A DNA stretch of 64,000 nucleotides from Diplonema papillatum (Eukaryota > Euglenozoa > Diplonemea > Diplonemida > Diplonemidae): positions 186,001-250,000 of the forward strand of contig JAPJBO010000255.1 of NCBI GenBank assembly GCA_030068145.1. Direction: 5' to 3'. How positions within the stretch are numbered: the first letter of the stretch is position 1; each line of letters opens with the position of its first letter. Shown in pieces: positions 1 to 64,000 of the stretch. The notes below the pieces were generated by a model, which was given only the letters and a program-made list of their open reading frames with translations, was not told the origin of the DNA and made no database searches. The translations under genes were made by a program, and so were the position numbers.

Positions 1-8
1 CCTCAAAG

Positions 9-71
9 GAAACACGATGCAGATAGGACCGGAACGGATCCACTCCAAACACGTTCTTGCAATCTTCCCAG
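9..71 (+). repeat. Dispersed repeat family B, partial copy at an intron 3' end
   Basis: This short stretch shares the tract 'cacgttcttgcaat' and upstream words with longer copies at 16591-16785, 17421-17568, 30581-30735, 44681-44833, 45853-46022 and weakly 50880-50997. Here the conserved 3' edge runs straight into a splice acceptor (cttcccag) before the exon at 72. The other copies are not next to exons I can identify. Confidence 0.6.
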
Positions 72-250
72 CCCCAAGGCTTCAAACGCGAGAAGAAAGG
101 TGCCAATTCCAAACTTTACACACAGATCGACGGCGACAAGTTCACGTACACGCTCAACGGTGAAGAGCGACCGAGTTTCAGGAAGATCCAGTTCCACAAG
201 GGATCCCACGGTCTCGCGCTCAAGTTTCCCGACGCCGGCAAGAACGGAAG
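72..250 (+). CDS. AIR9-like protein, internal exon (partial gene)
   Basis: First visible exon of a gene entering from the left edge. It reads open in phase 0 after acceptor cttcccag and ends in phase 2 at donor GTCTGT (251). The 59 codons form a beta-rich segment (FTYTLNGEERPSFRKIQF, LALKFPDAGKNGR). The phase joins exactly to the exon at 1180. The family assignment comes from the next exon. Upstream exons lie outside the window. Confidence 0.6.
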
Positions 251-1179
251 GTCTGTCCTTTTTCCCTCAGCCACAAAGCATGTCTCCATCAGTACGCACC
301 CTCAAATGCACAGCCGACTTGCTCTGAGGTTACATTACACAATATGTGACATTACATGTCAAATCATACGATCCATGCTGCGTCACACGGGGACGCATGC
401 AAATGGGTACCACGCTATGGCTTATCCAGCAACATGTGAACCTGAAGCAAGATACGCCCTTACCAGACGAACCGCATAATGCGTGATCATCACGACCGGA
501 CGGCCGGAGCCTCGGCAGCAACGTAAGAAGGGCGTAAAACTGGTCTATATTCCGATTACCCACAGCTGAGCTCCAACACAAACACACACAGGCAAGTGTA
601 TCTCCCCGTCTCCGGAGTGCGAGAGATTCTCGCAGGACTCATATCTATGGCCGATCAAGCAAGCATACCAAACGACCTACGATCGGACTTCGCCGAGCTC
701 ACTGCGCAGGTGTGAACGCTAAGGCTTAGTACAAACTGAGGTGTTGCCGGCTGCCCTCTAGTGGGGTTCCGCAGTGCTAACCTTCTTGGTGTTAGCAATG
801 CACTGTTGGTACTAGCAATGTACCGCGAGCAACTCACCAAAGCAAGTGAGTTCCGGCTGGCGCGCACAAGCAAAATATAGTTCCGTACTAATTGCTTCGT
901 ATCACTCGGACGCTGGATTCTGTTTCTTTCTCCAAGCCCTTTTTGATCCCTGGCAACTAAAATCTCCCCCCGACGATCTAGTCTTCTTCGAAAGACTTGA
1001 CGACTAGCATCAAACAATGCATGACATGGGCAGTGTCCTGACGGTTTCCCCCCCTCGTCCCGTTAGAAACGAGGGACTTCCACTTTGCCTCGTCGGCGGA
1101 AACTGCAAAAGTAAAGTAAAAAGCAAAGTTACGCACATACCTAAATTTAACTAAGTTAGGGGCACATCGCGCCAGTCAG
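251..1179 (+). other. Intron of the AIR9-like gene
   Basis: Non-coding by context. It begins GTCTGT and ends at cgccagtcag. It contains a copy of dispersed family G at about 791-905; nothing else is recognised. Confidence 0.5.
791..905 (+). repeat. Dispersed repeat family G
   Basis: Built around the words gcattgttggtactaa and ctcaccaaagcagctgagtt, followed by a purine-rich gcgcacaaacaaaa tail. Related copies are at 15531-15620, 39415-39460, 39803-39895, 39898-40010 and, weakly, 60060-60125. The divergence between copies suggests an old SINE- or MITE-like family. I see no terminal inverted repeats and no coding capacity. Confidence 0.55.
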
Positions 1180-1620
1180 GCATACTAAGCGCGGGCTCTC
1201 TGACGCGGAGAAGGCGAAGCGCGAAGTGAAGGACCCGATGTTCGAAGCGGTGGTGTACCCGAGTGACACCAGCCCGTACGCCTTCAGCCGGCTGAAGGTC
1301 GTGTCCCAGTACCGGGGCGGCGAGGAGGGCGCGAGCGAGTACCGCTGGTACCGCAGCAACAACGGCGAGAGCTGGGCTCCGATCAAGAAAGATTCGCCTT
1401 ACCCGGACGAGACGGGGGGCCACTACGCCTACTACGCCACCGCCGACGAGCTGGGCTGCTTCCTCCGCTGCCGGGCGGTGCCGGTCCGGAAGGACGGGAA
1501 GCGCGGGGAGCCCATGCAGTCCGCCCCCATACAACTCCTGTGGCCTCCGAACTTCGGCATCGCCATCGTCGACAAGCTCGTCGAGTCCATCGCTGCCACC
1601 AAGGTCACCGCCAGCATCGA
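1180..1620 (+). CDS. AIR9-like protein, A9-repeat exon
   Basis: This exon (acceptor cgccagtcag, donor GTATGT at 1621) encodes 147 codons including an A9-type repeat: YRWYRSNNGESW, then ATADELGCFLRCRAVPVR and DGKRGEP. That Y-x-W-x-R-S ... D-x-G ... P-V-R-x-D-G-x-x-G-E-P pattern is typical of the repeats of AIR9, a microtubule-associated protein known from plants, kinetoplastids and other protists. The exon ends with AIVDKLVESIAATKV and splices in phase 2 to 11461. A role at the cytoskeleton or division site is inferred from the family only. An immunoglobulin-like beta-sandwich protein of another family is the alternative. Confidence 0.6.
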
Positions 1621-1630
1621 GTATGTCTTT

Positions 1631-2258
1631 TCTCTTTGGTGTATTTTCTGCTGGTCTGCGATCGGCAAACAACCTCCGTCGCTCTGTCCGTCCCCGAAGG
1701 ATCCCACAGGACCCAGCATCAGCGCCGCAGGGAACCTAGAAACATCCGGAAAGTTCCGAAAACCCTGCTCAAGTTCCGAAGATCCTTTCTCTTTGGTGTA
1801 TTTTCTGCTGGTCTGCGATCGGCAAACAACCTCCGTCGCTCTGTCCGTTCCCGAAGGATCCCACAGGACCCAGCATCAGCGCCGCAGGGAACCTAGAAAC
1901 ATCCGGAAACTTCCGAAAACCCTGCTCAAGTTCCGAAGATCCTTTCTCTTTGGTGTATTTTCTGCTGGTCTGCGATCGGCAAACAACCTCCGTCGCTCTG
2001 TCCGTTCCCGAAGGATCCCACAGGACCCAGCATCAGCGCCGCAGGGAACCTAGAAACATCCGGAAAGTTCCGAAAACCCTGCTCAAGTTCCGAAGATCCT
2101 TTCTCTTTGGTGTATTTTCTGCTGGTCTGCGATCGGCAAACAACCTCCGTCGCTCTGTCCGTTCCCGAAGGATCCCACAGGACCCAGCATCAGCGCCGCA
2201 GGGAACCTAGAAACATCCGGAAAGTTCCGAAAACCCTACTCAAGTTCCGAAGATCCTT
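1631..2258 (+). repeat. Four tandem 157-bp repeats in the AIR9-like intron
   Basis: Four nearly identical 157-bp units start at 1631, 1788, 1945 and 2102, ten bases after the splice donor. Units differ by one or two bases (for example gaaag versus gaaac), so the amplification is recent. Because 157 is not a multiple of 3, each unit continues the apparent open frame of its neighbour; these frames are artefacts of the repetition. A dispersed fifth copy is at 9394-9534. Confidence 0.95.
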
Positions 2259-2452
2259 TTTTTTTCTTTCTGTACTTTATTGGTGGCTTGCCGTGGCTAC
2301 CCTTGAAGGAAAGCGGCTCCGGGTTCTGCCCGGAAACACCTCGGGTGAAGAAAAAAGAAGTGGTGGGATATCAGATCAGAAAAAGAGAGAACGAGTATAA
2401 GTATCAGCTAAGAGAAGCGTGAAGGGGGGTCCATCCCCGCTCTCATTCGAGT

Positions 2453-3145
2453 ATGGATGACGTCGACGCACTGATCGCCAGGGCATCCGCCTTGGCTGGG
2501 AAGTGCCATGACAAAAAGACGAGGCAGCAACTGCTGAAAATCTTAGACGTCATCCTGTCCTTGGTCGAGACAGGGATGGCCGGATCGTCGCCCGCACCGC
2601 TTGGCGCCCAGAAACCCGCGCCCCCTTCGACGCATGGCTCCGGGGCACAAGAGGCTCGACCTCCGGTATCCGAGAAGCGTTCGGTGTCCGATAAGCGACC
2701 GGTATCCGAGAAGCGACCGGACCCCTCCACCGAAGATTCATGGGCGGAAAGGATGCGCCGCTCTACATCGACGAAGCAACCGCAGGTGCCTAGCACGTGG
2801 TCGGAGAGGACGCGCCGCACCCGTCCGAAGGCCAGTATGGTCTTCCATGACTGGCAAGTGGCGAAGGTCGGGTCTACCGACGAGTTGAGGAGCGGAAAGG
2901 GCGGCCTACTCGTGGCTGCAAGTGTCGAAGATGCGGAATCCGCATGGGGTGCGGCCCTCGACACCGTCGCGGTTTACCCCGAAGCGAAGGTTGCCGTCGT
3001 CTGCAGCGTTCCGTGGGACGGTTCAGTGAGGCACCTCGTCACCTTGTCTGACGGCGGTCATCAGGACGTATGCCGACGACACAGGTTTGCCTGTTCCAGG
3101 TGCGCGCCGCCTACGTCCACGCGGCCACCTGGGATACCGCGATGA
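2453..3145 (+). CDS. LINE ORF1, N-terminal part
   Basis: The frame starts at ATG 2453. It encodes a helical N-terminus (MDDVDALIARASALAGK), a Ser/Pro/Arg-rich low-complexity segment containing a repeated SEKR motif (about residues 65-85), then a more ordered region. The plausible protein ends near 3050-3085, after VTLSDGG; beyond that the frame becomes low quality while the neighbouring frame starting at 3052 takes over. So ORF1 was probably one protein of roughly 570 residues broken by a small indel. No obvious slippery site is visible, so programmed frameshifting is less likely but not excluded. Confidence 0.65.
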   Translation: MDDVDALIARASALAGKCHDKKTRQQLLKILDVILSLVETGMAGSSPAPLGAQKPAPPSTHGSGAQEARPPVSEKRSVSDKRPVSEKRPDPSTEDSWAERMRRSTSTKQPQVPSTWSERTRRTRPKASMVFHDWQVAKVGSTDELRSGKGGLLVAASVEDAESAWGAALDTVAVYPEAKVAVVCSVPWDGSVRHLVTLSDGGHQDVCRRHRFACSRCAPPTSTRPPGIPR

Positions 3146-4194
3146 AGGCCGCACAATCTGTGCGGATTATGGCGAAGAAGGCCGCAGAAGCGGAAGGACT
3201 GCGCATGGATTGGAGCGCAGTGTTCACAAAGGTGCACCGCCGGCAGGGGGTGTGTGAGGTGAGCGTGCGCGTCCCGATCGTTGACGTGCAGAAGCTGCTG
3301 CGGAGCTCCGGCAAAGCCGGAACATTCTGGAAGGCCTTGTCCTTCGTCAACGGGACGGACACCATGCCGGCGGTGTGGGTGAGTGACTGCACCCTTGAAG
3401 AGGCGCGACGGCTGGCGGCACTGACTCCGAATACGTTCGGGGTAATCGCGGGCACAAAGACGGGTGTCTTCGGCATTCGGACGACCCCGGAACACGTTGC
3501 CGCCACCGAATCCGCGGTCGGAAAAAAGCTGTCGAAGCGCCAACTGCGTGGCGACAAATACGTGGTCACCACCGCGTGCGCTTCGGAACACGCGACCGAC
3601 CTCCTTGCCGCCTGCGCTGCTGCCGGCTGGAAGGTCGAACAAGCCGGGGCCTTCAAGCGACAAGGTAAGACCGTGTGCATCGTCATCGCCGACACGGGCC
3701 CACCTGCACCCGTGTTCTTCCGGCTCGATCGCGCGTCTATTTCGATAAGGAAATACGACCGCTCCACTGACGCGAGGCAACGGAAGGGATTCTCCACGCA
3801 GTGTCAGCGGGAGAAGGTCAAACTCCCACCCGAGTTCTTCGCTAGCCTCAACGAACGGCCCGAGCCGTCTCCGGGCCAAAAGAGGGGACGCACAGAGGAT
3901 GAGACAACTGAGTCCCAGGAAAAGCTAGCACGGGTGGACGGCAAGGACAACATGGTCACCGACTGCCGGCACACCAGCTGGCAGGAAGCACACTCGAACG
4001 CCGAAGCTTTCCTCTGCGTGGTCTGCGCCAAAGGCATGCAGGTCGGACAAGCCAAGCGGCTTTGCGCGCACGGCCCCTGCCAGGCTGCAATCTGTCACGC
4101 ATGCTGGACTAAGTCGCGGGCCACGCCGCCAACTTCATCTCCCTCGCCCGCGCAGGCGACCGCCGACGTCCCCCCCCCGGAGTCACAATGGTGA
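3052..4194 (+). CDS. LINE ORF1, C-terminal part with a Cys/His cluster
   Basis: Continues ORF1 in the next frame; the first in-frame ATG is at 3070. It encodes about 375 residues, largely alpha/beta, probably the nucleic-acid-binding ORF1 product of the retrotransposon particle (role inferred from its place upstream of ORF2). Near the C-terminus, Cys/His residues are spaced like a zinc-binding module: CRHTSW, then FLCVVCAKGM, then LCAHGPCQAAICHACW. The TGA stop overlaps the ORF2 start in the sequence ATGGTGA, implying coupled reinitiation or stop-start translation of ORF2. Confidence 0.7.
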   Translation, partial: RRSSGRMPTTQVCLFQVRAAYVHAATWDTAMKAAQSVRIMAKKAAEAEGLRMDWSAVFTKVHRRQGVCEVSVRVPIVDVQKLLRSSGKAGTFWKALSFVNGTDTMPAVWVSDCTLEEARRLAALTPNTFGVIAGTKTGVFGIRTTPEHVAATESAVGKKLSKRQLRGDKYVVTTACASEHATDLLAACAAAGWKVEQAGAFKRQGKTVCIVIADTGPPAPVFFRLDRASISIRKYDRSTDARQRKGFSTQCQREKVKLPPEFFASLNERPEPSPGQKRGRTEDETTESQEKLARVDGKDNMVTDCRHTSWQEAHSNAEAFLCVVCAKGMQVGQAKRLCAHGPCQAAICHACWTKSRATPPTSSPSPAQATADVPPPESQW

Positions 4195-7100
4195 TCCACG
4201 CCAACGATTTGTCCCCCCAGCCGACGAGAGAGTTCTATCTGGCCCTCGTAGCGTACGCGCTTCTCGTGACTCAAGGTATCGAACCCAACCCTGGCCCTCC
4301 ACCAATTCGAATTGTGACTATAAATGTCACGTCCTTGATGAAGAACCTGTACCTCCTCATCTGCATAGCGGCGGACATCATCTGTGTTCAAGAAACGAAG
4401 TTGACGAGTGCCGGGCAGAGAAGTATCCGGATGGCCCTGAAACAAGCCGGCGCCCTTGATGTATGGCAACCCTTCTTCGGCAGCTGCTGTGTTGGGCGGA
4501 AGTGCGGCAACAGCGTCCCATCCCAGGTTACAGGAGGTAGTGCAGGAGTCGCGATTTTCGTCAAGAAAGGCTTGCCTGCATGTATCGTCGAGCCTTTTGA
4601 CGCAGCCGAGCAACGTGCCTACGAATCGGCCCGCTTCTTGCATGTACGTGTCGCGACAGGTGTAGGTAAAGGAGCCGTACACGTGGTGTCATTGTACGGT
4701 CACTGTGGCATTTCCGAAAAACCCGAGCGGGAAAGGTTGATCGAGGGATCCCTGTGGGGATTGCGCCAGCGCTTGGGTGCTGTGCCCCTTGTCGCCGCCG
4801 GCGATTTCAACACGACCCCCCTCGGTTCCCCGGCGCTCCGATTCGCCTTGCGCAACGGCTGGTCGGACTCTGCCGAGCTGCAAGCTGAAGCCCTGGGAAG
4901 TCCTGCAGAGTTTACATGTTACCACGGTCAGCCGTCACGCATCGACCTTCTTCTCACCAACGAAGTCGCTTCTGCCGCTCTCGGTCGCGTGGAGACTTTC
5001 GAAGCCGGCCTCCCTACGCACAAGGCGGTCCGAGCCACCTTTAATCTTGCAGTATTCCAACAACTGAACCCGGTACTCCGGTACCCCCGGGCAATTCCAA
5101 GCACCGGGCTGAGCGGCCTGGACGACCCGAATGCCCTCCGGAACGTCTCTGAGAAGTACCGCCTCGGGGACCCTTGCCCCCCCGGGCTCGAAGGTAGCCC
5201 CCGGGTGAACTTCCTCTGGCAACGGACTTCGCGAGCTGCGGAAGAGTACCTCATCCTCAAATCCGGAATCGAAGGCAACCTAACCGGGTACTGTGGCCGT
5301 GGCGTACGTCGGGAATTGAACTCTCAGCGAGTATCGGCGAGGCCGTCCCCTGAAGGTGCGGGAGCCGATACAGCTTCTTTGAAGAGAGCCAGGTGTCTCC
5401 TTGGGCGCATACGGGAGTACGCAGCCGCCAGAGCCAAATGGGAAAGCACAATCGTCTCCCCTGGCCCTTTGCCCTTCCAGCTTGAGGGACAGTGGACGAA
5501 AATACGCTCCTTTCGAAGTTTCGTGTTGCTGCGCACGGATGGGAAGTGTGCTCTGCCACCCGAGCCGCCGTCAGCGAAAATCGGAAGAGGCCTCGCGTTT
5601 ACCGTCTCAGGACTGTGTCGTGACCTGGCGCATAGCACGCTAACTTCGAGATACCTGAAGAGCGCGAGGAGTCAGCGGGAGCTTCGCGACCCCCTGGGGA
5701 AGGAATCGTTCGCTTGGGTGAAGAAAGACGCGCCATCGGGGTTATCGTTTGTAACTGGGGCCGATGGGCGGCTCACTGCGAACTTGGCAGAAGTTGACGC
5801 GTTGGTGAGGAGGAGTTGGGATCCAGTGCTCCGCATGTACGCCGAGAAGAGGGAACCCGAGTTTGCCCCTTTCTTCCAGGAGTACAAAGACTTTATCACG
5901 CAACACCCATGCAATCTAAATCCGATCACGGCCGAGCGGCTTCGTCAGGTGGCGAAAAAGAAGAGCGTACAGACGTCTTGCGGTGTAGACGGCTGGCGCA
6001 TGCGTGAAATCGCCGTTCTGCCGAATGCAATCCTGGAAAGCTTTGTCGCGGTGCTCAACGAGGTAGAGGAAACCGGCTTCTGGCCCGACGGAGTCCTGGA
6101 CGCAATGGTCACCTTAATTCCTAAAGGAGAAGGGAGTGATCCACTGAAGCTGCGTCCGATTACTGTCTCGAGCGTGGTATACCGACTCTGGGCTAGCGTG
6201 CGCCTACAGGATGTCATGCTCTGGCAAGAGCTATGGATTCACGGGTCGCAACATGGTTTCCGGCACGGCCACTCCTGCGACGACGTGGTCAGTGGTCCTG
6301 ATCAACGCGCTCCTCTCTGTACTCTCGAAAGCCTTGGTCAGCCGAGCTCGGGTGAGTCCGAAGTCGTTCGCCGACGATCTGTACCTGCTGTCGCAACTTG
6401 CGAGGCTATTCCAAGAGGGAATTCGAACCACAGAGGTGTTCGACAGCCTGACAGGCTTTGCCCTCAACGAGGACAAGTCGGTCTCCTTCTCGACGTCCCC
6501 GGTCGCAAAATAATTCGATCGAGCAAAATTGTGAAGGTTTTGGGTGTCCCCCTGGGCACAGAGGGACCCGTTGACAACCGCAGGGCCAACGCCACGGTCG
6601 AGGCCGCGGCCAGACTTGAGGCGGCGCCGCTCATGCATCGCACGAAGTTCCGCATAAAGCAGACGATCGCAGCCTCCGCGTATTACGGGGCGGCCTACTG
6701 CACGAATACAACAGGTGGCTTCGTCAACAGCTCAACGCTCCGAACGGCACTCTCCGCTTGCGTGATCCCTCGATCTAACCGGGCGAAGAGCCCTCTTGCG
6801 GTTCTCTCCCTGGTTGCAAAAGCACACCTGTGTGATCCGGCATGCGCCTCAGGTTTCAGCTTATTCCGCACGTTCGTGAAACAATACGGGAAAGAGAGGT
6901 TTCGGGTGAGGATGGACGCTCTCCTTCGCGTGGGAGCCGACTCGTCTATCAAGGGTCCCGTAGGTCTTATGGCTAATCTTCTGCGGGAGATAAGATTCCT
7001 ACGGGCCACGCAGCACAGCTTCCAGTCCCTGTCTTTCGACGGGACTCCCGTGTCGCTACTCGGTAAAGAAGCCCCACACCTCTTTCGTGAGGGCCTGCGT

Positions 7101-8273
7101 CTGCGCGCGTGGCGTTACTTGACCACACAGAGACAAGGATTTGACGGAATCGAAGGAGGGGTGGACGTACGTGCCATGAATCGGCTTTGGCTGAACCGCG
7201 CGACGGACCACAAATTGAGTTCCGCGATCAGTCGATGTATTGGGGGAGCGGTGTACTCACGGGAATGGTGCCGCAGGAAGTGGGGTTCGGGGAGCGGCGA
7301 CTGCGAGTTCTGCGACAGCGGTGCGACGGGGACCCTGTGGCATTACTACTGGCAATGTCCGGGCCCAGGTTGTAGATGGAACGAGCTGCGATCCCGGTTT
7401 TGCATTGCTGAGGCGATGGTCCGGGACATGCCCCAGTGCTTGTGCATTAGAGGGATACCCCCCTACGGGACCCCTCCTGACCTCCTGGAGAAGATCCAGA
7501 GGCTGATCGGTACGATCTCAATCGAGATGGCGCAGGCGCAGCGGAGCCTTGCGGCAACACGCCCTTGGGAACTCGCCTCAGGTGCGTCGACGAAATACGA
7601 CGTACACTTAGCAACGGACAGTCGTAAGTTGCTAACGACCAACATCGGAACCCGCTTCGCAGCGACGTTGGTCTTCTGGCTGCGGAGTCTATCGTGGGTC
7701 AGCTCCAACCCTCTCCCGACGACAGGCGTGGAACTCGCGCTTGATTTTGAGGCATTTACGCGTTCGAAGCTCCCAGGGAGAACCTTCGCCGAGAAGGGGC
7801 TGCAAATTGGGTACCTTATGCGAGCTATCAACGACCTGTGCTGCGCCGACTCAGGAGTCGCCTCCTTCCCTGGGAAGTGGCGGCAGGGGGTCTGTTCCCT
7901 CCGCTGTTTTGGTGCGCCGGCTATGCCGGGTTGTACCCACCGCCCACGCTTTGCGGCTGGACGGAAGACCGAGTGGATGTTGGGCAAGCTGGAAACAATT
8001 TGCGCCCGTAACAGCTGGAACGATGCCGTGCCTGAATATCCGCACGACGTACCCTATGTTCAGTGGGAGTTGAGATTCTCTGTCAACATGCTAGCCGCCG
8101 CCATAGGGCGGGCTATTGCCAAAAGGAGGAGAGCCCGCGAAACAACGTGCCAACACACGCCTGCCAGGCGGTCTCGTCCGCCAGTCAGAACGCCCCCGGC
8201 TGCGCCACCATCGGTGCAACAATCATCTTTGACAGGGCCACGGCTCGCTCCGCGCCCACGGCGCAACGACTAG
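4188..8273 (+). pseudogene. LINE ORF2: APE endonuclease and deleted reverse transcriptase
   Basis: Residues 1-37 end in a 2A-like motif. The apurinic endonuclease-like domain follows at about 40-290, with QETK, SLYGH, GDFNTTP, SRIDLLLTN and LPTHKAV as expected active-site blocks. The reverse transcriptase begins with VTLIPKGEGSD and LRPITVSSVVYRLW, then HGFRHGHSCDDVV. There the frame breaks: the next ~215 bases make sense only in the adjacent frame (FADDLYLL and LNEDKSVSFS), and the segment carrying motif A and most of motif B is missing. From about 6510 the first frame resumes (KIVKVLGVPLG). A CCHC cluster (CEFC ... H ... C) at 7299-7358 and an Arg-rich tail close the protein. Although open for 1361 codons, this copy cannot encode an active polymerase. 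Confidence 0.85.
4272..4298 (+). other. 2A-like ribosome-skipping motif at the start of ORF2
   Basis: Residues 29-37 of ORF2 read QGIEPNPGP after a hydrophobic stretch (LALVAYALLV). The motif known to cause co-translational skipping is D-(V/I)-E-x-N-P-G-P. Here every core position is kept except the Asp, which is Gly. Such motifs are known at the N-termini of some non-LTR elements. The substitution may weaken skipping. Confidence 0.65.
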
Positions 8274-8365
8274 TAGTACGGGATAGTAGTGGGGCGACCG
8301 GATACTCCTCGGAGAGATGGTCCCTGCACTCTAACTCGTCTCTCTCTCTCTTTCTCTTAGGTGTA
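8272..8365 (+). repeat. LINE 3' UTR segment, also dispersed (family F)
   Basis: Directly after the ORF2 stop, the words acgggatagtagtggggcga and gagagatggtccctgca recur at 32330-32382 and 43889-43985, the latter also with the CT-rich stretch that follows. The dispersed copies may be 5'-truncated LINE insertions or a SINE sharing the LINE tail. Confidence 0.6.
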
Positions 8366-8636
8366 TTCAGGGGTTTATATGGAAAGCTGGGTCCTCTGTA
8401 TTCCTCCACATGCCTGTGGGGGTGGTTAATTTCTTACCAAGAAAGTGTTTTCTGAGTGTGGTTGCGGAGCTGCACCCAAGGACCGCCCCTCCATTCCAGC
8501 CCAGTGTAGCCAAGCGCAGCATAGCGCAGCCCAGCACAGCCGAATTGTGTCTCGTTCGTGTCTCGATCATAAAGAAAAAGGTGTGTCAAGGGTACGGCAG
8601 GGAACTTCAAGTCAAAACATCGTAAGCTGCAAACAG

Positions 8637-8780
8637 GGTACTACAGGCCAACAATACTAGCCTCAAAAAGGGGTACTACAGGCCAACAATACTAGCCTCA
8701 AAAAGGGGTACTACAGGCCAACAATACTAGCCTCAAAAAGGGGTACTACAGGCCAACAATACTAGCCTCAAAAAGGGGCA
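8637..8780 (+). repeat. Four 35-bp tandem repeats at the LINE 3' end
   Basis: Units containing ctacaggccaacaatactag recur with 35-bp spacing (8641, 8676, 8711, 8746). They occupy the position where many LINEs carry a short terminal repeat in place of poly(A). No other copy was seen in the window. Confidence 0.85.
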
Positions 8781-9393
8781 CTGGATGTGCAACAAACAGG
8801 TTTATTTTTGTATGGACAGCTGTATAACGAAGCCCTTGCAAACTTGAGCTGCGTAGGGCGCACAGTTTGCATAGGTCACTGTTGCTTCCTGAGTTCGAAG
8901 CTCCTCGGTATCATTAGTGTCATCTCCAGAATCATTGTCGTGATCACTCTCATGACATGTGGCATCTGTCGCCACAACCAAGTACTCCCTCATAAAAGAG
9001 TCAACGAAGTCCGCTGTGACTAGCTCATTCGACTGAAAACTGGACGCCAAGAACAAGCACCGGCGTACAGAGGCATCCAGAAATTTATTTCGCAGGTAGG
9101 TGCGCGTCAACTTTACGAGAGAGAAGAGAAGCATTTGGAATGCTGCAGATAGTTCGCTTGATTTGCCTTCCCTCAGCAGAGTATGCGATATTAGACCTAC
9201 TGGTAACTAGTCGCCCGGCTGCGCCCACCCCCAACCCCCCGCCCCCCCACCCCAGGCTGGCTCCCCGGCCCGGCCGCCTTTAGTGGCTGGTCCCCCAGTG
9301 CTGGCCACTCACGGCGGCCCCCCGACAGTTTTTCTTTTTTTTTTTTGGAGCGTGGGGGTTACCCCCACGTAAGACCCCCCTTATAAATCACTG
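8781..9393. other. Intron segment without recognised genes; one perfect hairpin
   Basis: Part of the AIR9-like intron. It is C-rich at 9213-9310. A perfect 9-bp stem with a one-base loop (cgtgggggt / acccccacg) lies at 9351-9369. No protein similarity was seen. Confidence 0.5.
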
Positions 9394-9534
9394 GGTGTAT
9401 TTTCTGCTGGTCTGCGATCGGCAAACAACCTCCGTCGCTCTGTCCGTCCCGAAGGATCCCACAGGACCCAGCATCAGCGCCGCAGGGAACCTAGAAACAT
9501 CCGGAAAGTTCCGAAAACCCTGCTCTAGATCCTG
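9394..9534 (+). repeat. Dispersed copy of the 157-bp repeat
   Basis: Matches the 1631-2258 array over almost a full unit, from ggtgtattttctgctgg to gaaaaccctgct, with small deletions (cccgaagg lacks one base and the final aagttccg is lost). It lies beyond the LINE in the same intron. Confidence 0.9.
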
Positions 9535-10576
9535 CCCCAGGCAGGTGTTTGCTGAAGAATACATCATGGCACCTCTCGACTCTTGACGTTGATCTCGGGC
9601 GGTCCCTCGAGTATTTCGGTCGTATGAAGCGTTGGGCTTGCACGAGTTGAAAACACTTGCTTTCGTGTCTTGATACCTTGTGAGTTTTCTCATCGATGAT
9701 CACCAACCCGCAACAACCCCACACAGGGAACAAGTTTACCCCAACGTCTTCTTGCAGCTCATTGAGCGAAGGATCAAAGTCAAAACGACGGATCAAATCC
9801 AGCAAGACCCGCTGCTAGCAGGTGTGCCTCTACCAAAAAAAGCTTTCACAGTACGCAGCAATCGACAACCGAATCTCCTTCGCAACGATGGAACGCATCA
9901 TGCTCAGCACCCCACCCAACACTCTGCAACCAATCAACATTCAACTGTCGTCATCTTGCTCACACAGCACTCAACACACCAATGTTTTGTCCTCTCCACT
10001 CAACACGGTCATTTGCCCAAGCCGATGTGTCCTCCTCTCCAAACATGCGGGGCTCCACCGACCAGAGAGAAGGTGTTCTGCGTGATCAGGTTGCAACCAC
10101 CCGCATCCGAACAGGCACAATCGACGAGCAGCACTCCATCCGCTGCGTTCTCGACCCCGACAGCAGCTGCTTCACCATTCGTGGCATGGACAGGCCGTAT
10201 GCATTATACTCGTTCTTCTTGCACTCTAGAAAGCATGCGAGTACAGGACTGGAAAGGAATGTTTAGTTGGGACTGGCACTGTTTGGAATTTTGCTTCTTG
10301 TTACAATTCTTTTTCCGAGTGATATGTGGTCTCAGAATCCCGAGATCGTATCTGGGTATTACAGAGATACGATCACTAAAAGGGAAAAAAAAGCGAAAAT
10401 CAACCCCATACTTTTTTTTTATTTGATTCGGAGTATCTATGAAGGGACGAATCCAATCGTAGCGATGGATTATCAGCCCAGCCGAAGCGATGGGCTGTGG
10501 GTCATCTGATTCAGCCGAAGCGATGAATGAATAGACGATCGGATAAACGAAGTGCTCGGACGATCGGCATCAACTG
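9535..10576. other. Intron segment, nothing recognised
   Basis: No coding signal. A fragment resembling the right end of the MITE family (ccctcgagtatttcgg) lies at about 9602-9619. The sequence around 10440-10545 repeats gaagcgatg several times. Confidence 0.4.
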
Positions 10577-10760
10577 ACCAAAGGTGAAGGAAATGCTCGA
10601 CGATGCTGCCAGGCAAAGAACCGAAGGGAGTGCAACCACCGAACTACGTGGTGAACAGACGTGAGGTCATGCGGGTCTACCCCTACACGACACGACACAC
10701 AAACACAACAGGTCGAAGTCCTGAGTGAGAAAACAACACACTGTTTGCACACAACCGCAC
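10577..10760 (+). repeat. Dispersed repeat family E
   Basis: Contains gaaggaaatgctcgacga, gaggtcatgcgggtctaccc and acacaaacacaac. Copies with about 80% similarity by eye are at 35232-35400 and 40831-41000, in the same orientation. Non-coding and unclassified. Confidence 0.7.
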
Positions 10761-10891
10761 GAAGAAACAGTCTACGGTAAATAAACCGTTTTAACCAGGG
10801 GATTAGCTTCTGTACCCACACTTGGACTGTCAGTCCAAATTTGGAAAGGCCGGCGGGGGAAAAGAAGAAAGAAGAAGAAGAAAAAGAAAAA

Positions 10892-11155
10892 GGCCGCTCC
10901 TGGTCCAGGAACGTGACGGTCAACCACAGCTTGAGCTTGAGTCGGAGGCAGCACAGTGCCGTCCGCTCTGCCCTGCGGCTGACCGTCTCGACGAGCTAGC
11001 GTTCAGCGCGAGCGCCAAGCCCCAAGGTGCGCCAAGCCTTGATGCTTTAGTCTGGGAAATCGGTAGCCACTTGACCCGTAGGCCCGTGGCTCTGCAGTAC
11101 CGCCGAACACGTGAAGCTTGGCTCCCGTGTAGCAGGCTTTCCCTGGTACCTAATC
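10892..11155 (+). repeat. Dispersed repeat family D
   Basis: Begins after an AAG-rich tract with ggccgctcctggtccaggaa and ends at ctttccctggtacct. A close copy is at 33626-33867 and a diverged partial copy at 34620-34800. This copy is bracketed by near-identical words (gtccaaatttggaaa at 10829 and 11328) that may be part of the unit or a duplicated target. Confidence 0.75.
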
Positions 11156-11460
11156 TGTCGGGGGAAAAGAAGAAGATAAAACGGCACTACACCATCACCC
11201 AGGCATCCCCGGCAGAGGTGGCCGATGTGCAATCCGAGGCACTCAGGGCCCAGCAATGTCGTGAAGATACGTCGCGTTGCGCTGTGTTGACCCGATTCCT
11301 GAGTGAGGACGCAATACTCCGTTGGCGGTCCAAATTTGGAAAATGGGCCGGAGACTATGCGAATGCCCTGGTTTTAACTCAAGTTTAAAAAAAAAAAAAA
11401 AAGCACCAGCTTCTCAGCAGTAGTAACCAGTCCGGGGCAACAACTCTTCTCCGATCACAG

Positions 11461-11893
11461 GGTGCGAATCCAAGTGGAGACGCGGGTGGAGCGTGACTTC
11501 CTCGTGGCGCTGATCCGGGTGTGGTGCGGTTGCAGCGACCCCGACATGTGCAAGAAGGTGCTGGGCGGTCATTTCGCGACGATGTGGGCCGGCGGCATGC
11601 GGAAGATCGACGAGCTGCTCCGCACCGACCGCATCTGGAACGCGTTCGAAGAGCCCCTCGGCGGGAACCTGCTCCACCTCGGCGACGAGCTCGCGTCGAC
11701 CGCCGCGGAAGAAGACCGGCAGGCCATCGTCACCCTGCGCAAGGGCTTTTCGAGCACCCAGATGCGCCGCCCGCCGACGACGTCCGCCTCGCAGGTGCGA
11801 CCCACCAGCCCTGAGTCGACCATGTACGACGCCCGACTGCCTGCGGGCACCTCTGTTTCCTCCTTCAGAGCAGCGTCATCTGCGGCTCCTTGA
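11461..11893 (+). CDS. AIR9-like protein, terminal exon
   Basis: Follows acceptor ccgatcacag. Its first base completes the GAG codon left in phase 2 at 1620, so splicing gives an uninterrupted frame across a 9.84-kb intron. It encodes VETRVERDFLVALIRVW, a segment resembling the conserved C-terminal part of AIR9 proteins, then a helical stretch and a Ser/Thr/Pro-rich tail ending in TGA. The three visible exons give about 350 residues. Confidence 0.6.
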
Positions 11894-12720
11894 CGAGCCT
11901 ACCACTCCACGTCCGTATTGCACCCCCCTCTCTCATCACTGAGTGCGATCCAGGTGGGACTGAGGTTGCAAGCGTGTGTCTGAATCTGCGTGTGGCTGAG
12001 TCGTGTGTTGCACTCTTTCAAAGAGCTGGCACCTTGAACGGCCAGAAAGCAGACCGCCAGGCCGTTGCCGCCCCCTCAAGGGCTTGTCGAGCACCCAGTG
12101 TGTCTGAATCTGCGTGTCGTTGAGCCCGTGTTGCACTCTTTGAAAAAGAGCCCATTCGCTGGCAATTGGAACGAGAGGCTGCCGTCAACGGCCGCAGAAA
12201 GTAGACCGCCGGGCCATTGCCACCCTTCAAGGGCTTTTCGAGCACCCAAATGCGCCGCCCGCCGACGACGTCCGCCTCGCAGGTGCCGCCCAGCCCCGAG
12301 TTGACCATGTACGACGCCCGGCTACCTGCGTGGGTCTTCCTTCAGGCAGCTTCTTCTGCAGCTCCTTGACGAGCCTGCCACTCACGTCCGTATTGCACCT
12401 CCCTCTCTCTCATCACTGGGAGCGGAATCAGGTGGGACCAAAGTTGCAGCGTATGTCTGAATCTGCGCGTGGTTGAGCCATGCGCAAGAAAGTTGCAGGT
12501 CGCACTCTTTGTACGAGCCCAGCCGCCGCCAACTTGGAAGAGAGGCTGCCGTCAACGGCCGAGAAAGTAGACCGCCAGGCCATTGCCACTCTTTAATGGG
12601 GGCACCTCCATGTCCCGCTTCAGAGCAGCGTCTTCTGCAGCTCCTTGACGAGCCTGCCACTCCACGTCCTTATTCTACCCCCCTCTCTCTCATCACTGAG
12701 TGCGGGGGATTCAGGTGGGA
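11894..12720 (+). repeat. Degenerate tandem duplications of the gene's 3' end
   Basis: Text of the last exon and 3' flank (11724-11910) recurs at 12208-12395, including gggcttttcgagcaccca, gcgccgcccgccgacgacg and agctccttgacgagcctgcc. Partial copies lie at about 12030-12100 and 12575-12690. Indels make all of them non-coding. These are decayed duplicates or misaligned repeats of the exon. Confidence 0.75.
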
Positions 12721-14100
12721 CTGGGCATGGGCTTCGCCTGGCTGCTTCTCCTGAAATTCTTTTTCGGAAGGGAGGCCTTGCGCGCACGCGAAGTGTCAAG
12801 CTTTTGCCTTTTCAACTCGTCTTGATCGTCGCGTTCAGGCACGCAGCCTGAGCTAAACTGTGATCGACAGCAGCAGGCAATTCGATGCACTTCCCAGGAA
12901 ATAGCGGCCTGGCTGACTGCGGTTAAGTGGAGACGAGGGTGTGTTCCTGATGGCAACGACCAGTGTCGATCGACGTCGCATCACAAATGTAGTTGGGAAA
13001 ACACGTTCCCCTTCCCGCGTTCTGCGTGTGGGGTTGCCACCGGCAGCCGCAGATACGTCCTTCGCCCTTGGCTCACTCTCGGGAGGTGTCGCTGCTCACC
13101 TACCAGTGTGTTCCTGGTTGTTGCCCTAATTTGTTGCACTAATGTGATTGGCAGGCCTTCGAATACCCTGAGCAACGCACTATGCAAGGTAGTTATGATC
13201 ACGAACTTTAACTACTCATAAAAAGGCGAACTTGCACTCTAAAAAGGTCTTTCGCTCTGTTCTGAGGGTCACGGACACTTTGCGAAGTCGGAGTTTCAAA
13301 CGAGCATTTCTCTCTGTGAAATGCCGGCCCTTTCAACGAATGCACTCAGTGTGCACGAAGGGAGAGGCCCTACTTTAACCCCCGACTATGAAAGACGAAG
13401 TATCGTAGATTTTTTGTTCTTTGCTGTTCTTTCCCCTCCCCGCCCCACCCTTCTACCCCTTTTTTGCTTCAGTTGTCAAGACTTTAGAAGATTTTCTGAA
13501 GCTCGTGCAAGTCCACGTTCGGTTCTTCTGTTCTTCCTTGTCTGTTCTTCCTTGTCCACCCCCCACCCGCCCCCATTTTTTCCTTCACCCCCCCTTCTGT
13601 CTGTTACGTCCAATCCGTCGCATTCGTCTGTGTAAAGGAAAAATTAATCTACAATTCTAGGGGGGGAGGGGGTGCTGTACAGTCTTGATTTTTTTTCGGC
13701 GTCCGGGGGCCGGCCGGTGCAAGGCCGTTTTCAGGCTTCCTGGCCGAAGAATCCCTGGCACCCTGCGGAGAGCCACTCTCACCCACCATGGCTACCCAGG
13801 GCATCATGCGTGTAGGCAGTTGGGTGAGGTAACTCACCGAAAAACAAAAAAAAGGAGAAGTGAAAAAAAAGATGTGAGCCAACTTCTCTGAAGGGAATGG
13901 CCTTTAGAAGCCTTGATGTGAGCCGACTTCTCTGAAGGAACCGAAAAATCGAATGGTCAACAGTATGAGCTCGGTGTCTATTCTTAACGGAAAAACTGGT
14001 TGCAAAGAAGGTGTCCTGCCAGCAGAAAGAGTTACAGCAACCATTTTCGGCTAGGAAGAAGTATACACGATCCGAGAAACGGCATCGAAATATTTTCTTG
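12721..14100. other. Intergenic, no gene recognised
   Basis: Includes a family J repeat (13124-13187; ttcgaataccctgagcaacgcact; another copy at 55768-55830 and an inverted one at 36468-36523) and pyrimidine-rich, low-complexity sequence at 13420-13620. No coding similarity was seen. Confidence 0.45.
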
Positions 14101-14120
14101 TATAAGCGCCTGCTTTGTAG

Positions 14121-14317
14121 GAAATGCTTGAGGAGACTGCCAGTTGCGATAGATCAAAGGAGGTACATGTGCTGTAGCCCACACGAACCACAGGTAGATC
14201 TGGGTTTAGTGGCGGGCGTAAGCGTTCAACAAAAATAGACCCACTTTGTAGTTGTACTGTTTTCTTCCCCTCTAGCCTCCTTCGAAATGAGCACAAGGCA
14301 GTCCCTCGAGTATTTTT
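14121..14317 (+). mobile_element. MITE-like element, family C
   Basis: Bounded by gaaatgcttgaggagactgc (14121-14140) and the inverse-related ggcagtccctcgagtattt (14298-14316), about 20-bp imperfect terminal inverted repeats. The interior carries tgctgtagcccacacga and ggcgggcgtaagcgttcaac. Other copies: 41629-41814, 51273-51510, and 32181-32320 with its right end lost. A solo right end lies near 9602. No open frame; presumably non-autonomous. Confidence 0.75.
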
Positions 14318-15530
14318 CGGCAAGGACTGGGGCCCGGAGGGAGAAGAGAGAGTTGAATAGGATAACCCCCATTCCGAACGGAGCACCTACAGCTAAGCCC
14401 TGGGGTTTCTGTGAGGTTGATTAAGAAAGGCGGGCGGTACCATGCCCCTTCCGCAGAAGAGCTCGGCTCAAAGCCTGATGACGGGCGTACCAGAACGCCT
14501 TGGCCAGGCCACCAAGACCGTGCGAGGAACACCATTATCCACAGGAAAAAGAAGTCTCCCACACCCAGTAGCCTGAAGAAAAAAAAAACGCTGGGAAAGG
14601 CTTGCACTCTGAAGAACCAACTCTGCTTTGAACCTGGGTAAGAACTGCAGTCAAAAAAGGAGCAAAGGCTATAGCCCAACGTCGCTATGAACAACTGGCA
14701 GCGTATGCCGGGTGGGGATTCTCTCTGTCGCCCCCTTGTTCTTGGCCAGGCAGTGATCGACCACTGGTCCCCCCCACAGGATCACGACTTTCGCCGCTGG
14801 TTTAGGGAGGAATCAGACTCTGCAGGCTCTGTTTCGCCACTTTTCATCGTTCAGCTTTGGTACTTGTCATCACGAGCCCGCCAGCAAAGTTTCGAGTCAA
14901 AGAACGATGGAAAAAAGGCAAGAATCTTGTGCAGGTGCTTCTACTCCATGATATTCTCGTGCAGCACAGAAGAAACGCACAGCGGCGCTGAACAAGAACC
15001 CGCACCAACAAAGGTCGCCGCCCCGAAGACCTCGTAACCCCTGTGTGGGATCCAAGCGAATTTTCACTCTTGAAACCAGTTGAAACTTAACCCCAGCTCT
15101 CTCCTCCCTCTACCGTGGGGCACTCTCCCCGACGGCTTTCTCCTGTGCTCTCGTAGCATGGATGGTCCTGGCTGCACATCGCTGTCCAGCCGATGAGGTT
15201 TAAGGACCCATGGAGCTGAGAGAAAGAGCACGCGCTGAGCGCAAAACAAAATTCCGCCAGGTTTTATAAAAAATGCTTTGTGCGCTTCTCGTTGACGAAA
15301 TTGTCTCATCAAGCTCAATGAAAGGGAGAGGACTAAAGATGGGATGCGCTTACGATGGGGGAACCCCCCTAGATGTAGCCGCCGAATGGTGAGAGAAACA
15401 GGCTAGCCCAGGAGGACACACCACCAAGCCCCTGAATAGCAGTAGGGGAGGGAAACAGCGGAGGAAGTTCCCCCGCCTCCTTCCGCCTTCTCCCCACCTT
15501 CCCCCCCCCCTCCATCGCTGTTCTATTCGT
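14318..15530. other. Intergenic, nothing recognised
   Basis: No convincing coding frame, repeat or RNA gene was seen on either strand. Confidence 0.4.
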
Positions 15531-15620
15531 GTTAGCAGCGCATTGTTGGCACTAATAATTAGGAGGGCAGCAGTTGGTTGTACTACACCGAAACTCACCA
15601 AAGCAGCTGAGTTCCGCTCG
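15531..15620 (+). repeat. Dispersed repeat family G copy
   Basis: Shares gcattgttggcactaataat and ctcaccaaagcagctgagtt with the copies listed at 791-905. Confidence 0.6.
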
Positions 15621-16454
15621 TAGCGGAGTTTAGGAAGAAGAACCCACCTCCCCATCCCAGCTCTCGGGTACCTCCCGGGGACGAGTTTGCCTGTGCTCTG
15701 GTAGGATGCAGAGATCCACCCTGGCTCACCAACGTCTTTTGACCCAACCGTATAGACCACCAAACCGTCAACCAGACCACGCCACCTACCAGCGCGTCGC
15801 AGGATTGCCGAAAGGGAATGGGTAACCATTCCGCAGTCCGGATGCAGTGCAGAAATCTGAAGGGGTGGCATGTCGACGATCCTGTTGACCACGTCGACAG
15901 GCCCCAGTCGTCTTTTCTTTTTCGAAGGGGAGACCTGACCCAGTCTCTTGCGTCGGGCCGTACCGTAAATGGCACTAGGCCTGAGCCTGACTCGCGGGGT
16001 TTAAATGTTGGTGAACCAGTGCCACAGGGCCTCCTGTCGCTTCGCCCCACCCGCTCAATGTAGCCCACGCGGTGAAGAACACCAGCCGCACGACGAAGTA
16101 AAAGAGGGGGTGAAATAAATGCCGGTGTGGACACAAATCGCGTTTCGAGTGTGTGGATGAGCGTCGTTTTTCCAAAATAGCAAAAAGAAATGTTGGAGGA
16201 ATTGAGAAGCTCGTCACCGCAAACCGCGGCGCTTTCATTTGCGTCCTGGTTTCAGCTGAATACGCGAAAAGCAATGATCAGGCACCGCAGGGCAACGAAA
16301 AGCAACTCTTCCCATTCCGTCGTCCTCATTAGGTTTGCGGCAGCCGCGGTTGTGCGAGTGACGAGCTCTTGTTTCTCCCTCTGCACAAGGAGCAAAGTCG
16401 CTGCACACACTCTTTTCGGCAAAACCCCACTCAGTACGTACCCATTCGACGAAT

Positions 16455-16507
16455 GTCACCCGGAGACTCTAAGAAAAAAAATCCCGGATTCTCAAGCGAA
16501 CTATAGC
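16455..16507 (+). repeat. Dispersed repeat family H
   Basis: Contains cacccggagactctaa followed by ggattctcaagcgaac. The same words recur at 37829-37875 (best match) and, truncated, at 29161-29185. Short and unclassified. The sequence from 15621 to 16454 holds nothing recognised. Confidence 0.6.
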
Positions 16508-16590
16508 GCGTTACTATGACTCCGGCTTTGGAGTGGAATTCTGCTAGCTGGCTTACCTGCTGCTCACTTAACCCCCCCCATATTCCCCCA

Positions 16591-16785
16591 GGCGACTAGC
16601 TACGAACAGCCGCCTGACAAACCAGACTCACACCGCAGTCCTGTCTGCAGACACTCAGGTTCCGCGCTGATGATGGTCCGCCTTTATGTGTCCGTGGCTT
16701 AAAGGACCGAAACACGGCGCAGACGGGACCAGGTGCGGTGTTGAGCACACACCCATACCAAGCACCTTCTTGCAATCCCCCCATA
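16591..16785 (+). repeat. Dispersed repeat family B, long copy
   Basis: Contains acagccgcctgacaaaccag, gttccgcgctgatgatggtc and a cttcttgcaatccccc end. It matches the copies at 44681-44833 and 45853-46022 over most of its length. No terminal inverted repeats and no coding frame were seen. Confidence 0.75.
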
Positions 16786-16989
16786 TCCCCCCCAGCTGGG
16801 GCCCGCGTCCCTGACCAACAGTGTTCTCGAAACATCGGACTAAGATTTTTACCCAACTACCTGGTTCTTGGGTAGCCTGGCGGCTGTGGTGCAGTGTTTC
16901 CGCAGAAAACTGAAAGAGTCCACCCGTGTAGCGTTACCACTGCACGTTACTACAGTCGCCCCCCAGAGTGCGTGACCCCGGAGTAGAGA

Positions 16990-16993
16990 GGAA

Positions 16994-17025
<32 letters not shown>

Positions 17026-17090
17026 CAATAGAAACTTAAAAGAAATAACAAAATAGAACAGAACATGAGGGGGGGGAGGGGGGGGGGAAT
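16990..17090. repeat. Homopolymer-rich tract
   Basis: Long runs of A (about 16990-17030) followed by G runs (17068-17088). Simple sequence, no gene. Confidence 0.85.
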
Positions 17091-17420
17091 TCATTTCTTT
17101 TCGCACCGCCCCCGTCGGCGCAAGCAACTTGCCAAATGAGTCCTTAATACCGCTAAACAAGACGAGAACGTCTTACCACTCCCCTTTGTCCCTGTGGTAC
17201 TTCAGCCATCGGTGCTGCACGTGCATGTGCGCTGTGTTCTTCAGAGTTAACTTCGCAGATTGCCACCCGTAAAAGAAGACACGTCAGTGCGGTCCAGCGA
17301 GTCGCAGTCACAGTCAACGTCAAGGCAAGCGCTCCAAGTTTTTAACGCTCAGTCACGGTTGTTGCGGGCCTTCCCTTTGAGGCAGATTACCCTGGGTAAC
17401 AAGAGGCGTATTGACTGTGA

Positions 17421-17568
17421 TGAACTACGAACAGCCGCCTGGCAGAAGCAGACCAGGCTCACCGCTTCGTCTTGTTTGCAACGCGCAAAAGACCGAACGG
17501 ACCGGTGTGTGACGATGAGCCCACGGCTATTCCAAGCACGTTCTTGCAAACCCCCTCCCTCACACAGT
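17421..17568 (+). repeat. Dispersed repeat family B copy
   Basis: Shares gaactacgaacagccgcctg and ttccaagcacgttcttgcaa with the other copies; the middle is diverged. Confidence 0.65.
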
Positions 17569-18192
17569 GCGAGTCAGCAATTCTACACTTCCGTGTTCTC
17601 TCGTGGCCTCTTGCGAGCTTCCAGGCTGCCACCAGAAAGCAGAAGAACGAAAGGAACAAATGAAGGTGTGCTGGGTTCAACGCTTGCCACAACCAACCCC
17701 GGCACCAGCCGCGTGAGGGAGGATGCTGAAGCGAAGGACCCCGTTTTGTACAGGTTCCAACGCTGCCAACTTTCTTTTTTGTTGGGGACTTTGGAAACCC
17801 GGTTTCCCGGTTTCAGGAACCGGGTTTTTCCGGTTTCGGTTTTTCAAAAAAATAAAAAAAAATTATAAATTATGATTTCAAGTGGCCCCTGTAATGTACT
17901 GTACTGTACTGTACTGTACTGTACAGTGACTGCAGATACATGGCGCGTCACGGTGTGTCACTGCAATTCGAAGCTTTTCACTTACCACTCCGTAGTTTGA
18001 TAGACGTGCACACCACCACCACCGCAAGCTTATATCTCACCACCCCCCTCCGTCCCTTTGTTTACGTGCGCGGGGCGACGGTTCCAGGCACTCAGACACC
18101 CACAGGCACCGCAGAGCCCCAAAACCGGGTTTTTGGCTGAAACCGGCTTTTTTGCTCGGTCAGACAAAGAGCTAAGTCCTGGCGTGGTATTT
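17569..18192. other. Intergenic with short simple repeats
   Basis: Holds alternating ccggttt/aaaccgg words at 17796-17845 and a 5-bp (gtact) run at about 17892-17923. No gene recognised. Confidence 0.5.
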
Positions 18193-18259
18193 TGTTCAGG
18201 GATTATCCTGCATGGTTAAAAATTTATTTCTTCACCAAAAAAAAAAAGTATTCTCAAAA

Positions 18260-18300
18260 GGGAAGGTGTAAAAAACATTTTGGTAAACATTGTTTACCGA
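18260..18300 (+). repeat. Left 41-bp boundary inverted repeat
   Basis: Runs from gggaaggtgtaaaaaacatt to gtttaccga and is followed by a run of C. Its reverse complement lies at 27536-27576 with a single t/c difference. Confidence 0.9.
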
Positions 18301-18510
18301 CCCCCCCCCCCCCTCTTGGCCGCACGGCATAGTTTGCCGCGCACGGCACGGTTTTTCACCTGACCCACTGGTACTACCAGGTAGACTGAGATAGAGCGCG
18401 CCGCAGGCGCGAAATTTTTTTTGAGGCGTTTTGGGCTCAGAAAGACCAAAAGGAGCACAGGAAAGTACATCACACTGGTGCAAAAAAGAAGAAGGAAGAC
18501 AGGATTCAGA

Positions 18511-18946
18511 GGTTGTCCCACTTCAAAAACAAGGTTTTAGAAATTGTCCCACTTCGAAAACCAACTTTTAGAGGTTGTCCCACCTCGAAAACAGGCTTTT
18601 AGAGGTTGTCCCACCTCGAAAGCAAGCTTTTAGAGGTTGTCCCACTTCGAAAACAAACGTTTAGAGGTTGTCCCACCTCGAAAACAGGCTTTTAGAGGTT
18701 GTCCCACCTCGAAAACAAGCTTTTAGAGGTTGTCCCACCTCGAAAACAAACTTTTAGAGGTTGTCCCACCTCGAAAACAAACTTTTAGAGGTTGTCCCAC
18801 CTCGAAAACAAGCTTTTAGAGGTTGTCCCACCTCGAAAACAAACTTTTAGAGGTTGTCCCACCTCGAAAACAGGCTTTTAGAGGTTGTCCCACTTCGAAA
18901 ACAAGCTTTTAGAGGTTGTCCCACTTCGAAAACAAGCTTTTAGAGG
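18511..18946 (+). repeat. 31-bp satellite array 1, about 14 copies
   Basis: The unit reads ttagaggttgtcccac, then (t/c)tcgaaaaca and ag(c)tt. Copies near the left edge are more diverged (gttttagaaattgtcc). The array is split from the main array by the module at 18947. Confidence 0.97.
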
Positions 18947-19534
18947 GAATTGTTGCCGGCTTCTTCTGGCATCATCGCACTCGTTCTGAGGCGGGGTCTG
19001 CAGCCGTTGTTCGGCTGGCGTTCCTCTGGCAGCGCTCGCTCTCTCTCTCAAATGACAGTAAGAATGTGGGGTAGGCCCTGCTTATTGTTTCACGGTTGGA
19101 CGAAGCTAGCGCACAAGGTTTGCCTGTTCTCGCACCTACTTTCCACAGATGCTCTACAAACTTCGGCCTGAGCTCCTTCCTGCGTTCGTCTGTTGGTGGG
19201 TTCTCCCACTTGACGGGTTCCGCCGTGGCCACTCCAGTTGAAAGAGAACGGTAAAAGGTCACCAGTCAGGATACTCACAAAACAAACGAAGGGGAACACC
19301 GACCATGAGGCAAGCTATGATCGCCGCCGGGACGACGTCACGCGGGGGATGGAGGGTGGGAAAAAGAAAGAGGAAGGTGAGACTGACATTCTTTGCTCCT
19401 GCTGGGTTTGGGCTTTTGTTGCTGCCAGAGTGACTAGTAGTAACCCCCGCCTCCTCCCAAACTCTTCTGGTGTTGGTTTGGGTAGGTGCTCCTCCTGCCA
19501 TGCGCTTTGCTCCAATTCCCACGGTAAACCATAG
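18947..19534. repeat. 588-bp module, copy 1 (uninterrupted)
   Basis: Inserted inside the satellite: the left neighbour ends ttagagg and the right sequence resumes ttgtccc after the second copy. It repeats 588 bp later with very few differences (for example ttgccggc versus ttgctggc), so the duplication is recent. Short frames on both strands look non-coding. Copy 1 contains the 18-bp segment 19343-19360 that is absent from copy 2. Confidence 0.9.
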
Positions 19535-19930
19535 GAATTGTTGCTGGCTTCTTCTGGCATCATCGCACTCGTTCTGAGGCGGGGTCTGCAGCCGTTGTTC
19601 GGCTGGCGTTCCTCTGGCAGCGCTCGCTCTCTCTCTCAAATGACAGTAAGAATGTGGGGTAGGCCCTGCTTATTGTTTCACGGTTGGACGAAGCTAGCGC
19701 ACAAGGTTTGCCTGTTCTCGCACCTACTTTCCACAGATGCTCTACAAACTTCGGCCTGAGCTCCTTCCTGCGTTCGTCTGTTGGTGGGTTCTCCCACTTG
19801 ACGGGTTCCGCCGTGGCCACTCCAGTTGAAAGAGAACGGTAAAAGGTCACCAGTCAGGATACTCACAAAACAAACGAAGGGGAACACCGACCATGAGGCA
19901 AGCTATGATCGCCGCCGGGACGACGTCACG
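19535..19930. repeat. 588-bp module, copy 2, left part
   Basis: Matches copy 1 positions 18947-19342, ending at cgacgtcacg, where a reverse transcriptase fragment begins. The right part of this copy is at 21123-21296. Confidence 0.9.
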
Positions 19931-21122
19931 CCACCTGCCCCCTCGCGAGTAAAGAATGCCCTCACCGCAAGTAAAAGTCGCTGTCGATCCTCTTCCGAGG
20001 CGTCAGCGGCAAGGGCAACTCTTGAAGGGACATCGGCCGGGTTTTCCTTCGTGCTGATCCACGAGATGGACCAGGAACATTTCAAATCCCGTAGTCGGGT
20101 CAACGCGTGCACAACTGCGTCATTCAATGACTTGTTCAACATGCAGTTTTTCTTTCGCGCCACCCCGACCACGGTCGTGTTGTCGACATGGACGTCGACC
20201 ACGCTCCCTGATACTGACGGGGGTAGCGCATCCACCGCTCTCTTCAGAGCCAGTGCTTCGAGTGTGTTGATGTGGTGCCAAGCTTCCTGCTCGGTCCATG
20301 TACCACCCAACACAGTCAATTCTGCTGTCTGCCGGTCGACCAGGACAGCACCCCACCCCTGCAGTGACGCGTCTACGTAGACCGCGTACGGGCGATTCGT
20401 GGACGGGCGCGTGAACTTTCTGCTCACATCGACCGAATCGATCCACGATCGCAGATCTCTCCGTACGGAGGCCGGCACAGGCACAGTCTCTGATTGTGTG
20501 CGAGTTCCCTTGTTGAGGCTGTTCGTTATCCGTCGCAAGAACTTGACGGCGAACCAGAACGAGCCGGGGAACGTATTCACGACTGCGCTCGCATGGAGCA
20601 GACGACCGCCGAGCGATTCTAAATCGCCGGCGGTGGGGCTAGACAGATCGACGGCCCGGATCTTTTCGATCAGGCGAGCCGCCGGAGAGACGGTCTTCCG
20701 ACCGTGGTCAAAAGTGACCCCTATAAAATCATAACCCAAGGAAGCGTCGTTACTATCCTCGGGCTTCCAAGAAGCATGTGCCCGTGCGGCCAGCCGATCG
20801 AGTTTCTCGGTCTGGCAGAGCACTGCGGCACGGGACCCACAAAAACGAATATTGTCCACCCAGACATGGACTGTCACACCGTCGGCCGTGAATTCAGGCC
20901 CAACGAAGTCTGGGTGACTTGCTAACACAGCTGTTAGCGTGTGCATCAGCTCTGGTGCACACGAGTGTCCCATTGGCAGCCTATTTAGGACGTAGGCATT
21001 GCCTTGTTCATCGAGGAATCCGAAGTTCTCTCGAGCCTCCTCCGGGACCTCTACTTGATAAAAGCCACAACGCAAATCACGCGTTGTGGCGCACTCGGAC
21101 TCGACTACGTCGAGATACTCCG
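19931..21122 (-). pseudogene. Reverse transcriptase-RNase H fragment (DIRS/YR-like retroelement)
   Basis: Open on the minus strand for the whole 1.19-kb insert. Blocks in order: RT motif A (TTRDLRCGFYQVEV), motif B (LPMGHSCAPELMH), motif C as HVWVDNIRFCG, then RNase H (YAVYVDASLQGWGAVLV; HHINTLEALALKRAVDAL; VDVHVDNTTVVGV; STKENPADVPSR). The RNase H style and the domain order suit tyrosine-recombinase retrotransposons (DIRS/Ngaro/VIPER-like); Ty3-like elements are an alternative. The N-terminal RT, gag and any integrase or recombinase are missing, so it is a fragment. Motif C reads VDN in place of the usual DD. Confidence 0.75.
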
Positions 21123-21296
21123 AAAAAGAAAGAGGAAGGTGAGACTGACATTCTTTGCTCCTGCTGGGTTTGGGCTTTTCTTGCTGCCAGAGTGACTAGT
21201 AGTAACCCCCGCCTCCTCCCAAACTCTTCTGGTGTTGGTTTGGGTAGGTGCTCCTCCTGCCATGCGCTTTGCTCCAATTCCCACGGTAAACCATAG
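21123..21296. repeat. 588-bp module, copy 2, right part
   Basis: 174 bp identical or nearly so to 19361-19534 (one difference seen, gcttttg versus gcttttc), completing the interrupted second module before the satellite resumes. Confidence 0.9.
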
Positions 21297-24200
21297 TTGT
21301 CCCACTTCGAAAACAAGCTTTTAGAGGTTGTCCCACTTCGAAAACAAGCTTTTAGAGGTTGTCCCACCTCGAAAGCAAGCTTTTAGAGGTTGTCCCACTT
21401 CGAAAACAAGCTTTTAGAGGTTGTCCCACTTCGAAAACAAGCTTTTAGAGGTTGTCCCACTTCGAAAACAAGCTTTTAGAGGTTGTCCCACTTCGAAAAC
21501 AAGCTTTTAGAGGTTGTCCCACTTCGAAAACAAGCTTTTAGAGGTTGTCCCACCTCGAAAACAAGCTTTTAGAGGTTGTCCCACTTCGAAAACAAACTTT
21601 TAGAGGTTGTCCCACCTCGAAAACAAGCTTTTAGAGGTTGTCCCACTTCGAAAACAAACTTTTAGAGGTTGTCCCACTTCGAAAACAAACTTTTAGAGGT
21701 TGTCCCACTTCGAAAACAGGCTTTTAGAGGTTGTCCCACTCGAAAACAAGCTTTTAGAGGTTGTCCCACTTCGAAAACAAGCTTTTAGAGGTTGTCCCAC
21801 CTCGAAAACAAGCTTTTAGAGGTTGTCCCACTTCGAAAACAAGCTTTTAGAGGTTGTCCCACCTCGAAAACAAGCTTTTAGAGGTTGTCCCACCTCGAAA
21901 ACAAGCTTTTAGAGGTTGTCCCACTTCGAAAACAAGCTTTTAGAGGTTGTCCCACTTCGAAAACAAGCTTTTAGAGGTTGTCCCACTTCGAAAACAAGCT
22001 TTTAGAGGTTGTCCCACTTCGAAAACAAGCTTTTAGAGGTTGTCCCACCTCGAAAACAAGCTTTTAGAGGTTGTCCCACTTCGAAAACAAGCTTTTAGAG
22101 GTTGTCCCACTTCGAAAACAACTTTTAGAGGTTGTCCCACCTCGAAAACAAGCTTTTAGAGGTTGTCCCACTTCGAAAACAAGCTTTTAGAGGTTGTCCC
22201 ACCTCGAAAACAAGCTTTTAGAGGTTGTCCCACCTCGAAAACAAGCTTTTAGAGGTTGTCCCACCTCGAAAAAGCTTTTAGAGCTTTTAGAGGTTGTCCC
22301 ACTTCGAAAACAAACTTTTAGAGGTTGTCCCACTTCGAAAACAAACTTTTAGAGGTTGTCCCACCTCGAAAACAAGCTTTTAGAGGTTGTCCCACTTCGA
22401 AAACAAGCTTTTAGAGGTTGTCCCACTTCGAAAACAAACTTTTAGAGGTTGTCCCACTTCGAAAACAAGCTTTTAGAGGTTGTCCCACCTCGAAAACAAG
22501 CTTTTAGAGGTTGTCCCACTTCGAAAACAAGCTTTTAGAGGTTGTCCCACTTCGAAAACAAGCTTTTAGAGGTTGTCCCACCTCGAAAACAAGCTTTTAG
22601 AGGTTGTCCCACTTCGAAAACAAACTTTTAGAGGTTGTCCCACCTCGAAAACAAGCTTTTAGAGGTTGTCCCACTTCGAAAACAAGCTTTTAGAGGTTGT
22701 CCCACTTCGAAAACAAACTTTTAGAGGTTGTCCCACTTCGAAAACAAACTTTTAGAGGTTGTCCCACTTCGAAAACAAGCTTTTAGAGGTTGTCCCACCT
22801 CGAAAACAAACTTTTAGAGGTTGTCCCACCTCGAAAACAAGCTTTTAGAGGTTGTCCCACTTCGAAAACAAGCTTTTAGAGGTTGTCCCACTTCGAAAAC
22901 AAACTTTTAGAGGTTGTCCCACTTCGAAAACAAGCTTTTAGAGGTTGTCCCACCTCGAAAACAAGCTTTTAGAGGTTGTCCCACTTCGAAAACAAGCTTT
23001 TAGAGGTTGTCCCACTTCGAAAACAAGCTTTTAGAGGTTGTCCCACTTCGAAAACAAGCTTTTAGAGGTTGTCCCACCTCGAAAACAAGCTTTTAGAGGT
23101 TGTCCCACTTCGAAAACAAGCTTTTAGAGGTTGTCCCACTTCGAAAACAAACTTTTAGAGGTTGTCCCACCTCGAAAACAAGCTTTTAGAGGTTGTCCCA
23201 CTTCGAAAACAAGCTTTTAGAGGTTGTCCCACTTCGAAAACAAGCTTTTAGAGGTTGTCCCACTTCGAAAACAAACTTTTAGAGGTTGTCCCACTTCGAA
23301 AACAAACTTTTAGAGGTTGTCCCACTTCGAAAACAAGCTTTTAGAGGTTGTCCCACCTCGAAAACAAGCTTTTAGAGGTTGTCCCACTTCGAAAACAAGC
23401 TTTTAGAGGTTGTCCCACTTCGAAAACAAGCTTTTAGAGGTTGTCCCACTTCGAAAACAAACTTTTAGAGGTTGTCCCACCTCGAAAACAAGCTTTTAGA
23501 GGTTGTCCCACTTCGAAAACAAACTTTTAGAGGTTGTCCCACCTCGAAAACAAACTTTTAGAGGTTGTCCCACTTCGAAAACAAGCTTTTAGAGGTTGTC
23601 CCACTTCGAAAACAAGCTTTTAGAGGTTGTCCCACCTCGAAAACAAGCTTTTAGAGGTTGTCCCACCTCGAAAACAAGCTTTTAGAGGTTGTCCCACCTC
23701 GAAAACAAGCTTTTAGAGGTTGTCCCACCTCGAAAACAAGCTTTTAGAGGTTGTCCCACTTCGAAAACAAGCTTTTAGAGGTTGTCCCACTTCGAAAACA
23801 AGCTTTTAGAGGTTGTCCCACTTCGAAAACAAGCTTTTAGAGGTTGTCCCACTTCGAAAACAAACTTTTAGAGGTTGTCCCACTTCGAAAACAAGCTTTT
23901 AGAGGTTGTCCCACCTCGAAAACAAGCTTTTAGAGGTTGTCCCACTTCGAAAACAAACTTTTAGAGGTTGTCCCACCTCGAAAACAAGCTTTTAGAGGTT
24001 GTCCCACTTCGAAAACAAGCTTTTAGAGGTTGTCCCACCTCGAAAACAAGCTTTTAGAGGTTGTCCCACTTCGAAAACAAACTTTTAGAGGTTGTCCCAC
24101 CTCGAAAACAAGCTTTTAGAGGTTGTCCCACCTCGAAAACAAGCTTTTAGAGGTTGTCCCACTTCGAAAACAAGCTTTTAGAGGTTGTCCCACTTCGAAA

Positions 24201-24957
24201 ACAAGCTTTTAGAGGTTGTCCCACTTCGAAAACAAGCTTTTAGAGGTTGTCCCACTTCGAAAACAAACTTTTAGAGGTTGTCCCACCTCGAAAACAAGCT
24301 TTTAGAGGTTGTCCCACTTCGAAAACAAACTTTTAGAGGTTGTCCCACCTCGAAAACAAGCTTTTAGAGGTTGTCCCACTTCGAAAACAAACTTTTAGAG
24401 GTTGTCCCACCTCGAAAACAAGCTTTTAGAGGTTGTCCCACTTCGAAAACAAACTTTTAGAGGTTGTCCCACTTCGAAAACAAACTTTTAGAGGTTGTCC
24501 CACTTCGAAAACAAGCTTTTAGAGGTTGTCCCACCTCGAAAACAAGCTTTTAGAGGTTGTCCCACTTCGAAAACAAACTTTTAGAGGTTGTCCCACCACG
24601 AAAACAAGCTTTTAGAGGTTGTCCCACTTCGAAAACAGGCTTTTAGAGGTTGTCCCACTTCGAAAACAAGCTTTTAGAGGTTGTCCCACCTCGAAAAAAA
24701 GCTTTTAGAGGTTGTCCCACCTCGAAAGCAAGCTTTTAGAGGTTGTCCCACTTCGAAAACAAGCTTTTAGAGGTTGTCCCACTTCGAAAACAAACTTTTA
24801 GAGGTTGTCCCACCTCGAAAACAAGCTTTTAGAGGTTGTCCCACTTCAAAAACAAACTTTTAGAGGTTGTCCCACTTCGAAAACAGGCTTTTAGAGGTTG
24901 TCCCACCTCGAAAACAAACTTTCAGAGGTTGTCCCACTTCGAAAACAAACTTCGATG
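21297..24957 (+). repeat. 31-bp satellite array 2, about 118 copies
   Basis: Near-perfect head-to-tail units. Most variation sits at two sites: cac(t/c)tcg and aa(gc/ac)tttt. Rare variants are acagg, a shortened unit near 21740 and a rearranged one near 22270. No spacers. The array ends at aacttcgatgaacc. Confidence 0.98.
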
Positions 24958-25096
24958 AACCAAACAACGACCGACAGAAAGTTTCCATGTCGCGGACTAG
25001 ATATGTCCTTTCGGTCGAAGGTTCGTAGGTAAACGCTCGAATCCAAGTTTCGCGGAGCACAGAAGAACCTGTTGCCTCACCTGTCGGCATTCGGCA

Positions 25097-25561
25097 GTGG
25101 TGAAGACATGTCGAAAGTTGACTGATGAGCTCCCAGAGTTCGTCCCTGGGACTGATTTGGCCGGTTGGCTGCAAAGACCTGTCGAAGACCGGCTCCGTGT
25201 TTGGAGAGAGAATATGGCGGTCAACGGGAGATACGTTGACGAGTTGCTGTTGGCGATTGTTGTCTGGAACTACGACCTCAGACTGCACGTCTTAACAGTT
25301 CCGTCGGAGTATCCGAGGCACAAAGGCACGCTTGTGACATACGAAGTCTCCGAGCCATGTGCGACATACGTCATTGGCGCTTGCCACAATCACTTTTACG
25401 TCATAGAAACAGATGACGTTGCGCATACTCTGAATGGTTTGCGCGAGAAAGGGCTCATTTCCCTTGAGCGCGTGTTGAAAGGGGGCTCGCTCTTCCAATA
25501 CAGCAACGAAGACATGTTTGGTCTTCAAACGAACCAAGAAAACGTGGCTGGCAATAGTTGA
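25097..25561 (+). pseudogene. OTU-like protease fragment (tentative) in a satellite gap
   Basis: An open frame (no stop from 25001) of about 154-186 codons without an ATG near its start. The segment VNGRYVDELLLAIVVWNYDL, then RLHVLT and finally CHNHFYVIE, follows the second half of an OTU cysteine protease fold, where a GxWxDE-like block precedes a beta strand and a late catalytic His sits in an HYxxI-like motif. The N-terminal half with the D-G-N-C motif is absent. OTU domains are known as cargo in several transposon groups, which would fit its place inside a repeat block. The similarity is weak and could be coincidental. Confidence 0.35.
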
Positions 25562-26225
25562 TTTGATTTGATTTCATCCTGGACTTTGGGGGTTCCTACT
25601 TTGTTTCTCCTCGCCTCCTGACGATTCGCGGCTATTCCAGGCGTTGCCTCATCGTACCAGTACGTGAAGCTATGTTTCCCCCCTTTTATCAGCAGCATAG
25701 CAACACTCTGCGTGTGCAGGTGTGCTATGCATCCAATTACGGCACACCTCCAAGTTGAGCTTCGCAGAAAATTGCGGCCCGGGAATGTCGGCATGTCCAG
25801 CCCTACGAATTGCCAATTCCACGTGCAAGTTCGAAGTTTTGTCCGAGCTCAATAACTACTGAAGTATGCAGGTCGTCCCATGGGAAACGGCTCTAGGAAA
25901 CAAGTGTTAGCACGTTGCACCAACTACCAAACTAAGGTTCGTAGAAAATGGTTGGTGGGTTGCCACATCTTTTTTAAGGTTGTCCCGTCAAGGAAACAAA
26001 GATTTGCAGGTTGTCCCATCTCGAAAAACAATGGTTGAAGGTTGCCCCACCTCGAACGATTAGGTTTGCAGCGTGCCCCACCTCGGATAGTGAGTGTCCC
26101 ACCGCAGCAAATTCTTCGCCGGCCACCTACTCCCGCATGGGGAGAAAAAGGGGTCTCCACGCCAGTCAGCAGAGGAATCCTGGTGTGTATTTGTTATGCC
26201 CTACGTATAAAGCTTGTATTCGCGG
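25562..26225. other. Satellite gap with decayed + oriented units
   Basis: No gene. From about 25965 to 26105 there are diverged satellite units still in the + orientation (aggttgtcccatctcgaaaa, then gttgccccacctcga). The orientation switch therefore lies between 26105 and 26226. Confidence 0.6.
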
Positions 26226-27290
26226 TGGGACAACCTCTAAAAGTTTGTTTTCGAGGTGGGACAACCTCTAAAAGTTTGTTTTCGAGGTGGGACAACCTCT
26301 AAAAGCTTGCTTTCGAGGTGGGACAACCTCTAAAAGCTTGTTTTCGAGGTGGGACAACCTCTAAAAGTTTGTTTTCGAGGTGGGACAACCTCTAAAGTTT
26401 GTTTTCGAAGTGGGACAACCTCTAAAAGCTTGTTTTCGAGGTGGGACAACCTCTAAAAGTTTGTTTTCGAAGTGGGACAACCTCTAAAAGCTTGTTTTCG
26501 AAGTGGGACAACCTCTAAAAGCTTGTTTTCGTGGTGGGACAACCTCTAAAAGCTTGTTTTCGAGGTGGGACAACCTCTAAAAGTTTGTTTTCGAAGTGGG
26601 ACAACCTCTAAAAGCTTGTTTTCGAGGTGGGACAACCTCTAAAAGCTTGTTTTCGAGGTGGGACAACCTCTAAAAGCTTGTTTTCGAGGTGGGACAACCT
26701 CTAAAAGCTTGTTTTCGAAGTGGGACAACCTCTAAAAGCTTGTTTTCGAGGTGGGACAACCTCTAAAAGCTTGTTTTCGAGGTGGGACAACCTCTAAAAG
26801 CTTGTTTTCGAAGTGGGACAACCTCTAAAAGCTTGTTTTCGAGGTGGGACAACCTCTAAAAGCTTGTTTTCGAGGTGGGACAACCTCTAAAAGTTTGTTT
26901 TCGAAGTGGGACAACCTCTAAAAGCTTGTTTTCGAAGTGGGACAACCTCTAAAAGCTTGTTTTCGTGGTGGGACAACCTCTAAAAGCTTGTTTTCGAGGT
27001 GGGACAACCTCTAAAAGCTTGTTTTCGAAGTGGGACAACCTCTAAAAGTTTGTTTTCGAGGTGGGACAACCTCTAAAAGCTTGCTTTCGAGGTGGGACAA
27101 CCTCTTAAAGCTTGTTTTCGAGGTGGGACAACCTCTTAAAGCTTGCTTTCGAGGTGGGACAACCTCTAAAAGTTTGTTTTCGAGGTGGGACAACCTCTAA
27201 AAGTTTGTTTTCGAGGTGGGAGAACCTCTAAAGGTTTGTTTTCGAAGTGGGACAACCTCTAAAACCTTGTTTTCGAGATGGGACAACCTC
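26226..27290 (-). repeat. 31-bp satellite array 3, inverted, about 34 copies
   Basis: The same unit as arrays 1 and 2 but reverse-complemented (gtgggacaacctctaaaagc). Diverged units back in the + orientation reappear at 27345-27430. Confidence 0.97.
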
Positions 27291-27535
27291 TAAATCCTAC
27301 CTATCCAATGTTGGGACGTTGTTACCGCACGTCCAAGGCCAAGGTTCGGAGGTTGTCCCCACTGAAAAACAGACGTATGCAGGTTGTCCGGCTTCAAAAG
27401 TGTTCGCTTGGAGGCCCCCCCGCCTCAAACAGGCTACGTGGTTGTGACGAAGACGCACTATAGAGAGCGACACGCCAGGCCCGACCCACAGTACAGTGAA
27501 TGTTTACCGACCCCCCCCCCCCCTTTTCTGAAAAA

Positions 27536-27576
27536 TCGGTAAACAGTGTTTACCAAAATGTTTTTTACACCTTCCC
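27536..27576 (-). repeat. Right 41-bp boundary inverted repeat
   Basis: Reverse complement of 18260-18300 with one difference. It is preceded by tgtttaccga plus 13 C at 27501-27523, which with tcggtaaaca forms a local 10-bp inverted repeat. Confidence 0.9.
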
Positions 27577-28013
27577 AAACAGGCCGGTTAAAAAAGGTTT
27601 TTTAACCACGGGAGTTTCTGGTTTTTTGTGCCTGCAAGGCTAGTGTCACGGAGGGTACAGGACCCGCAAGACCCACAGGTGGAGTCTACAACAAAGTGGC
27701 GAAGCAGCAACACTCCCACGAAGGTCGCATACCAGGATTACAGGTCAAAAAAAAAACCTCGCTCAACGTGGAAAAAAATCTTTCCGGCCATGCTACAGAC
27801 TTTTTAACCATGATTTTCCCGAATTTCGGGGATCAGAATAATCCCTGATTTTGTTCCAAAAAAAAAAAAAAAAGACACCAATCTGCACGCCCATTCGGGA
27901 TCGTCGGAAACGCAAAAAAGAAAATGATGGTGCGTTGCCGGCGTTATTCTCTAGCCCTTCCCATCGGAATAAGAAGCCTCCGGACCGCCGCAAACGCGGA
28001 ATCTGCCAGGAAT

Positions 28014-28146
28014 AGTACCCGGCTTCTGGGGCTGGACCTCCAGGGCAATTCCCGCACACAGAGAGCACGTTTGTTCAGCACGCGGCAGGAGCAGATGCTC
28101 ACCGCGTACGTGACGCAATGGCTGGTGACGACGTCATAAAGTAACC
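28014..28146 (+). pseudogene. 3' tail of a LINE related to the one at 61-63 kb
   Basis: A short open tail ends RDAMAGDDVIK and TAA, matching DDAMTGDDVIK and TAA at the end of the element at 63090; ggtgacgacgtcataaagta is identical in both. Similarity stops two bases after the stop codon in both places, so the element's 3' terminus appears to be its stop codon. Upstream homology is lost within about 100 bases. Confidence 0.6.
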
Positions 28147-28724
28147 CGATTCCACGGGAAGTGCTCCGAAGAACTCAATGCGGAAGAGGGCCTCCCGTAT
28201 GCAACGAGGCCGAAACCACGAACGAACGACAACAACAGTACTCACCGACTCCTATCACCAGGGAGCTCTAAAAACCCGCAGTTTCGAGCGGACTATCTCT
28301 CTGAAATGCAGACAAAGCAAGCGAAGGCAGCAAAAAAAGGCGACCAGATTGATGGAGGACAGTTTCCGCAAACCTCAGGCGAATGAGAGCGCACGTCGGT
28401 GTTTTGTGCTTTCACCCTGACAAATCACCGCACTTCCGAACCCAGAGAAAATGGTCAACCAGCACTTCGAAACACGTTCTAGAACCGTAAAATCCAGAAG
28501 AACTATCGCTGGAAGCACAAAAGAGGAAAGTCCGCAGAGAAAAAGAACACTTTCGGAGCAAACGGATCACATGAACGTTTATCCGTGCGGGCTCCGTACG
28601 TCGGAAATGTTCCCATTCCACCAGTCAGTTCATTTTTTCGACTTGTAGCACAGATCATCCGTCCGTACAGGGAGAGATACAGTTGTTCAGTTGCAAAACC
28701 TTCATTCAGTAGACCCTCCAACTT

Positions 28725-28749
28725 CCCCCCCCCCCCCCCCCCCCCCCCC
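28725..28749 (+). repeat. Poly(C) tract
   Basis: A run of 25 C. Surrounding sequence 28147-30065 shows no gene; a truncated family H repeat lies at 29161-29185. Confidence 0.95.
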
Positions 28750-30065
28750 GATAATCTCCTTTTCTTTCACTTTGTTCTCTCAGCTTTGGCAGCAAAAAAC
28801 AAAAAGAGCAAAACACTTCTTTTCGCGACAAGTTTTGTCAACTTCTTGTTTTGTTCTCTTCGATGGCATTTCCGCGGTTGCTTTGTATTTGTTTTTCCTT
28901 TCTTTCTGTTTAATGTAAAGCTTGTTTTCGTGCATTTTCCGTTTTCTTTCCCGGTCAGAGTAGGCCACCCCAGGGGTGGTTTGCGTAGCGTCACGCAGTG
29001 TTGTTGCATATCAACTTCAAGCCGAGCGCGCTCTAAAAGCAAGTCGAATAGTCGGCAACTTAGGCTACAAAGACCCGTACACAAGCACACGTACTGCCAA
29101 TACTGCAAATACGATACGCACGCTAGTACGCGATACCTTCAAGGAACCTTTACGGCAATGGCCACCCGGAGACTCTAAAACCCCGGAGGCCAGAAGCGAC
29201 TCACTACTACTACACTCTGAAAAAGTGCCGTTGGTGTGCAGGAAACACCCCCCAGCGGTTTGTACCCAGTACACGCGAAGAAAAAGTAGCTGTCGCTGTT
29301 ATTCACCTTTCATCACCGTTGCTTCGTTTATGAGTGCAAGCCCCAACTCCGGAAATTGTTCTCGCCGATTGGAGCAGGTCAATCGATCGGGCGGCACAGT
29401 CCGGCGAGCCCGCAGGAGCTTCCGCCCTGGCAGCCTTTTTTGGTGGGAACTCTCTCCTCCTCGCCTCCCTCGCCTCCTCGCCCCCGTTCGTTTTTGCTTT
29501 GCGTTCCTCGCTGCTGCGTGATGCAAAACTGACCATAGTATAGTAGCATGGCATACACAGCAAACGTAGAAAAACCTTGAAACGACCTGTCGTATGTATG
29601 TGCGAACCACGTCGGAATCGTATTAGTCATGATAGTCATAGTATATGATCGAAGATCGTAGAGAATTGAGACCAACTAGAACTGTACTAACCCTCACTGA
29701 GGGAATTTGTGTACAAGAGGTGTGGAAATGCACGTACGAACAACACAGGTAGTTGGCAGGTTGCTTCTCCAACCTTGGCGAGACCTTTTCTTCCCATCTC
29801 GCGAGCTACAAAGTATTCGATTGCTTCCCTTCCTTTATACATGCTACGTGAGCAACGATCCCGCAGCGAATTCCCGAGAAAACACCGTAGACGTCCCTAG
29901 TCCGGGTAGAGTGGCGAGAAAACTGAGTAATCCGGTGTAGTAAATGGATGCACAGATGGTTTGCTCGTGGAATCGGTGGCAATGCCCACGTGCTGAAGCG
30001 AAGACGTGTGAGCGAGCGTGGAAGAAAGAGACCTGCAAACAGAGTGTGGACAGCCGCTTGACAAA

Positions 30066-30566
30066 CCTAAAGTCAAGCTTAGGTCAGGCTAAAGTCAGGC
30101 TAAAGTCAGGCTAAAGTCAGGCTAAAGTCAAGCTAAAGTCAAGCTAAAGTCAAGCTAAAGCCAAGCTAAAGTCAAGCTAAAGTCAAGCTAAAGTCAAGCT
30201 AAAGTCAAGCTAAAGTCAAGCTAAAGTCAAGCTAAAGTCAAGCTAAAGTCAAGCTAAAGTCAAGCTAAAGTCAAGCTAAAGTCAAGCTAAAGTCAAGCTA
30301 AAGTCAAGCTAAAGTCAAGCTAAAGTCAAGCTAAAGTCAAGCTAAAGTCAAGCTAAAGTCAAGCTAAAGTCAAGCTAAAGTCAAGCTAAAGTCAAGCTAA
30401 AGTCAAGCTAAAGTCAAGCTAAAGTCAAGCTAAAGTCAAGCTAAAGTCAAGCTAAAGTCAAGCTAAAGTCAAGCTAAAGTCAAGCTAAAGTCAAGCTAAA
30501 GTCAAGCTAAAGTCAGGCTAAAGTCAGGCTAAAGTCAGGCTAACGTCAGACTAAAGTCAGACGACT
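30066..30566 (+). repeat. 11-bp tandem array, about 45 copies
   Basis: The unit taaagtcaagc is highly uniform in the centre, with taaagtcaggc variants at both ends. That pattern is expected if the array homogenises from the middle. No coding sense. Confidence 0.97.
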
Positions 30567-30580
30567 TGTATCGCGCATGC

Positions 30581-30735
30581 GTACGCCAGACTCACGCTGC
30601 TGTCCTGTTTGCAGCACGCTCATGTCCCGCGCTGATGATGGCCCCCTCATGAGTCTGTGACTCGATAGACCGATCAGGGCTGAGCACATGTCCATTCCAA
30701 GCACGTTCTTGCAATCCCCCACCCCGCTGTAGTGC
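30581..30735 (+). repeat. Dispersed repeat family B copy
   Basis: Contains gccagactcacgctgctgtc, gcgctgatgatgg and ccattccaagcacgttcttg. The sequence 30736-31553 downstream is pyrimidine-rich with no recognised gene. Confidence 0.7.
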
Positions 30736-31553
30736 TGGCACCGCACATTCGTGATACCCACGATACAAGTGGATAAGAAAATCCACCCCCCCCCCGCAAG
30801 CTGAAACAAGTCAGCATCTCTCTTAAAGCCGCAGCAATATGCCGACAAAAGCAGCGAAGAAAAAAAAAAAAACCAACCCCCCCCCCCCCGAAAAAGCGAA
30901 TTCGGAAGTTGTGCCTCATTGTGGTTGCAAGTTCAGTTCGGTGCTCCCCGGCCCGCCCGCAAACCCGGGTTTGCGAGCCTCTCCCCCCACCCCCCTCGAG
31001 TTCGTTTCTCTTTCTTGTATTTTTGCATTATCTTTCGCAGCTAAAAAAAAAAGCAGAGCACTTTGGGGGTTTCCTGTTTGTTCGTTTGTTTGTTTATCGT
31101 CGTCTTTTTTCCCCTTCGCTTTCTTACCCCCTCCCACCACCCCCCTATTTATTTTTCTCTTGTCCTCTTTCCTTTTACTCGTTTGTGTTCCTTTTTGCGT
31201 CTTCTGATTATTCCATCTTTTCCCTGTTGGAAGGGTGCCATTACGTGTGCAAAAAAGCTGAATGGACGCGGAGTAGAGATAAAAATATTTGGTGCAAAGA
31301 GATAGAGAGAATGTGATATGACACTCTTAGGCTCGCACACGTGTCCCGACTCCCAGTCCGCGTTTCAAGACGGGTGGTAGTAGATCGCTGTGTCTGACAT
31401 GAGCCTCTCTCCCCCTGCCTATTTTCCATTCAAGAACGAAAGGCAAAGGAATCCTGTCCCGGGAGGGGAAGAGACGAGGGGAAGGAGGCATTTGCGGTTT
31501 GCGACAAAAGCGCGGGGTTCGCTAGCCCGCGGCTTTGTTAAAACCTCGCAGCC

Positions 31554-32120
31554 ATGCAGCAGCAGAAGAAGCAGGTGTTTGTCGGGCCGTACATCCTCGG
31601 CGAGACGGTCGGGGTCGGGAGCACGGGGAAGGTGAAGGTAGGGTACCACCAGCACAGCGGGAAGGAGGTGGCGGTGAAGATCGTGAAGAAGAGCCTGCTG
31701 GCCGACAACATCGACGCTCGGCAGCGGGTCGAGCGCGAGATCAAAGTGCTGAAGCTGCTGCTGCATCCGAACGTAGTCCGCCTGCACGATGTCATGCAGA
31801 CGCCGACCCACCTCTTCGCAGTGACCGAGTTCCTCTCCGGCGGAGAGCTGTACGAGCACATTACGCACCTCGACGCGCCCTTGGCCGTGCCGGACGTGTT
31901 CCGGTACTTCCACCAGCTCATTTCCGCCGTCTCGTATATGCACTCCCAGGGCATCTGCCACAGGGACCTCAAGCTCGAGAACATCCTCCTCGACCGGCAC
32001 GGCCACCTCAAGCTCGCAGACTTCGGCATGGCGTCCGCGATGCCCCGTGACCTGTACCTCGAAACCTCCTGCGGCAGCCCGCACTACGCGTGCCCGGAGA
32101 TCATCAACGGCGAACGCTAC
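31554..32120 (+). CDS. BRSK/SAD-type Ser/Thr protein kinase, exon 1
   Basis: Starts at ATG 31554 and encodes the kinase N-lobe and activation loop in 189 codons: glycine loop GVGSTGKV (residues 20-27), VAVKIVKK with the ATP-anchoring Lys42, HRDLKLEN (Asp137), DFGMA (Asp156) and the T-loop LETSCGSPHYACPE. The T-loop string is characteristic of the BRSK/SAD and fungal Gin4/Hsl1 branch of the AMPK-related (CAMKL) kinases, in which the Thr (171) is the site for an upstream LKB1-type kinase. It ends in phase 0 at donor GTATGT. An upstream non-coding exon is possible (aaacctcgcag just before the ATG). Confidence 0.9.
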
Positions 32121-32180
32121 GTATGTTCCCTCCGAGCACCTTCGTCCGCTTTCTCTCTTTTTTTGTATAAGCACCTGCTT

Positions 32181-32320
32181 CGTAGGAGACTTGAGGAGGC
32201 TGAAAAGACCAAAGGAGGTAAAAGTGCTGTAGCCCACACGAAACACAGGTGAATCTGGGTTCAGTGGAGGGCGTAAGCGTTCAACAAAAAAGACCCACTT
32301 TGTAGTTGTATTACGACTTG
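32181..32320 (+). mobile_element. MITE family C copy, right end lost
   Basis: Starts 61 bp inside the kinase intron after a T-run and gtataagcacctgctt. It shares the interior tgctgtagcccacacgaaa and ggcgtaagcgttcaac. The right inverted repeat is replaced by a family F segment at 32330-32382. Confidence 0.7.
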
Positions 32321-32329
32321 CGCCCGCCG

Positions 32330-32382
32330 TAGTAGTACGGGATAGTAGTGGGGCGACCGGATACTCCTCGGAGAGATGGTCC
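32330..32382 (+). repeat. Family F copy (LINE 3' UTR-like)
   Basis: Carries gtagtagtacgggatagtag and actcctcggagagatggtcc, as directly after the LINE ORF2 stop at 8272. Confidence 0.65.
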
Positions 32383-32962
32383 CTTGAGGACGCGTCGCGG
32401 GCCATCCACGGCGTTTCTTGTGGTTTGCCATTGGCAAGTTGGCTACTAATAGTCGTTCACTTGCTGTACAGGGGTCGACCACTGGGAGACCAGTGGGTGA
32501 GCATAATATTTTGGCAAAGAGCAAAAGGTATCTAGCCGCTAACGCCGTTAGTAACGGGGGGTCGTTCGGACCTTTACCCTCTTCATCGGTAAAAGAAACG
32601 GGAAGCCATCGGGGCGATTCACGCAAAATCCATCGAGGGGAGCGAGTTGTGGACTGCGGGAGGAGGGATGAATTGCTATTATTTGCTAGTTCCGAAAAAC
32701 CTTAAGTTTCCGAATCGTCCCCTTCCAACCTTGCTCTGGAGCAAGTGGACTCGAATACTCAGGGCTGTGTCGCCCAACAACATATATCCTTGTTCCATAG
32801 GTTCTCAGCTCGACCCCCCCAAGACGCACCGAAGGTGCTCAAACAAGTTTGCTTAGAGAGAGAGGGAGCATCAAAAGTAAGCCCCAGATACTACCCGACC
32901 CCCTTGGCAGTCAATGCGCCGAACAGCACACCAAATTCGACTCACGGACCCTCACTTAACAG

Positions 32963-33182
32963 CTTGGGACAGCGGCTGACACGTGGTCGTGCGGCGTACT
33001 ATTGTACGCGATGGCTACGTCTTCCCTCCCGTTCGACTGTCCAAACATCGACGTACTGTTCTCGAAGATTCGACAAGGCAAGTACTTCATGCCGCCGGAT
33101 TTGCCCGCAAACCTACGGGATCTGATAGCTCGCATGCTTAAAGTTAACGGCAAGGAGCGCATCACCATCGACGAAATCCAGC
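32963..33182 (+). CDS. BRSK/SAD-type kinase, exon 2
   Basis: Acceptor acttaacag joins in phase 0 to give ERY-LGTAADTWSCGVLLYAM, the conserved start of the kinase C-lobe. It then encodes SSLPFDCPNIDVLFSKIRQG and LIARMLKVNGKERITIDEI, i.e. subdomains IX to XI. It ends in phase 1 at donor GTATGT, just before the expected HPWF segment. I could not find the next exon in 33.2-36.8 kb; it may be short, masked by insertions, or lost. Confidence 0.85.
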
Positions 33183-33446
33183 GTATGTGCTGCCTTGTTT
33201 TTAAAGTTAAAGTTCGCTTGAAATTCCGGGGTTTTAGGGTCTCCGTGTGACCGTTGATGAATGGGTTCTCTTAGAGCAAGAAAGGGCTATATGGGTACGG
33301 GTTGTATATTTGGTGCACGCTTTCGTTATGGTTATGGCTAGCCATGTCCGGGACTGTTTGTGACCGACACCAAGTTTAGTAAGGGATTGCATTAGTACTA
33401 TCGTCCCTCGGGACTACAACTACCCTGAGCAGCGCACTGGGCACCT

Positions 33447-34490
33447 TACATGTAACCCCCGACAAATCTGTCGGGGAAAATCGGGGGAAATCGGGGGGAA
33501 TCGGGCTAAAAAACCTCCGACTTTGAAAATTGGGGGAAATCGGGGGGATTGGAAAAAGTTTTTTTCCGGCCCATTTTGGCATGACTACCAATTGAGAAGA
33601 AAGAAGAAGAAGAAAAAGAAAAAGAGGCCGCTCCTGGTCCAGGAACGTGACGGTCAACCACAGCTTGCAAAGCTTGAGTCGGAGGCAGCACAGTGCCAAC
33701 CCGTCTCGCTGAGCTTGCGTTCAGCGCAAGCCCCAAGCCCCAAGGTGCGCCAAGCCTTGATGCTGTAGTTGGGAAATTGGTAGCCACTTGACCCATAGAC
33801 CTGTGGCTCTGCAGTACCGCCGAACACGTGAAGCTTGGCTCCCGTGTAGCAGGCTTTCCCTGGTACCTCTGCCCACGACTACTGCATCCTACACGGGGGA
33901 GCATTCGGCACTGCAGTGCTTCGCTAAGATGTGTCTCAAGCTTTCACCGACGTGGATTCGGCGTTCAGGACACTGAACATACTCGGAGAGAATAAAAGAC
34001 GCCGCCGGTTGATGCCGGAGATCATCGCAATGCGCGCGGCACTGATGGTGAACGGCGATGTCGCAGGTGAGATTCGCGAGAAGATGGTGGAGTGCCATCT
34101 TCAGAGGAGTCGGACTTGGATGAGTAGGTGTCATGGCCCGTGAGAAGCAGCCGGAGAAAAATTATACTGAGAGTATCCCGGTTTCAAAACACGTCGAAAT
34201 AGTAAATTGTTGCGATGTATGCACTTGTTTTCCCATCTCTTTGCCTTGCAGACAGGTAGAGTCCAACTATAAATACCCCCGATTTCCCCCGATTTTCCCC
34301 CGATTTTCCACCCATTTCCCCCGATTTCCTTACCGAGTTTCCCCCGATTCCCCCGATTTCCTTACCGAGTTTCCCCCGATTCCCCCGATTTCCTTACCGA
34401 GTTTCCCCCGGTTCCCCCGATTTCCCCCCGATTTCCTCTGAGCCATCAGACCCCCGATTTTCCCCGACAAATTTGTCGGGGTTACATGTA
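33447..34490. mobile_element. 1.04-kb element with palindromic terminal inverted repeats
   Basis: The left end acatgtaacccccgacaaat followed by ctgtcggggaaaatc matches the reverse complement of the right end (34452-34490). The right end contains a perfect 20-bp palindrome ccccgacaaatttgtcgggg. The interior holds a family D copy (33626-33867), a reading frame of unknown meaning at 33931-34143, and 24-31 bp repeats of cccccgatttccttaccgag (34318-34404). It is probably a non-autonomous DNA transposon that captured or nested another repeat, lying downstream of kinase exon 2. Confidence 0.65.
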
Positions 34491-36831
34491 TGGTGCACGT
34501 GTTGCCATTAGCCGTGCTTGCACACGTGGACGGGGACCACCACGAGGAGGTTGGCAACTCCGATTTAGATCCCCACACCAAGTACATTCCTTCGTGTGTT
34601 TTTTGTGTAAACACCTACCCCGGCTGCTCTGCCTTGCAGATGACCGTCTCTTGGGTTCAACGCAAGTGCCGGGCCCAAAGTGCGCACGCTTTGATGTTTG
34701 CTTCGGAACTTAGTAGCCACTCTGACCTGTAGGCCCATGGCTCTGCAGCTCCGCCGAACACGTGAAATGCCGTGTAGCCGGCATTCCGGTACTTTTTGTG
34801 CGTTGCAGGCCCGCAAAGAAGACGTGGCCTTTGTAATGACCAGGGTAATGCCTGCCGCAATGACCAGGTGAGTGCCTTACCGCAGAAGCAGCCGAGATGC
34901 TTCCCTGCAATGACCAGGGGAATGCCTGAGGGCAGCGGAGATGTTTCCCATCAGACTCCCCTCTGAGTCATTCCTCTGAGTCATTCCTCTGAGTCATTCC
35001 TCTGAGTCATTCCTCTGAGTCATTCCCCATCCCGAGAACATCAGCTTCACCCAAGTTGAGAGGTGCGGGAGCTCCTGAAAGGTTCGAGTGTGAGCACGAG
35101 ATTCTCATCCCTATCCGAACCCCGAACCGAGGTTACACGACCCCGCAATCCGCGGCCCTTACTTCCTCTCTCAGTTTTCCTTGTTTCACGGTTGTCGATA
35201 TGTCGACCGATGCTTCGACCGAGCGCCAGCTTGGAAGGAAATGCTCGACGAAGCTGCGAGACAAAGAGCCGAAGGGATCCCAAGTGCTGTAACTACCGAA
35301 CCAGCCGTTCAACACCGGGTCTACCCCCTAAACGACAAGACCACAAACACAACTGGTCAACGTCAGCGAGACAACAACACACGGTGCAAGCGAAGAACTA
35401 ATACATACGACTATACTCCGCGTCAGGTGTCACCCACCATTGAATTCCCCATCCACCCATACACAGAACATCCGTTTTGGATCGAGCACCTCGTGTACCT
35501 GAACCAACCGCAGTGAGGAATGGAGATGTGTTGATGCTTTCCATTCGAGAATTTCCAAGAGCCCCGCGGCACACTCGCTCAACAGCGGCAGCACGTGCAC
35601 CACCAGTGAAGTCCTGGCTATAGTTTGGCGTGTCAGAACATGTCATATTGTGCATCCTTTCGCGTAATTGCTCTTCTGTGCCCCACCAAATGATCAGATC
35701 AAGAGCACCACCGCCGCTCCTCGTCGTAGACCCGCTGTACTGGAGCATCTCGAAAATGCTGTTTCAACGAGGGAGGTACACGTGAATGGACACCACCTAC
35801 ACTTACTAGTTGCGGAGATCGTGCCCTCAGTGTTCAGTGTTGTTGTTGACACTGCCACCTTTTGGCACCCCTGCCCACCCTCGATGTACGTCATCTAGCC
35901 TCCGGTGTTCCGAGTAGAGTACGCCAGCTTAACAAGCACTATCTAACTTCGCTCCAAAGAAAGTCGGAAAATATTTGCTTTCACTCTAAAGCACTTACAG
36001 CTGCTCTCGATATTTGCAAGCAAACAAGAAGGGCGAGGGTTATACGAAGCTACAATTAAGAAGAAGCAAATACGTTGTGTTACCGCTTGATGGTTGAAGT
36101 ACTTCTCCTGCTAGCCCATGCTTTGCTTCCTCACGGCGGGCATGCCTTTTGTTAGAGCCGCGTAGAGCAAAATGGAAAAGAAAGAACAATAGAACTTTTC
36201 AAGGTTTCACCTGCCTTCTCTTGTCTCTTGTCGCAGCAACAGTCGCTACACTCGATGAATGGGTCTGAACAGCGCCGCGGTGTAGTGTCGAAGCCTGCAC
36301 AGAACACTGCGTCACTCCGCTGGCGGGCGTATCCCGCCGTATCCCACATTGAGATGCTACCTCTGCCAAAAGAACACCGTCCGAATACTGACACAGCTTG
36401 ACTATTTCTGTCGCAGCCGCGCTCGAATCGTTTGATGAAGCACGGCTCCGTTTTAGTGGGTTATAGTGCGTTGCTCAGGGTAGTCGAAGGCCTCACAATC
36501 ACCCTAATGCAACAAACTTGGTGTCGATTTACTACAGTGGGCGGCCATCGGCAAGCCAGTGTTTGACCACTCTTTCTACAAGTGGAGCGGAAAGACGAAA
36601 TCTGTAGAAGGCTGGAAAGGCAGATTGCATCGTCTACGAATTCCCCAGCATCCCCGGGAGATGGCGCCGGCACTCCACTCGTAGTTTTCTCTCCCCCTTT
36701 GTCTCCAGCTTGTTGTTCTCTTCAACGAAGAGAGTGTGTGGCCGGCCCACTCTTCTGCACCCGGACTCTGTGTCCCACCATCTGGACTCAGTCTGTTAAA
36801 AGAAAGGGAAGAAAGCGAAAACCTCATCGCG
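34491..36831. other. Repeat-rich stretch between the kinase and trp genes
   Basis: Contains a diverged family D copy (34620-34800), a family E copy (35232-35400) and an inverted family J copy (36468-36523). No further kinase exon and no other gene was recognised. It must contain the trp gene promoter and leader if the start at 36832 is right. Confidence 0.5.
34960..35026 (+). repeat. 13-bp minisatellite, about 5 copies
   Basis: Unit ctctgagtcattc repeated head to tail. Confidence 0.95.
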
Positions 36832-37512
36832 ATGGGAAAGATGATCAAGATCTGCGGGCTGACGCACCGGAACCACGTGGTGCAGTGCATCCGTGAGGGA
36901 GTGGACCTCATGGGCGTCGTCTTCGCACCGCAGAGCCATCGCTACATGGGAGACTCGCTGGACGAAGTGAAGGTGATGGCGACACTCACGCGGGAGAAGG
37001 GCTTCGAGCGCACCGACGAGTTGTGGGGCAGCCTTCCGCAGATCTTCGGCGTGTTCCTGAAGGGATCCTCCTCCCTCGAAGAAGAAGCCAAGAAGATCAA
37101 CGCCACCGTGTCCGACTGCGGCCTGCACGGGGCGCAGCTGTTCGGCTACTCGGCGGAGGACTACGAAGCGATGAAAAAGCACCTCGAGCAAGTGCCCACG
37201 GTGATCTTCTCCGTCAGCGTCTCGTCCGCAGCAGACGTTCAGAAGCTGGCCGTGCCGGTAGACCCGCGCGTGAAGGCGGTTTGCATCGACAACAAGATGG
37301 ACGCCGCGGCCTCAGCCAGCGGCTGTGCCGAAGGTGGCACCGGCAAAGCGTTTGACTGGACGTGGTTGGAGGCAGTGGATCCGGCCATCCTGCAGAGACG
37401 CAAGGAAGGCAAGCTGCACATCGCACTGGCTGGCGGCGTCACTGCCGACAACGCAGCAAGCGCAGCCAAGATCTCGTGTGTTGACGTTGTCGACGTCTCT
37501 TCGGGTTGCGAG
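36832..37512 (+). CDS. trpF-trpB: TrpF-TrpB fusion, exon 1: phosphoribosylanthranilate isomerase
   Basis: Encodes a complete 227-residue PRAI barrel. This enzyme converts N-(5'-phosphoribosyl)anthranilate to CdRP, the third step of tryptophan synthesis. KICGLT near the N-terminus holds the catalytic Cys8, AVCIDNK supplies the general-acid Asp, and GGTGKAFDW, LAGGV and VDVSSGCE form the phosphate-binding end of the barrel. ATG 36832 is chosen because the barrel begins immediately after it; the frame is open a little further upstream without recognisable domain. There is no stop: the exon ends in phase 0 at donor GTGTGT after SSGCE, and the next in-phase exon is tryptophan synthase beta, so this is a fusion gene. 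Confidence 0.9.
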
Positions 37513-37964
37513 GTGTGTTTCCTTTTAGCAGCCGCTGCCAGGAGATAACCGTAGGAACCTCGGAACAACAAGGCTCCTCAGTGCGTTACGCCCGCCGGTC
37601 CATTCGGACTCGTATAGACCCGGTTGGAGACAATGTGAATTTGGAAGTTCCCGTTCGCCGAAGCTAGTCGTGGCCCGATAAATCCGATGTGCATTGATTA
37701 GCTCACGCATTCATCTGGACTGGGCTCTGGCTTACAGGCTGCTTACCAAGTGCTCGCCTGCCTTCATGGCACTTGCACTTTGCAGAACCCAATGCTACGT
37801 ATTAGCTGTAAAAGAACCCGTTGGACGAAGGCCACCCGGAGACTCTAAAAATCCCAGATTCTCAAGCGAACTTTCCCTTTTAAAGTACGTGCGCTCGGCT
37901 GAAGGCCGGCGCGGGGCGAGACTGGAGGCAGCGGTTAAAGTTCGGGAAACAGTAAAGTTCGGGC

Positions 37965-38165
37965 GAAGCTAAGTTCTGGTGAAGCAAAGTTCGGGCGCAG
38001 CTGAGTTCGGGCGAAGCAAAGTTCGCACGAAGCTCACTGCTCAGCGCGCTGCTCAGTTCTGGTGAGATGATGCAAAGTTTGGGCGAAGCTAAGTTCTGGT
38101 GAAGCAAAGCGCAGCTGAGTTCGGGCGAAGCTAAGTTCTGGTGAAGCAGTTCGGGTTCTGGTGGG
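37965..38165 (+). repeat. Imperfect ~15-bp repeats in the trp intron
   Basis: The words agttcgggcgaagc and aagttctggtgaagc alternate about a dozen times in a degenerate cluster. Confidence 0.7.
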
Positions 38166-38352
38166 GTGCTGAGTTTGGCGTGTAGAAAGTTTGGCCTGTG
38201 ATGGCAAGTTCGGCGCCAATACCCCCCGACTCCGTTTCCCGGGGTGACCCAAATACCGCGAGATACTGAGAAACTCCGCAAAAAACGCAGATTTCGGGCG
38301 CATTCGACTCCGAGACCCGACAAACCTCGAAAACAATCTTCGACCGGAAAAG

Positions 38353-38426
38353 TGTGAGGGGCGGGGTTCGAACCCGGGCCGACCGGCCTGAAGGCCGGCG
38401 CCCGCTCACTCTGCTACCCCTGTGCA
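38353..38426 (-). ncRNA. tRNA-like sequence (pseudo-tRNA or SINE head)
   Basis: On the minus strand an A-box-like tagcagagtgagcggg and a B-box gggttcgaacccc are correctly spaced around a GC-rich hairpin ccggcc-ttca-ggccgg, ending near cctcaca. Only five acceptor pairs form, the D stem is poor and the anticodon loop is the wrong size. It is therefore not a working tRNA as read; a tRNA-derived repeat or decayed gene is more likely. Confidence 0.35.
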
Positions 38427-38762
38427 TTTTGTCAGGTTATCGGTTATCGGTACGGTGGATACCTGTCTCGGGTTAGTTCTTGAGGACAGGTCAGGGGGAA
38501 GAAAAGCTTGCTCCGCACTATTATCTAGTCCAAAAACAATACACTTTTTCATAGACAAAAGCCGGGTTGGCTCGAATAGAGGCTATTCACATTGCATGTT
38601 CATAGGACCTCCAGTCTCGAAAAAGGATCAACGTCTGCTGCTGCGACAGAGTTTTAACACATATTCTGCCCACAGGCGTAGCGAAGCTGCAACAACAGGG
38701 CTTCACACACGCTCTCTCTCTCTCGCTTTCTGTCGTTCGCTCATTGTTTCACTGAACCACAG

Positions 38763-39378
38763 ATCAACAAGAAGAAGGACGGCCGATTGATCCGAAAGCT
38801 TACACGGACGGTTCGCGGCAAGATTCCATCGTACTTCGGCCGTTTCGGAGGGCAGTTCATCCCGGAGATCCTGATGCCGAACCTGATCGAACTTGAAGAG
38901 AAGTACTTCGAGCTGCAAGCCGACGACGCGTTCCAGGCCGAAGTCTTGAAGTGGAACGAGGAGTTCACGGGCAGGCCGACCCTGCTTTACTACGCAGAGC
39001 GGCTGACGAAGCAAACCGGCGGCGCGCACATCTGGCTGAAGAGGGAGGACCTCTGCCACGGCGGGGCGCACAAGATCAACAACGGCATCGGCCAGGCGCT
39101 GGTGGCGCGGGCCCTCGGGAAAAAGCGCATCATCGCCGAAACGGGCGCCGGGCAGCACGGCGTTGCGACCGCGACCGTGTGCGCTCTCTTCGAGCTTGAC
39201 GGGACCGTCTACATGGGCGAGAAGGACACGCAAAGGCAGCGGCTCAACGTCCTGCGGATGGAGTCGATGGGCACCAAAGTCGTCCCCGCCACCAGCGGCG
39301 CCCGCACGCTCAACGCGGCGGTCAACGAGGCATTCCGCGACTGGGCGGCGAACCCCGCGTCATCGCACTACCTCATCG
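38763..39378 (+). CDS. trpF-trpB: TrpF-TrpB fusion, exon 2: tryptophan synthase beta N-terminal half
   Basis: After acceptor tgaaccacag, a basic linker (INKKKDGRLIRKLT) leads into tryptophan synthase beta, the PLP enzyme joining indole and serine: YFGRFGGQFIPE, EDLCHGGAHKINN (the Lys that binds PLP), AETGAGQHGVATATV and YMGEKDTQRQ. These are all hallmarks of the standard TrpB1 class. The reading frame runs directly from TrpF, giving a bifunctional protein of about 637 residues with no TrpA domain between. It ends in phase 1 (HYLI-g) at donor GTACTC. A separate TrpA would be needed elsewhere for indole channelling. Confidence 0.92.
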
Positions 39379-39414
39379 GTACTCCCTCCCGCCCTGTTCT
39401 CCTCTTTTCTTTTG

Positions 39415-39460
39415 TGTGAACAATGCATTTGTTGGTACTAATAATTAGTAGTTGGCAGCG
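39415..39460 (+). repeat. Dispersed repeat family G, short copy
   Basis: Contains aatgcatttgttggtactaa and ttagtagttggcagcgtact. It lies 36 bp inside the intron. Confidence 0.6.
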
Positions 39461-39802
39461 TACTAAAAGGTTTCACAACGGAGTGACACAGCACCCGAAA
39501 CGAGCTGCACCCTCTCACTTTTCTCAACCCCCCGCCATACTCGAGCCTCTACGGTAAACAAACGGAAGCGCCATACTAAATTTTTTTTGTCAGCACTAAA
39601 GTACTTTTGGGAATATTGACACGAAGTGTGGCTCCTCGCTGGAAGACTTGTGCAGGTGAACTGATGGGGAAAACACTGTGACAACAGCCCACCTGCGGAA
39701 AATAAACAGCACACTCGCCTAGTGTTGGATTCTCTGTCAAGTTTTACTTCTTCTCCGTTTTCTTTTCTCTTCCAGCGAGCACCCGTGGATACGATATTCT
39801 CG

Positions 39803-40010
39803 TGTTAACAATGCATTTGTTGGTACCAAAAATTAGTAGTTGGCAGTATACTACATGAAATCCGCTCGTGCGCACAAACAAAACGAAGCCGCCGGTCTTT
39901 TTCGTGTTGACAATTGCATTGTTGGTGCGAAACATTATTCGTTGGCAGCGTACTACACGAACCTTACCAAAGCAGCTGAGTTTCGCTAGTGCGCGCGAAC
40001 AAAACAAGAA
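39803..40010 (+). repeat. Two adjacent family G copies
   Basis: Copies at 39803-39895 and 39898-40010 in tandem, each with a ttggcag..actac core and a gcgcacaaacaaaac-like tail. Confidence 0.6.
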
Positions 40011-40400
40011 ACGTTGACGGAAATGAAAAGCGCCGCAAACCGTGGCGGCTTCACTTGCGTCCTGAATCCAGCTTTACGTAAGAAAATAAATCGATCAGGT
40101 ACTGCGTTCGACGAAAAACAACTCTCTCTTCCCATAATCATCAACATCATTATTATTTTTTAGCCACATGCAAACTGATGGCCTGATGGCTGACTAAGCA
40201 GGGCTGCATCCTCGTGTTGTAGCCGTGTTGTGTATAAGGCTTCGTGGGGGCACCTCATCACAATAGGCGCAGCCTTTCTCGACAGTGTTTGGACAGTTGG
40301 GATGCCGGGGGCGGGTCTCCATGAAGAAGAGAAAGTAAAGCAAGACCTGCCCCCTGTGCCTGCTGTCTCCGGCTGCTTCGGCAGACGACACATACTACTA

Positions 40401-40515
40401 CTACTAGCCACATGCAAACTGAACCGCCCAAGTAGGACCTTCTGATCATGATCATTTGCCAAATGTGCCACCTGAAACCACGTCCAGGATTTGGGCTCAG
40501 GGTAGTGCGGTCAAC
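40401..40515 (+). repeat. Dispersed repeat family I
   Basis: Contains tagccacatgcaaactga, accacgtccagga and cagggtagtgcggtc. A second copy is at 43756-43868. A partial repeat of the first words also occurs at about 40161. Confidence 0.65.
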
Positions 40516-40830
40516 GAAAAACATTACGTCGTTGAACGAACTGATGCGGTCGCCCTCGGAAAGAAGGTGACGTGGGTGGTACTTTCTTCTTCGAGAGAAT
40601 GAACCCGGCGGCTCTACAGGTCGTCGACTGGGCGGAACGCGCCACGGGCCTGAAGGAGCACGTGCTCAGGGCGCTCCTCGAAGCCGCGGTTGTGCGAGTG
40701 ACAAGCTCATACTTTTTGTGTTGAGTTGGCGGGGCGGTCAGTTGTCGACCACTGGCCATCGCCTGGGGGTCCACTGGGATGGCATTCGTCTCCAGGCCGT
40801 TTCGGGTTCGCGGGTTTTTTGCATATGCGC

Positions 40831-41000
40831 CAGCTTGAAAGGAAATGCTCGATGCTGCCCGACAAAGAACAGAAGGGATCCCAAGTGCTGTAACTACCGA
40901 ACCACGTGTTGAACGGACGTGAGGTCATGCGGGTCTACCCCTACACGGCCCAGCAGGTCAAAGTGAGAAAGCAACACACGGGGTGTCAGCGAAACAAATC
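40831..41000 (+). repeat. Dispersed repeat family E copy
   Basis: Shares gaaaggaaatgctcgatgct and gaggtcatgcgggtctaccc with 10577-10760. Confidence 0.7.
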
Positions 41001-41198
41001 AGATTTGTATTGTATTTGCCCCTTACCTCTATATTTCCTCCCTTCCATTCGGAGTCGAAGCAGCTACGTTGTGTATTTTTCTTGAGCACTCAGCCTTTTT
41101 CCCTCCGAGGGTTTCTTGTCGCAAACGGATCCCGGTAGCTCCTGCTGCCTTGTAAGCCGCAGTTTCAGGTTCTCTCCAACGTAAAACACGCCCGGCAG

Positions 41199-41582
41199 GA
41201 TCTGTGGTGGGTCCGCACCCGTTCCCGACGATTGTGCGCGACTTCCAAGGCGTGATCTCGCAGGAGGCGCGGCAGCAGTTCATGGACCAGAATGGCGGCA
41301 AGCTCCCGGACATGGTCGTGGCCTGCTGCGGCGGGGGATCGAACTGCATCGGAGCTTTCGACTCCTTCGTGAACGACCCCGACGTTGAGTTGGTCGGCGT
41401 CGAGGCAGGCGGCGACGGGCTTGAACTCCACTCGGCCACGCTCACCCACGGCACCACTGGATGGTTGCACGGTGCTCGCACGAAGCTTCTGCAGACGACA
41501 GACGGGCAGGTCATGGACACGCACAGCATCTCTGCGGGTCTCGACTACCCAGCCGTTGGTCCCGAGCACGCGTACCTCCTGG
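41199..41582 (+). CDS. trpF-trpB: TrpF-TrpB fusion, exon 3
   Basis: Acceptor cgcccggcag restores the Gly codon split at 39378, giving [14 protein letters not shown] as in all TrpB proteins. It encodes [17 protein letters not shown] (the glycine-rich PLP-phosphate loop) and [17 protein letters not shown]. The frame and the protein alignment require the exon to stop after 41582 so that g plus ac makes Asp. The intron then starts GCATGC, a GC donor, not GT. Confidence 0.9.
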
Positions 41583-41628
41583 GCATGCCTTTGTACCTTT
41601 TTTTTTTTGTATAAGGACCTGCTTTGAA

Positions 41629-41814
41629 GGAAATACTTGAGGAGGCTGCAAAAGATCAAAGGAGGTAAATGTGCCGTAGCCCACACGAAACACAGGTGAA
41701 TCCGGGTTCAGTGGCGGGCGTAAGCGTTCAACGAAAGACCCATCTTGTAGTTGTATTGATTCTCCCTCTCTAGCCTCCTTCGAAGTAAGCACAAGGCAGC
41801 CCCTCGAGTATTTC
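41629..41814 (+). mobile_element. MITE family C copy in a trp intron
   Basis: Clear terminal inverted repeats: ggaaatacttgaggaggctg at the left and gcagcccctcgagtatttc at the right. It starts about 46 bp after the GC donor, preceded by a T-run and gtataaggacctgcttt, as in the kinase intron. Confidence 0.85.
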
Positions 41815-42292
41815 GGCACATGCGGCAGTGCATACAATGTGGTATCGTATTAGAATACGCGCCACTCGGTGCGCGGCGTGCCCATCACTGTTGTACGAAC
41901 ATTTGATTGAGGTAAAAAGGCGTCAGTGACGTCGTCAAGGAAAAGTGTGCACATGTATATTCCGTTGCCTACTACCCGATACCCAGCCTCAGTGGCAACG
42001 AAGACTCGAAAATGCTGGACTTGCAACAATTTCCAAAAACTCTTGACTCTCCGTCAAAAGCTGGCAGATTGCCGCATGCACACTTAGCTGAAGCAACCAG
42101 AAAAGGGCCAACCGGTTTTCTGCTTCAGGAGCACTCGTATCAATCACCCGGAGAACTTTACATAGCGGAATCTCAAACGAACTTCAACTCGCAACAATCT
42201 ACCACTTGGAACATCCCGTCCTGAAACCTTGTCTAGTCGACATCGGAGTGGTTACCCACTTAAAGCCGCGCCCTTAAGCCCACAACACGCGC

Positions 42293-42934
<642 letters not shown>

Positions 42935-43376
42935 GTATGTCTTGCTCGCCAATTCATTATGCGATATTCAACGGAAGCAAAGTCACGCCTAGCACTGCTT
43001 CGTGTTCCGCTCAGCCTGCTAGCAGCTCGGCTGAACATTGTTTTGGAGACGACCCCTCCCTCGGCACGCTCAATTATTAGCAAACGTGTTCTTTTCGGGC
43101 ACGTTAGTCACAAACTGGGCCAGCCAAAAACCCGGAGTTTCAAGCGAACCATAACTCTAAAAAAACGGAAGTGCGCGTTACGAATATGCCTTCAACACCA
43201 TCGCTACCAGCCTCAACGGCCCACCGGAGACCCCACGATCCTGAGCCCGCAAAAAAAGTCAGAAAATGAAGTACTTCGAAGGCAACCCAAGAAAGGTCTT
43301 CGTATTATCGCCATACAAAAAAAACAACATGAAGCGAATAACGGACTGATATCATTGTCTGAAACACACAACACAG

Positions 43377-43529
43377 GTGCTGCCAGCGCTCGAGACGGCT
43401 CATGCTGTGTACAAGGGAGTGGAGCTCGCCAAGTCTATGCCCAAGGACAAGCACATCATCATCTGCCTGTCTGGTAGGGGCGACAAGGACATGGAAACCA
43501 TCGGCAAGGCACTCGGCTTCGACCTGTGA
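43377..43529 (+). CDS. trpF-trpB: TrpF-TrpB fusion, last exon
   Basis: After acceptor acaacacag, encodes VLPALETAHAVYKG and the conserved end IIICLSGRGDKD (serine/phosphate side of the PLP site), finishing GKALGFDL and TGA. The total length and the order of blocks match a normal TrpB. Confidence 0.92.
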   Translation: MLPALETAHAVYKGVELAKSMPKDKHIIICLSGRGDKDMETIGKALGFDL

Positions 43530-44680
43530 GGTGGGCCCGCACAGAGAGCCTTTTCCGTCTCAACAGCAGTTTACACTGTTTGCTTGGCGCCGCCCACCTT
43601 GCCCGGGCCTGAAGTACTGATCGCCGACCTCTTATCCCCCCAGCACTAAACCCGTGCGGGGGTCGTAGAGCAAGTCCCCCTCTTTGCAGTTCGACTGCAA
43701 ACTGGCGGCCTCCCGATCACTTCCGCCGCAAGGAGGGGTGGGCATCTTTTCTTTTTTAGCCGCATGCAACGTGTGAGGAAACCGAACCGCCCGAGTGGGA
43801 CCCTCTGACCGTGATCAATTGCCACTCAAACCACGTCCAGGACTAAGGGTTCAGGACAGTGCGGTCGCAGGGCGGTGCTGGGTTGCTATTGCGTACGGGA
43901 CAGTAGTGGGGCGACGGAGAGATGGTCCCTGCATTCTAACTCGTCTCCCTCTCTCTCTCTCTGTTTTCTCCCGGAAATCTTGGAGGAGACCCGTTGCCGT
44001 AGCCTCGGCCTCAGTGGTGCCGCGACACGCGACCGCTGCGGGATGAACGTTCTGGTTTTGCGGGGGGCCCAGGAAAAAGAGTCCGAAGCAAGCGAGAAAG
44101 AGATAATACGTTTGTCGGCAACGCAAAACCAATACACGGACTGGAAGGAAGTCATATGGCAGATGCTTGCTTCATTTCAGAGTTTGTTTTTTCTTGTCGC
44201 TTTCGTTTAAGGCGACAACCAAGCGCATCGTTCAATCCCTACAGACAGCCGACGTATGAAGCTCGTCCGGGGTTGCGCATCAGGTTCAGCAAGGGGAAAG
44301 CTCCGCTCCTTTCTATTAAAACATCCCAGTGATTTGCTTGCATTGAATGGTGTCTGTCTCTTGCGGGCCCAGAGCTGTCACTCGTCAAGTGCACCGGGTC
44401 CACACAGGCGCACCCAGGCAAGGTCCAGAGGCACAGGAGCTCCTTTGTTCTTTTCTTGCTGGCTGTGTCAAGCAGTGTTTCGCGAGAAAGAAAAAGAAGG
44501 CCAACAGATGCTGTTCGTTTCTCGCTTTTTGCGAGAAAAACAACCACTGACTGCAGACGACAGCTGCCCTGGCCCGGACAGTTGCTGGTGGTGGGCCTTA
44601 CGGAAAAAAACAACCCCGCCCCTGACTGCGTGCGTGGCTCGGTAGCAGACGGGGAACAGCAATAGACAGCAGGGCACTGA

Positions 44681-44833
44681 GAAGCAGACTCACACCGCTG
44701 TCCTGTCCGCAGACACTCAGGTTCCGCGCTGATGATGGTCCGCCTATATGTGTCCGTGGCTTAAAGGGCCGACAGACGGGACCAGTGCGGTGTTGAGGAC
44801 ATGTCCATTCCAAGCACGTTCTTGCAACCCCCC
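44681..44833 (+). repeat. Dispersed repeat family B copy
   Basis: Shares cagacactcaggttccgcgc and ccattccaagcacgttcttg with the copy at 16591. Confidence 0.75.
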
Positions 44834-45852
44834 CCGCCCTCTCACTTTTCCTGCCCCGCTGCCTAACCAGGAATCAAACGACGGAAGCCACGGCTCCCAC
44901 TTGCCTGGAGCCATGCCGCCCCATTCCTCACCTCTTCGGGGCCTGGTCCTTGCTCAGATGTTCCTCCTTTGACTTTCTTCTTTCTCCCTCCCTTCCAACG
45001 ATGTGAGCGTGAGGCGCGTGCACTGTCCCCCAAGCTCGCAGAGACAGCTCAAGTACACACACGGTGAAACTCAGAAGCTAGGCACGCATCCTTTTCGGCC
45101 ATCAGAGACATCACCCTACCCAGTCTTCAGCTGCTGTTGCCTACCTATCTCGGGTTTCGGCACGTCTGTTCACTGCTCGATCGATGTCGCAGGGCCTGCG
45201 GTGCTTGCTCCACCCTCCAATTGTTGTATCCACTTTGTCTTTCACCGTTTTGCGGGGGGGCAGTTTCTTGTGAAAGAGAGAATCTCTTGTGAAAAGCTCT
45301 TCACTGCAAAGAAGCCAGTGGCATGCGAGGTGTAAACACCGCTCGACGAAGCAGGGCAAACCCGCATCGCCAGTACGGGTGTGCAGAGCCTGTTTGACAC
45401 CTCGTCTCCCGGTCTCACGATCGGAGTACAGAAAAAGTAAGAATCCTGAACTCACCCAGTATGGGTGCGAAAGTACCTTTTTTGAGGCCGGCATCTCTTC
45501 TATGGCTGAAGGGCCAAGCAAAGGCGGGGGGGGATCATCCATTTTCGGCCCCGGTACATGCGCTCAGTATCGGGTGCCGACGTGGCCCACCGTCCTGCTC
45601 CTACCGTGCTGACAGCGGATTCGATACTCTATCCCCCATGGGGCCACCGACGTTCACAACAAAACTTCGCACAGTTCTCGTCTCTCCCTCCTCCTACGCG
45701 CCCCCTCCGGGGTTTTTGGGACCTTCTAGCAAGTCCCTGTCAGGTCGGCGGGCCGGAGTTTTTTAACTGCCTCCGACACAGGTTGCAGGGGGTCTACCCC
45801 AGGCGGACCTTCCTGTGCTTCTCGTAGCACAGGTGGGTCTGGGTGTCGACGA

Positions 45853-46022
45853 TCTACTAACAGCCGCCTGACAACGTCAGACTCACGCCTGCTGTCCTGT
45901 CTACTGACACGCAGGTTCCGCGCTGTGTTGATGGTTCTCCTGCGAATGCGAAAACACGATGCGGCACGGACACGGTGTTGAGCACACAGCATTCCAAACA
46001 CGTTTCTTGCAAATCCCCCTCC
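45853..46022 (+). repeat. Dispersed repeat family B copy
   Basis: Shares acagccgcctgacaa and ttccgcgctg and ends caaacacgtttcttgcaaat. It lies about 110 bp left of the DNA transposon. Confidence 0.7.
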
Positions 46023-46130
46023 CCGTCGGGATGGGGCTTCGTCCTCGCTCTTCGGTTCTTCTCCTTTTCATTTTGCCTGGGGACTCGTGCGGCACAGTTG
46101 AAAGCGGGTGGGCGCTTATCTTTTTTGAAG

Positions 46131-46165
46131 TATGCATGAGTAAAGGGGGGGTCGAATACTGACAG
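46131..46165 (+). repeat. Transposon left outer inverted repeat
   Basis: Pairs with 50542-50572 at about 80% identity with one 3-base gap. Confidence 0.75.
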
Positions 46166-46292
46166 TTATTTGACATGCGTCCGGCTGTTCGAAAACAATG
46201 CCATTCTTTGACCCTGCTACTGTTCGACACATCATGCCACCCCCGGAATCATTTTTTGGTATTCGACAAATCGAATTATATCACAGGTGTTG

Positions 46293-46318
46293 TGAGCCAA
46301 TTCACCTAGCCCCCCTGA
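46293..46318 (+). repeat. Transposon left inner inverted repeat
   Basis: tgagccaattcaccta plus a C-run and tga; pairs with 50518-50541, differing by one or two bases. Confidence 0.85.
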
Positions 46319-46330
46319 AAATGACTTTAG

Positions 46331-46400
46331 CTCGATTACGCGTCGATTACACTCGATTACACTCGATTACGCTCGATTACGCTCGATTACACTCGATCAA
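46331..46400 (+). repeat. Left subterminal 10-bp array
   Basis: About seven ctcgattac(a/g) units. The array is followed by cgatcaacttttgggtgaat, a diverged direct copy of the right-end junction. It may be the binding site for a transposon protein. Confidence 0.85.
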
Positions 46401-46571
46401 CTTTTGGGTGAATTGGGGGGGTACTGCAGTAATTGATTAACGGCGTAACACTCAGGCAATCTTGATTGGTCGGTTCAACGTACCCACTAACGCACCTTCT
46501 TCCGGGGCTAAAAAGGTGCTGATGACAGGATATTGAAATCGGAATAAAAACAAGAATATTAGTCTGAAAAA

Positions 46572-48746
46572 ATGCCCGAGACAGGCCGTGCAGCTGGAGA
46601 CCAGGAAGTTCGGGCTGACTTGCGGAAGCAGGTTGTCGAGTGCATACGGGCTCGGGTACCAGTATCTCGCATTAGCTCGCATATATTCAATTTAGCGCAG
46701 CTAGTACTTGGGCCTTTCGGCATTCCGTGCGGGCCAGTTCCAGGCGATAGGGCTGTTCGCCGAGCGCTTGGTAGGCACCTTGTCCTCGGTGACATGGAGT
46801 TTCTGCTCCGGCTTGGGGGTGGTGACTTCGTCATTGCCGGGGATGCAGGAGAGCTTCCGGGGAGCAAGGATATCCTCTGCCTGACGTTCTCGTACCTGGA
46901 CACGATGGAGCAGAGGTGGAGGACGCGGCTTGTGCTTGCAGCACTTGTGCGGCAGAAGGATCCAGCAACGACGACGAAGTATCTCCAGTACGTGCTGGAC
47001 TACTTTCAGAAGCTGCAAGAGTCGCTCCTTGCCTTGGGGTTCGATCTCCCTGGCGATGCACTGCTCCCAAGGATGAAGAAGGTTGTTACAGACAGAGGCC
47101 TCTTCACGACGGCTAGTGAGTTGTACGCCTGTGGGGCCGTCGACGAGGTCATCATGGAGCCCGTGCATCGCCTGCACCTTGCTGACAAAGCCGTCCAAAA
47201 ATGTCTGGCGACCGACCTTCCTTTGCGATCACTCATTCCATTGGCGTATGATTTCATCGCAGGAAACGATGCCTTCCACCACTGGCTGGAAGAAAACGCT
47301 GGCGTGAGCCCAGCAGGCGTGTTTTGGGCACCAGTCAAAGCCGGTCGGTTTTCAACACTGACGGCCGGAGCTTACAGCCTTTCAGAAGAGATTCGGGGAA
47401 AACCTCTTGCCGAGTGGGCGCGGCTTTATCTTTCCACGCGGCAAGTCCTGCTGTACGCGTCCAGCCCAATAGCAAAGAAGCGTGTGCCAAACCGGTTCCT
47501 CAAGCTGTATGAGGCCCTCGTGGGCACGTCGTTCCTTCCGAAGCTCCGCGTCCTCCGCTTGCTGTTCACGTCGCTCTGCTATCCTCTGACGCACTTGCTT
47601 TGGCATCTTGACCAGCTCGGCACCGTCAAGGAGGCGTGGTGCAGCATCCTGTGTTGCCTCTGCAAGAATGTGGGTGACCACGATCTTCAGAAATTGGTCG
47701 TGCAGGGCAAGAAGGACTGGTTCGGATGCGTCGTCCCGTTGCAGATCCGAGTGGTGGAAACCGCATCCAAGTCGAAGCTGAAGTTCGGTGTTGTGGAACT
47801 CGAAGATGTTTTCCTTGTCGAGGACAAGCCTGGTGCAAAGCTATCTGGATACGCAGCAGCTTTAAAAGACGCCCTCGCTCCCCATCGACAGTCCGACATA
47901 CCCCAAGAAATTGAGTGTACTGCAGTCTCCGAGGAAGCCGAAGTTCTGGTTGGGCACGTAATGAAATACGTGCGGCATTTCAAGCGCCTAGAATTCGACA
48001 AGTACATCAACATGTCGAATGCAGCCAACGCACCCCCGAACTGCAATCCGAATTTAACGGAAACCCCTGTAGGTGTGGTGAAGCAGACTGTTGAAGACTG
48101 CAAGAACCAGACTGTCACCGATGAGGTACTCAGGGGTATAGCTGTTATTCGAGGAGGAAACGAACCTGAGATCAGCGAGTGGCTGCTTCGGGACTGCGCC
48201 GTTTCGACTCTTTGTGATACGGTGTACCGTTCATGGGAAAACTGCATTGAAAGGTCCCACCGCCTGGCAGACGAGTTCGAAGCACACACCCAGCGAAAAC
48301 AGAATCTTGCTGATGAAAGCCAGCGCAAGCGCGATGCAAGGGAAGAGATCGCGAAGACACGCTTGGAGGCAATCGAGCAGTTGACCCCGAAGGAGATTGC
48401 TGAAAACGGCACTCGCGCATGCGTATTGAGTCAAAGCATGAAGCGACGCCTTCCCAAAAAGGGCAAAATGAGCGACCTTCTCGAAGCCATCATCGCCTTC
48501 GACAAGTCCGACTTCAAGCTGCCGACTACCTACGGCAAGGTCGGGCGAAAGCGTCCGGAGAAGCCCGGGGGAAAGCACTCTGTGAAACGTCGGAAAAAGA
48601 ACCCTACGGTTAAGGCTGGGAAATCATCGAACAAGTCAGGCAGTAGTACCTCGTCCAATGGGTCCGACAATTCCGACGAGTCCGACAATTCTGACGAGTC
48701 CGACGAGTCCGACAGCGCCGACGATTCGTCAAGCGCTGACTCCTGA
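46572..48746 (+). CDS. Transposon ORF A, 724-aa protein of unknown family
   Basis: A single long frame from ATG 46572 to TGA with good codon structure and no internal break. Residues 1-560 look globular and largely helical, with no transposase signature I can name with confidence. A charged helical stretch follows (about 565-615: EAHTQRKQNLADESQRKRDA), then a bipartite-looking basic cluster (RKRPEKPGG, VKRRKKNP; about 656-678) that would act as a nuclear signal, then a Ser/Asp/Glu tail built on repeated SDNSDES-type units. Its size and place make it the best candidate for the transposase or a replication protein of the element (inference). A host gene captured by the element cannot be excluded. 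Confidence 0.7.
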   Translation: MPETGRAAGDQEVRADLRKQVVECIRARVPVSRISSHIFNLAQLVLGPFGIPCGPVPGDRAVRRALGRHLVLGDMEFLLRLGGGDFVIAGDAGELPGSKDILCLTFSYLDTMEQRWRTRLVLAALVRQKDPATTTKYLQYVLDYFQKLQESLLALGFDLPGDALLPRMKKVVTDRGLFTTASELYACGAVDEVIMEPVHRLHLADKAVQKCLATDLPLRSLIPLAYDFIAGNDAFHHWLEENAGVSPAGVFWAPVKAGRFSTLTAGAYSLSEEIRGKPLAEWARLYLSTRQVLLYASSPIAKKRVPNRFLKLYEALVGTSFLPKLRVLRLLFTSLCYPLTHLLWHLDQLGTVKEAWCSILCCLCKNVGDHDLQKLVVQGKKDWFGCVVPLQIRVVETASKSKLKFGVVELEDVFLVEDKPGAKLSGYAAALKDALAPHRQSDIPQEIECTAVSEEAEVLVGHVMKYVRHFKRLEFDKYINMSNAANAPPNCNPNLTETPVGVVKQTVEDCKNQTVTDEVLRGIAVIRGGNEPEISEWLLRDCAVSTLCDTVYRSWENCIERSHRLADEFEAHTQRKQNLADESQRKRDAREEIAKTRLEAIEQLTPKEIAENGTRACVLSQSMKRRLPKKGKMSDLLEAIIAFDKSDFKLPTTYGKVGRKRPEKPGGKHSVKRRKKNPTVKAGKSSNKSGSSTSSNGSDNSDESDNSDESDESDSADDSSSADS

Positions 48747-49075
48747 TTAACCATGGGTCACTTTAGCTTCTCGTTCCTCTGCTCAAGTAATTTTGTTTGC
48801 GGTCAGCAGGCTCATTTTCATTCAGACGACGTCCTCATTCTTGCTGCTCTTACATAAACCATCTGGCCTGTACGGACTCTACGAAAACGCATGCCGTCAT
48901 ATGTTTGTCCCATCTCTCTTGCGTTCTTGTCGTTCTCTATCAGTGGCTGTCGTGCATTCGATGCCTTGTCTCGAATGTTGTGTGCGTTCAAGCGTGTGAT
49001 CTGGTTGTGCTTCGCTTCGTGCTGCATTGATAATCTTTCATTGTGAACTTTATTGCAGGGGGTTTGAATTCTAAG

Positions 49076-50101
49076 ATGCCGCGCGAGAATGAGATCAGCT
49101 TCACCATGAAGGTGATTTGGGGGGAGCGCACAAAAAAGCTCCTTACCAAAAAGGACCGAACAGCGGCCGCAGAGGCCGTTTTGTACGTTGAGCAGGGGGG
49201 TGACGACCTTGCGCAGTACGTCAAAAAGGCACGAGACGCAGCGGTGCCGATCGCGCGAAGGGAGGGCTTTACTGTCTCCCTAGCCCCCACCGCCGTTCGG
49301 TACACGCTGCCGAAATCCGCCGCGCGCCTCGACGACGATGACACCGGCATCCGCGAGGTCGTTGGGCCGGCGGACTTGTTCGCAGCAGCCAGAGCGGACG
49401 CACGACAGCTTATTGTCGTGCTGGACGCAACCGAGAAGCGGGCGGCAGGCAAGCAAGCGAACACAGCGGCCCAGCTAGCCGCTAAGTTAACCGGCGCCGA
49501 CCTGCAACCGGCCTTCAAGGTCGGTAAAGGCATCTCGCCCACCGTATCTTGCGTGGGATGCTCAAAGGTGGTGTTCGTCGCCAAGGAGGGGGACAAGGAC
49601 AAGCTCAGGCTAGCCCCCTACGAAGCCCACATAAGCGGCTGTGAAAAGGGCGCCGCTCTGCTGGAGAAGACCGCGGTGGCTGCGGTCGAGAAGAAGCGAG
49701 GGTCTCATTTGCAAGACTCTCGAGTTGGGGCTCAAGCGCGACGAGAGGAAGAAAGGCGAGCCGCTGCCGCGAAAGAGGATCTGTCCAGCTACAGATCTCT
49801 TTTCGACATCTGGAAGAAGCCGAAGCCGACGAAGCCTGCAGGCACGAGCACAGCCGAAGACAGGGCCTCGGAGCTACCGGATGCTGACCCGCCGGGGGAG
49901 CTACCGGATGCTGACCCGCCGGTGGAGCTACCGGATGCTGACCCGCCGGTGGAGCAACCGGATGCTGACCAGCCGGTGGAGCTACCGGATGCTGACCAGC
50001 CGGTGGAGCTACCGGATGCTGACCCGCCAGGGACTGTCCTGGTGAAGAGGAAGGCAGAGGAGTGCCAAGAGCCGAGGAAGAAGCTCGTCTTTCTGCTGTA
50101 G
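49076..50101 (+). CDS. Transposon ORF B, 341-aa protein with BED-like zinc-binding pattern
   Basis: Starts at ATG 49076 (MPRENEISFTMKVIWGER); the frame is open upstream to an intron-like ttattgcag at 49049-49057, so a spliced leader exon is possible. The N-terminal half is helical and basic. Around residues 157-185 it has C-V-G-C, about 23 residues, then H-I-S-G-C: the C-x2-C-xn-H-x3-C spacing of BED-type and related zinc fingers common in transposon DNA-binding proteins. Six perfect-length 9-residue repeats (ELPDADPPV; 49871-50032) precede a basic C-terminus (VKRKAEECQEPRKKL). A role in binding the subterminal 10-bp arrays is a reasonable guess, by analogy with the two-protein Spm system. 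Confidence 0.65.
   Translation: MPRENEISFTMKVIWGERTKKLLTKKDRTAAAEAVLYVEQGGDDLAQYVKKARDAAVPIARREGFTVSLAPTAVRYTLPKSAARLDDDDTGIREVVGPADLFAAARADARQLIVVLDATEKRAAGKQANTAAQLAAKLTGADLQPAFKVGKGISPTVSCVGCSKVVFVAKEGDKDKLRLAPYEAHISGCEKGAALLEKTAVAAVEKKRGSHLQDSRVGAQARREEERRAAAAKEDLSSYRSLFDIWKKPKPTKPAGTSTAEDRASELPDADPPGELPDADPPVELPDADPPVEQPDADQPVELPDADQPVELPDADPPGTVLVKRKAEECQEPRKKLVFLL
49871..50032 (+). repeat. In-frame 27-bp minisatellite in ORF B
   Basis: Six 27-bp units (gagctaccggatgctgaccc plus gccggtg) encode 9-residue Pro/Asp repeats with only E/Q, P/Q and V/G changes. The frame is kept throughout. Confidence 0.95.
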
Positions 50102-50404
50102 TGCTGCAACGCAAGGTGCGGATTTCGTGTGCTTTCGAGCGGCCTAGCGCTTCTTCTTTTTTCATCATCGTTCATCATCCCGTCTTGCTAGGCTGCTCAC
50201 AGTCGCTCGAAGATCTTTGTCCCTTTTCGCCACCAACTCGCCTGCAGTCCCCGAAAGCTTCCGGTCTCATATGCACATCGCCCACTTGCCTGCGGTTTCC
50301 GTCCCTCGTATGCTTATGCTTGGCACTTCTGGGGCCAGACAGTGGTCAACATGGTCGCCCATGGGCCAGTCAGGGGTCCACCAGTGGTCGAACCCAAAAT
50401 ACTA

Positions 50405-50520
50405 GTGTCAATCTCGATCACACTCTACAACGCTCTACTACACTCTACTACACTCTATTACGCTCGATTACGCTCGATTACACTCGATTACGCTCGATTA
50501 CGCTCGATTACACTCGATCA
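50405..50520 (+). repeat. Right subterminal 10-bp array
   Basis: About eleven units, from degenerate ctctactacact at the left to clean ctcgattacg near the end. Same orientation as the left array. Confidence 0.85.
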
Positions 50521-50541
50521 GGGGGTAGGTGAATTGGCTCA
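50518..50541 (-). repeat. Transposon right inner inverted repeat
   Basis: Reverse complement of the left inner repeat at 46293. Confidence 0.85.
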
Positions 50542-50572
50542 TGTTGATATTCGACCCGCCCCTTCATGCATA
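50542..50572 (-). repeat. Transposon right outer inverted repeat
   Basis: Pairs with 46131-46165. Immediately beyond it a perfect 9-bp inverted repeat (aatatttgc, tt, gcaaatatt) spans 50572-50591. Confidence 0.75.
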
Positions 50573-50591
50573 ATATTTGCTTGCAAATATT

Positions 50592-51272
50592 GCAAATAAT
50601 AGTTGACTAGAGGCCTCTTGAGTTCGCGAGTGCGGGGGCGTAAACCCTCAGCGTGTCCTCAGCAGGACCACTCGCCCCTCCTTTTTTCGAGACACCCTCT
50701 TTTTTCTGTCTGTCTAGAGCTGCGGCCCTCAACTATTTCTTTTGGCAGGTCTGCTGCTTCGGCCTGTGTGCGGACTCAACACGCAGTTTGTGCGGCACAC
50801 TGGAAGGTAGTCCGACTGAGACGCCTGCATAGCTGACCCACATAGGTTCTAGTGCGTGTGCAGACAATGCCGAGCAGCAGACTTCGCGTCCGATGCTGCC
50901 CTGTCTGCGGAGCGCCTACCGTGTCCGTGGCTTGAATGACCAGGACACGGCGCAGGTAGGACATCCGTATCATACGAAGCACGTTCTTGTATCCCCGGCC
51001 GCCCCCCAACACCACGTCGCAATTCTTCTTGCTCCCGGCTTGCGCTGTTCTTTCTTCGTTCAATACCTTCCGCTTGGCATGCTACGAAGCTGTCAATGTC
51101 CTGTTCTCGTTCCGCTTTTTTTTCCCGATCAGACACGAGCAGCTACGTAGTGCATGCGGGGGGTGGTCTGAGAAACATTGCCTCGGGATCACCAAGAACG
51201 AGTTTCCCTCTTCGAAGAAGGTCTACCCGAGAACCGGCGACTCTTTTTTCGTACAAGTTCCTTGCTTTTGAA
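50592..51272. other. Intergenic region upstream of the aminotransferase gene
   Basis: Contains a diverged family B copy at 50880-50997 (tccgtggcttgaatgacca, gaagcacgttcttgta). No promoter motif is recognised. Confidence 0.5.
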
Positions 51273-51510
51273 GTAAATACTTGAAGAGGCTGCCAGTTGC
51301 GAAATCTCGAGGGAGGATAGTGTGGTCTTCATCGGCCGATGCTTCCCCACTATCGCAACAATATTTCAAAATCTCGAGGGGGGGACATGTGCTGTAGCCC
51401 ACACAAAACACAGGTAAGTCTGGGTTGCGTGGCGGGCGTTAGCTTGTATTGTTGCTACCCCCCTCTGGCCTCCGTAGAAATAAGCACAAGGGCAGCCCCT
51501 CGAGTATTTC
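51273..51510 (+). mobile_element. MITE family C copy abutting a start codon
   Basis: Left end gtaaatacttgaagaggctg, right end ggcagcccctcgagtatttc, with a 60-bp insertion after the left end (duplicated aaatctcgagg words at 51302 and 51368). The interior tgctgtagcccacacaaaac and ggcgggcgttagc is conserved. It ends 12 bp before ATG 51523, so it probably forms the 5' UTR or carries the promoter. Confidence 0.8.
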
Positions 51511-51522
51511 CTCCCCACCCTG

Positions 51523-52962
51523 ATGTCGCAAGCCGTGCAGTTCGGCTCGTTTTTCAACCGGCCCGTCGATGACCTCGCCGCCTTCCCGCTGTCCGCCAGC
51601 ACTTCTTCGTACCTGGATTACGCCGGGCTCCCCGCTTCGGTCTGCGACGCGCCCGACGAGCTGATCGGCGGCGCCGTGTCGGCCGCCGAAGGGCAAGGCC
51701 CGCGGGCCTTGCACACCGAGCTGCTGCGGACCGGCTTCGCCTTCCTGAACCAGGGCGCCTTCGGCTCCCCGTTCGTGGCCCTGACCGCCATCGCCGAGCA
51801 CTGGCGGCACGTCCAGCGCCGGCAGCCGCTCCTCTTCTTCGACCGGCTGCTGCTCCCGCTCCTGGTGCTCGCCCTCCGCGCCGCCGCCCGCCACCTGCGC
51901 TGCGCCCCGGAAAGGCACCTCGTCCTCCTCTTCCCGAACGCGACGCACGCGCTCAACACGGTCCTCGCGAGCGTCTCCCGCCGCAGATCCAGCGGCGGCG
52001 GCGGCAAGCGGGTGGTCGTCATCTTCGAGACCACCTACGGCTCCGTGAAGAAAATGGCGGCGCACTACTTCTCCGGAGAAGCAGACCGCGTCTGCGTCGT
52101 TCCCCTCGCCCTGACAGAGGTCGGCAGCTGGGCGTCCGAATCCGACGTTCTGCGCTGGTTCGAGAAGGCGGTGCTCGACGAGTACTTGCCGCGCCACCAG
52201 CAGGCGGAGGAGGCCGTCGCATCCGGGGCCCCGCGTCCGCTGGTGCTGCTGGAGAGCATCAGCAGCAACAGCGCCGTCCGCTGGCCGTACGAGGCGCTCG
52301 CGAAAATGGCCAAAACCCGGACCGACGGCCGGGCGATCGTCGTCGTGGACGCGGCCCATGAGCTTGGCATGGTGCCGGAGGTCAACCTTTCGGAGCGGCC
52401 GTGCGCGTGGGACTTCTGGATAACCAACGGGCACAAGTGGCTCGGCGCCCCCAGCGGCGTCGGGTTGATGGTCGTCAACCGGGCCGTGCCTGACCCGTTC
52501 ACGGTGGAGCCGTTGGTTGTGTCACACGGCGCGCAGCAGAGCCTGCTGTCGGCGACGCTGTGGCACGGGCACACCGACTACGCGGCGTGGCTCACCCTCC
52601 CCTGGGCCTTCATGCTCTGGCAGCGGTACCTGTCAGGCCACCACGCCAAAATGGTCGATTTCGCGAACGCCGCCGAATCGCGCCTTTGCTCTCATTGGAA
52701 CGTGCGGCCCGCGTTCGCCCGTCATCTCACTGCGCCTCTCATGCGATTGATACCGCTGCCCAAGGCTGTCAGCGAGATGTATGCCGGCAAAGGCAGCGCC
52801 CTGCAAGACGAGTTGCACCACAAGCACAAGATCGAGTGCCCTGTGAAGACGTTTGACGGTGCACTGTACGTTCGCGTCTCAGTTTACACATACAACACGA
52901 TCGAAGATGTGGATCGGCTCGCGAAAGCAATAAAAGGCCTGGCAAACTCTGCTAAGATGTAA
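51523..52962 (+). CDS. Class V aminotransferase-fold PLP enzyme (Egt2 / isopenicillin N epimerase-like)
   Basis: An intronless 479-residue protein. FLNQGAFGSPF (about 74-84) is the usual N-terminal motif of the isopenicillin N epimerase-like branch. LESISSNSAVRWP and VVVDAAHELGMVPEV (Asp binding the pyridine nitrogen, then His) lead to WITNGHKWLGAPSGVG with Lys305 as the PLP Schiff-base residue. WHGHTDYAAWL and ALYVRVSVYTYNTIEDVDRL close the domain. The family includes cysteine desulfurases, epimerases and the C-S lyase of ergothioneine synthesis (Egt2); substrate cannot be told from sequence alone. Length is normal for the family and no targeting peptide is obvious. The lack of introns contrasts with its neighbours and could mean retroposition or lateral transfer. 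Confidence 0.85.
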   Translation: MSQAVQFGSFFNRPVDDLAAFPLSASTSSYLDYAGLPASVCDAPDELIGGAVSAAEGQGPRALHTELLRTGFAFLNQGAFGSPFVALTAIAEHWRHVQRRQPLLFFDRLLLPLLVLALRAAARHLRCAPERHLVLLFPNATHALNTVLASVSRRRSSGGGGKRVVVIFETTYGSVKKMAAHYFSGEADRVCVVPLALTEVGSWASESDVLRWFEKAVLDEYLPRHQQAEEAVASGAPRPLVLLESISSNSAVRWPYEALAKMAKTRTDGRAIVVVDAAHELGMVPEVNLSERPCAWDFWITNGHKWLGAPSGVGLMVVNRAVPDPFTVEPLVVSHGAQQSLLSATLWHGHTDYAAWLTLPWAFMLWQRYLSGHHAKMVDFANAAESRLCSHWNVRPAFARHLTAPLMRLIPLPKAVSEMYAGKGSALQDELHHKHKIECPVKTFDGALYVRVSVYTYNTIEDVDRLAKAIKGLANSAKM

Positions 52963-53815
52963 CCCCATCGTCTTGGCTAAAACCGCCTTGCATGGGTCCG
53001 CCCTGGACTTTTCTCATTAAACCGCCCCCACGTCTTCTTTCCCCTGCCGACCTGGCGAAGAGCATCGGATCCGACCTGGACTCTTCTCATTACACCGCCC
53101 TTCTTATCGCTGCCGTATGTGGTATCCCGCTGCCTGATGCCATGCCGAAAGGAGACCTGTGGCTGGCGGCGACGGGAGTTGTGTGCGTTCTTGCTATCGT
53201 TTTAGAATTTCGCACACACACGAGGCTCTACGTGGATGGGCAGGATTCATGCAAGTGTCATGGGCCTTTCTTCGGAGAAGGGCTCACGCACTCAAAATTA
53301 GCTTTGTATTGCAGGATGGTCGTGGCTGTGACATCATACAAATCAGCGGAAACGACAATATCCCCGCCCATCAGAAGCGAGGATCACCGTTTTCCCCACG
53401 ACCACTTCTTCATACAATTCGAGAGAATTTTGCAAAAATCAGCCACCACAATCTTTAGGTGGTGGGCGAGTCGCGACCCCCCCTGAGTCTCCTCCCGCCC
53501 GTCAGGCTATCTCCCCCCTTTGCCGAGCAACCGTACAGCCACCTTGAACATCAGAAACAGGTTCCGCGGGCAAGTCCCTTCGGAAGCCATAACACATCAC
53601 AAGAACGGGCCCCAAAGCCGATGAACTGATGGCACTCTCCAAGAATGACTGTCGAGCGCTGCAAGCTTTTGCGGAGCACAGGTACGTACATTCCCTATTT
53701 GAGAAACTGGCTGCACAACCCCGTCTGGAGATGCCGATGGTCCTTGGGTCCGCGGCGTCGCGCATGCTTTGAACGAGGGTCTTGGTTTTAAACGCACGCA
53801 CGCAAAACCTCGCAG
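52963..53815. other. Intergenic or 5' region, no gene recognised
   Basis: A short imperfect direct repeat, cctggac(t)cttttctcattaaaccgccc, is seen at 53003-53032 and 53073-53102. The first exon of the following WD-like gene is probably here or just upstream but is not identified. Confidence 0.45.
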
Positions 53816-54464
53816 CAATCTGTGCGACGATCTGGTGACACTCGTCGCACACGCTCGGCAGCAGTTTGTTGGCAGGTCGAAGGAGAAAGACGTCCCGCTA
53901 TGCAACGATGCGCGTATCTTAGCCATGGTGCCAATGCCGCACGGTTGCGGAAAGCTGAGCGAAGTGATATGCGCCTGCACGGACAACGTGGTGCGGATGC
54001 TGTGCGTCGAGAGCGAAGAAGTGGTGCGCAAAGTGCCGTGCGAGGGCCTGTCCGCCGGCTGGTGCACCGTCAATCAAGTAAACGACGCCAGCGGCACCCT
54101 GGCGCTGAGCGTGCAAGACAGCATCCGCACGATGCAACAGTCCAAAGGATTTTGGAACGTGCGCCCGGTGCAGCAGCTGGACGCACCTGTAGCTTGCTCT
54201 ATGTTTCTCCCCGCGGCCTCTTCGCAGCTGGCCTGCGGAACCCAAAAAGGCTTGTTCATCGTCGACCTCGGCCGAGAAGACGCGCCGGTGACCCCGGCTG
54301 CAGTGCAAGCCTCAGTCACCGCACTAGCTCCCGTCGGCGGGAACCAGTTGATCGCCGCTTCCCACGAGTCCGCTGTGACCATCGTCGACCTGCGCGCACC
54401 GGAGCCCAAGGTGCGCATCGCCGTAGACTACCGCGTAGTGTCCATGGCTACCATTCCTCAAAAC
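53816..54464 (+). CDS. WD-repeat-like beta-propeller protein, internal exon
   Basis: From acceptor aaacctcgcag (phase: one base, then AATCTG) to donor GTGTGT at 54465, 216 codons. It shows repeated short beta-strand blades ending in Asp-rich turns: EVICACTDNVVRMLCVES, LACGTQKGLFIVDLGRED and LIAASHESAVTIVDLRAPEP. The last is a recognisable WD40-type blade with VDLR in the WD position. Function is unknown; such propellers are scaffolds. A start codon upstream is not identified. Confidence 0.6.
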
Positions 54465-54790
54465 GTGTGTGGGCAACCCTTTTTTCGCAATCACTAGAGT
54501 GTGTGAGTCAAGCACATTCTGAATCGGAGCAGCACCCCGCTGTAGTGGGATAGCTAACTAATCTGGCACGATAATCTCAAATGTTCACATTCCACGGAAA
54601 GAATCGTTCGCGATTCAAGAAGCGGGATGCCGATTAGAATGAGTATGAATGACATACCACATGCTCTACATCCCTTTCACTACCCGAACTCCAGCCTCGA
54701 TGCTCAACCGGAGACCCCAAACCAAACAACACAATAAACGCTACCATGAGCAAAAAGAATTGCCCTCGGGACCTGCACGCACGACAACAG

Positions 54791-55193
54791 GATACGCTCG
54801 TCGTGTGCACGTCGTCGGACCTGCTGCTGTACGACATGCGCAAAAGCGCCCTGCGTGAGGATTTCGTGCCGTCGCACTCGACACACGACGGAAATCGCTT
54901 TCTGGCGATGACCCCTGTGTTCACGGGCCGGAAGCTGATCGCGACCATTTCCAGCGGCCTGCGCGGCCAGCTGTTCCTCAAGACGTGGGACCCGTGGGAA
55001 CGCTGGGACGGCTGGCTCAAAAGGGCCACGGGCGGCGAGGTGATCGATGCCACCCACACCTACCGCTTCGGCGAAACTGCCACCGACAGCTGCTCGGTTG
55101 CACAGGCCTGCGACGCGTCCGGCAAGCCGCCGTTGCCTGCGTCGGTCCTCACCGTGCTCAATGACAATCGTTTGGCCGCCTCCGTCTGCAGCC
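54791..55193 (+). CDS. WD-repeat-like protein, next exon
   Basis: Acceptor cacgacaacag joins in phase 0 (IPQN-DTLVVCTSSDLLLYDMR), continuing the blade pattern with LYDMR in the WD position. Then come FLAMTPVFTGRKLIATISSG and LFLKTWDPWERWDGWL. Ends in phase 1 at donor GTAAGC; the next exon was not found. It does not join in phase to the TBC exon at 57021 directly, so the two are listed as separate genes. Confidence 0.6.
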
Positions 55194-57020
55194 GTAAGCG
55201 CAGTTGGCTGACAACGTTTGTTTGACCCTGGAAGCTTCTGCATGGCTAGCATTGGTCTCTGCCAGGACAATCATCAGTGTGTTTGGTGCCCAGTGCACCT
55301 AAGCGAAAAACCACCGCGAGTCATCGCTTCCGCAACGTTTTCGGCCAAAAGTTCCCACTTCACGCTGAAAGTTGTCAGGGTTGGGGGCTTGCCGCTTTGC
55401 CTTGAACGGTCCAGCCAGCCGTGTACTGGACAAAGTGTTGTTTCGTGGGAGCAACGCTTTGTGAAGTTACTGAGTACTCTCGTGTATTCAAGGTACCTCG
55501 TATCGTCGACCCCCCCAGTAAGACATCCGAGAAAATATGACAATGATAGGGCAGGGAGCTATGCACGGCCAGCCTGATTGCCTACGAGACCGGACCTCGC
55601 TCCACGAGTTAATTTTGGCCGTCCCAGTTGCCGCACTCGCTGTTGCGAAATAGAACTGTCGGGGCATAGCACCTTGATTGCATTCCTTTCTTTCCGAGAG
55701 CCGTTGAATTGAACACTAGACTCCCGTCTGGTTTTCAACCTGCTTCCCGTGATTGGCGAATGTGTAAATTCGTTGCATTGGTGTGATTGTCAGGCCTTCG
55801 ACTGTGACCCTGAGCAACGCACTATGCACACTCCTTGTCTGCGGCGAATGATTGAAGCTTCTCTCACAAGGCCAACCCCTCCCTCAAGACCCCACAGGCA
55901 ATCTAAACTTCTGACTCTATCCGAAAAGAAGGCCTCAAACACCAGCAACACAACTCCAACGATCGCTCTGCTTGATGTGCGCTAGCCTCAAACACGCCAT
56001 TATTTTCTTCTGAAAAGTACGCAAATACCGCAGGGAATCCCCTCTAGCCCTGTGTTCCGCACCGATACAAACATGCAAGTAGCGATACCCTCCGTTTGAC
56101 CTGTTTCCAGAAGCAAGGAGCCCAACTGAATGCACTTAGATTCACCCAGTCATAATCTGGCAGAGGCCTCAGCTTGACATCAGCTTCGACGTTGATGAGT
56201 TGCAATATTCAACTTCCAACGCTCCGACCGTCTCAGAACATCAACTTGACGCGCAGTGTCTTTGTACTTCCGAGAATTCTATCCGGCTAGATTTGCATAC
56301 GATGAAACGACAGTTGAATTAGGCTCCTACTTGTTGCTGCCAGCCCTTCCAACCGTGCGAGAGCTTAGTTCGACGCAGTACCAGGGAACAGGTAGACCGG
56401 ATTCACGTTTTACGTGTCTGTCCGCGAGATCAGTCTTGACAGAAAGGCAAGCCCGGCACACGCAACGAAAACGACGAGTGGACCCGTAGGCAGGTTTGTT
56501 TGTACGTGCCGGGGGAGGATTAGCCTGTTAGTGAGTGATAGTGAGTGAATATGATCGTTCGGCTAATCTTCTCCCAAACACGCCAGCGTTCTCTTTCGTG
56601 TTTACAATTAATTGTTACCGACGTTAAACACGGGGGGTGGTAGGTAGTACGAAAAATCAAACAACAGGCCCAAAAAAAAGCGAACCGTTCTCCTCCGGTG
56701 GAGCACCCGGCCGTTAAAAGAAAGAGGAAGTGTTCTACACCGGGTCCGTGCGGTCCCGACGGTTGCTGAGAGGGGGGGAGGTGGGCTGCGTTTTGAATTT
56801 GTATTCCGTGAGCAAAGTTTCGATTTCCAAAAAAAAAGAAAAGACGTATATTGTCGGCCACAAAAAAAAAAAAAAAAAACCCAAAAAGGCATACAGCCGC
56901 CTATAAACGGGCGGGGTTTGTGCCCACAGCATTTTTCTCTTTCTGTTTTTTTTACCTCCCCCTAGCAGCCCTGCCCCAAAAACCGGGGTGTCTTCGACTT
57001 CCCCACACCCTCTCCCCTAG
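55194..57020. other. Intron/intergenic stretch
   Basis: Has a family J repeat (55768-55830) and A-rich runs near 56830-56880. The 5' exons of the TBC gene and the 3' exons of the WD-like gene should lie here but could not be identified. Confidence 0.45.
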
Positions 57021-58610
57021 GAACGAGCCATCTCTCCCTCGTCACCGAAAACGGCGACGATAACTGCGGTGCGGCTGGCGCCGCCTCCTTTGGCGCCCCC
57101 GCTGCGGGCCAAGGGATGCGGGGCGAGCGGGGCCCTCGATCGGTACCTGCGATGCTCTAGCTCGGTTCCCGACAGCGACTTCGAGTTGTACATAAAGGAC
57201 CTGGACCGGCACCTCGAGCTGTGCCGGAACAAGCGGGGGCTCCGCACGGTCGGCACGTGCCCGGACGAAGACGCGGGGTTCAAAGTGCGCCTCGAACGGT
57301 TCTACTACAAACACGCCCCGCACAACGTCAGCGGCGTCGACGCGCTTCTAGACTTCTTCTCCGGGCGGGAGGACGAGCTCTTCGGCCGCTTGGTGGCGGC
57401 CTACGGAGAGGAGCCCGACAAGGCGGAAACCATCACCGCCGCGTTCCCCGTCCCGAAACCGGCGCAGGGCCCCGAAAGCGCGCCGCTGGACACCGTCCGC
57501 GACAGCTACGGCTTCCTGGTCGACGACACGCCGCAGGCGCGTCTGGCGAGGGCCGCGCCGCCGGAGCCGCGGACTTCGCGGCTGAAGTACCACCGGGCGC
57601 TGCTGGCGAGCCCGCCGCCCGAGTTCCGGGACCGCTCGCTGCTGCCGCTCGCGCCGGCGGACCTGCACTTGATCGCGCTGCACGGCGTCCCCCCGGCGCT
57701 CCGAAAGGAGGCGTGGAGGAGTTTTGCGGGCGTCGGCACCGAAGCCTTCCCGGGGGGTGCTTCCCTCGAAGAGTTCTACCGGCAGTGCCTGGTGAACAGC
57801 CTGAGCACGAAGTCCGAGTCGACGACGGCAATCGCGAAGGACATCAACCGGACGTTCCCCAACTGCGATCGCTTCGACCCGGGGGCCGAGGCTTACGCGT
57901 CGCTGTTCAAGGTGCTGTCGGCTGTGTCGCACTCAATCGAAGACGGGTACTGCCAAGGGACCAACTTCATGGCCGGCGTGCTGCTGCTTGCCACCGGCAA
58001 CGATGAGGTCACCTCCTTTGCGTTGCTGCGGGCAATCACGTCTTCGGAAGCGTACAACGCGGGATACTACACTGCCCTGATGACAACCCTGGTTCTGGAC
58101 CAGAAAGTCATGGCAACGTTGGTTGGCGCCTCGCCGGTTTCGGCGAAGCTGCAGGAGCTGGGTGTCACCCTCGAGGACTTCACCATCCGGTGGCTCTTGT
58201 GCGCGTTTATTGACGTCGTGCCGTTCGAGACGCTCCTGCACCTGTGGGACCTGTACCTGCATGAGGGCGTCTCCTTCCTGTTCAGGCTGGCGCTGGTCAT
58301 CTTCGAAGACCTTGAGCCGCGCCTCATGGCCGCCGACGATTTCTCGACGGCGATCACAGCCGTGAACGACCACCTCAAGAACCTCACCGACCCGGGGCCC
58401 ACGTTTCTGAAAGCCGTCAAGCACGACTTCACGCACGCCCGCCTGCTCTCCCTCAGGGCCGAGCTCAGGGCCCCGTCTCCGCCTCCCATTCCCCAGCAGC
58501 AGCAGTCACCCGATGCCGAAGGCGCCCCTGCCAGCGCGTCCTCGCCGCAGCAGAGCAAGAAGACGATGCACCTGCGCGTGAGGAATATGTTCAAGAAAGG
58601 CATGTGGTGA
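57021..58610 (+). CDS. TBC-domain Rab GTPase-activating protein, terminal exon
   Basis: Open from acceptor ccctctcccctag (57020) for 529 codons. Residues about 25-115 contain RFYYKHAPHNVSGVDALLDF and GREDELFGRLVAAYG, a short helical module often seen in protist proteins. The TBC domain follows (about 210-480): GVPPALRKEAWRSFAG, then IAKDINRTFPNC with the arginine finger (IxxDxxR) and EDGYCQGTNFMAGVLLL with the glutamine finger (YxQ). Both fingers are present, so catalytic stimulation of GTP hydrolysis by a Rab is expected, at a membrane-trafficking step. LLHLWDLYLHEGVSFLFRL is the usual TBC C-terminal half. A Pro/Gln/Ser-rich linker and a basic tail (KKTMHLRVRNMFKKG) end the protein. No ATG precedes the module in this exon, so upstream exons exist. 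Confidence 0.9.
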   Translation, partial: ERAISPSSPKTATITAVRLAPPPLAPPLRAKGCGASGALDRYLRCSSSVPDSDFELYIKDLDRHLELCRNKRGLRTVGTCPDEDAGFKVRLERFYYKHAPHNVSGVDALLDFFSGREDELFGRLVAAYGEEPDKAETITAAFPVPKPAQGPESAPLDTVRDSYGFLVDDTPQARLARAAPPEPRTSRLKYHRALLASPPPEFRDRSLLPLAPADLHLIALHGVPPALRKEAWRSFAGVGTEAFPGGASLEEFYRQCLVNSLSTKSESTTAIAKDINRTFPNCDRFDPGAEAYASLFKVLSAVSHSIEDGYCQGTNFMAGVLLLATGNDEVTSFALLRAITSSEAYNAGYYTALMTTLVLDQKVMATLVGASPVSAKLQELGVTLEDFTIRWLLCAFIDVVPFETLLHLWDLYLHEGVSFLFRLALVIFEDLEPRLMAADDFSTAITAVNDHLKNLTDPGPTFLKAVKHDFTHARLLSLRAELRAPSPPPIPQQQQSPDAEGAPASASSPQQSKKTMHLRVRNMFKKGMW

Positions 58611-58671
58611 CAAGCAAGAAGACGATGCACCTGCGCGTGAAGAATATGTTCAAGAAAGGCATGTGGTGACA
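58554..58671 (+). repeat. 59-bp tandem duplication across the TBC stop codon
   Basis: agcaagaagacgatgcacct through the stop codon is repeated 59 bp downstream with a single g/a difference (gcgtgaggaa versus gcgtgaagaa). The second copy lies in the 3' UTR. Confidence 0.95.
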
Positions 58672-59247
58672 GTGTCCCACAGCTGCGCGAGCAGGCTCTT
58701 CACCCATCAAAGGCTTTCAAGTCGTATGCCTTGCCAACGATTGATTATGGTGCCTTTCGAGTTCTTGATTGCTGATGCATGGTTCAGCTAATTCAACCTC
58801 GTTGAACTGTCAACAATCCTATCTTACCTTGAAACCTCGGGGCCGCATGCACTTCGTTGCACTCTCCTTGTTCTTATTCAGACTCGTTCTGGGATGTCTC
58901 CTTTCGTCGTCAAAAGCAGACAATGCAGAAGAATAGTGTGCCAGACGCTTTTTCACCCATCGAAGGCTGTCAGTGTGGACGATGTCAAGTCGTGTACTTT
59001 GCCAACGGTGAATAAGTGCCTTCGGGCACTTCATCTAGTGCTTGTCTGGAGAATATCAACTCGAATCAACACCACGGCCCAGAACCTTTGGAGTTGGCAT
59101 TTCCCTTAGTGCTCTCAATGGTTCGTTCAGGCTGGCTGTTGTCACGTGTGGACTCTTCGGCAGTGCTTGTTTCGTCTCCTTTTCTCTCCGTAGCAAACAG
59201 TCCTACCAGCATCTGAGGAGTGGGGGTACGCGTTCTGTTTTGAACTT

Positions 59248-59413
59248 ACACGGTGGAGTCCAGCCTTAGAAGCTGGAGTTCAAAAAAAGCGGGTGCTTCA
59301 CCGCTTTCCGGGTGTGGATTTACACGCATTTTGGTTGTAGCACACCCGCTTTTCGGGTGTGACTCGGGCACATCCTCTTTAACTCCAGCTTTCTGTGGCT
59401 GGACCCACCGTGT
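59248..59413. mobile_element. Hairpin MITE-like element, 166 bp
   Basis: acacggtggagtccagcc and aagctggagtt at the left are mirrored by aactccagctt and ggctggacccaccgtgt at the right, about 33 bp of terminal inversion with few mismatches. The interior also folds (agcgggtg versus cacccgctt). No other copy was seen in this window. Confidence 0.7.
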
Positions 59414-61111
59414 ATAGTTGTGCACGTGTGCATTTTCTGTTGTTCCCCTTTCCTCGAAGAACCTTGATGCTCATGATCACATGTACATGAGAGGCAGGAT
59501 TCTGCCTAAACACTCAATTACGAATTCCGCCCTCCCCATTCGCCGACTTGGATGATATCTGGTTTTGTTGCATTACTCAGGCTGCAACGGCCCTGATAGA
59601 TTGCGGCTGAGCAACCGGCCAGCCGCAGCTATTTTTGGCACGGTATATTTGCTTCAATTTTCACCCGCTTGTCTCTGTTGTAATCTGTGAAGTTGCTGAA
59701 GGAGTGCAAGTCGTCTACGATTCGTCACGAAGATCGCAACTTGGGAGTATCACACTGTGTGTCACAGAGCCTCATACCGGGAGCGGCATGAAGACGCCTC
59801 ATCTGTGTGACTGACTTCCTGCACCGTGACACTTCCTTGCATCATTTCGAGGAGCCTCCGGACAAGAGAAACTTTTGTGACGGGTTGAACAGAGAGTGTA
59901 TCAATCATCCCCATGTTGAGGGGAAATCGTCCGCAATGACATGCACTTGCTGTAAAATAATTCCAATCATCCGAAGGGGGCTATTCATGTCGCTTTGAAC
60001 CCCAACCGACAGAAATCTATCTTTTCTCGTGTGTGTATGTATTCTGGGTACTTCTGGGTACCACAAAATTGTAATTGGCAGATAACTACAAGCAGGCAAG
60101 TTTTGCTTGTGCACCTAAACAAAAGTAAGCATCACTGGTGTTAGCCAGCAGGCTCACACCCAAGTCCTCTTTTTCCCTTGGTGTCACAACCTTTTTGCTA
60201 CCGTTTGATATGCGATGAAAGCCAATGGAAATTGTGCCACCTACCCAACTCTCTCAGAGACCCTCTTTGACCACCCAGCCAGCCATCTACTCTTTTGCGG
60301 CTCGGCATGCCGATGGCCCCCCTCGATTGCAACACAAGCCGAGAAAGTCAATGTTGACGCAAGCAACTTCAAAAATACACCAATCTAGCCACAGATCTTA
60401 CACTCACTTGCAATTGCGCCTGCACTACAACAAAGGAGTCATGCGCACAGCCCTATCTTTTGCACAGACGATGAGGTCTCACGACCCCCTAGTATTGAGA
60501 TGATGCTTTGCTGCTCCTCTATATTTTACGAAAACGAGCAAGCAAAAGCTGTGTTCAAATCCGCACAGAGGACCGACAAACCACATACAAAGACTTGTAG
60601 GCGTCCTCCAACTTTGGACTGATGCAAGGTCGCCGAACGAAATCCGTGAAAAACATCCAGGTGGGCAAACCGCACCGATAAAAAGAAAGAAAAAAGAAGC
60701 ACTCGTAAAGAGGGAGAGAGAGATTTCTGCTGGCAAAGTATTTTCGCCAATACTGAAGTGCCACCAACATTTCTTTACAAGCAAGTTCTAAGGTAATGCA
60801 AGTCACCAAACTGCTCGCCATCGCAGCAAAAAACATGTTTCAGCCTTACATACGGGCTCTCTCGTAAATGTATTGAATCACAAGTCAAGCACTTGTCGCA
60901 AGAGTTCTGAGTTGTTGTTGTACAAGCACGCAAATACTGCGGAGTTTAGCGGACTGGTCATGTTTTTCTGAACCTGAAACGGTAACATACCCAGTTTCAC
61001 TGGAGTGCCCGTTCCCGGCGAGCTACGAGGGAACGAACATGTAAGAGTGCCAACGCTACGCTTTCTAGAACGTACATATAAAAGGTGTCACGGGATAAGC
61101 CGGCAGCCGCT
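59414..61111. other. Intergenic, nothing recognised
   Basis: Apart from a weak family G copy (60060-60125), no gene or repeat is recognised. Confidence 0.45.
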
Positions 61112-61238
61112 GCTTAACGGCTGTATGCATGCTAATCCATGTGGTTCATGTACTTAAAAGAACTCGATGCTTAACGGAGTTAATGCAAGCTTACCCCTGT
61201 GGTACCTGCATTTCAAGTTCACACTGCTTAACGGCCGG
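61112..61238 (+). repeat. 57-bp imperfect tandem repeats at the LINE insertion site
   Basis: gcttaacgg recurs at 61112, 61169 and 61226 with 57-bp spacing, and the intervening text aligns (gctaatccatgtggttcatg versus gcttacccctgtggtacctg). Confidence 0.8.
61126..61177 (+). repeat. Left ~50-bp direct repeat flanking the LINE fragment
   Basis: tgcatgctaatccatgtggt through atgcttaacgg recurs after the element at 63109-63159 with two small differences. It could be a long target-site duplication or a remaining unit of the tandem repeat. Confidence 0.8.
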
Positions 61239-63092
61239 GATTTGACGGCATACAGAGAGCCGACCTGGAGCGGACGAACTCCTTCTGGAGGATGCGTGAA
61301 TGTCCCGCGCACACCGCGAGGCTTATACGCGTAGCGTTGGCGGGGGGGTGAACACGGCTGAGTACACGTCGCGGATGAGGCAGGCCGGAGCTGAGCCGCA
61401 GGCGCCCAGCTGCAAGCACTGTGGAAGCGGCGACACCGAGGACGAGAAACACGTTTTCTGGGACTGCGGAGCGTACTCGCACATACGGCGACGAGAGGCA
61501 CATGCCGAGCTGATGGCAGCCAACCGGGCCGACTGGCCCAGATGCACGCTGGAACACGGTGTGGTAGTACCCGAGAATGCCCAATTCTCGAGGCGGCTCC
61601 AGGAGATGATGGCTGAAATCCTTGCGGAACGGGCTGGGCTCGAAGCACGTGGCTGGGTGGCCAGGAACCCCACGACCCCCTGGTCGAGAGCGAATGCGAT
61701 GCCTGCCGAGAAATTTGACCACCCCTTCGCGCGGATTGCCCCGGCATGGACGTGGGAACGGAACAAGACCTGGGGACTACCGACGTTTTATGCGTTGGTA
61801 GCGTGGCTGTCGGACATGCAATGGACCGAGAACGGGCAGGCGTCAATGCTGGAGCTTGCGATCGACTTTGAACTCTTCTCGGGCCTCAGCATGCCGCTGC
61901 ACGGGAATGCGCCGAAGGGGGTGAGAGAACGGGGAAACGTCCTGCGCTGCATGATGAGCGCGTTGGACAAGCTGGCGGCACAGCAAGGGCTGGGAAGCTG
62001 CATGAGAGGAGAGAGGGTGTGCCCGACGACGTCGCTGTCGTTCATGGGCATCACGGGGATATCGGGTATACGGCCCAGGCCACGCTTTCGCGAGGCACAC
62101 ACGGGGACGATACTTGAGGAACAAGTGAAAGGAAGCGATGTAGGGACGCAGTGCCCGACGTACCCTGACTGGACGATCGGGAGAGCGGCGAGGTGGGCCC
62201 TGCCTGCCCCACCACAACTGCACCCAGACCCCGTGCATATGCCGGGTGTCGGTATAGAGAAGGCACTCGTCACGTGCGCGACCCATCACAAAGGGAAGTG
62301 TGAGGCGTGCAGAGCACTCGTCCGAAGGGACGTTCCCACGGTAGAGATGTGCTGCCGGCACCATCACCACGCGAACGATGGGCAGCCGATCGCGGTGTGC
62401 ACAGAGCACAGCACGACGAAGTGCGGCGAGTGCAAGACGGCGGCGGCGTGTTGCCGCAGCGGGCATCATGCCTGCCGCACGCATGGCAGAGGAACCTGCC
62501 AAGAATGCAGGAGGCTCCCTACGTTGACGCAGAGGAGACCGGCAGCGTGCTGCCGCCGCGGCCACCACCAACCCAACGAACCGAACGCCCCGGCAACCCC
62601 CGGACACAGCAAAAAGAAGAAGAGACCCCTCTCACCCACCCAGGTGGGCGTACAACGAGAAACGCCGGCGGGAAAGCGCGCGGCGCAGGCGCCGCCCGCC
62701 GTAGCGAAGCAGAAGACGGCGACGACCGGACGGGCAGCCAAGAGGCCGCCACCAACGCCAGGGACCGGCGAACGACCAGCGTTGAAAAAGAGGGTGCTCG
62801 GCACCCCGAAGGAGAGCCCGATCGCCGGCCGCAAGCGGAAGAAGGCGAAGGCGACCACACCCGAGTCAGGGGTGCAACGAAGAAAGAGGAAGGCCCTTAA
62901 AGCAAGCAGCTACCAGAAACGTTCGACGTCTCCAAGCACTCCAGTGCCCTCGAGAGTGAAAAACGTGCAAGCCTGTCCGCACCTGTGCCCCTCCACGCAA
63001 TCTCCAGAACCGCAAGAAAGCCCAGCGCCCCTGGCGCCACAAGTATTCGACCTTGACGACGCAATGACAGGTGACGACGTCATAAAGTAACC
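61239..63092 (+). mobile_element. 5'-truncated LINE copy
   Basis: Carries only the part of ORF2 downstream of the reverse transcriptase and ends two bases after its stop codon, like the tail at 28.1 kb. A frame change near 61300 separates an upstream scrap (ERTNSFWRMRECPAHTARLI) from the long frame. It is flanked by direct repeats. Confidence 0.75.
61300..63090 (+). pseudogene. LINE ORF2 C-terminal region with a tandem Cys/His domain
   Basis: A 596-residue frame. The cluster CKHCGSGDTEDEKHVFWDC (about 38-56) is the CCHC block that follows the reverse transcriptase, equivalent to 7299-7358 of the other LINE. A region around WLSDMQ...LELAIDFELF also resembles that LINE's ELALDFEAF segment, so the two are relatives. 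Residues about 325-425 hold three repeats of C-x2-H-x4-C-x2-C followed by C-C-R and two or more His, a pattern I do not recognise and which the first LINE lacks. The last 160 residues are Lys/Arg/Pro-rich with several nuclear-signal-like clusters and end in an acidic DLDDAMTGDDVIK. The endonuclease and polymerase are missing, so this copy is not autonomous. Confidence 0.75.
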
Positions 63093-63108
63093 TTAAGCGG
63101 CGACACAG

Positions 63109-63159
63109 TGCATGCTAATCCATGTGGTTCATGTACTTAAAAGAACTCAATGCTAACGG
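63109..63159 (+). repeat. Right ~50-bp direct repeat flanking the LINE fragment
   Basis: Matches 61126-61177; differences are ctcgatgctt versus ctcaatgct. Confidence 0.8.
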
Positions 63160-64000
63160 CTCATCACGTGGGCGGCCCTGAGATTACCCCCTCAGGTGAC
63201 ACCACCTTGTCTTTAGCCATACTTCAACTCTCTTGACTTTGAGCTTGCGAGCTGCACTCAAGTTGGAAAAGCCGACCTACAAACTAGGTCGCGCAAATGA
63301 CTTCGAGACGCTGAAAGTAAATCTACGTGCGCACTTCTTCCCTTTCTCGTGTCAGTCAGTTTTCACTTGCCAACTCCAAGTGTTTTGATTCTGCTAGCGT
63401 GAGTATGGACCACGTTCATCATCACCGGACCGCCCCCATGGTGTGGGCCAGTATTTGTTTTGGTCCGCATTTCTGGAAGAGTGTGGCAGGCTTGGCTTGC
63501 TTCTTTCTGCTCGTGTACTGGTAGAAATCTGCCACTACGAGCTGGGCCCGTGGACATTCGTTGCAGAATCAATTAGCGCCTGACGCAGCGAATAAAGAAA
63601 AGACGGGAAGTAGGTAGCATGAAGAGCACAATGGTAGCAAGGATTCGGAATCTGACATCTGGTCAACAACCAGCCCGCTGCCCCCTCGAACAGTCAACTC
63701 GCCGCTCAGCCCCGGTTGGTCCTGCCGTCGGTGCAGAGACTTGCCGTGTTCTCTGCGACGTTGTTGGTCGCTCGCCCTTCAAGGAGGCCAGCTATATCAT
63801 ACTGGACCAGTCAGTGTGTTTGATGTCGGTAAAAACCGTAGGTTGCTGCAGGTTCCTTTCGACTTATCAAGAAGATGAGCACAAAGGTGCCTTCATGGAT
63901 CAATAAATAGGCGGTTGTTTTCGCATCAACAGTATTCTACGGTACAGGAGCTGAGGCTAGCAGAAATCCGCCAGCACTTTGAATGAAGGTTGCTTCTCAT
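63160..64000. other. Intergenic to the window end, nothing recognised
   Basis: No coding similarity, repeat or RNA gene was seen on either strand. Confidence 0.45.

Follow-up and report, generated by a model that had tools for sequence, protein, structure and literature searches.

An autonomous-looking two-gene DNA transposon of Diplonema papillatum and a non-LTR retrotransposon in its terminal arrays

In a 64,000-nucleotide stretch of the Diplonema papillatum genome (contig JAPJBO010000255.1, positions 186,001 to 250,000; hereafter the window), two open genes of no evident family lie between two nested pairs of inverted sequences, with arrays of a 10-bp unit beside the inner pair. Is this a single mobile element with composite ends, as the original prediction proposed from the letters of the window, and if it is mobile, to what kind of element does it belong? 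Our best explanation, to which we assign a probability of roughly 70%, is that positions 46293–50541 constitute an autonomous-looking cut-and-paste DNA transposon with candidate proteins of its own, and that the copy in the window lies within a MITE-like repeat (Table 1).

Table 1 Features of the transposon and of its insertion site (positions in the window)
Feature	Position	Strand	Evidence or remark
Complete transposon, 4,249 bp	46293..50541	+	Full-length 100% copies, 5-bp duplications, empty sites
Left TIR TGAGCCAATTCACCTA	46293..46308	+	Exact 16-mer; gapped similarity continues to about 46318
Right TIR	50526..50541	-	Exact 16-mer; similarity extends to about 50518
Target-site duplication TGTTG, left copy	46288..46292	.	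Exact 5-bp match to right copy
Target-site duplication TGTTG, right copy	50542..50546	.	Exact 5-bp match to left copy
Left part of older MITE-like repeat (insertion target, outside transposon)	46142..46292	+	
Right part of older MITE-like repeat	50542..50564	+	
Gene 1, 724 aa, candidate transposase	46572..48746	+	At least 42 copies; coding constraint against family 2
Gene 2, 341 aa, candidate DNA-binding partner	49076..50101	+	Beside gene 1; relative in family 2
Left subterminal array, 10-bp unit CTCGATTAC(A/G)	46331..46397	+	Strand as in right array
Right subterminal array, 10-bp unit CTCGATTAC(A/G)	50413..50518	+	Direct; interrupted by retrotransposon in other copies
Internal partial TIR copy, inverted (GGTGAATTGG), on the inner side of left array	46407..46416	+	10/10 letters

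The two inverted pairs have different origins. The inner pair is real, with 95% complementarity between 46293–46313 and 50521–50541, and the TIR 16-mer TGAGCCAATTCACCTA is exact at both element ends. A transposon is therefore present where one had been predicted, with the inner pair as its true ends, but the proposed span of 46131–50572 is too wide and the outer pair is foreign to it. Instead of beginning with TATGCATGA, as the wider borders implied, the element starts TGAGCC. The outer pair (46131–46165/50542–50572) is also genuine sequence, but it belongs to a separate repeat of about 165 bp. With the leftmost 200 bases of the predicted span as a genome query, at least 43 rows were recovered; apart from the window's own row at 100%, identities were 77–88%. 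The count is a lower bound for the MITE-like repeat, given that the best 40 candidates were scored. Three copies of this repeat were fetched. Two of them (L053 and L054) align across the point at which the window element inserted; in the third (L052), one unit stops at the junction and a second extends a few bases past it. This older repeat is where the window copy landed, and the insertion produced the appearance of a second, outer inverted pair. Because the approximately 165-bp repeat occurs elsewhere and its copies span the insertion point, we reject the outer pair as part of the element, and the idea of composite ends gives way to an older repeat split in two.

Searches of the host assembly (271,365,524 bases in 2,910 contigs) bear directly on mobility. 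With protein 1 as query, at least 42 places in the assembly, counting the window, hold gene 1 in full or nearly so (692 or more of its 724 residues), and at least 25 of these encode an identical protein 1, judged by the same top score. We read 41 loci, comprising the window and 40 of the 41 other copies fetched with their flanks (C91 was left out, and L048 ends at a contig end). Eight of the 40 fetched copies align end to end with 46293–50541 at 100% identity over 4,249 bp, and because this identity is found despite different flanks, it points to very recent movement, in keeping with the recent activity first suspected from the intact frames. In 20 of the 41 loci both ends, TGAGCCAATTCACC and GGTGAATTGGCTCA, could be found, and the flanks beyond them differ among loci; the remaining loci, whose elements are truncated, interrupted or cut off by a contig end, do not enter the count of duplications. 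Exact 5-bp duplications flank 16 of these 20 copies, or 16 of 19 if a right flank of 6 bp or more is required. The four copies that have no matching duplication (L018, L030, L035 and L039) all lie, by eye, in satellite-like flanks, and for L018 the right flank is just 4 bp, with no match. A few copies are non-independent, as one flank is common to L021/L025, to L038/L042/L043, to L014/L048 and to L031/L035.

Sites that lack the element were sought by joining the two flanks of a copy with one duplication retained, a match being defined as at most 5 differences in 30 bases. Within the small set of fetched flanks, such empty sites were found for five of 15 copies (L009, L015, L028, L045 and, with 4 differences and thus weakly, L016) and for none of the other ten; a control join that kept both duplications matched for 0 of the 15 in the same flanks. 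Genome-wide, each of the best 40 places for the L027 join matches over its full 200 bases, at a stated identity of 100%, although the scores leave room for about one difference. For the L017 join, 38 of the best 40 rows cross the junction at 95–100% identity over about 100 bases and reach at least 19 bases past it, and the other two rows are the copy's own flanks. The element is mobile and recently amplified, with defined borders, 5-bp target-site duplications and empty sites that retain a single duplication. TIRs at both ends, a duplication of fixed length and single-duplication empty sites are features of class II elements of the TIR type.

The inner ends recur at many further places, far from being confined to one copy. 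The exact TIR 16-mer occurs at 1,015 places in the genome (527 on one strand and 488 on the other), and its reversed control at none. Among 100 of these places that were listed, 46 form 23 inverted pairs less than 15 kb apart and, by this rule, 54 are unpaired. Four of the 23 pairs are exactly 2,214 bp long, which by length alone is too short for both genes, and the two of these elements that were checked are both flanked by 5-bp duplications (GTTAC and CATCA). As TIR ends far outnumber coding copies and the 2,214-bp elements have duplications of the expected length, we infer that non-autonomous derivatives also move, in which case the short copies would have been mobilized in trans. In genome queries with subterminal DNA, full copies filled the results, leaving these queries uninformative on short derivatives.

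Both predicted genes are intact in the window, in the frames given in Table 1; for gene 2, the 341 residues are counted from the ATG at 49076, and the mechanically called reading frame starts further upstream, with the GTG at 49043. In at least 40 of the 42 copies, gene 2 adjoins gene 1 on the same contig over 294 or more of its 341 residues; it is only partial in C765 and C851. The two genes are multi-copy and lie together, unlike ordinary single-copy host genes. Neither protein belongs to a family that profile searches recognize. In Pfam, all matches to either protein or its relatives, whether searched whole or as fragments, fall below the curated cut-offs; the best E value of any protein 1 fragment is 0.014, to an unrelated family and below its cut-off, among matches viewed up to E 10, a range in which the HMMER filters drop most weak matches. 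Sequence searches of the PDB with both proteins gave no significant match (best E for protein 1, 0.34), and a few short peptide patterns gave no match for protein 1 in prokaryote genomes and phages or for either protein in viral contigs. Literature searches covering open-licence papers returned no title or abstract that describes the element. The many copies and the negative profile searches together support the predicted two-gene DNA transposon with unmatched proteins.

A second family in the same genome gives these proteins a comparative context. Relatives of protein 1 at 42–46% identity comprise at least about ten further copies plus fragments, and family 2 resembles family 1 in its TGAGCC ends, its 10-bp arrays and the 5-bp length of its duplications, with a gene 1 that is 46% identical. 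Duplications of 5 bp were found in both family-2 copies whose two ends were read, L050 (element at 1346–4312, TIR TGAGCCGGTCCACCCC matching at 16/16 positions, duplication CACTA) and L051 (duplication TATAT). Gene 1 of L050 is split over two frames, with no gene-2 match on its contig among the matches listed; in L049, which was read from one end, both genes are open. Across 700 aligned codons of gene 1, the fractions identical between families at codon positions 1, 2 and 3 are 0.55, 0.66 and 0.34, and the greater likeness of positions 1 and 2 is the pattern expected of coding constraint. Gene 2 is more divergent, with 28% protein identity and corresponding fractions of 0.39, 0.49 and 0.35 of 284 codons, indicating weaker constraint.

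Comparison of the two families also highlights candidate functional residues. In protein 1, conserved blocks span residues 85–110 (DFVIAGDAGELPG...LCLTFSYLD), 167–175 (RMKKVVTDR) and 190–205 (VDEVIMEPVHRLHLAD), and D91 (in GDA), D174 (in VVTDR) and E196xxH199 are invariant between families. By inspection, these blocks are reminiscent of RNase H-type transposases such as hAT, in both the order of strands and a D...D...[C/D]xxH layout. We therefore infer a putative DDE/RNase H-type core at residues ~85–205, and propose D91 and D174, with low-to-moderate confidence, as two candidate catalytic residues. AlphaFold models of protein 1 together with family 2 (pLDDT 35.2) and of residues 60–310 (pLDDT 36.7) are too poor to interpret. 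In protein 2, a CxxC...HxxxC arrangement (C159, C162, H185 and C189) is kept in the family-2 relative, and from these four conserved residues we would guess that the protein binds the 10-bp arrays.

The arrays themselves, predicted beside both inner ends, are confirmed there and also lie at both ends of family 2. Within one element the unit is alike at the two ends, but the families differ: family 1 uses CTCGATTAC(A/G) and family 2 TCTATCACAG. All exact units point the same way: five on the left and five on the right in the window copy, 18 and seven at the two ends of L050, and no reverse unit in either. An array 20-mer occurs at 209 exact places genome-wide, with 0 for its control. Just inside the left array, the 10/10 match of GGTGAATTGG to the TIR was reached in 0 of 2,000 shuffles of a 64-bp stretch, and the full 14 letters match at 10/14 (p 0.03). 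In family 2, the corresponding internal TIR copy is not significant (8/10, p 0.09; 9/14, p 0.22), so a conserved role for it is not supported. We propose that protein 1, as the candidate transposase, cuts at TGAGCC and inserts the ends at a 5-bp stagger between the target strands. The arrays could be bound by protein 2, via its CxxC...HxxxC finger, or else by part of protein 1. As the 10-bp unit is close to one helical turn, the binding sites would be presented on one face of the DNA, and arrays that are direct, not mirrored, would make the two ends unequal. Subterminal arrays and two proteins had suggested a resemblance to CACTA/EnSpm (CACTA/Spm) elements, which have CACTA/CACTG ends, 2–3-bp duplications, two proteins and subterminal repeat arrays. 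The resemblance does not amount to membership, which we reject, because this element has TGAGCC ends and a 5-bp duplication, and no CACTA-type domain appears among the Pfam matches.

About half of the copies carry a further insertion within an array. Arrays are interrupted in 21 of the 41 loci read, comprising seven of 39 readable left arrays (L014, L022, L027, L031, L036, L037 and L044) and 15 of 39 readable right arrays (L013, L019, L021, L024, L025, L029, L032, L033, L036, L038, L040, L042, L043, L046 and L047). L036 is interrupted on both sides; L021 and L025 are probably one locus, and L042 and L043 may be one. The inserts have a constant 3' end and variable 5' ends, and all that overlap have the same orientation. 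Nine 3' junctions could be read (the seven on the left and those on the right of L033 and L036), and all end alike, in ...TTCTAATCCA; the next bases are CGATTAC in eight of them and CTATTAC in L033. Wherever the junctions are cleanly readable, the insertion point within the 10-bp unit is CT^CGATTA; 5' junctions have extra bases in L033 and L038 and are ambiguous in L013 and L040, and L047 has an array variant. Net gains include 559 bp on the left in L027 and, on the right, 86 bp in L036 and 766 bp in L033. A reverse transcriptase is encoded in the L013 insert (RVT_1, E 1.4e-20); only their open frames place this insert and those of L021/L025, which do not overlap the others in the stretches read, with the rest. 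A 69-base query spanning the 3' end and adjoining array recovers at least 42 genome rows at 97–100% identity, in an orientation fixed by the query itself. As far as they are identified, the inserts are one site-specific non-LTR retrotransposon, with a reverse transcriptase, 5' truncation and a fixed orientation, which enters mostly at CT^CGATTA.

Family 2 also carries a trace of this retrotransposon. At all three family-2 loci read, a 103–112-bp relic of the retrotransposon 3' end (79–80% identity, E 7.6e-25 to 5.8e-20) adjoins the left array in a constant orientation relative to gene 1. Because the duplications of L050 and L051 differ, the simplest account is that transposition brought the relic there, and retrotransposon DNA thus appears, from this arrangement of sequences, to have become part of a DNA transposon end and to have moved with it. 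In Xenopus, the non-LTR retrotransposon Tx1L inserts in the Tx1D transposon, likewise at a fixed site within a DNA transposon; by contrast, the target here is a 10-bp tandem array present at both ends, and in family 2 a relic of the insert has been incorporated. Transposons are listed among LINE targets in print (PMC4640811); as non-LTR retrotransposons of this habit are already known, ours is a new example of an established kind, with an unusual target. A retrotransposon that lands in the terminal arrays of a transposon is, in effect, a second-order parasite.

Which known group, if any, could have given rise to this transposon? Elements of the hAT group have CA/TA-type ends and 8-bp duplications (5 bp in hAT5), whereas ours has TG..CA ends and two proteins. 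That it is a highly diverged hAT, akin to hAT5, whose zinc finger would have become the separate protein 2, is in our judgment unlikely, at about one chance in four. Its appeal lies in a shared cut-and-paste plan, in the spacings of D91, D174 and E196xxH199, which by inspection resemble the hAT motif and would allow a D...D...ExxH layout, and in the 5-bp duplications of hAT5 families (PMC12730594). Set against this, no hAT profile occurs among Pfam matches up to E 10 in either family, a range in which HMMER may miss a very weak match, and the TGAGCC ends, the direct arrays and the putative zinc finger on a separate protein are all differences.

A second possibility, which we regard as distinctly improbable, is that proteins 1 and 2 are passengers and that a transposase encoded elsewhere moves all TGAGCC-ended elements. 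The 1,015 exact ends are many more than at least 42 coding copies explain, protein 1 matches no transposase profile, and in Ectocarpus, elements that lack transposase homology and are presumed to move in trans have been described (PMC12477816). Yet two families keep relatives of both genes alongside like ends, arrays and 5-bp duplications, and protein 1 shows coding constraint.

An integrase-type DNA transposon of the Ginger2/TDD kind is very unlikely. TG..CA termini and 5-bp duplications are shared with TDD-4 and TDD-5 of Dictyostelium (PMC2836005), but Ginger termini follow TGTNR and TIRs in its table rows measure 45–297 bp (PMC2836005), against TGAGC and about 16–26 bp here; no Gypsy-like integrase profile occurs among the Pfam matches, and the two proteins are a further difference from TDD-4. 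On the termini, the missing integrase match and the short TIR, we reject membership. Kyakuja-Dileera-Zisupton (KDZ) elements, a DNA transposon group prominent in an alga (1.8% of Ectocarpus; PMC12477816), are likewise rejected, since they make 7- or 8-bp duplications (PMC12730594), the duplication here is 5 bp and no KDZ transposase is found among the Pfam matches. Finally, that the locus is a multicopy host gene pair in segmental duplications, as its copy number and the common flank of a few loci might suggest, is refuted by differing flanks, 5-bp duplications and empty sites.

The transposon is a TIR element of a known general kind whose proteins are unclassified, and possibly the representative of a new superfamily. 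The fullest version of that idea would combine a new superfamily, defined by two orphan proteins, TGAGCC ends, 5-bp duplications and direct arrays of helical-turn period, with a dedicated non-LTR lineage that has specialized on the arrays of two families, sparing host genes and riding along with the transposon. We consider this combination conceivable but somewhat short of an even bet, and we withhold the superfamily claim because the evidence comes from two families in one genome and a fold is missing. More broadly, a recently amplified two-protein transposon whose enzyme is unseen by profiles is a test case for transposases that annotation misses, and because copies are intact, excision should be directly assayable.

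Gene-2-like sequence also occurs as fragments. Some of these (C680, C1097 and C42) form a third group, with no gene 1 beside C680. The gene-2 fragment on C7 belongs to family 2 and adjoins an open reading frame that, by eye, resembles a tyrosine recombinase.

The window copy and copies L009-L048 make up the 41 loci read for family 1, the two-gene transposon of the window. In 21 of them a 10-bp subterminal array is interrupted, as far as identified by a non-LTR retrotransposon, mostly at CT^CGATTA; examples are the right array of copy L036, the left array of L027 and copy L013. The 3' end of this same retrotransposon gave rise to the relic beside the left array in the related family 2, where it apparently moved along with the transposon by transposition. 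The window also holds two relatives of the retrotransposon outside the arrays: a plus-strand segment resembles its Cys/His-rich C-terminal part (41% over 98 residues), and a minus-strand segment matches the 3' end of its coding region at 81% over 21 residues.

Coordinates of features in the window, family 2 loci and host contigs
Feature	Sequence	Position
Retrotransposon 3'-end relic	L049	4173-4284
Retrotransposon 3'-end relic	L050	3917-4019
Retrotransposon 3'-end relic	L051	3605-3707
C-terminal-like segment (+)	window	62275-62616
3' coding end-like segment (-)	window	12777-12846
Acceptor-like TTTATTGCAG, read by eye	window	49049-49058
27-bp tandem repeat, gene 2	window	49870-50028
Degraded gene-2-like fragment	G000:C680	53859-54398
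Degraded gene-2-like fragment	G000:C1097	29693-30073
Degraded gene-2-like fragment	G000:C42	323378-323587
MITE-like repeat, split	window	46142-46292 and 50542-50564
31-bp satellite array	window	18508-18946
31-bp satellite array	window	21296-24952
31-bp satellite array, opposite orientation to other two	window	26209-27294
(CA)n microsatellite, 281 units	window	42294-42853

An exon further upstream might be spliced to gene 2, given a candidate acceptor that ends 17 bases upstream of the gene's ATG. Its 27-bp tandem repeat encodes ELPDADPPV, and because open frames differ between copies (346, 351 and 355 aa), the repeat number also seems to vary. A third transposon family has left traces in three degraded fragments of gene-2-like sequence, which share 46-49% identity with the family 2 protein.

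The split repeat at the window insertion site is MITE-like, high-copy and ~165 bp long, with ends AAAGGGGGGGTCGAATA; further copies are L052-L054. AT-rich tandem repeats, judged by eye, surround many family 1 copies (L009, L015, L016, L018, L028, L030, L031, L035, L038, L039 and L042-L044), a pattern that would point to a preference in targeting or in survival. The satellite arrays of the window reach up to 118 units.
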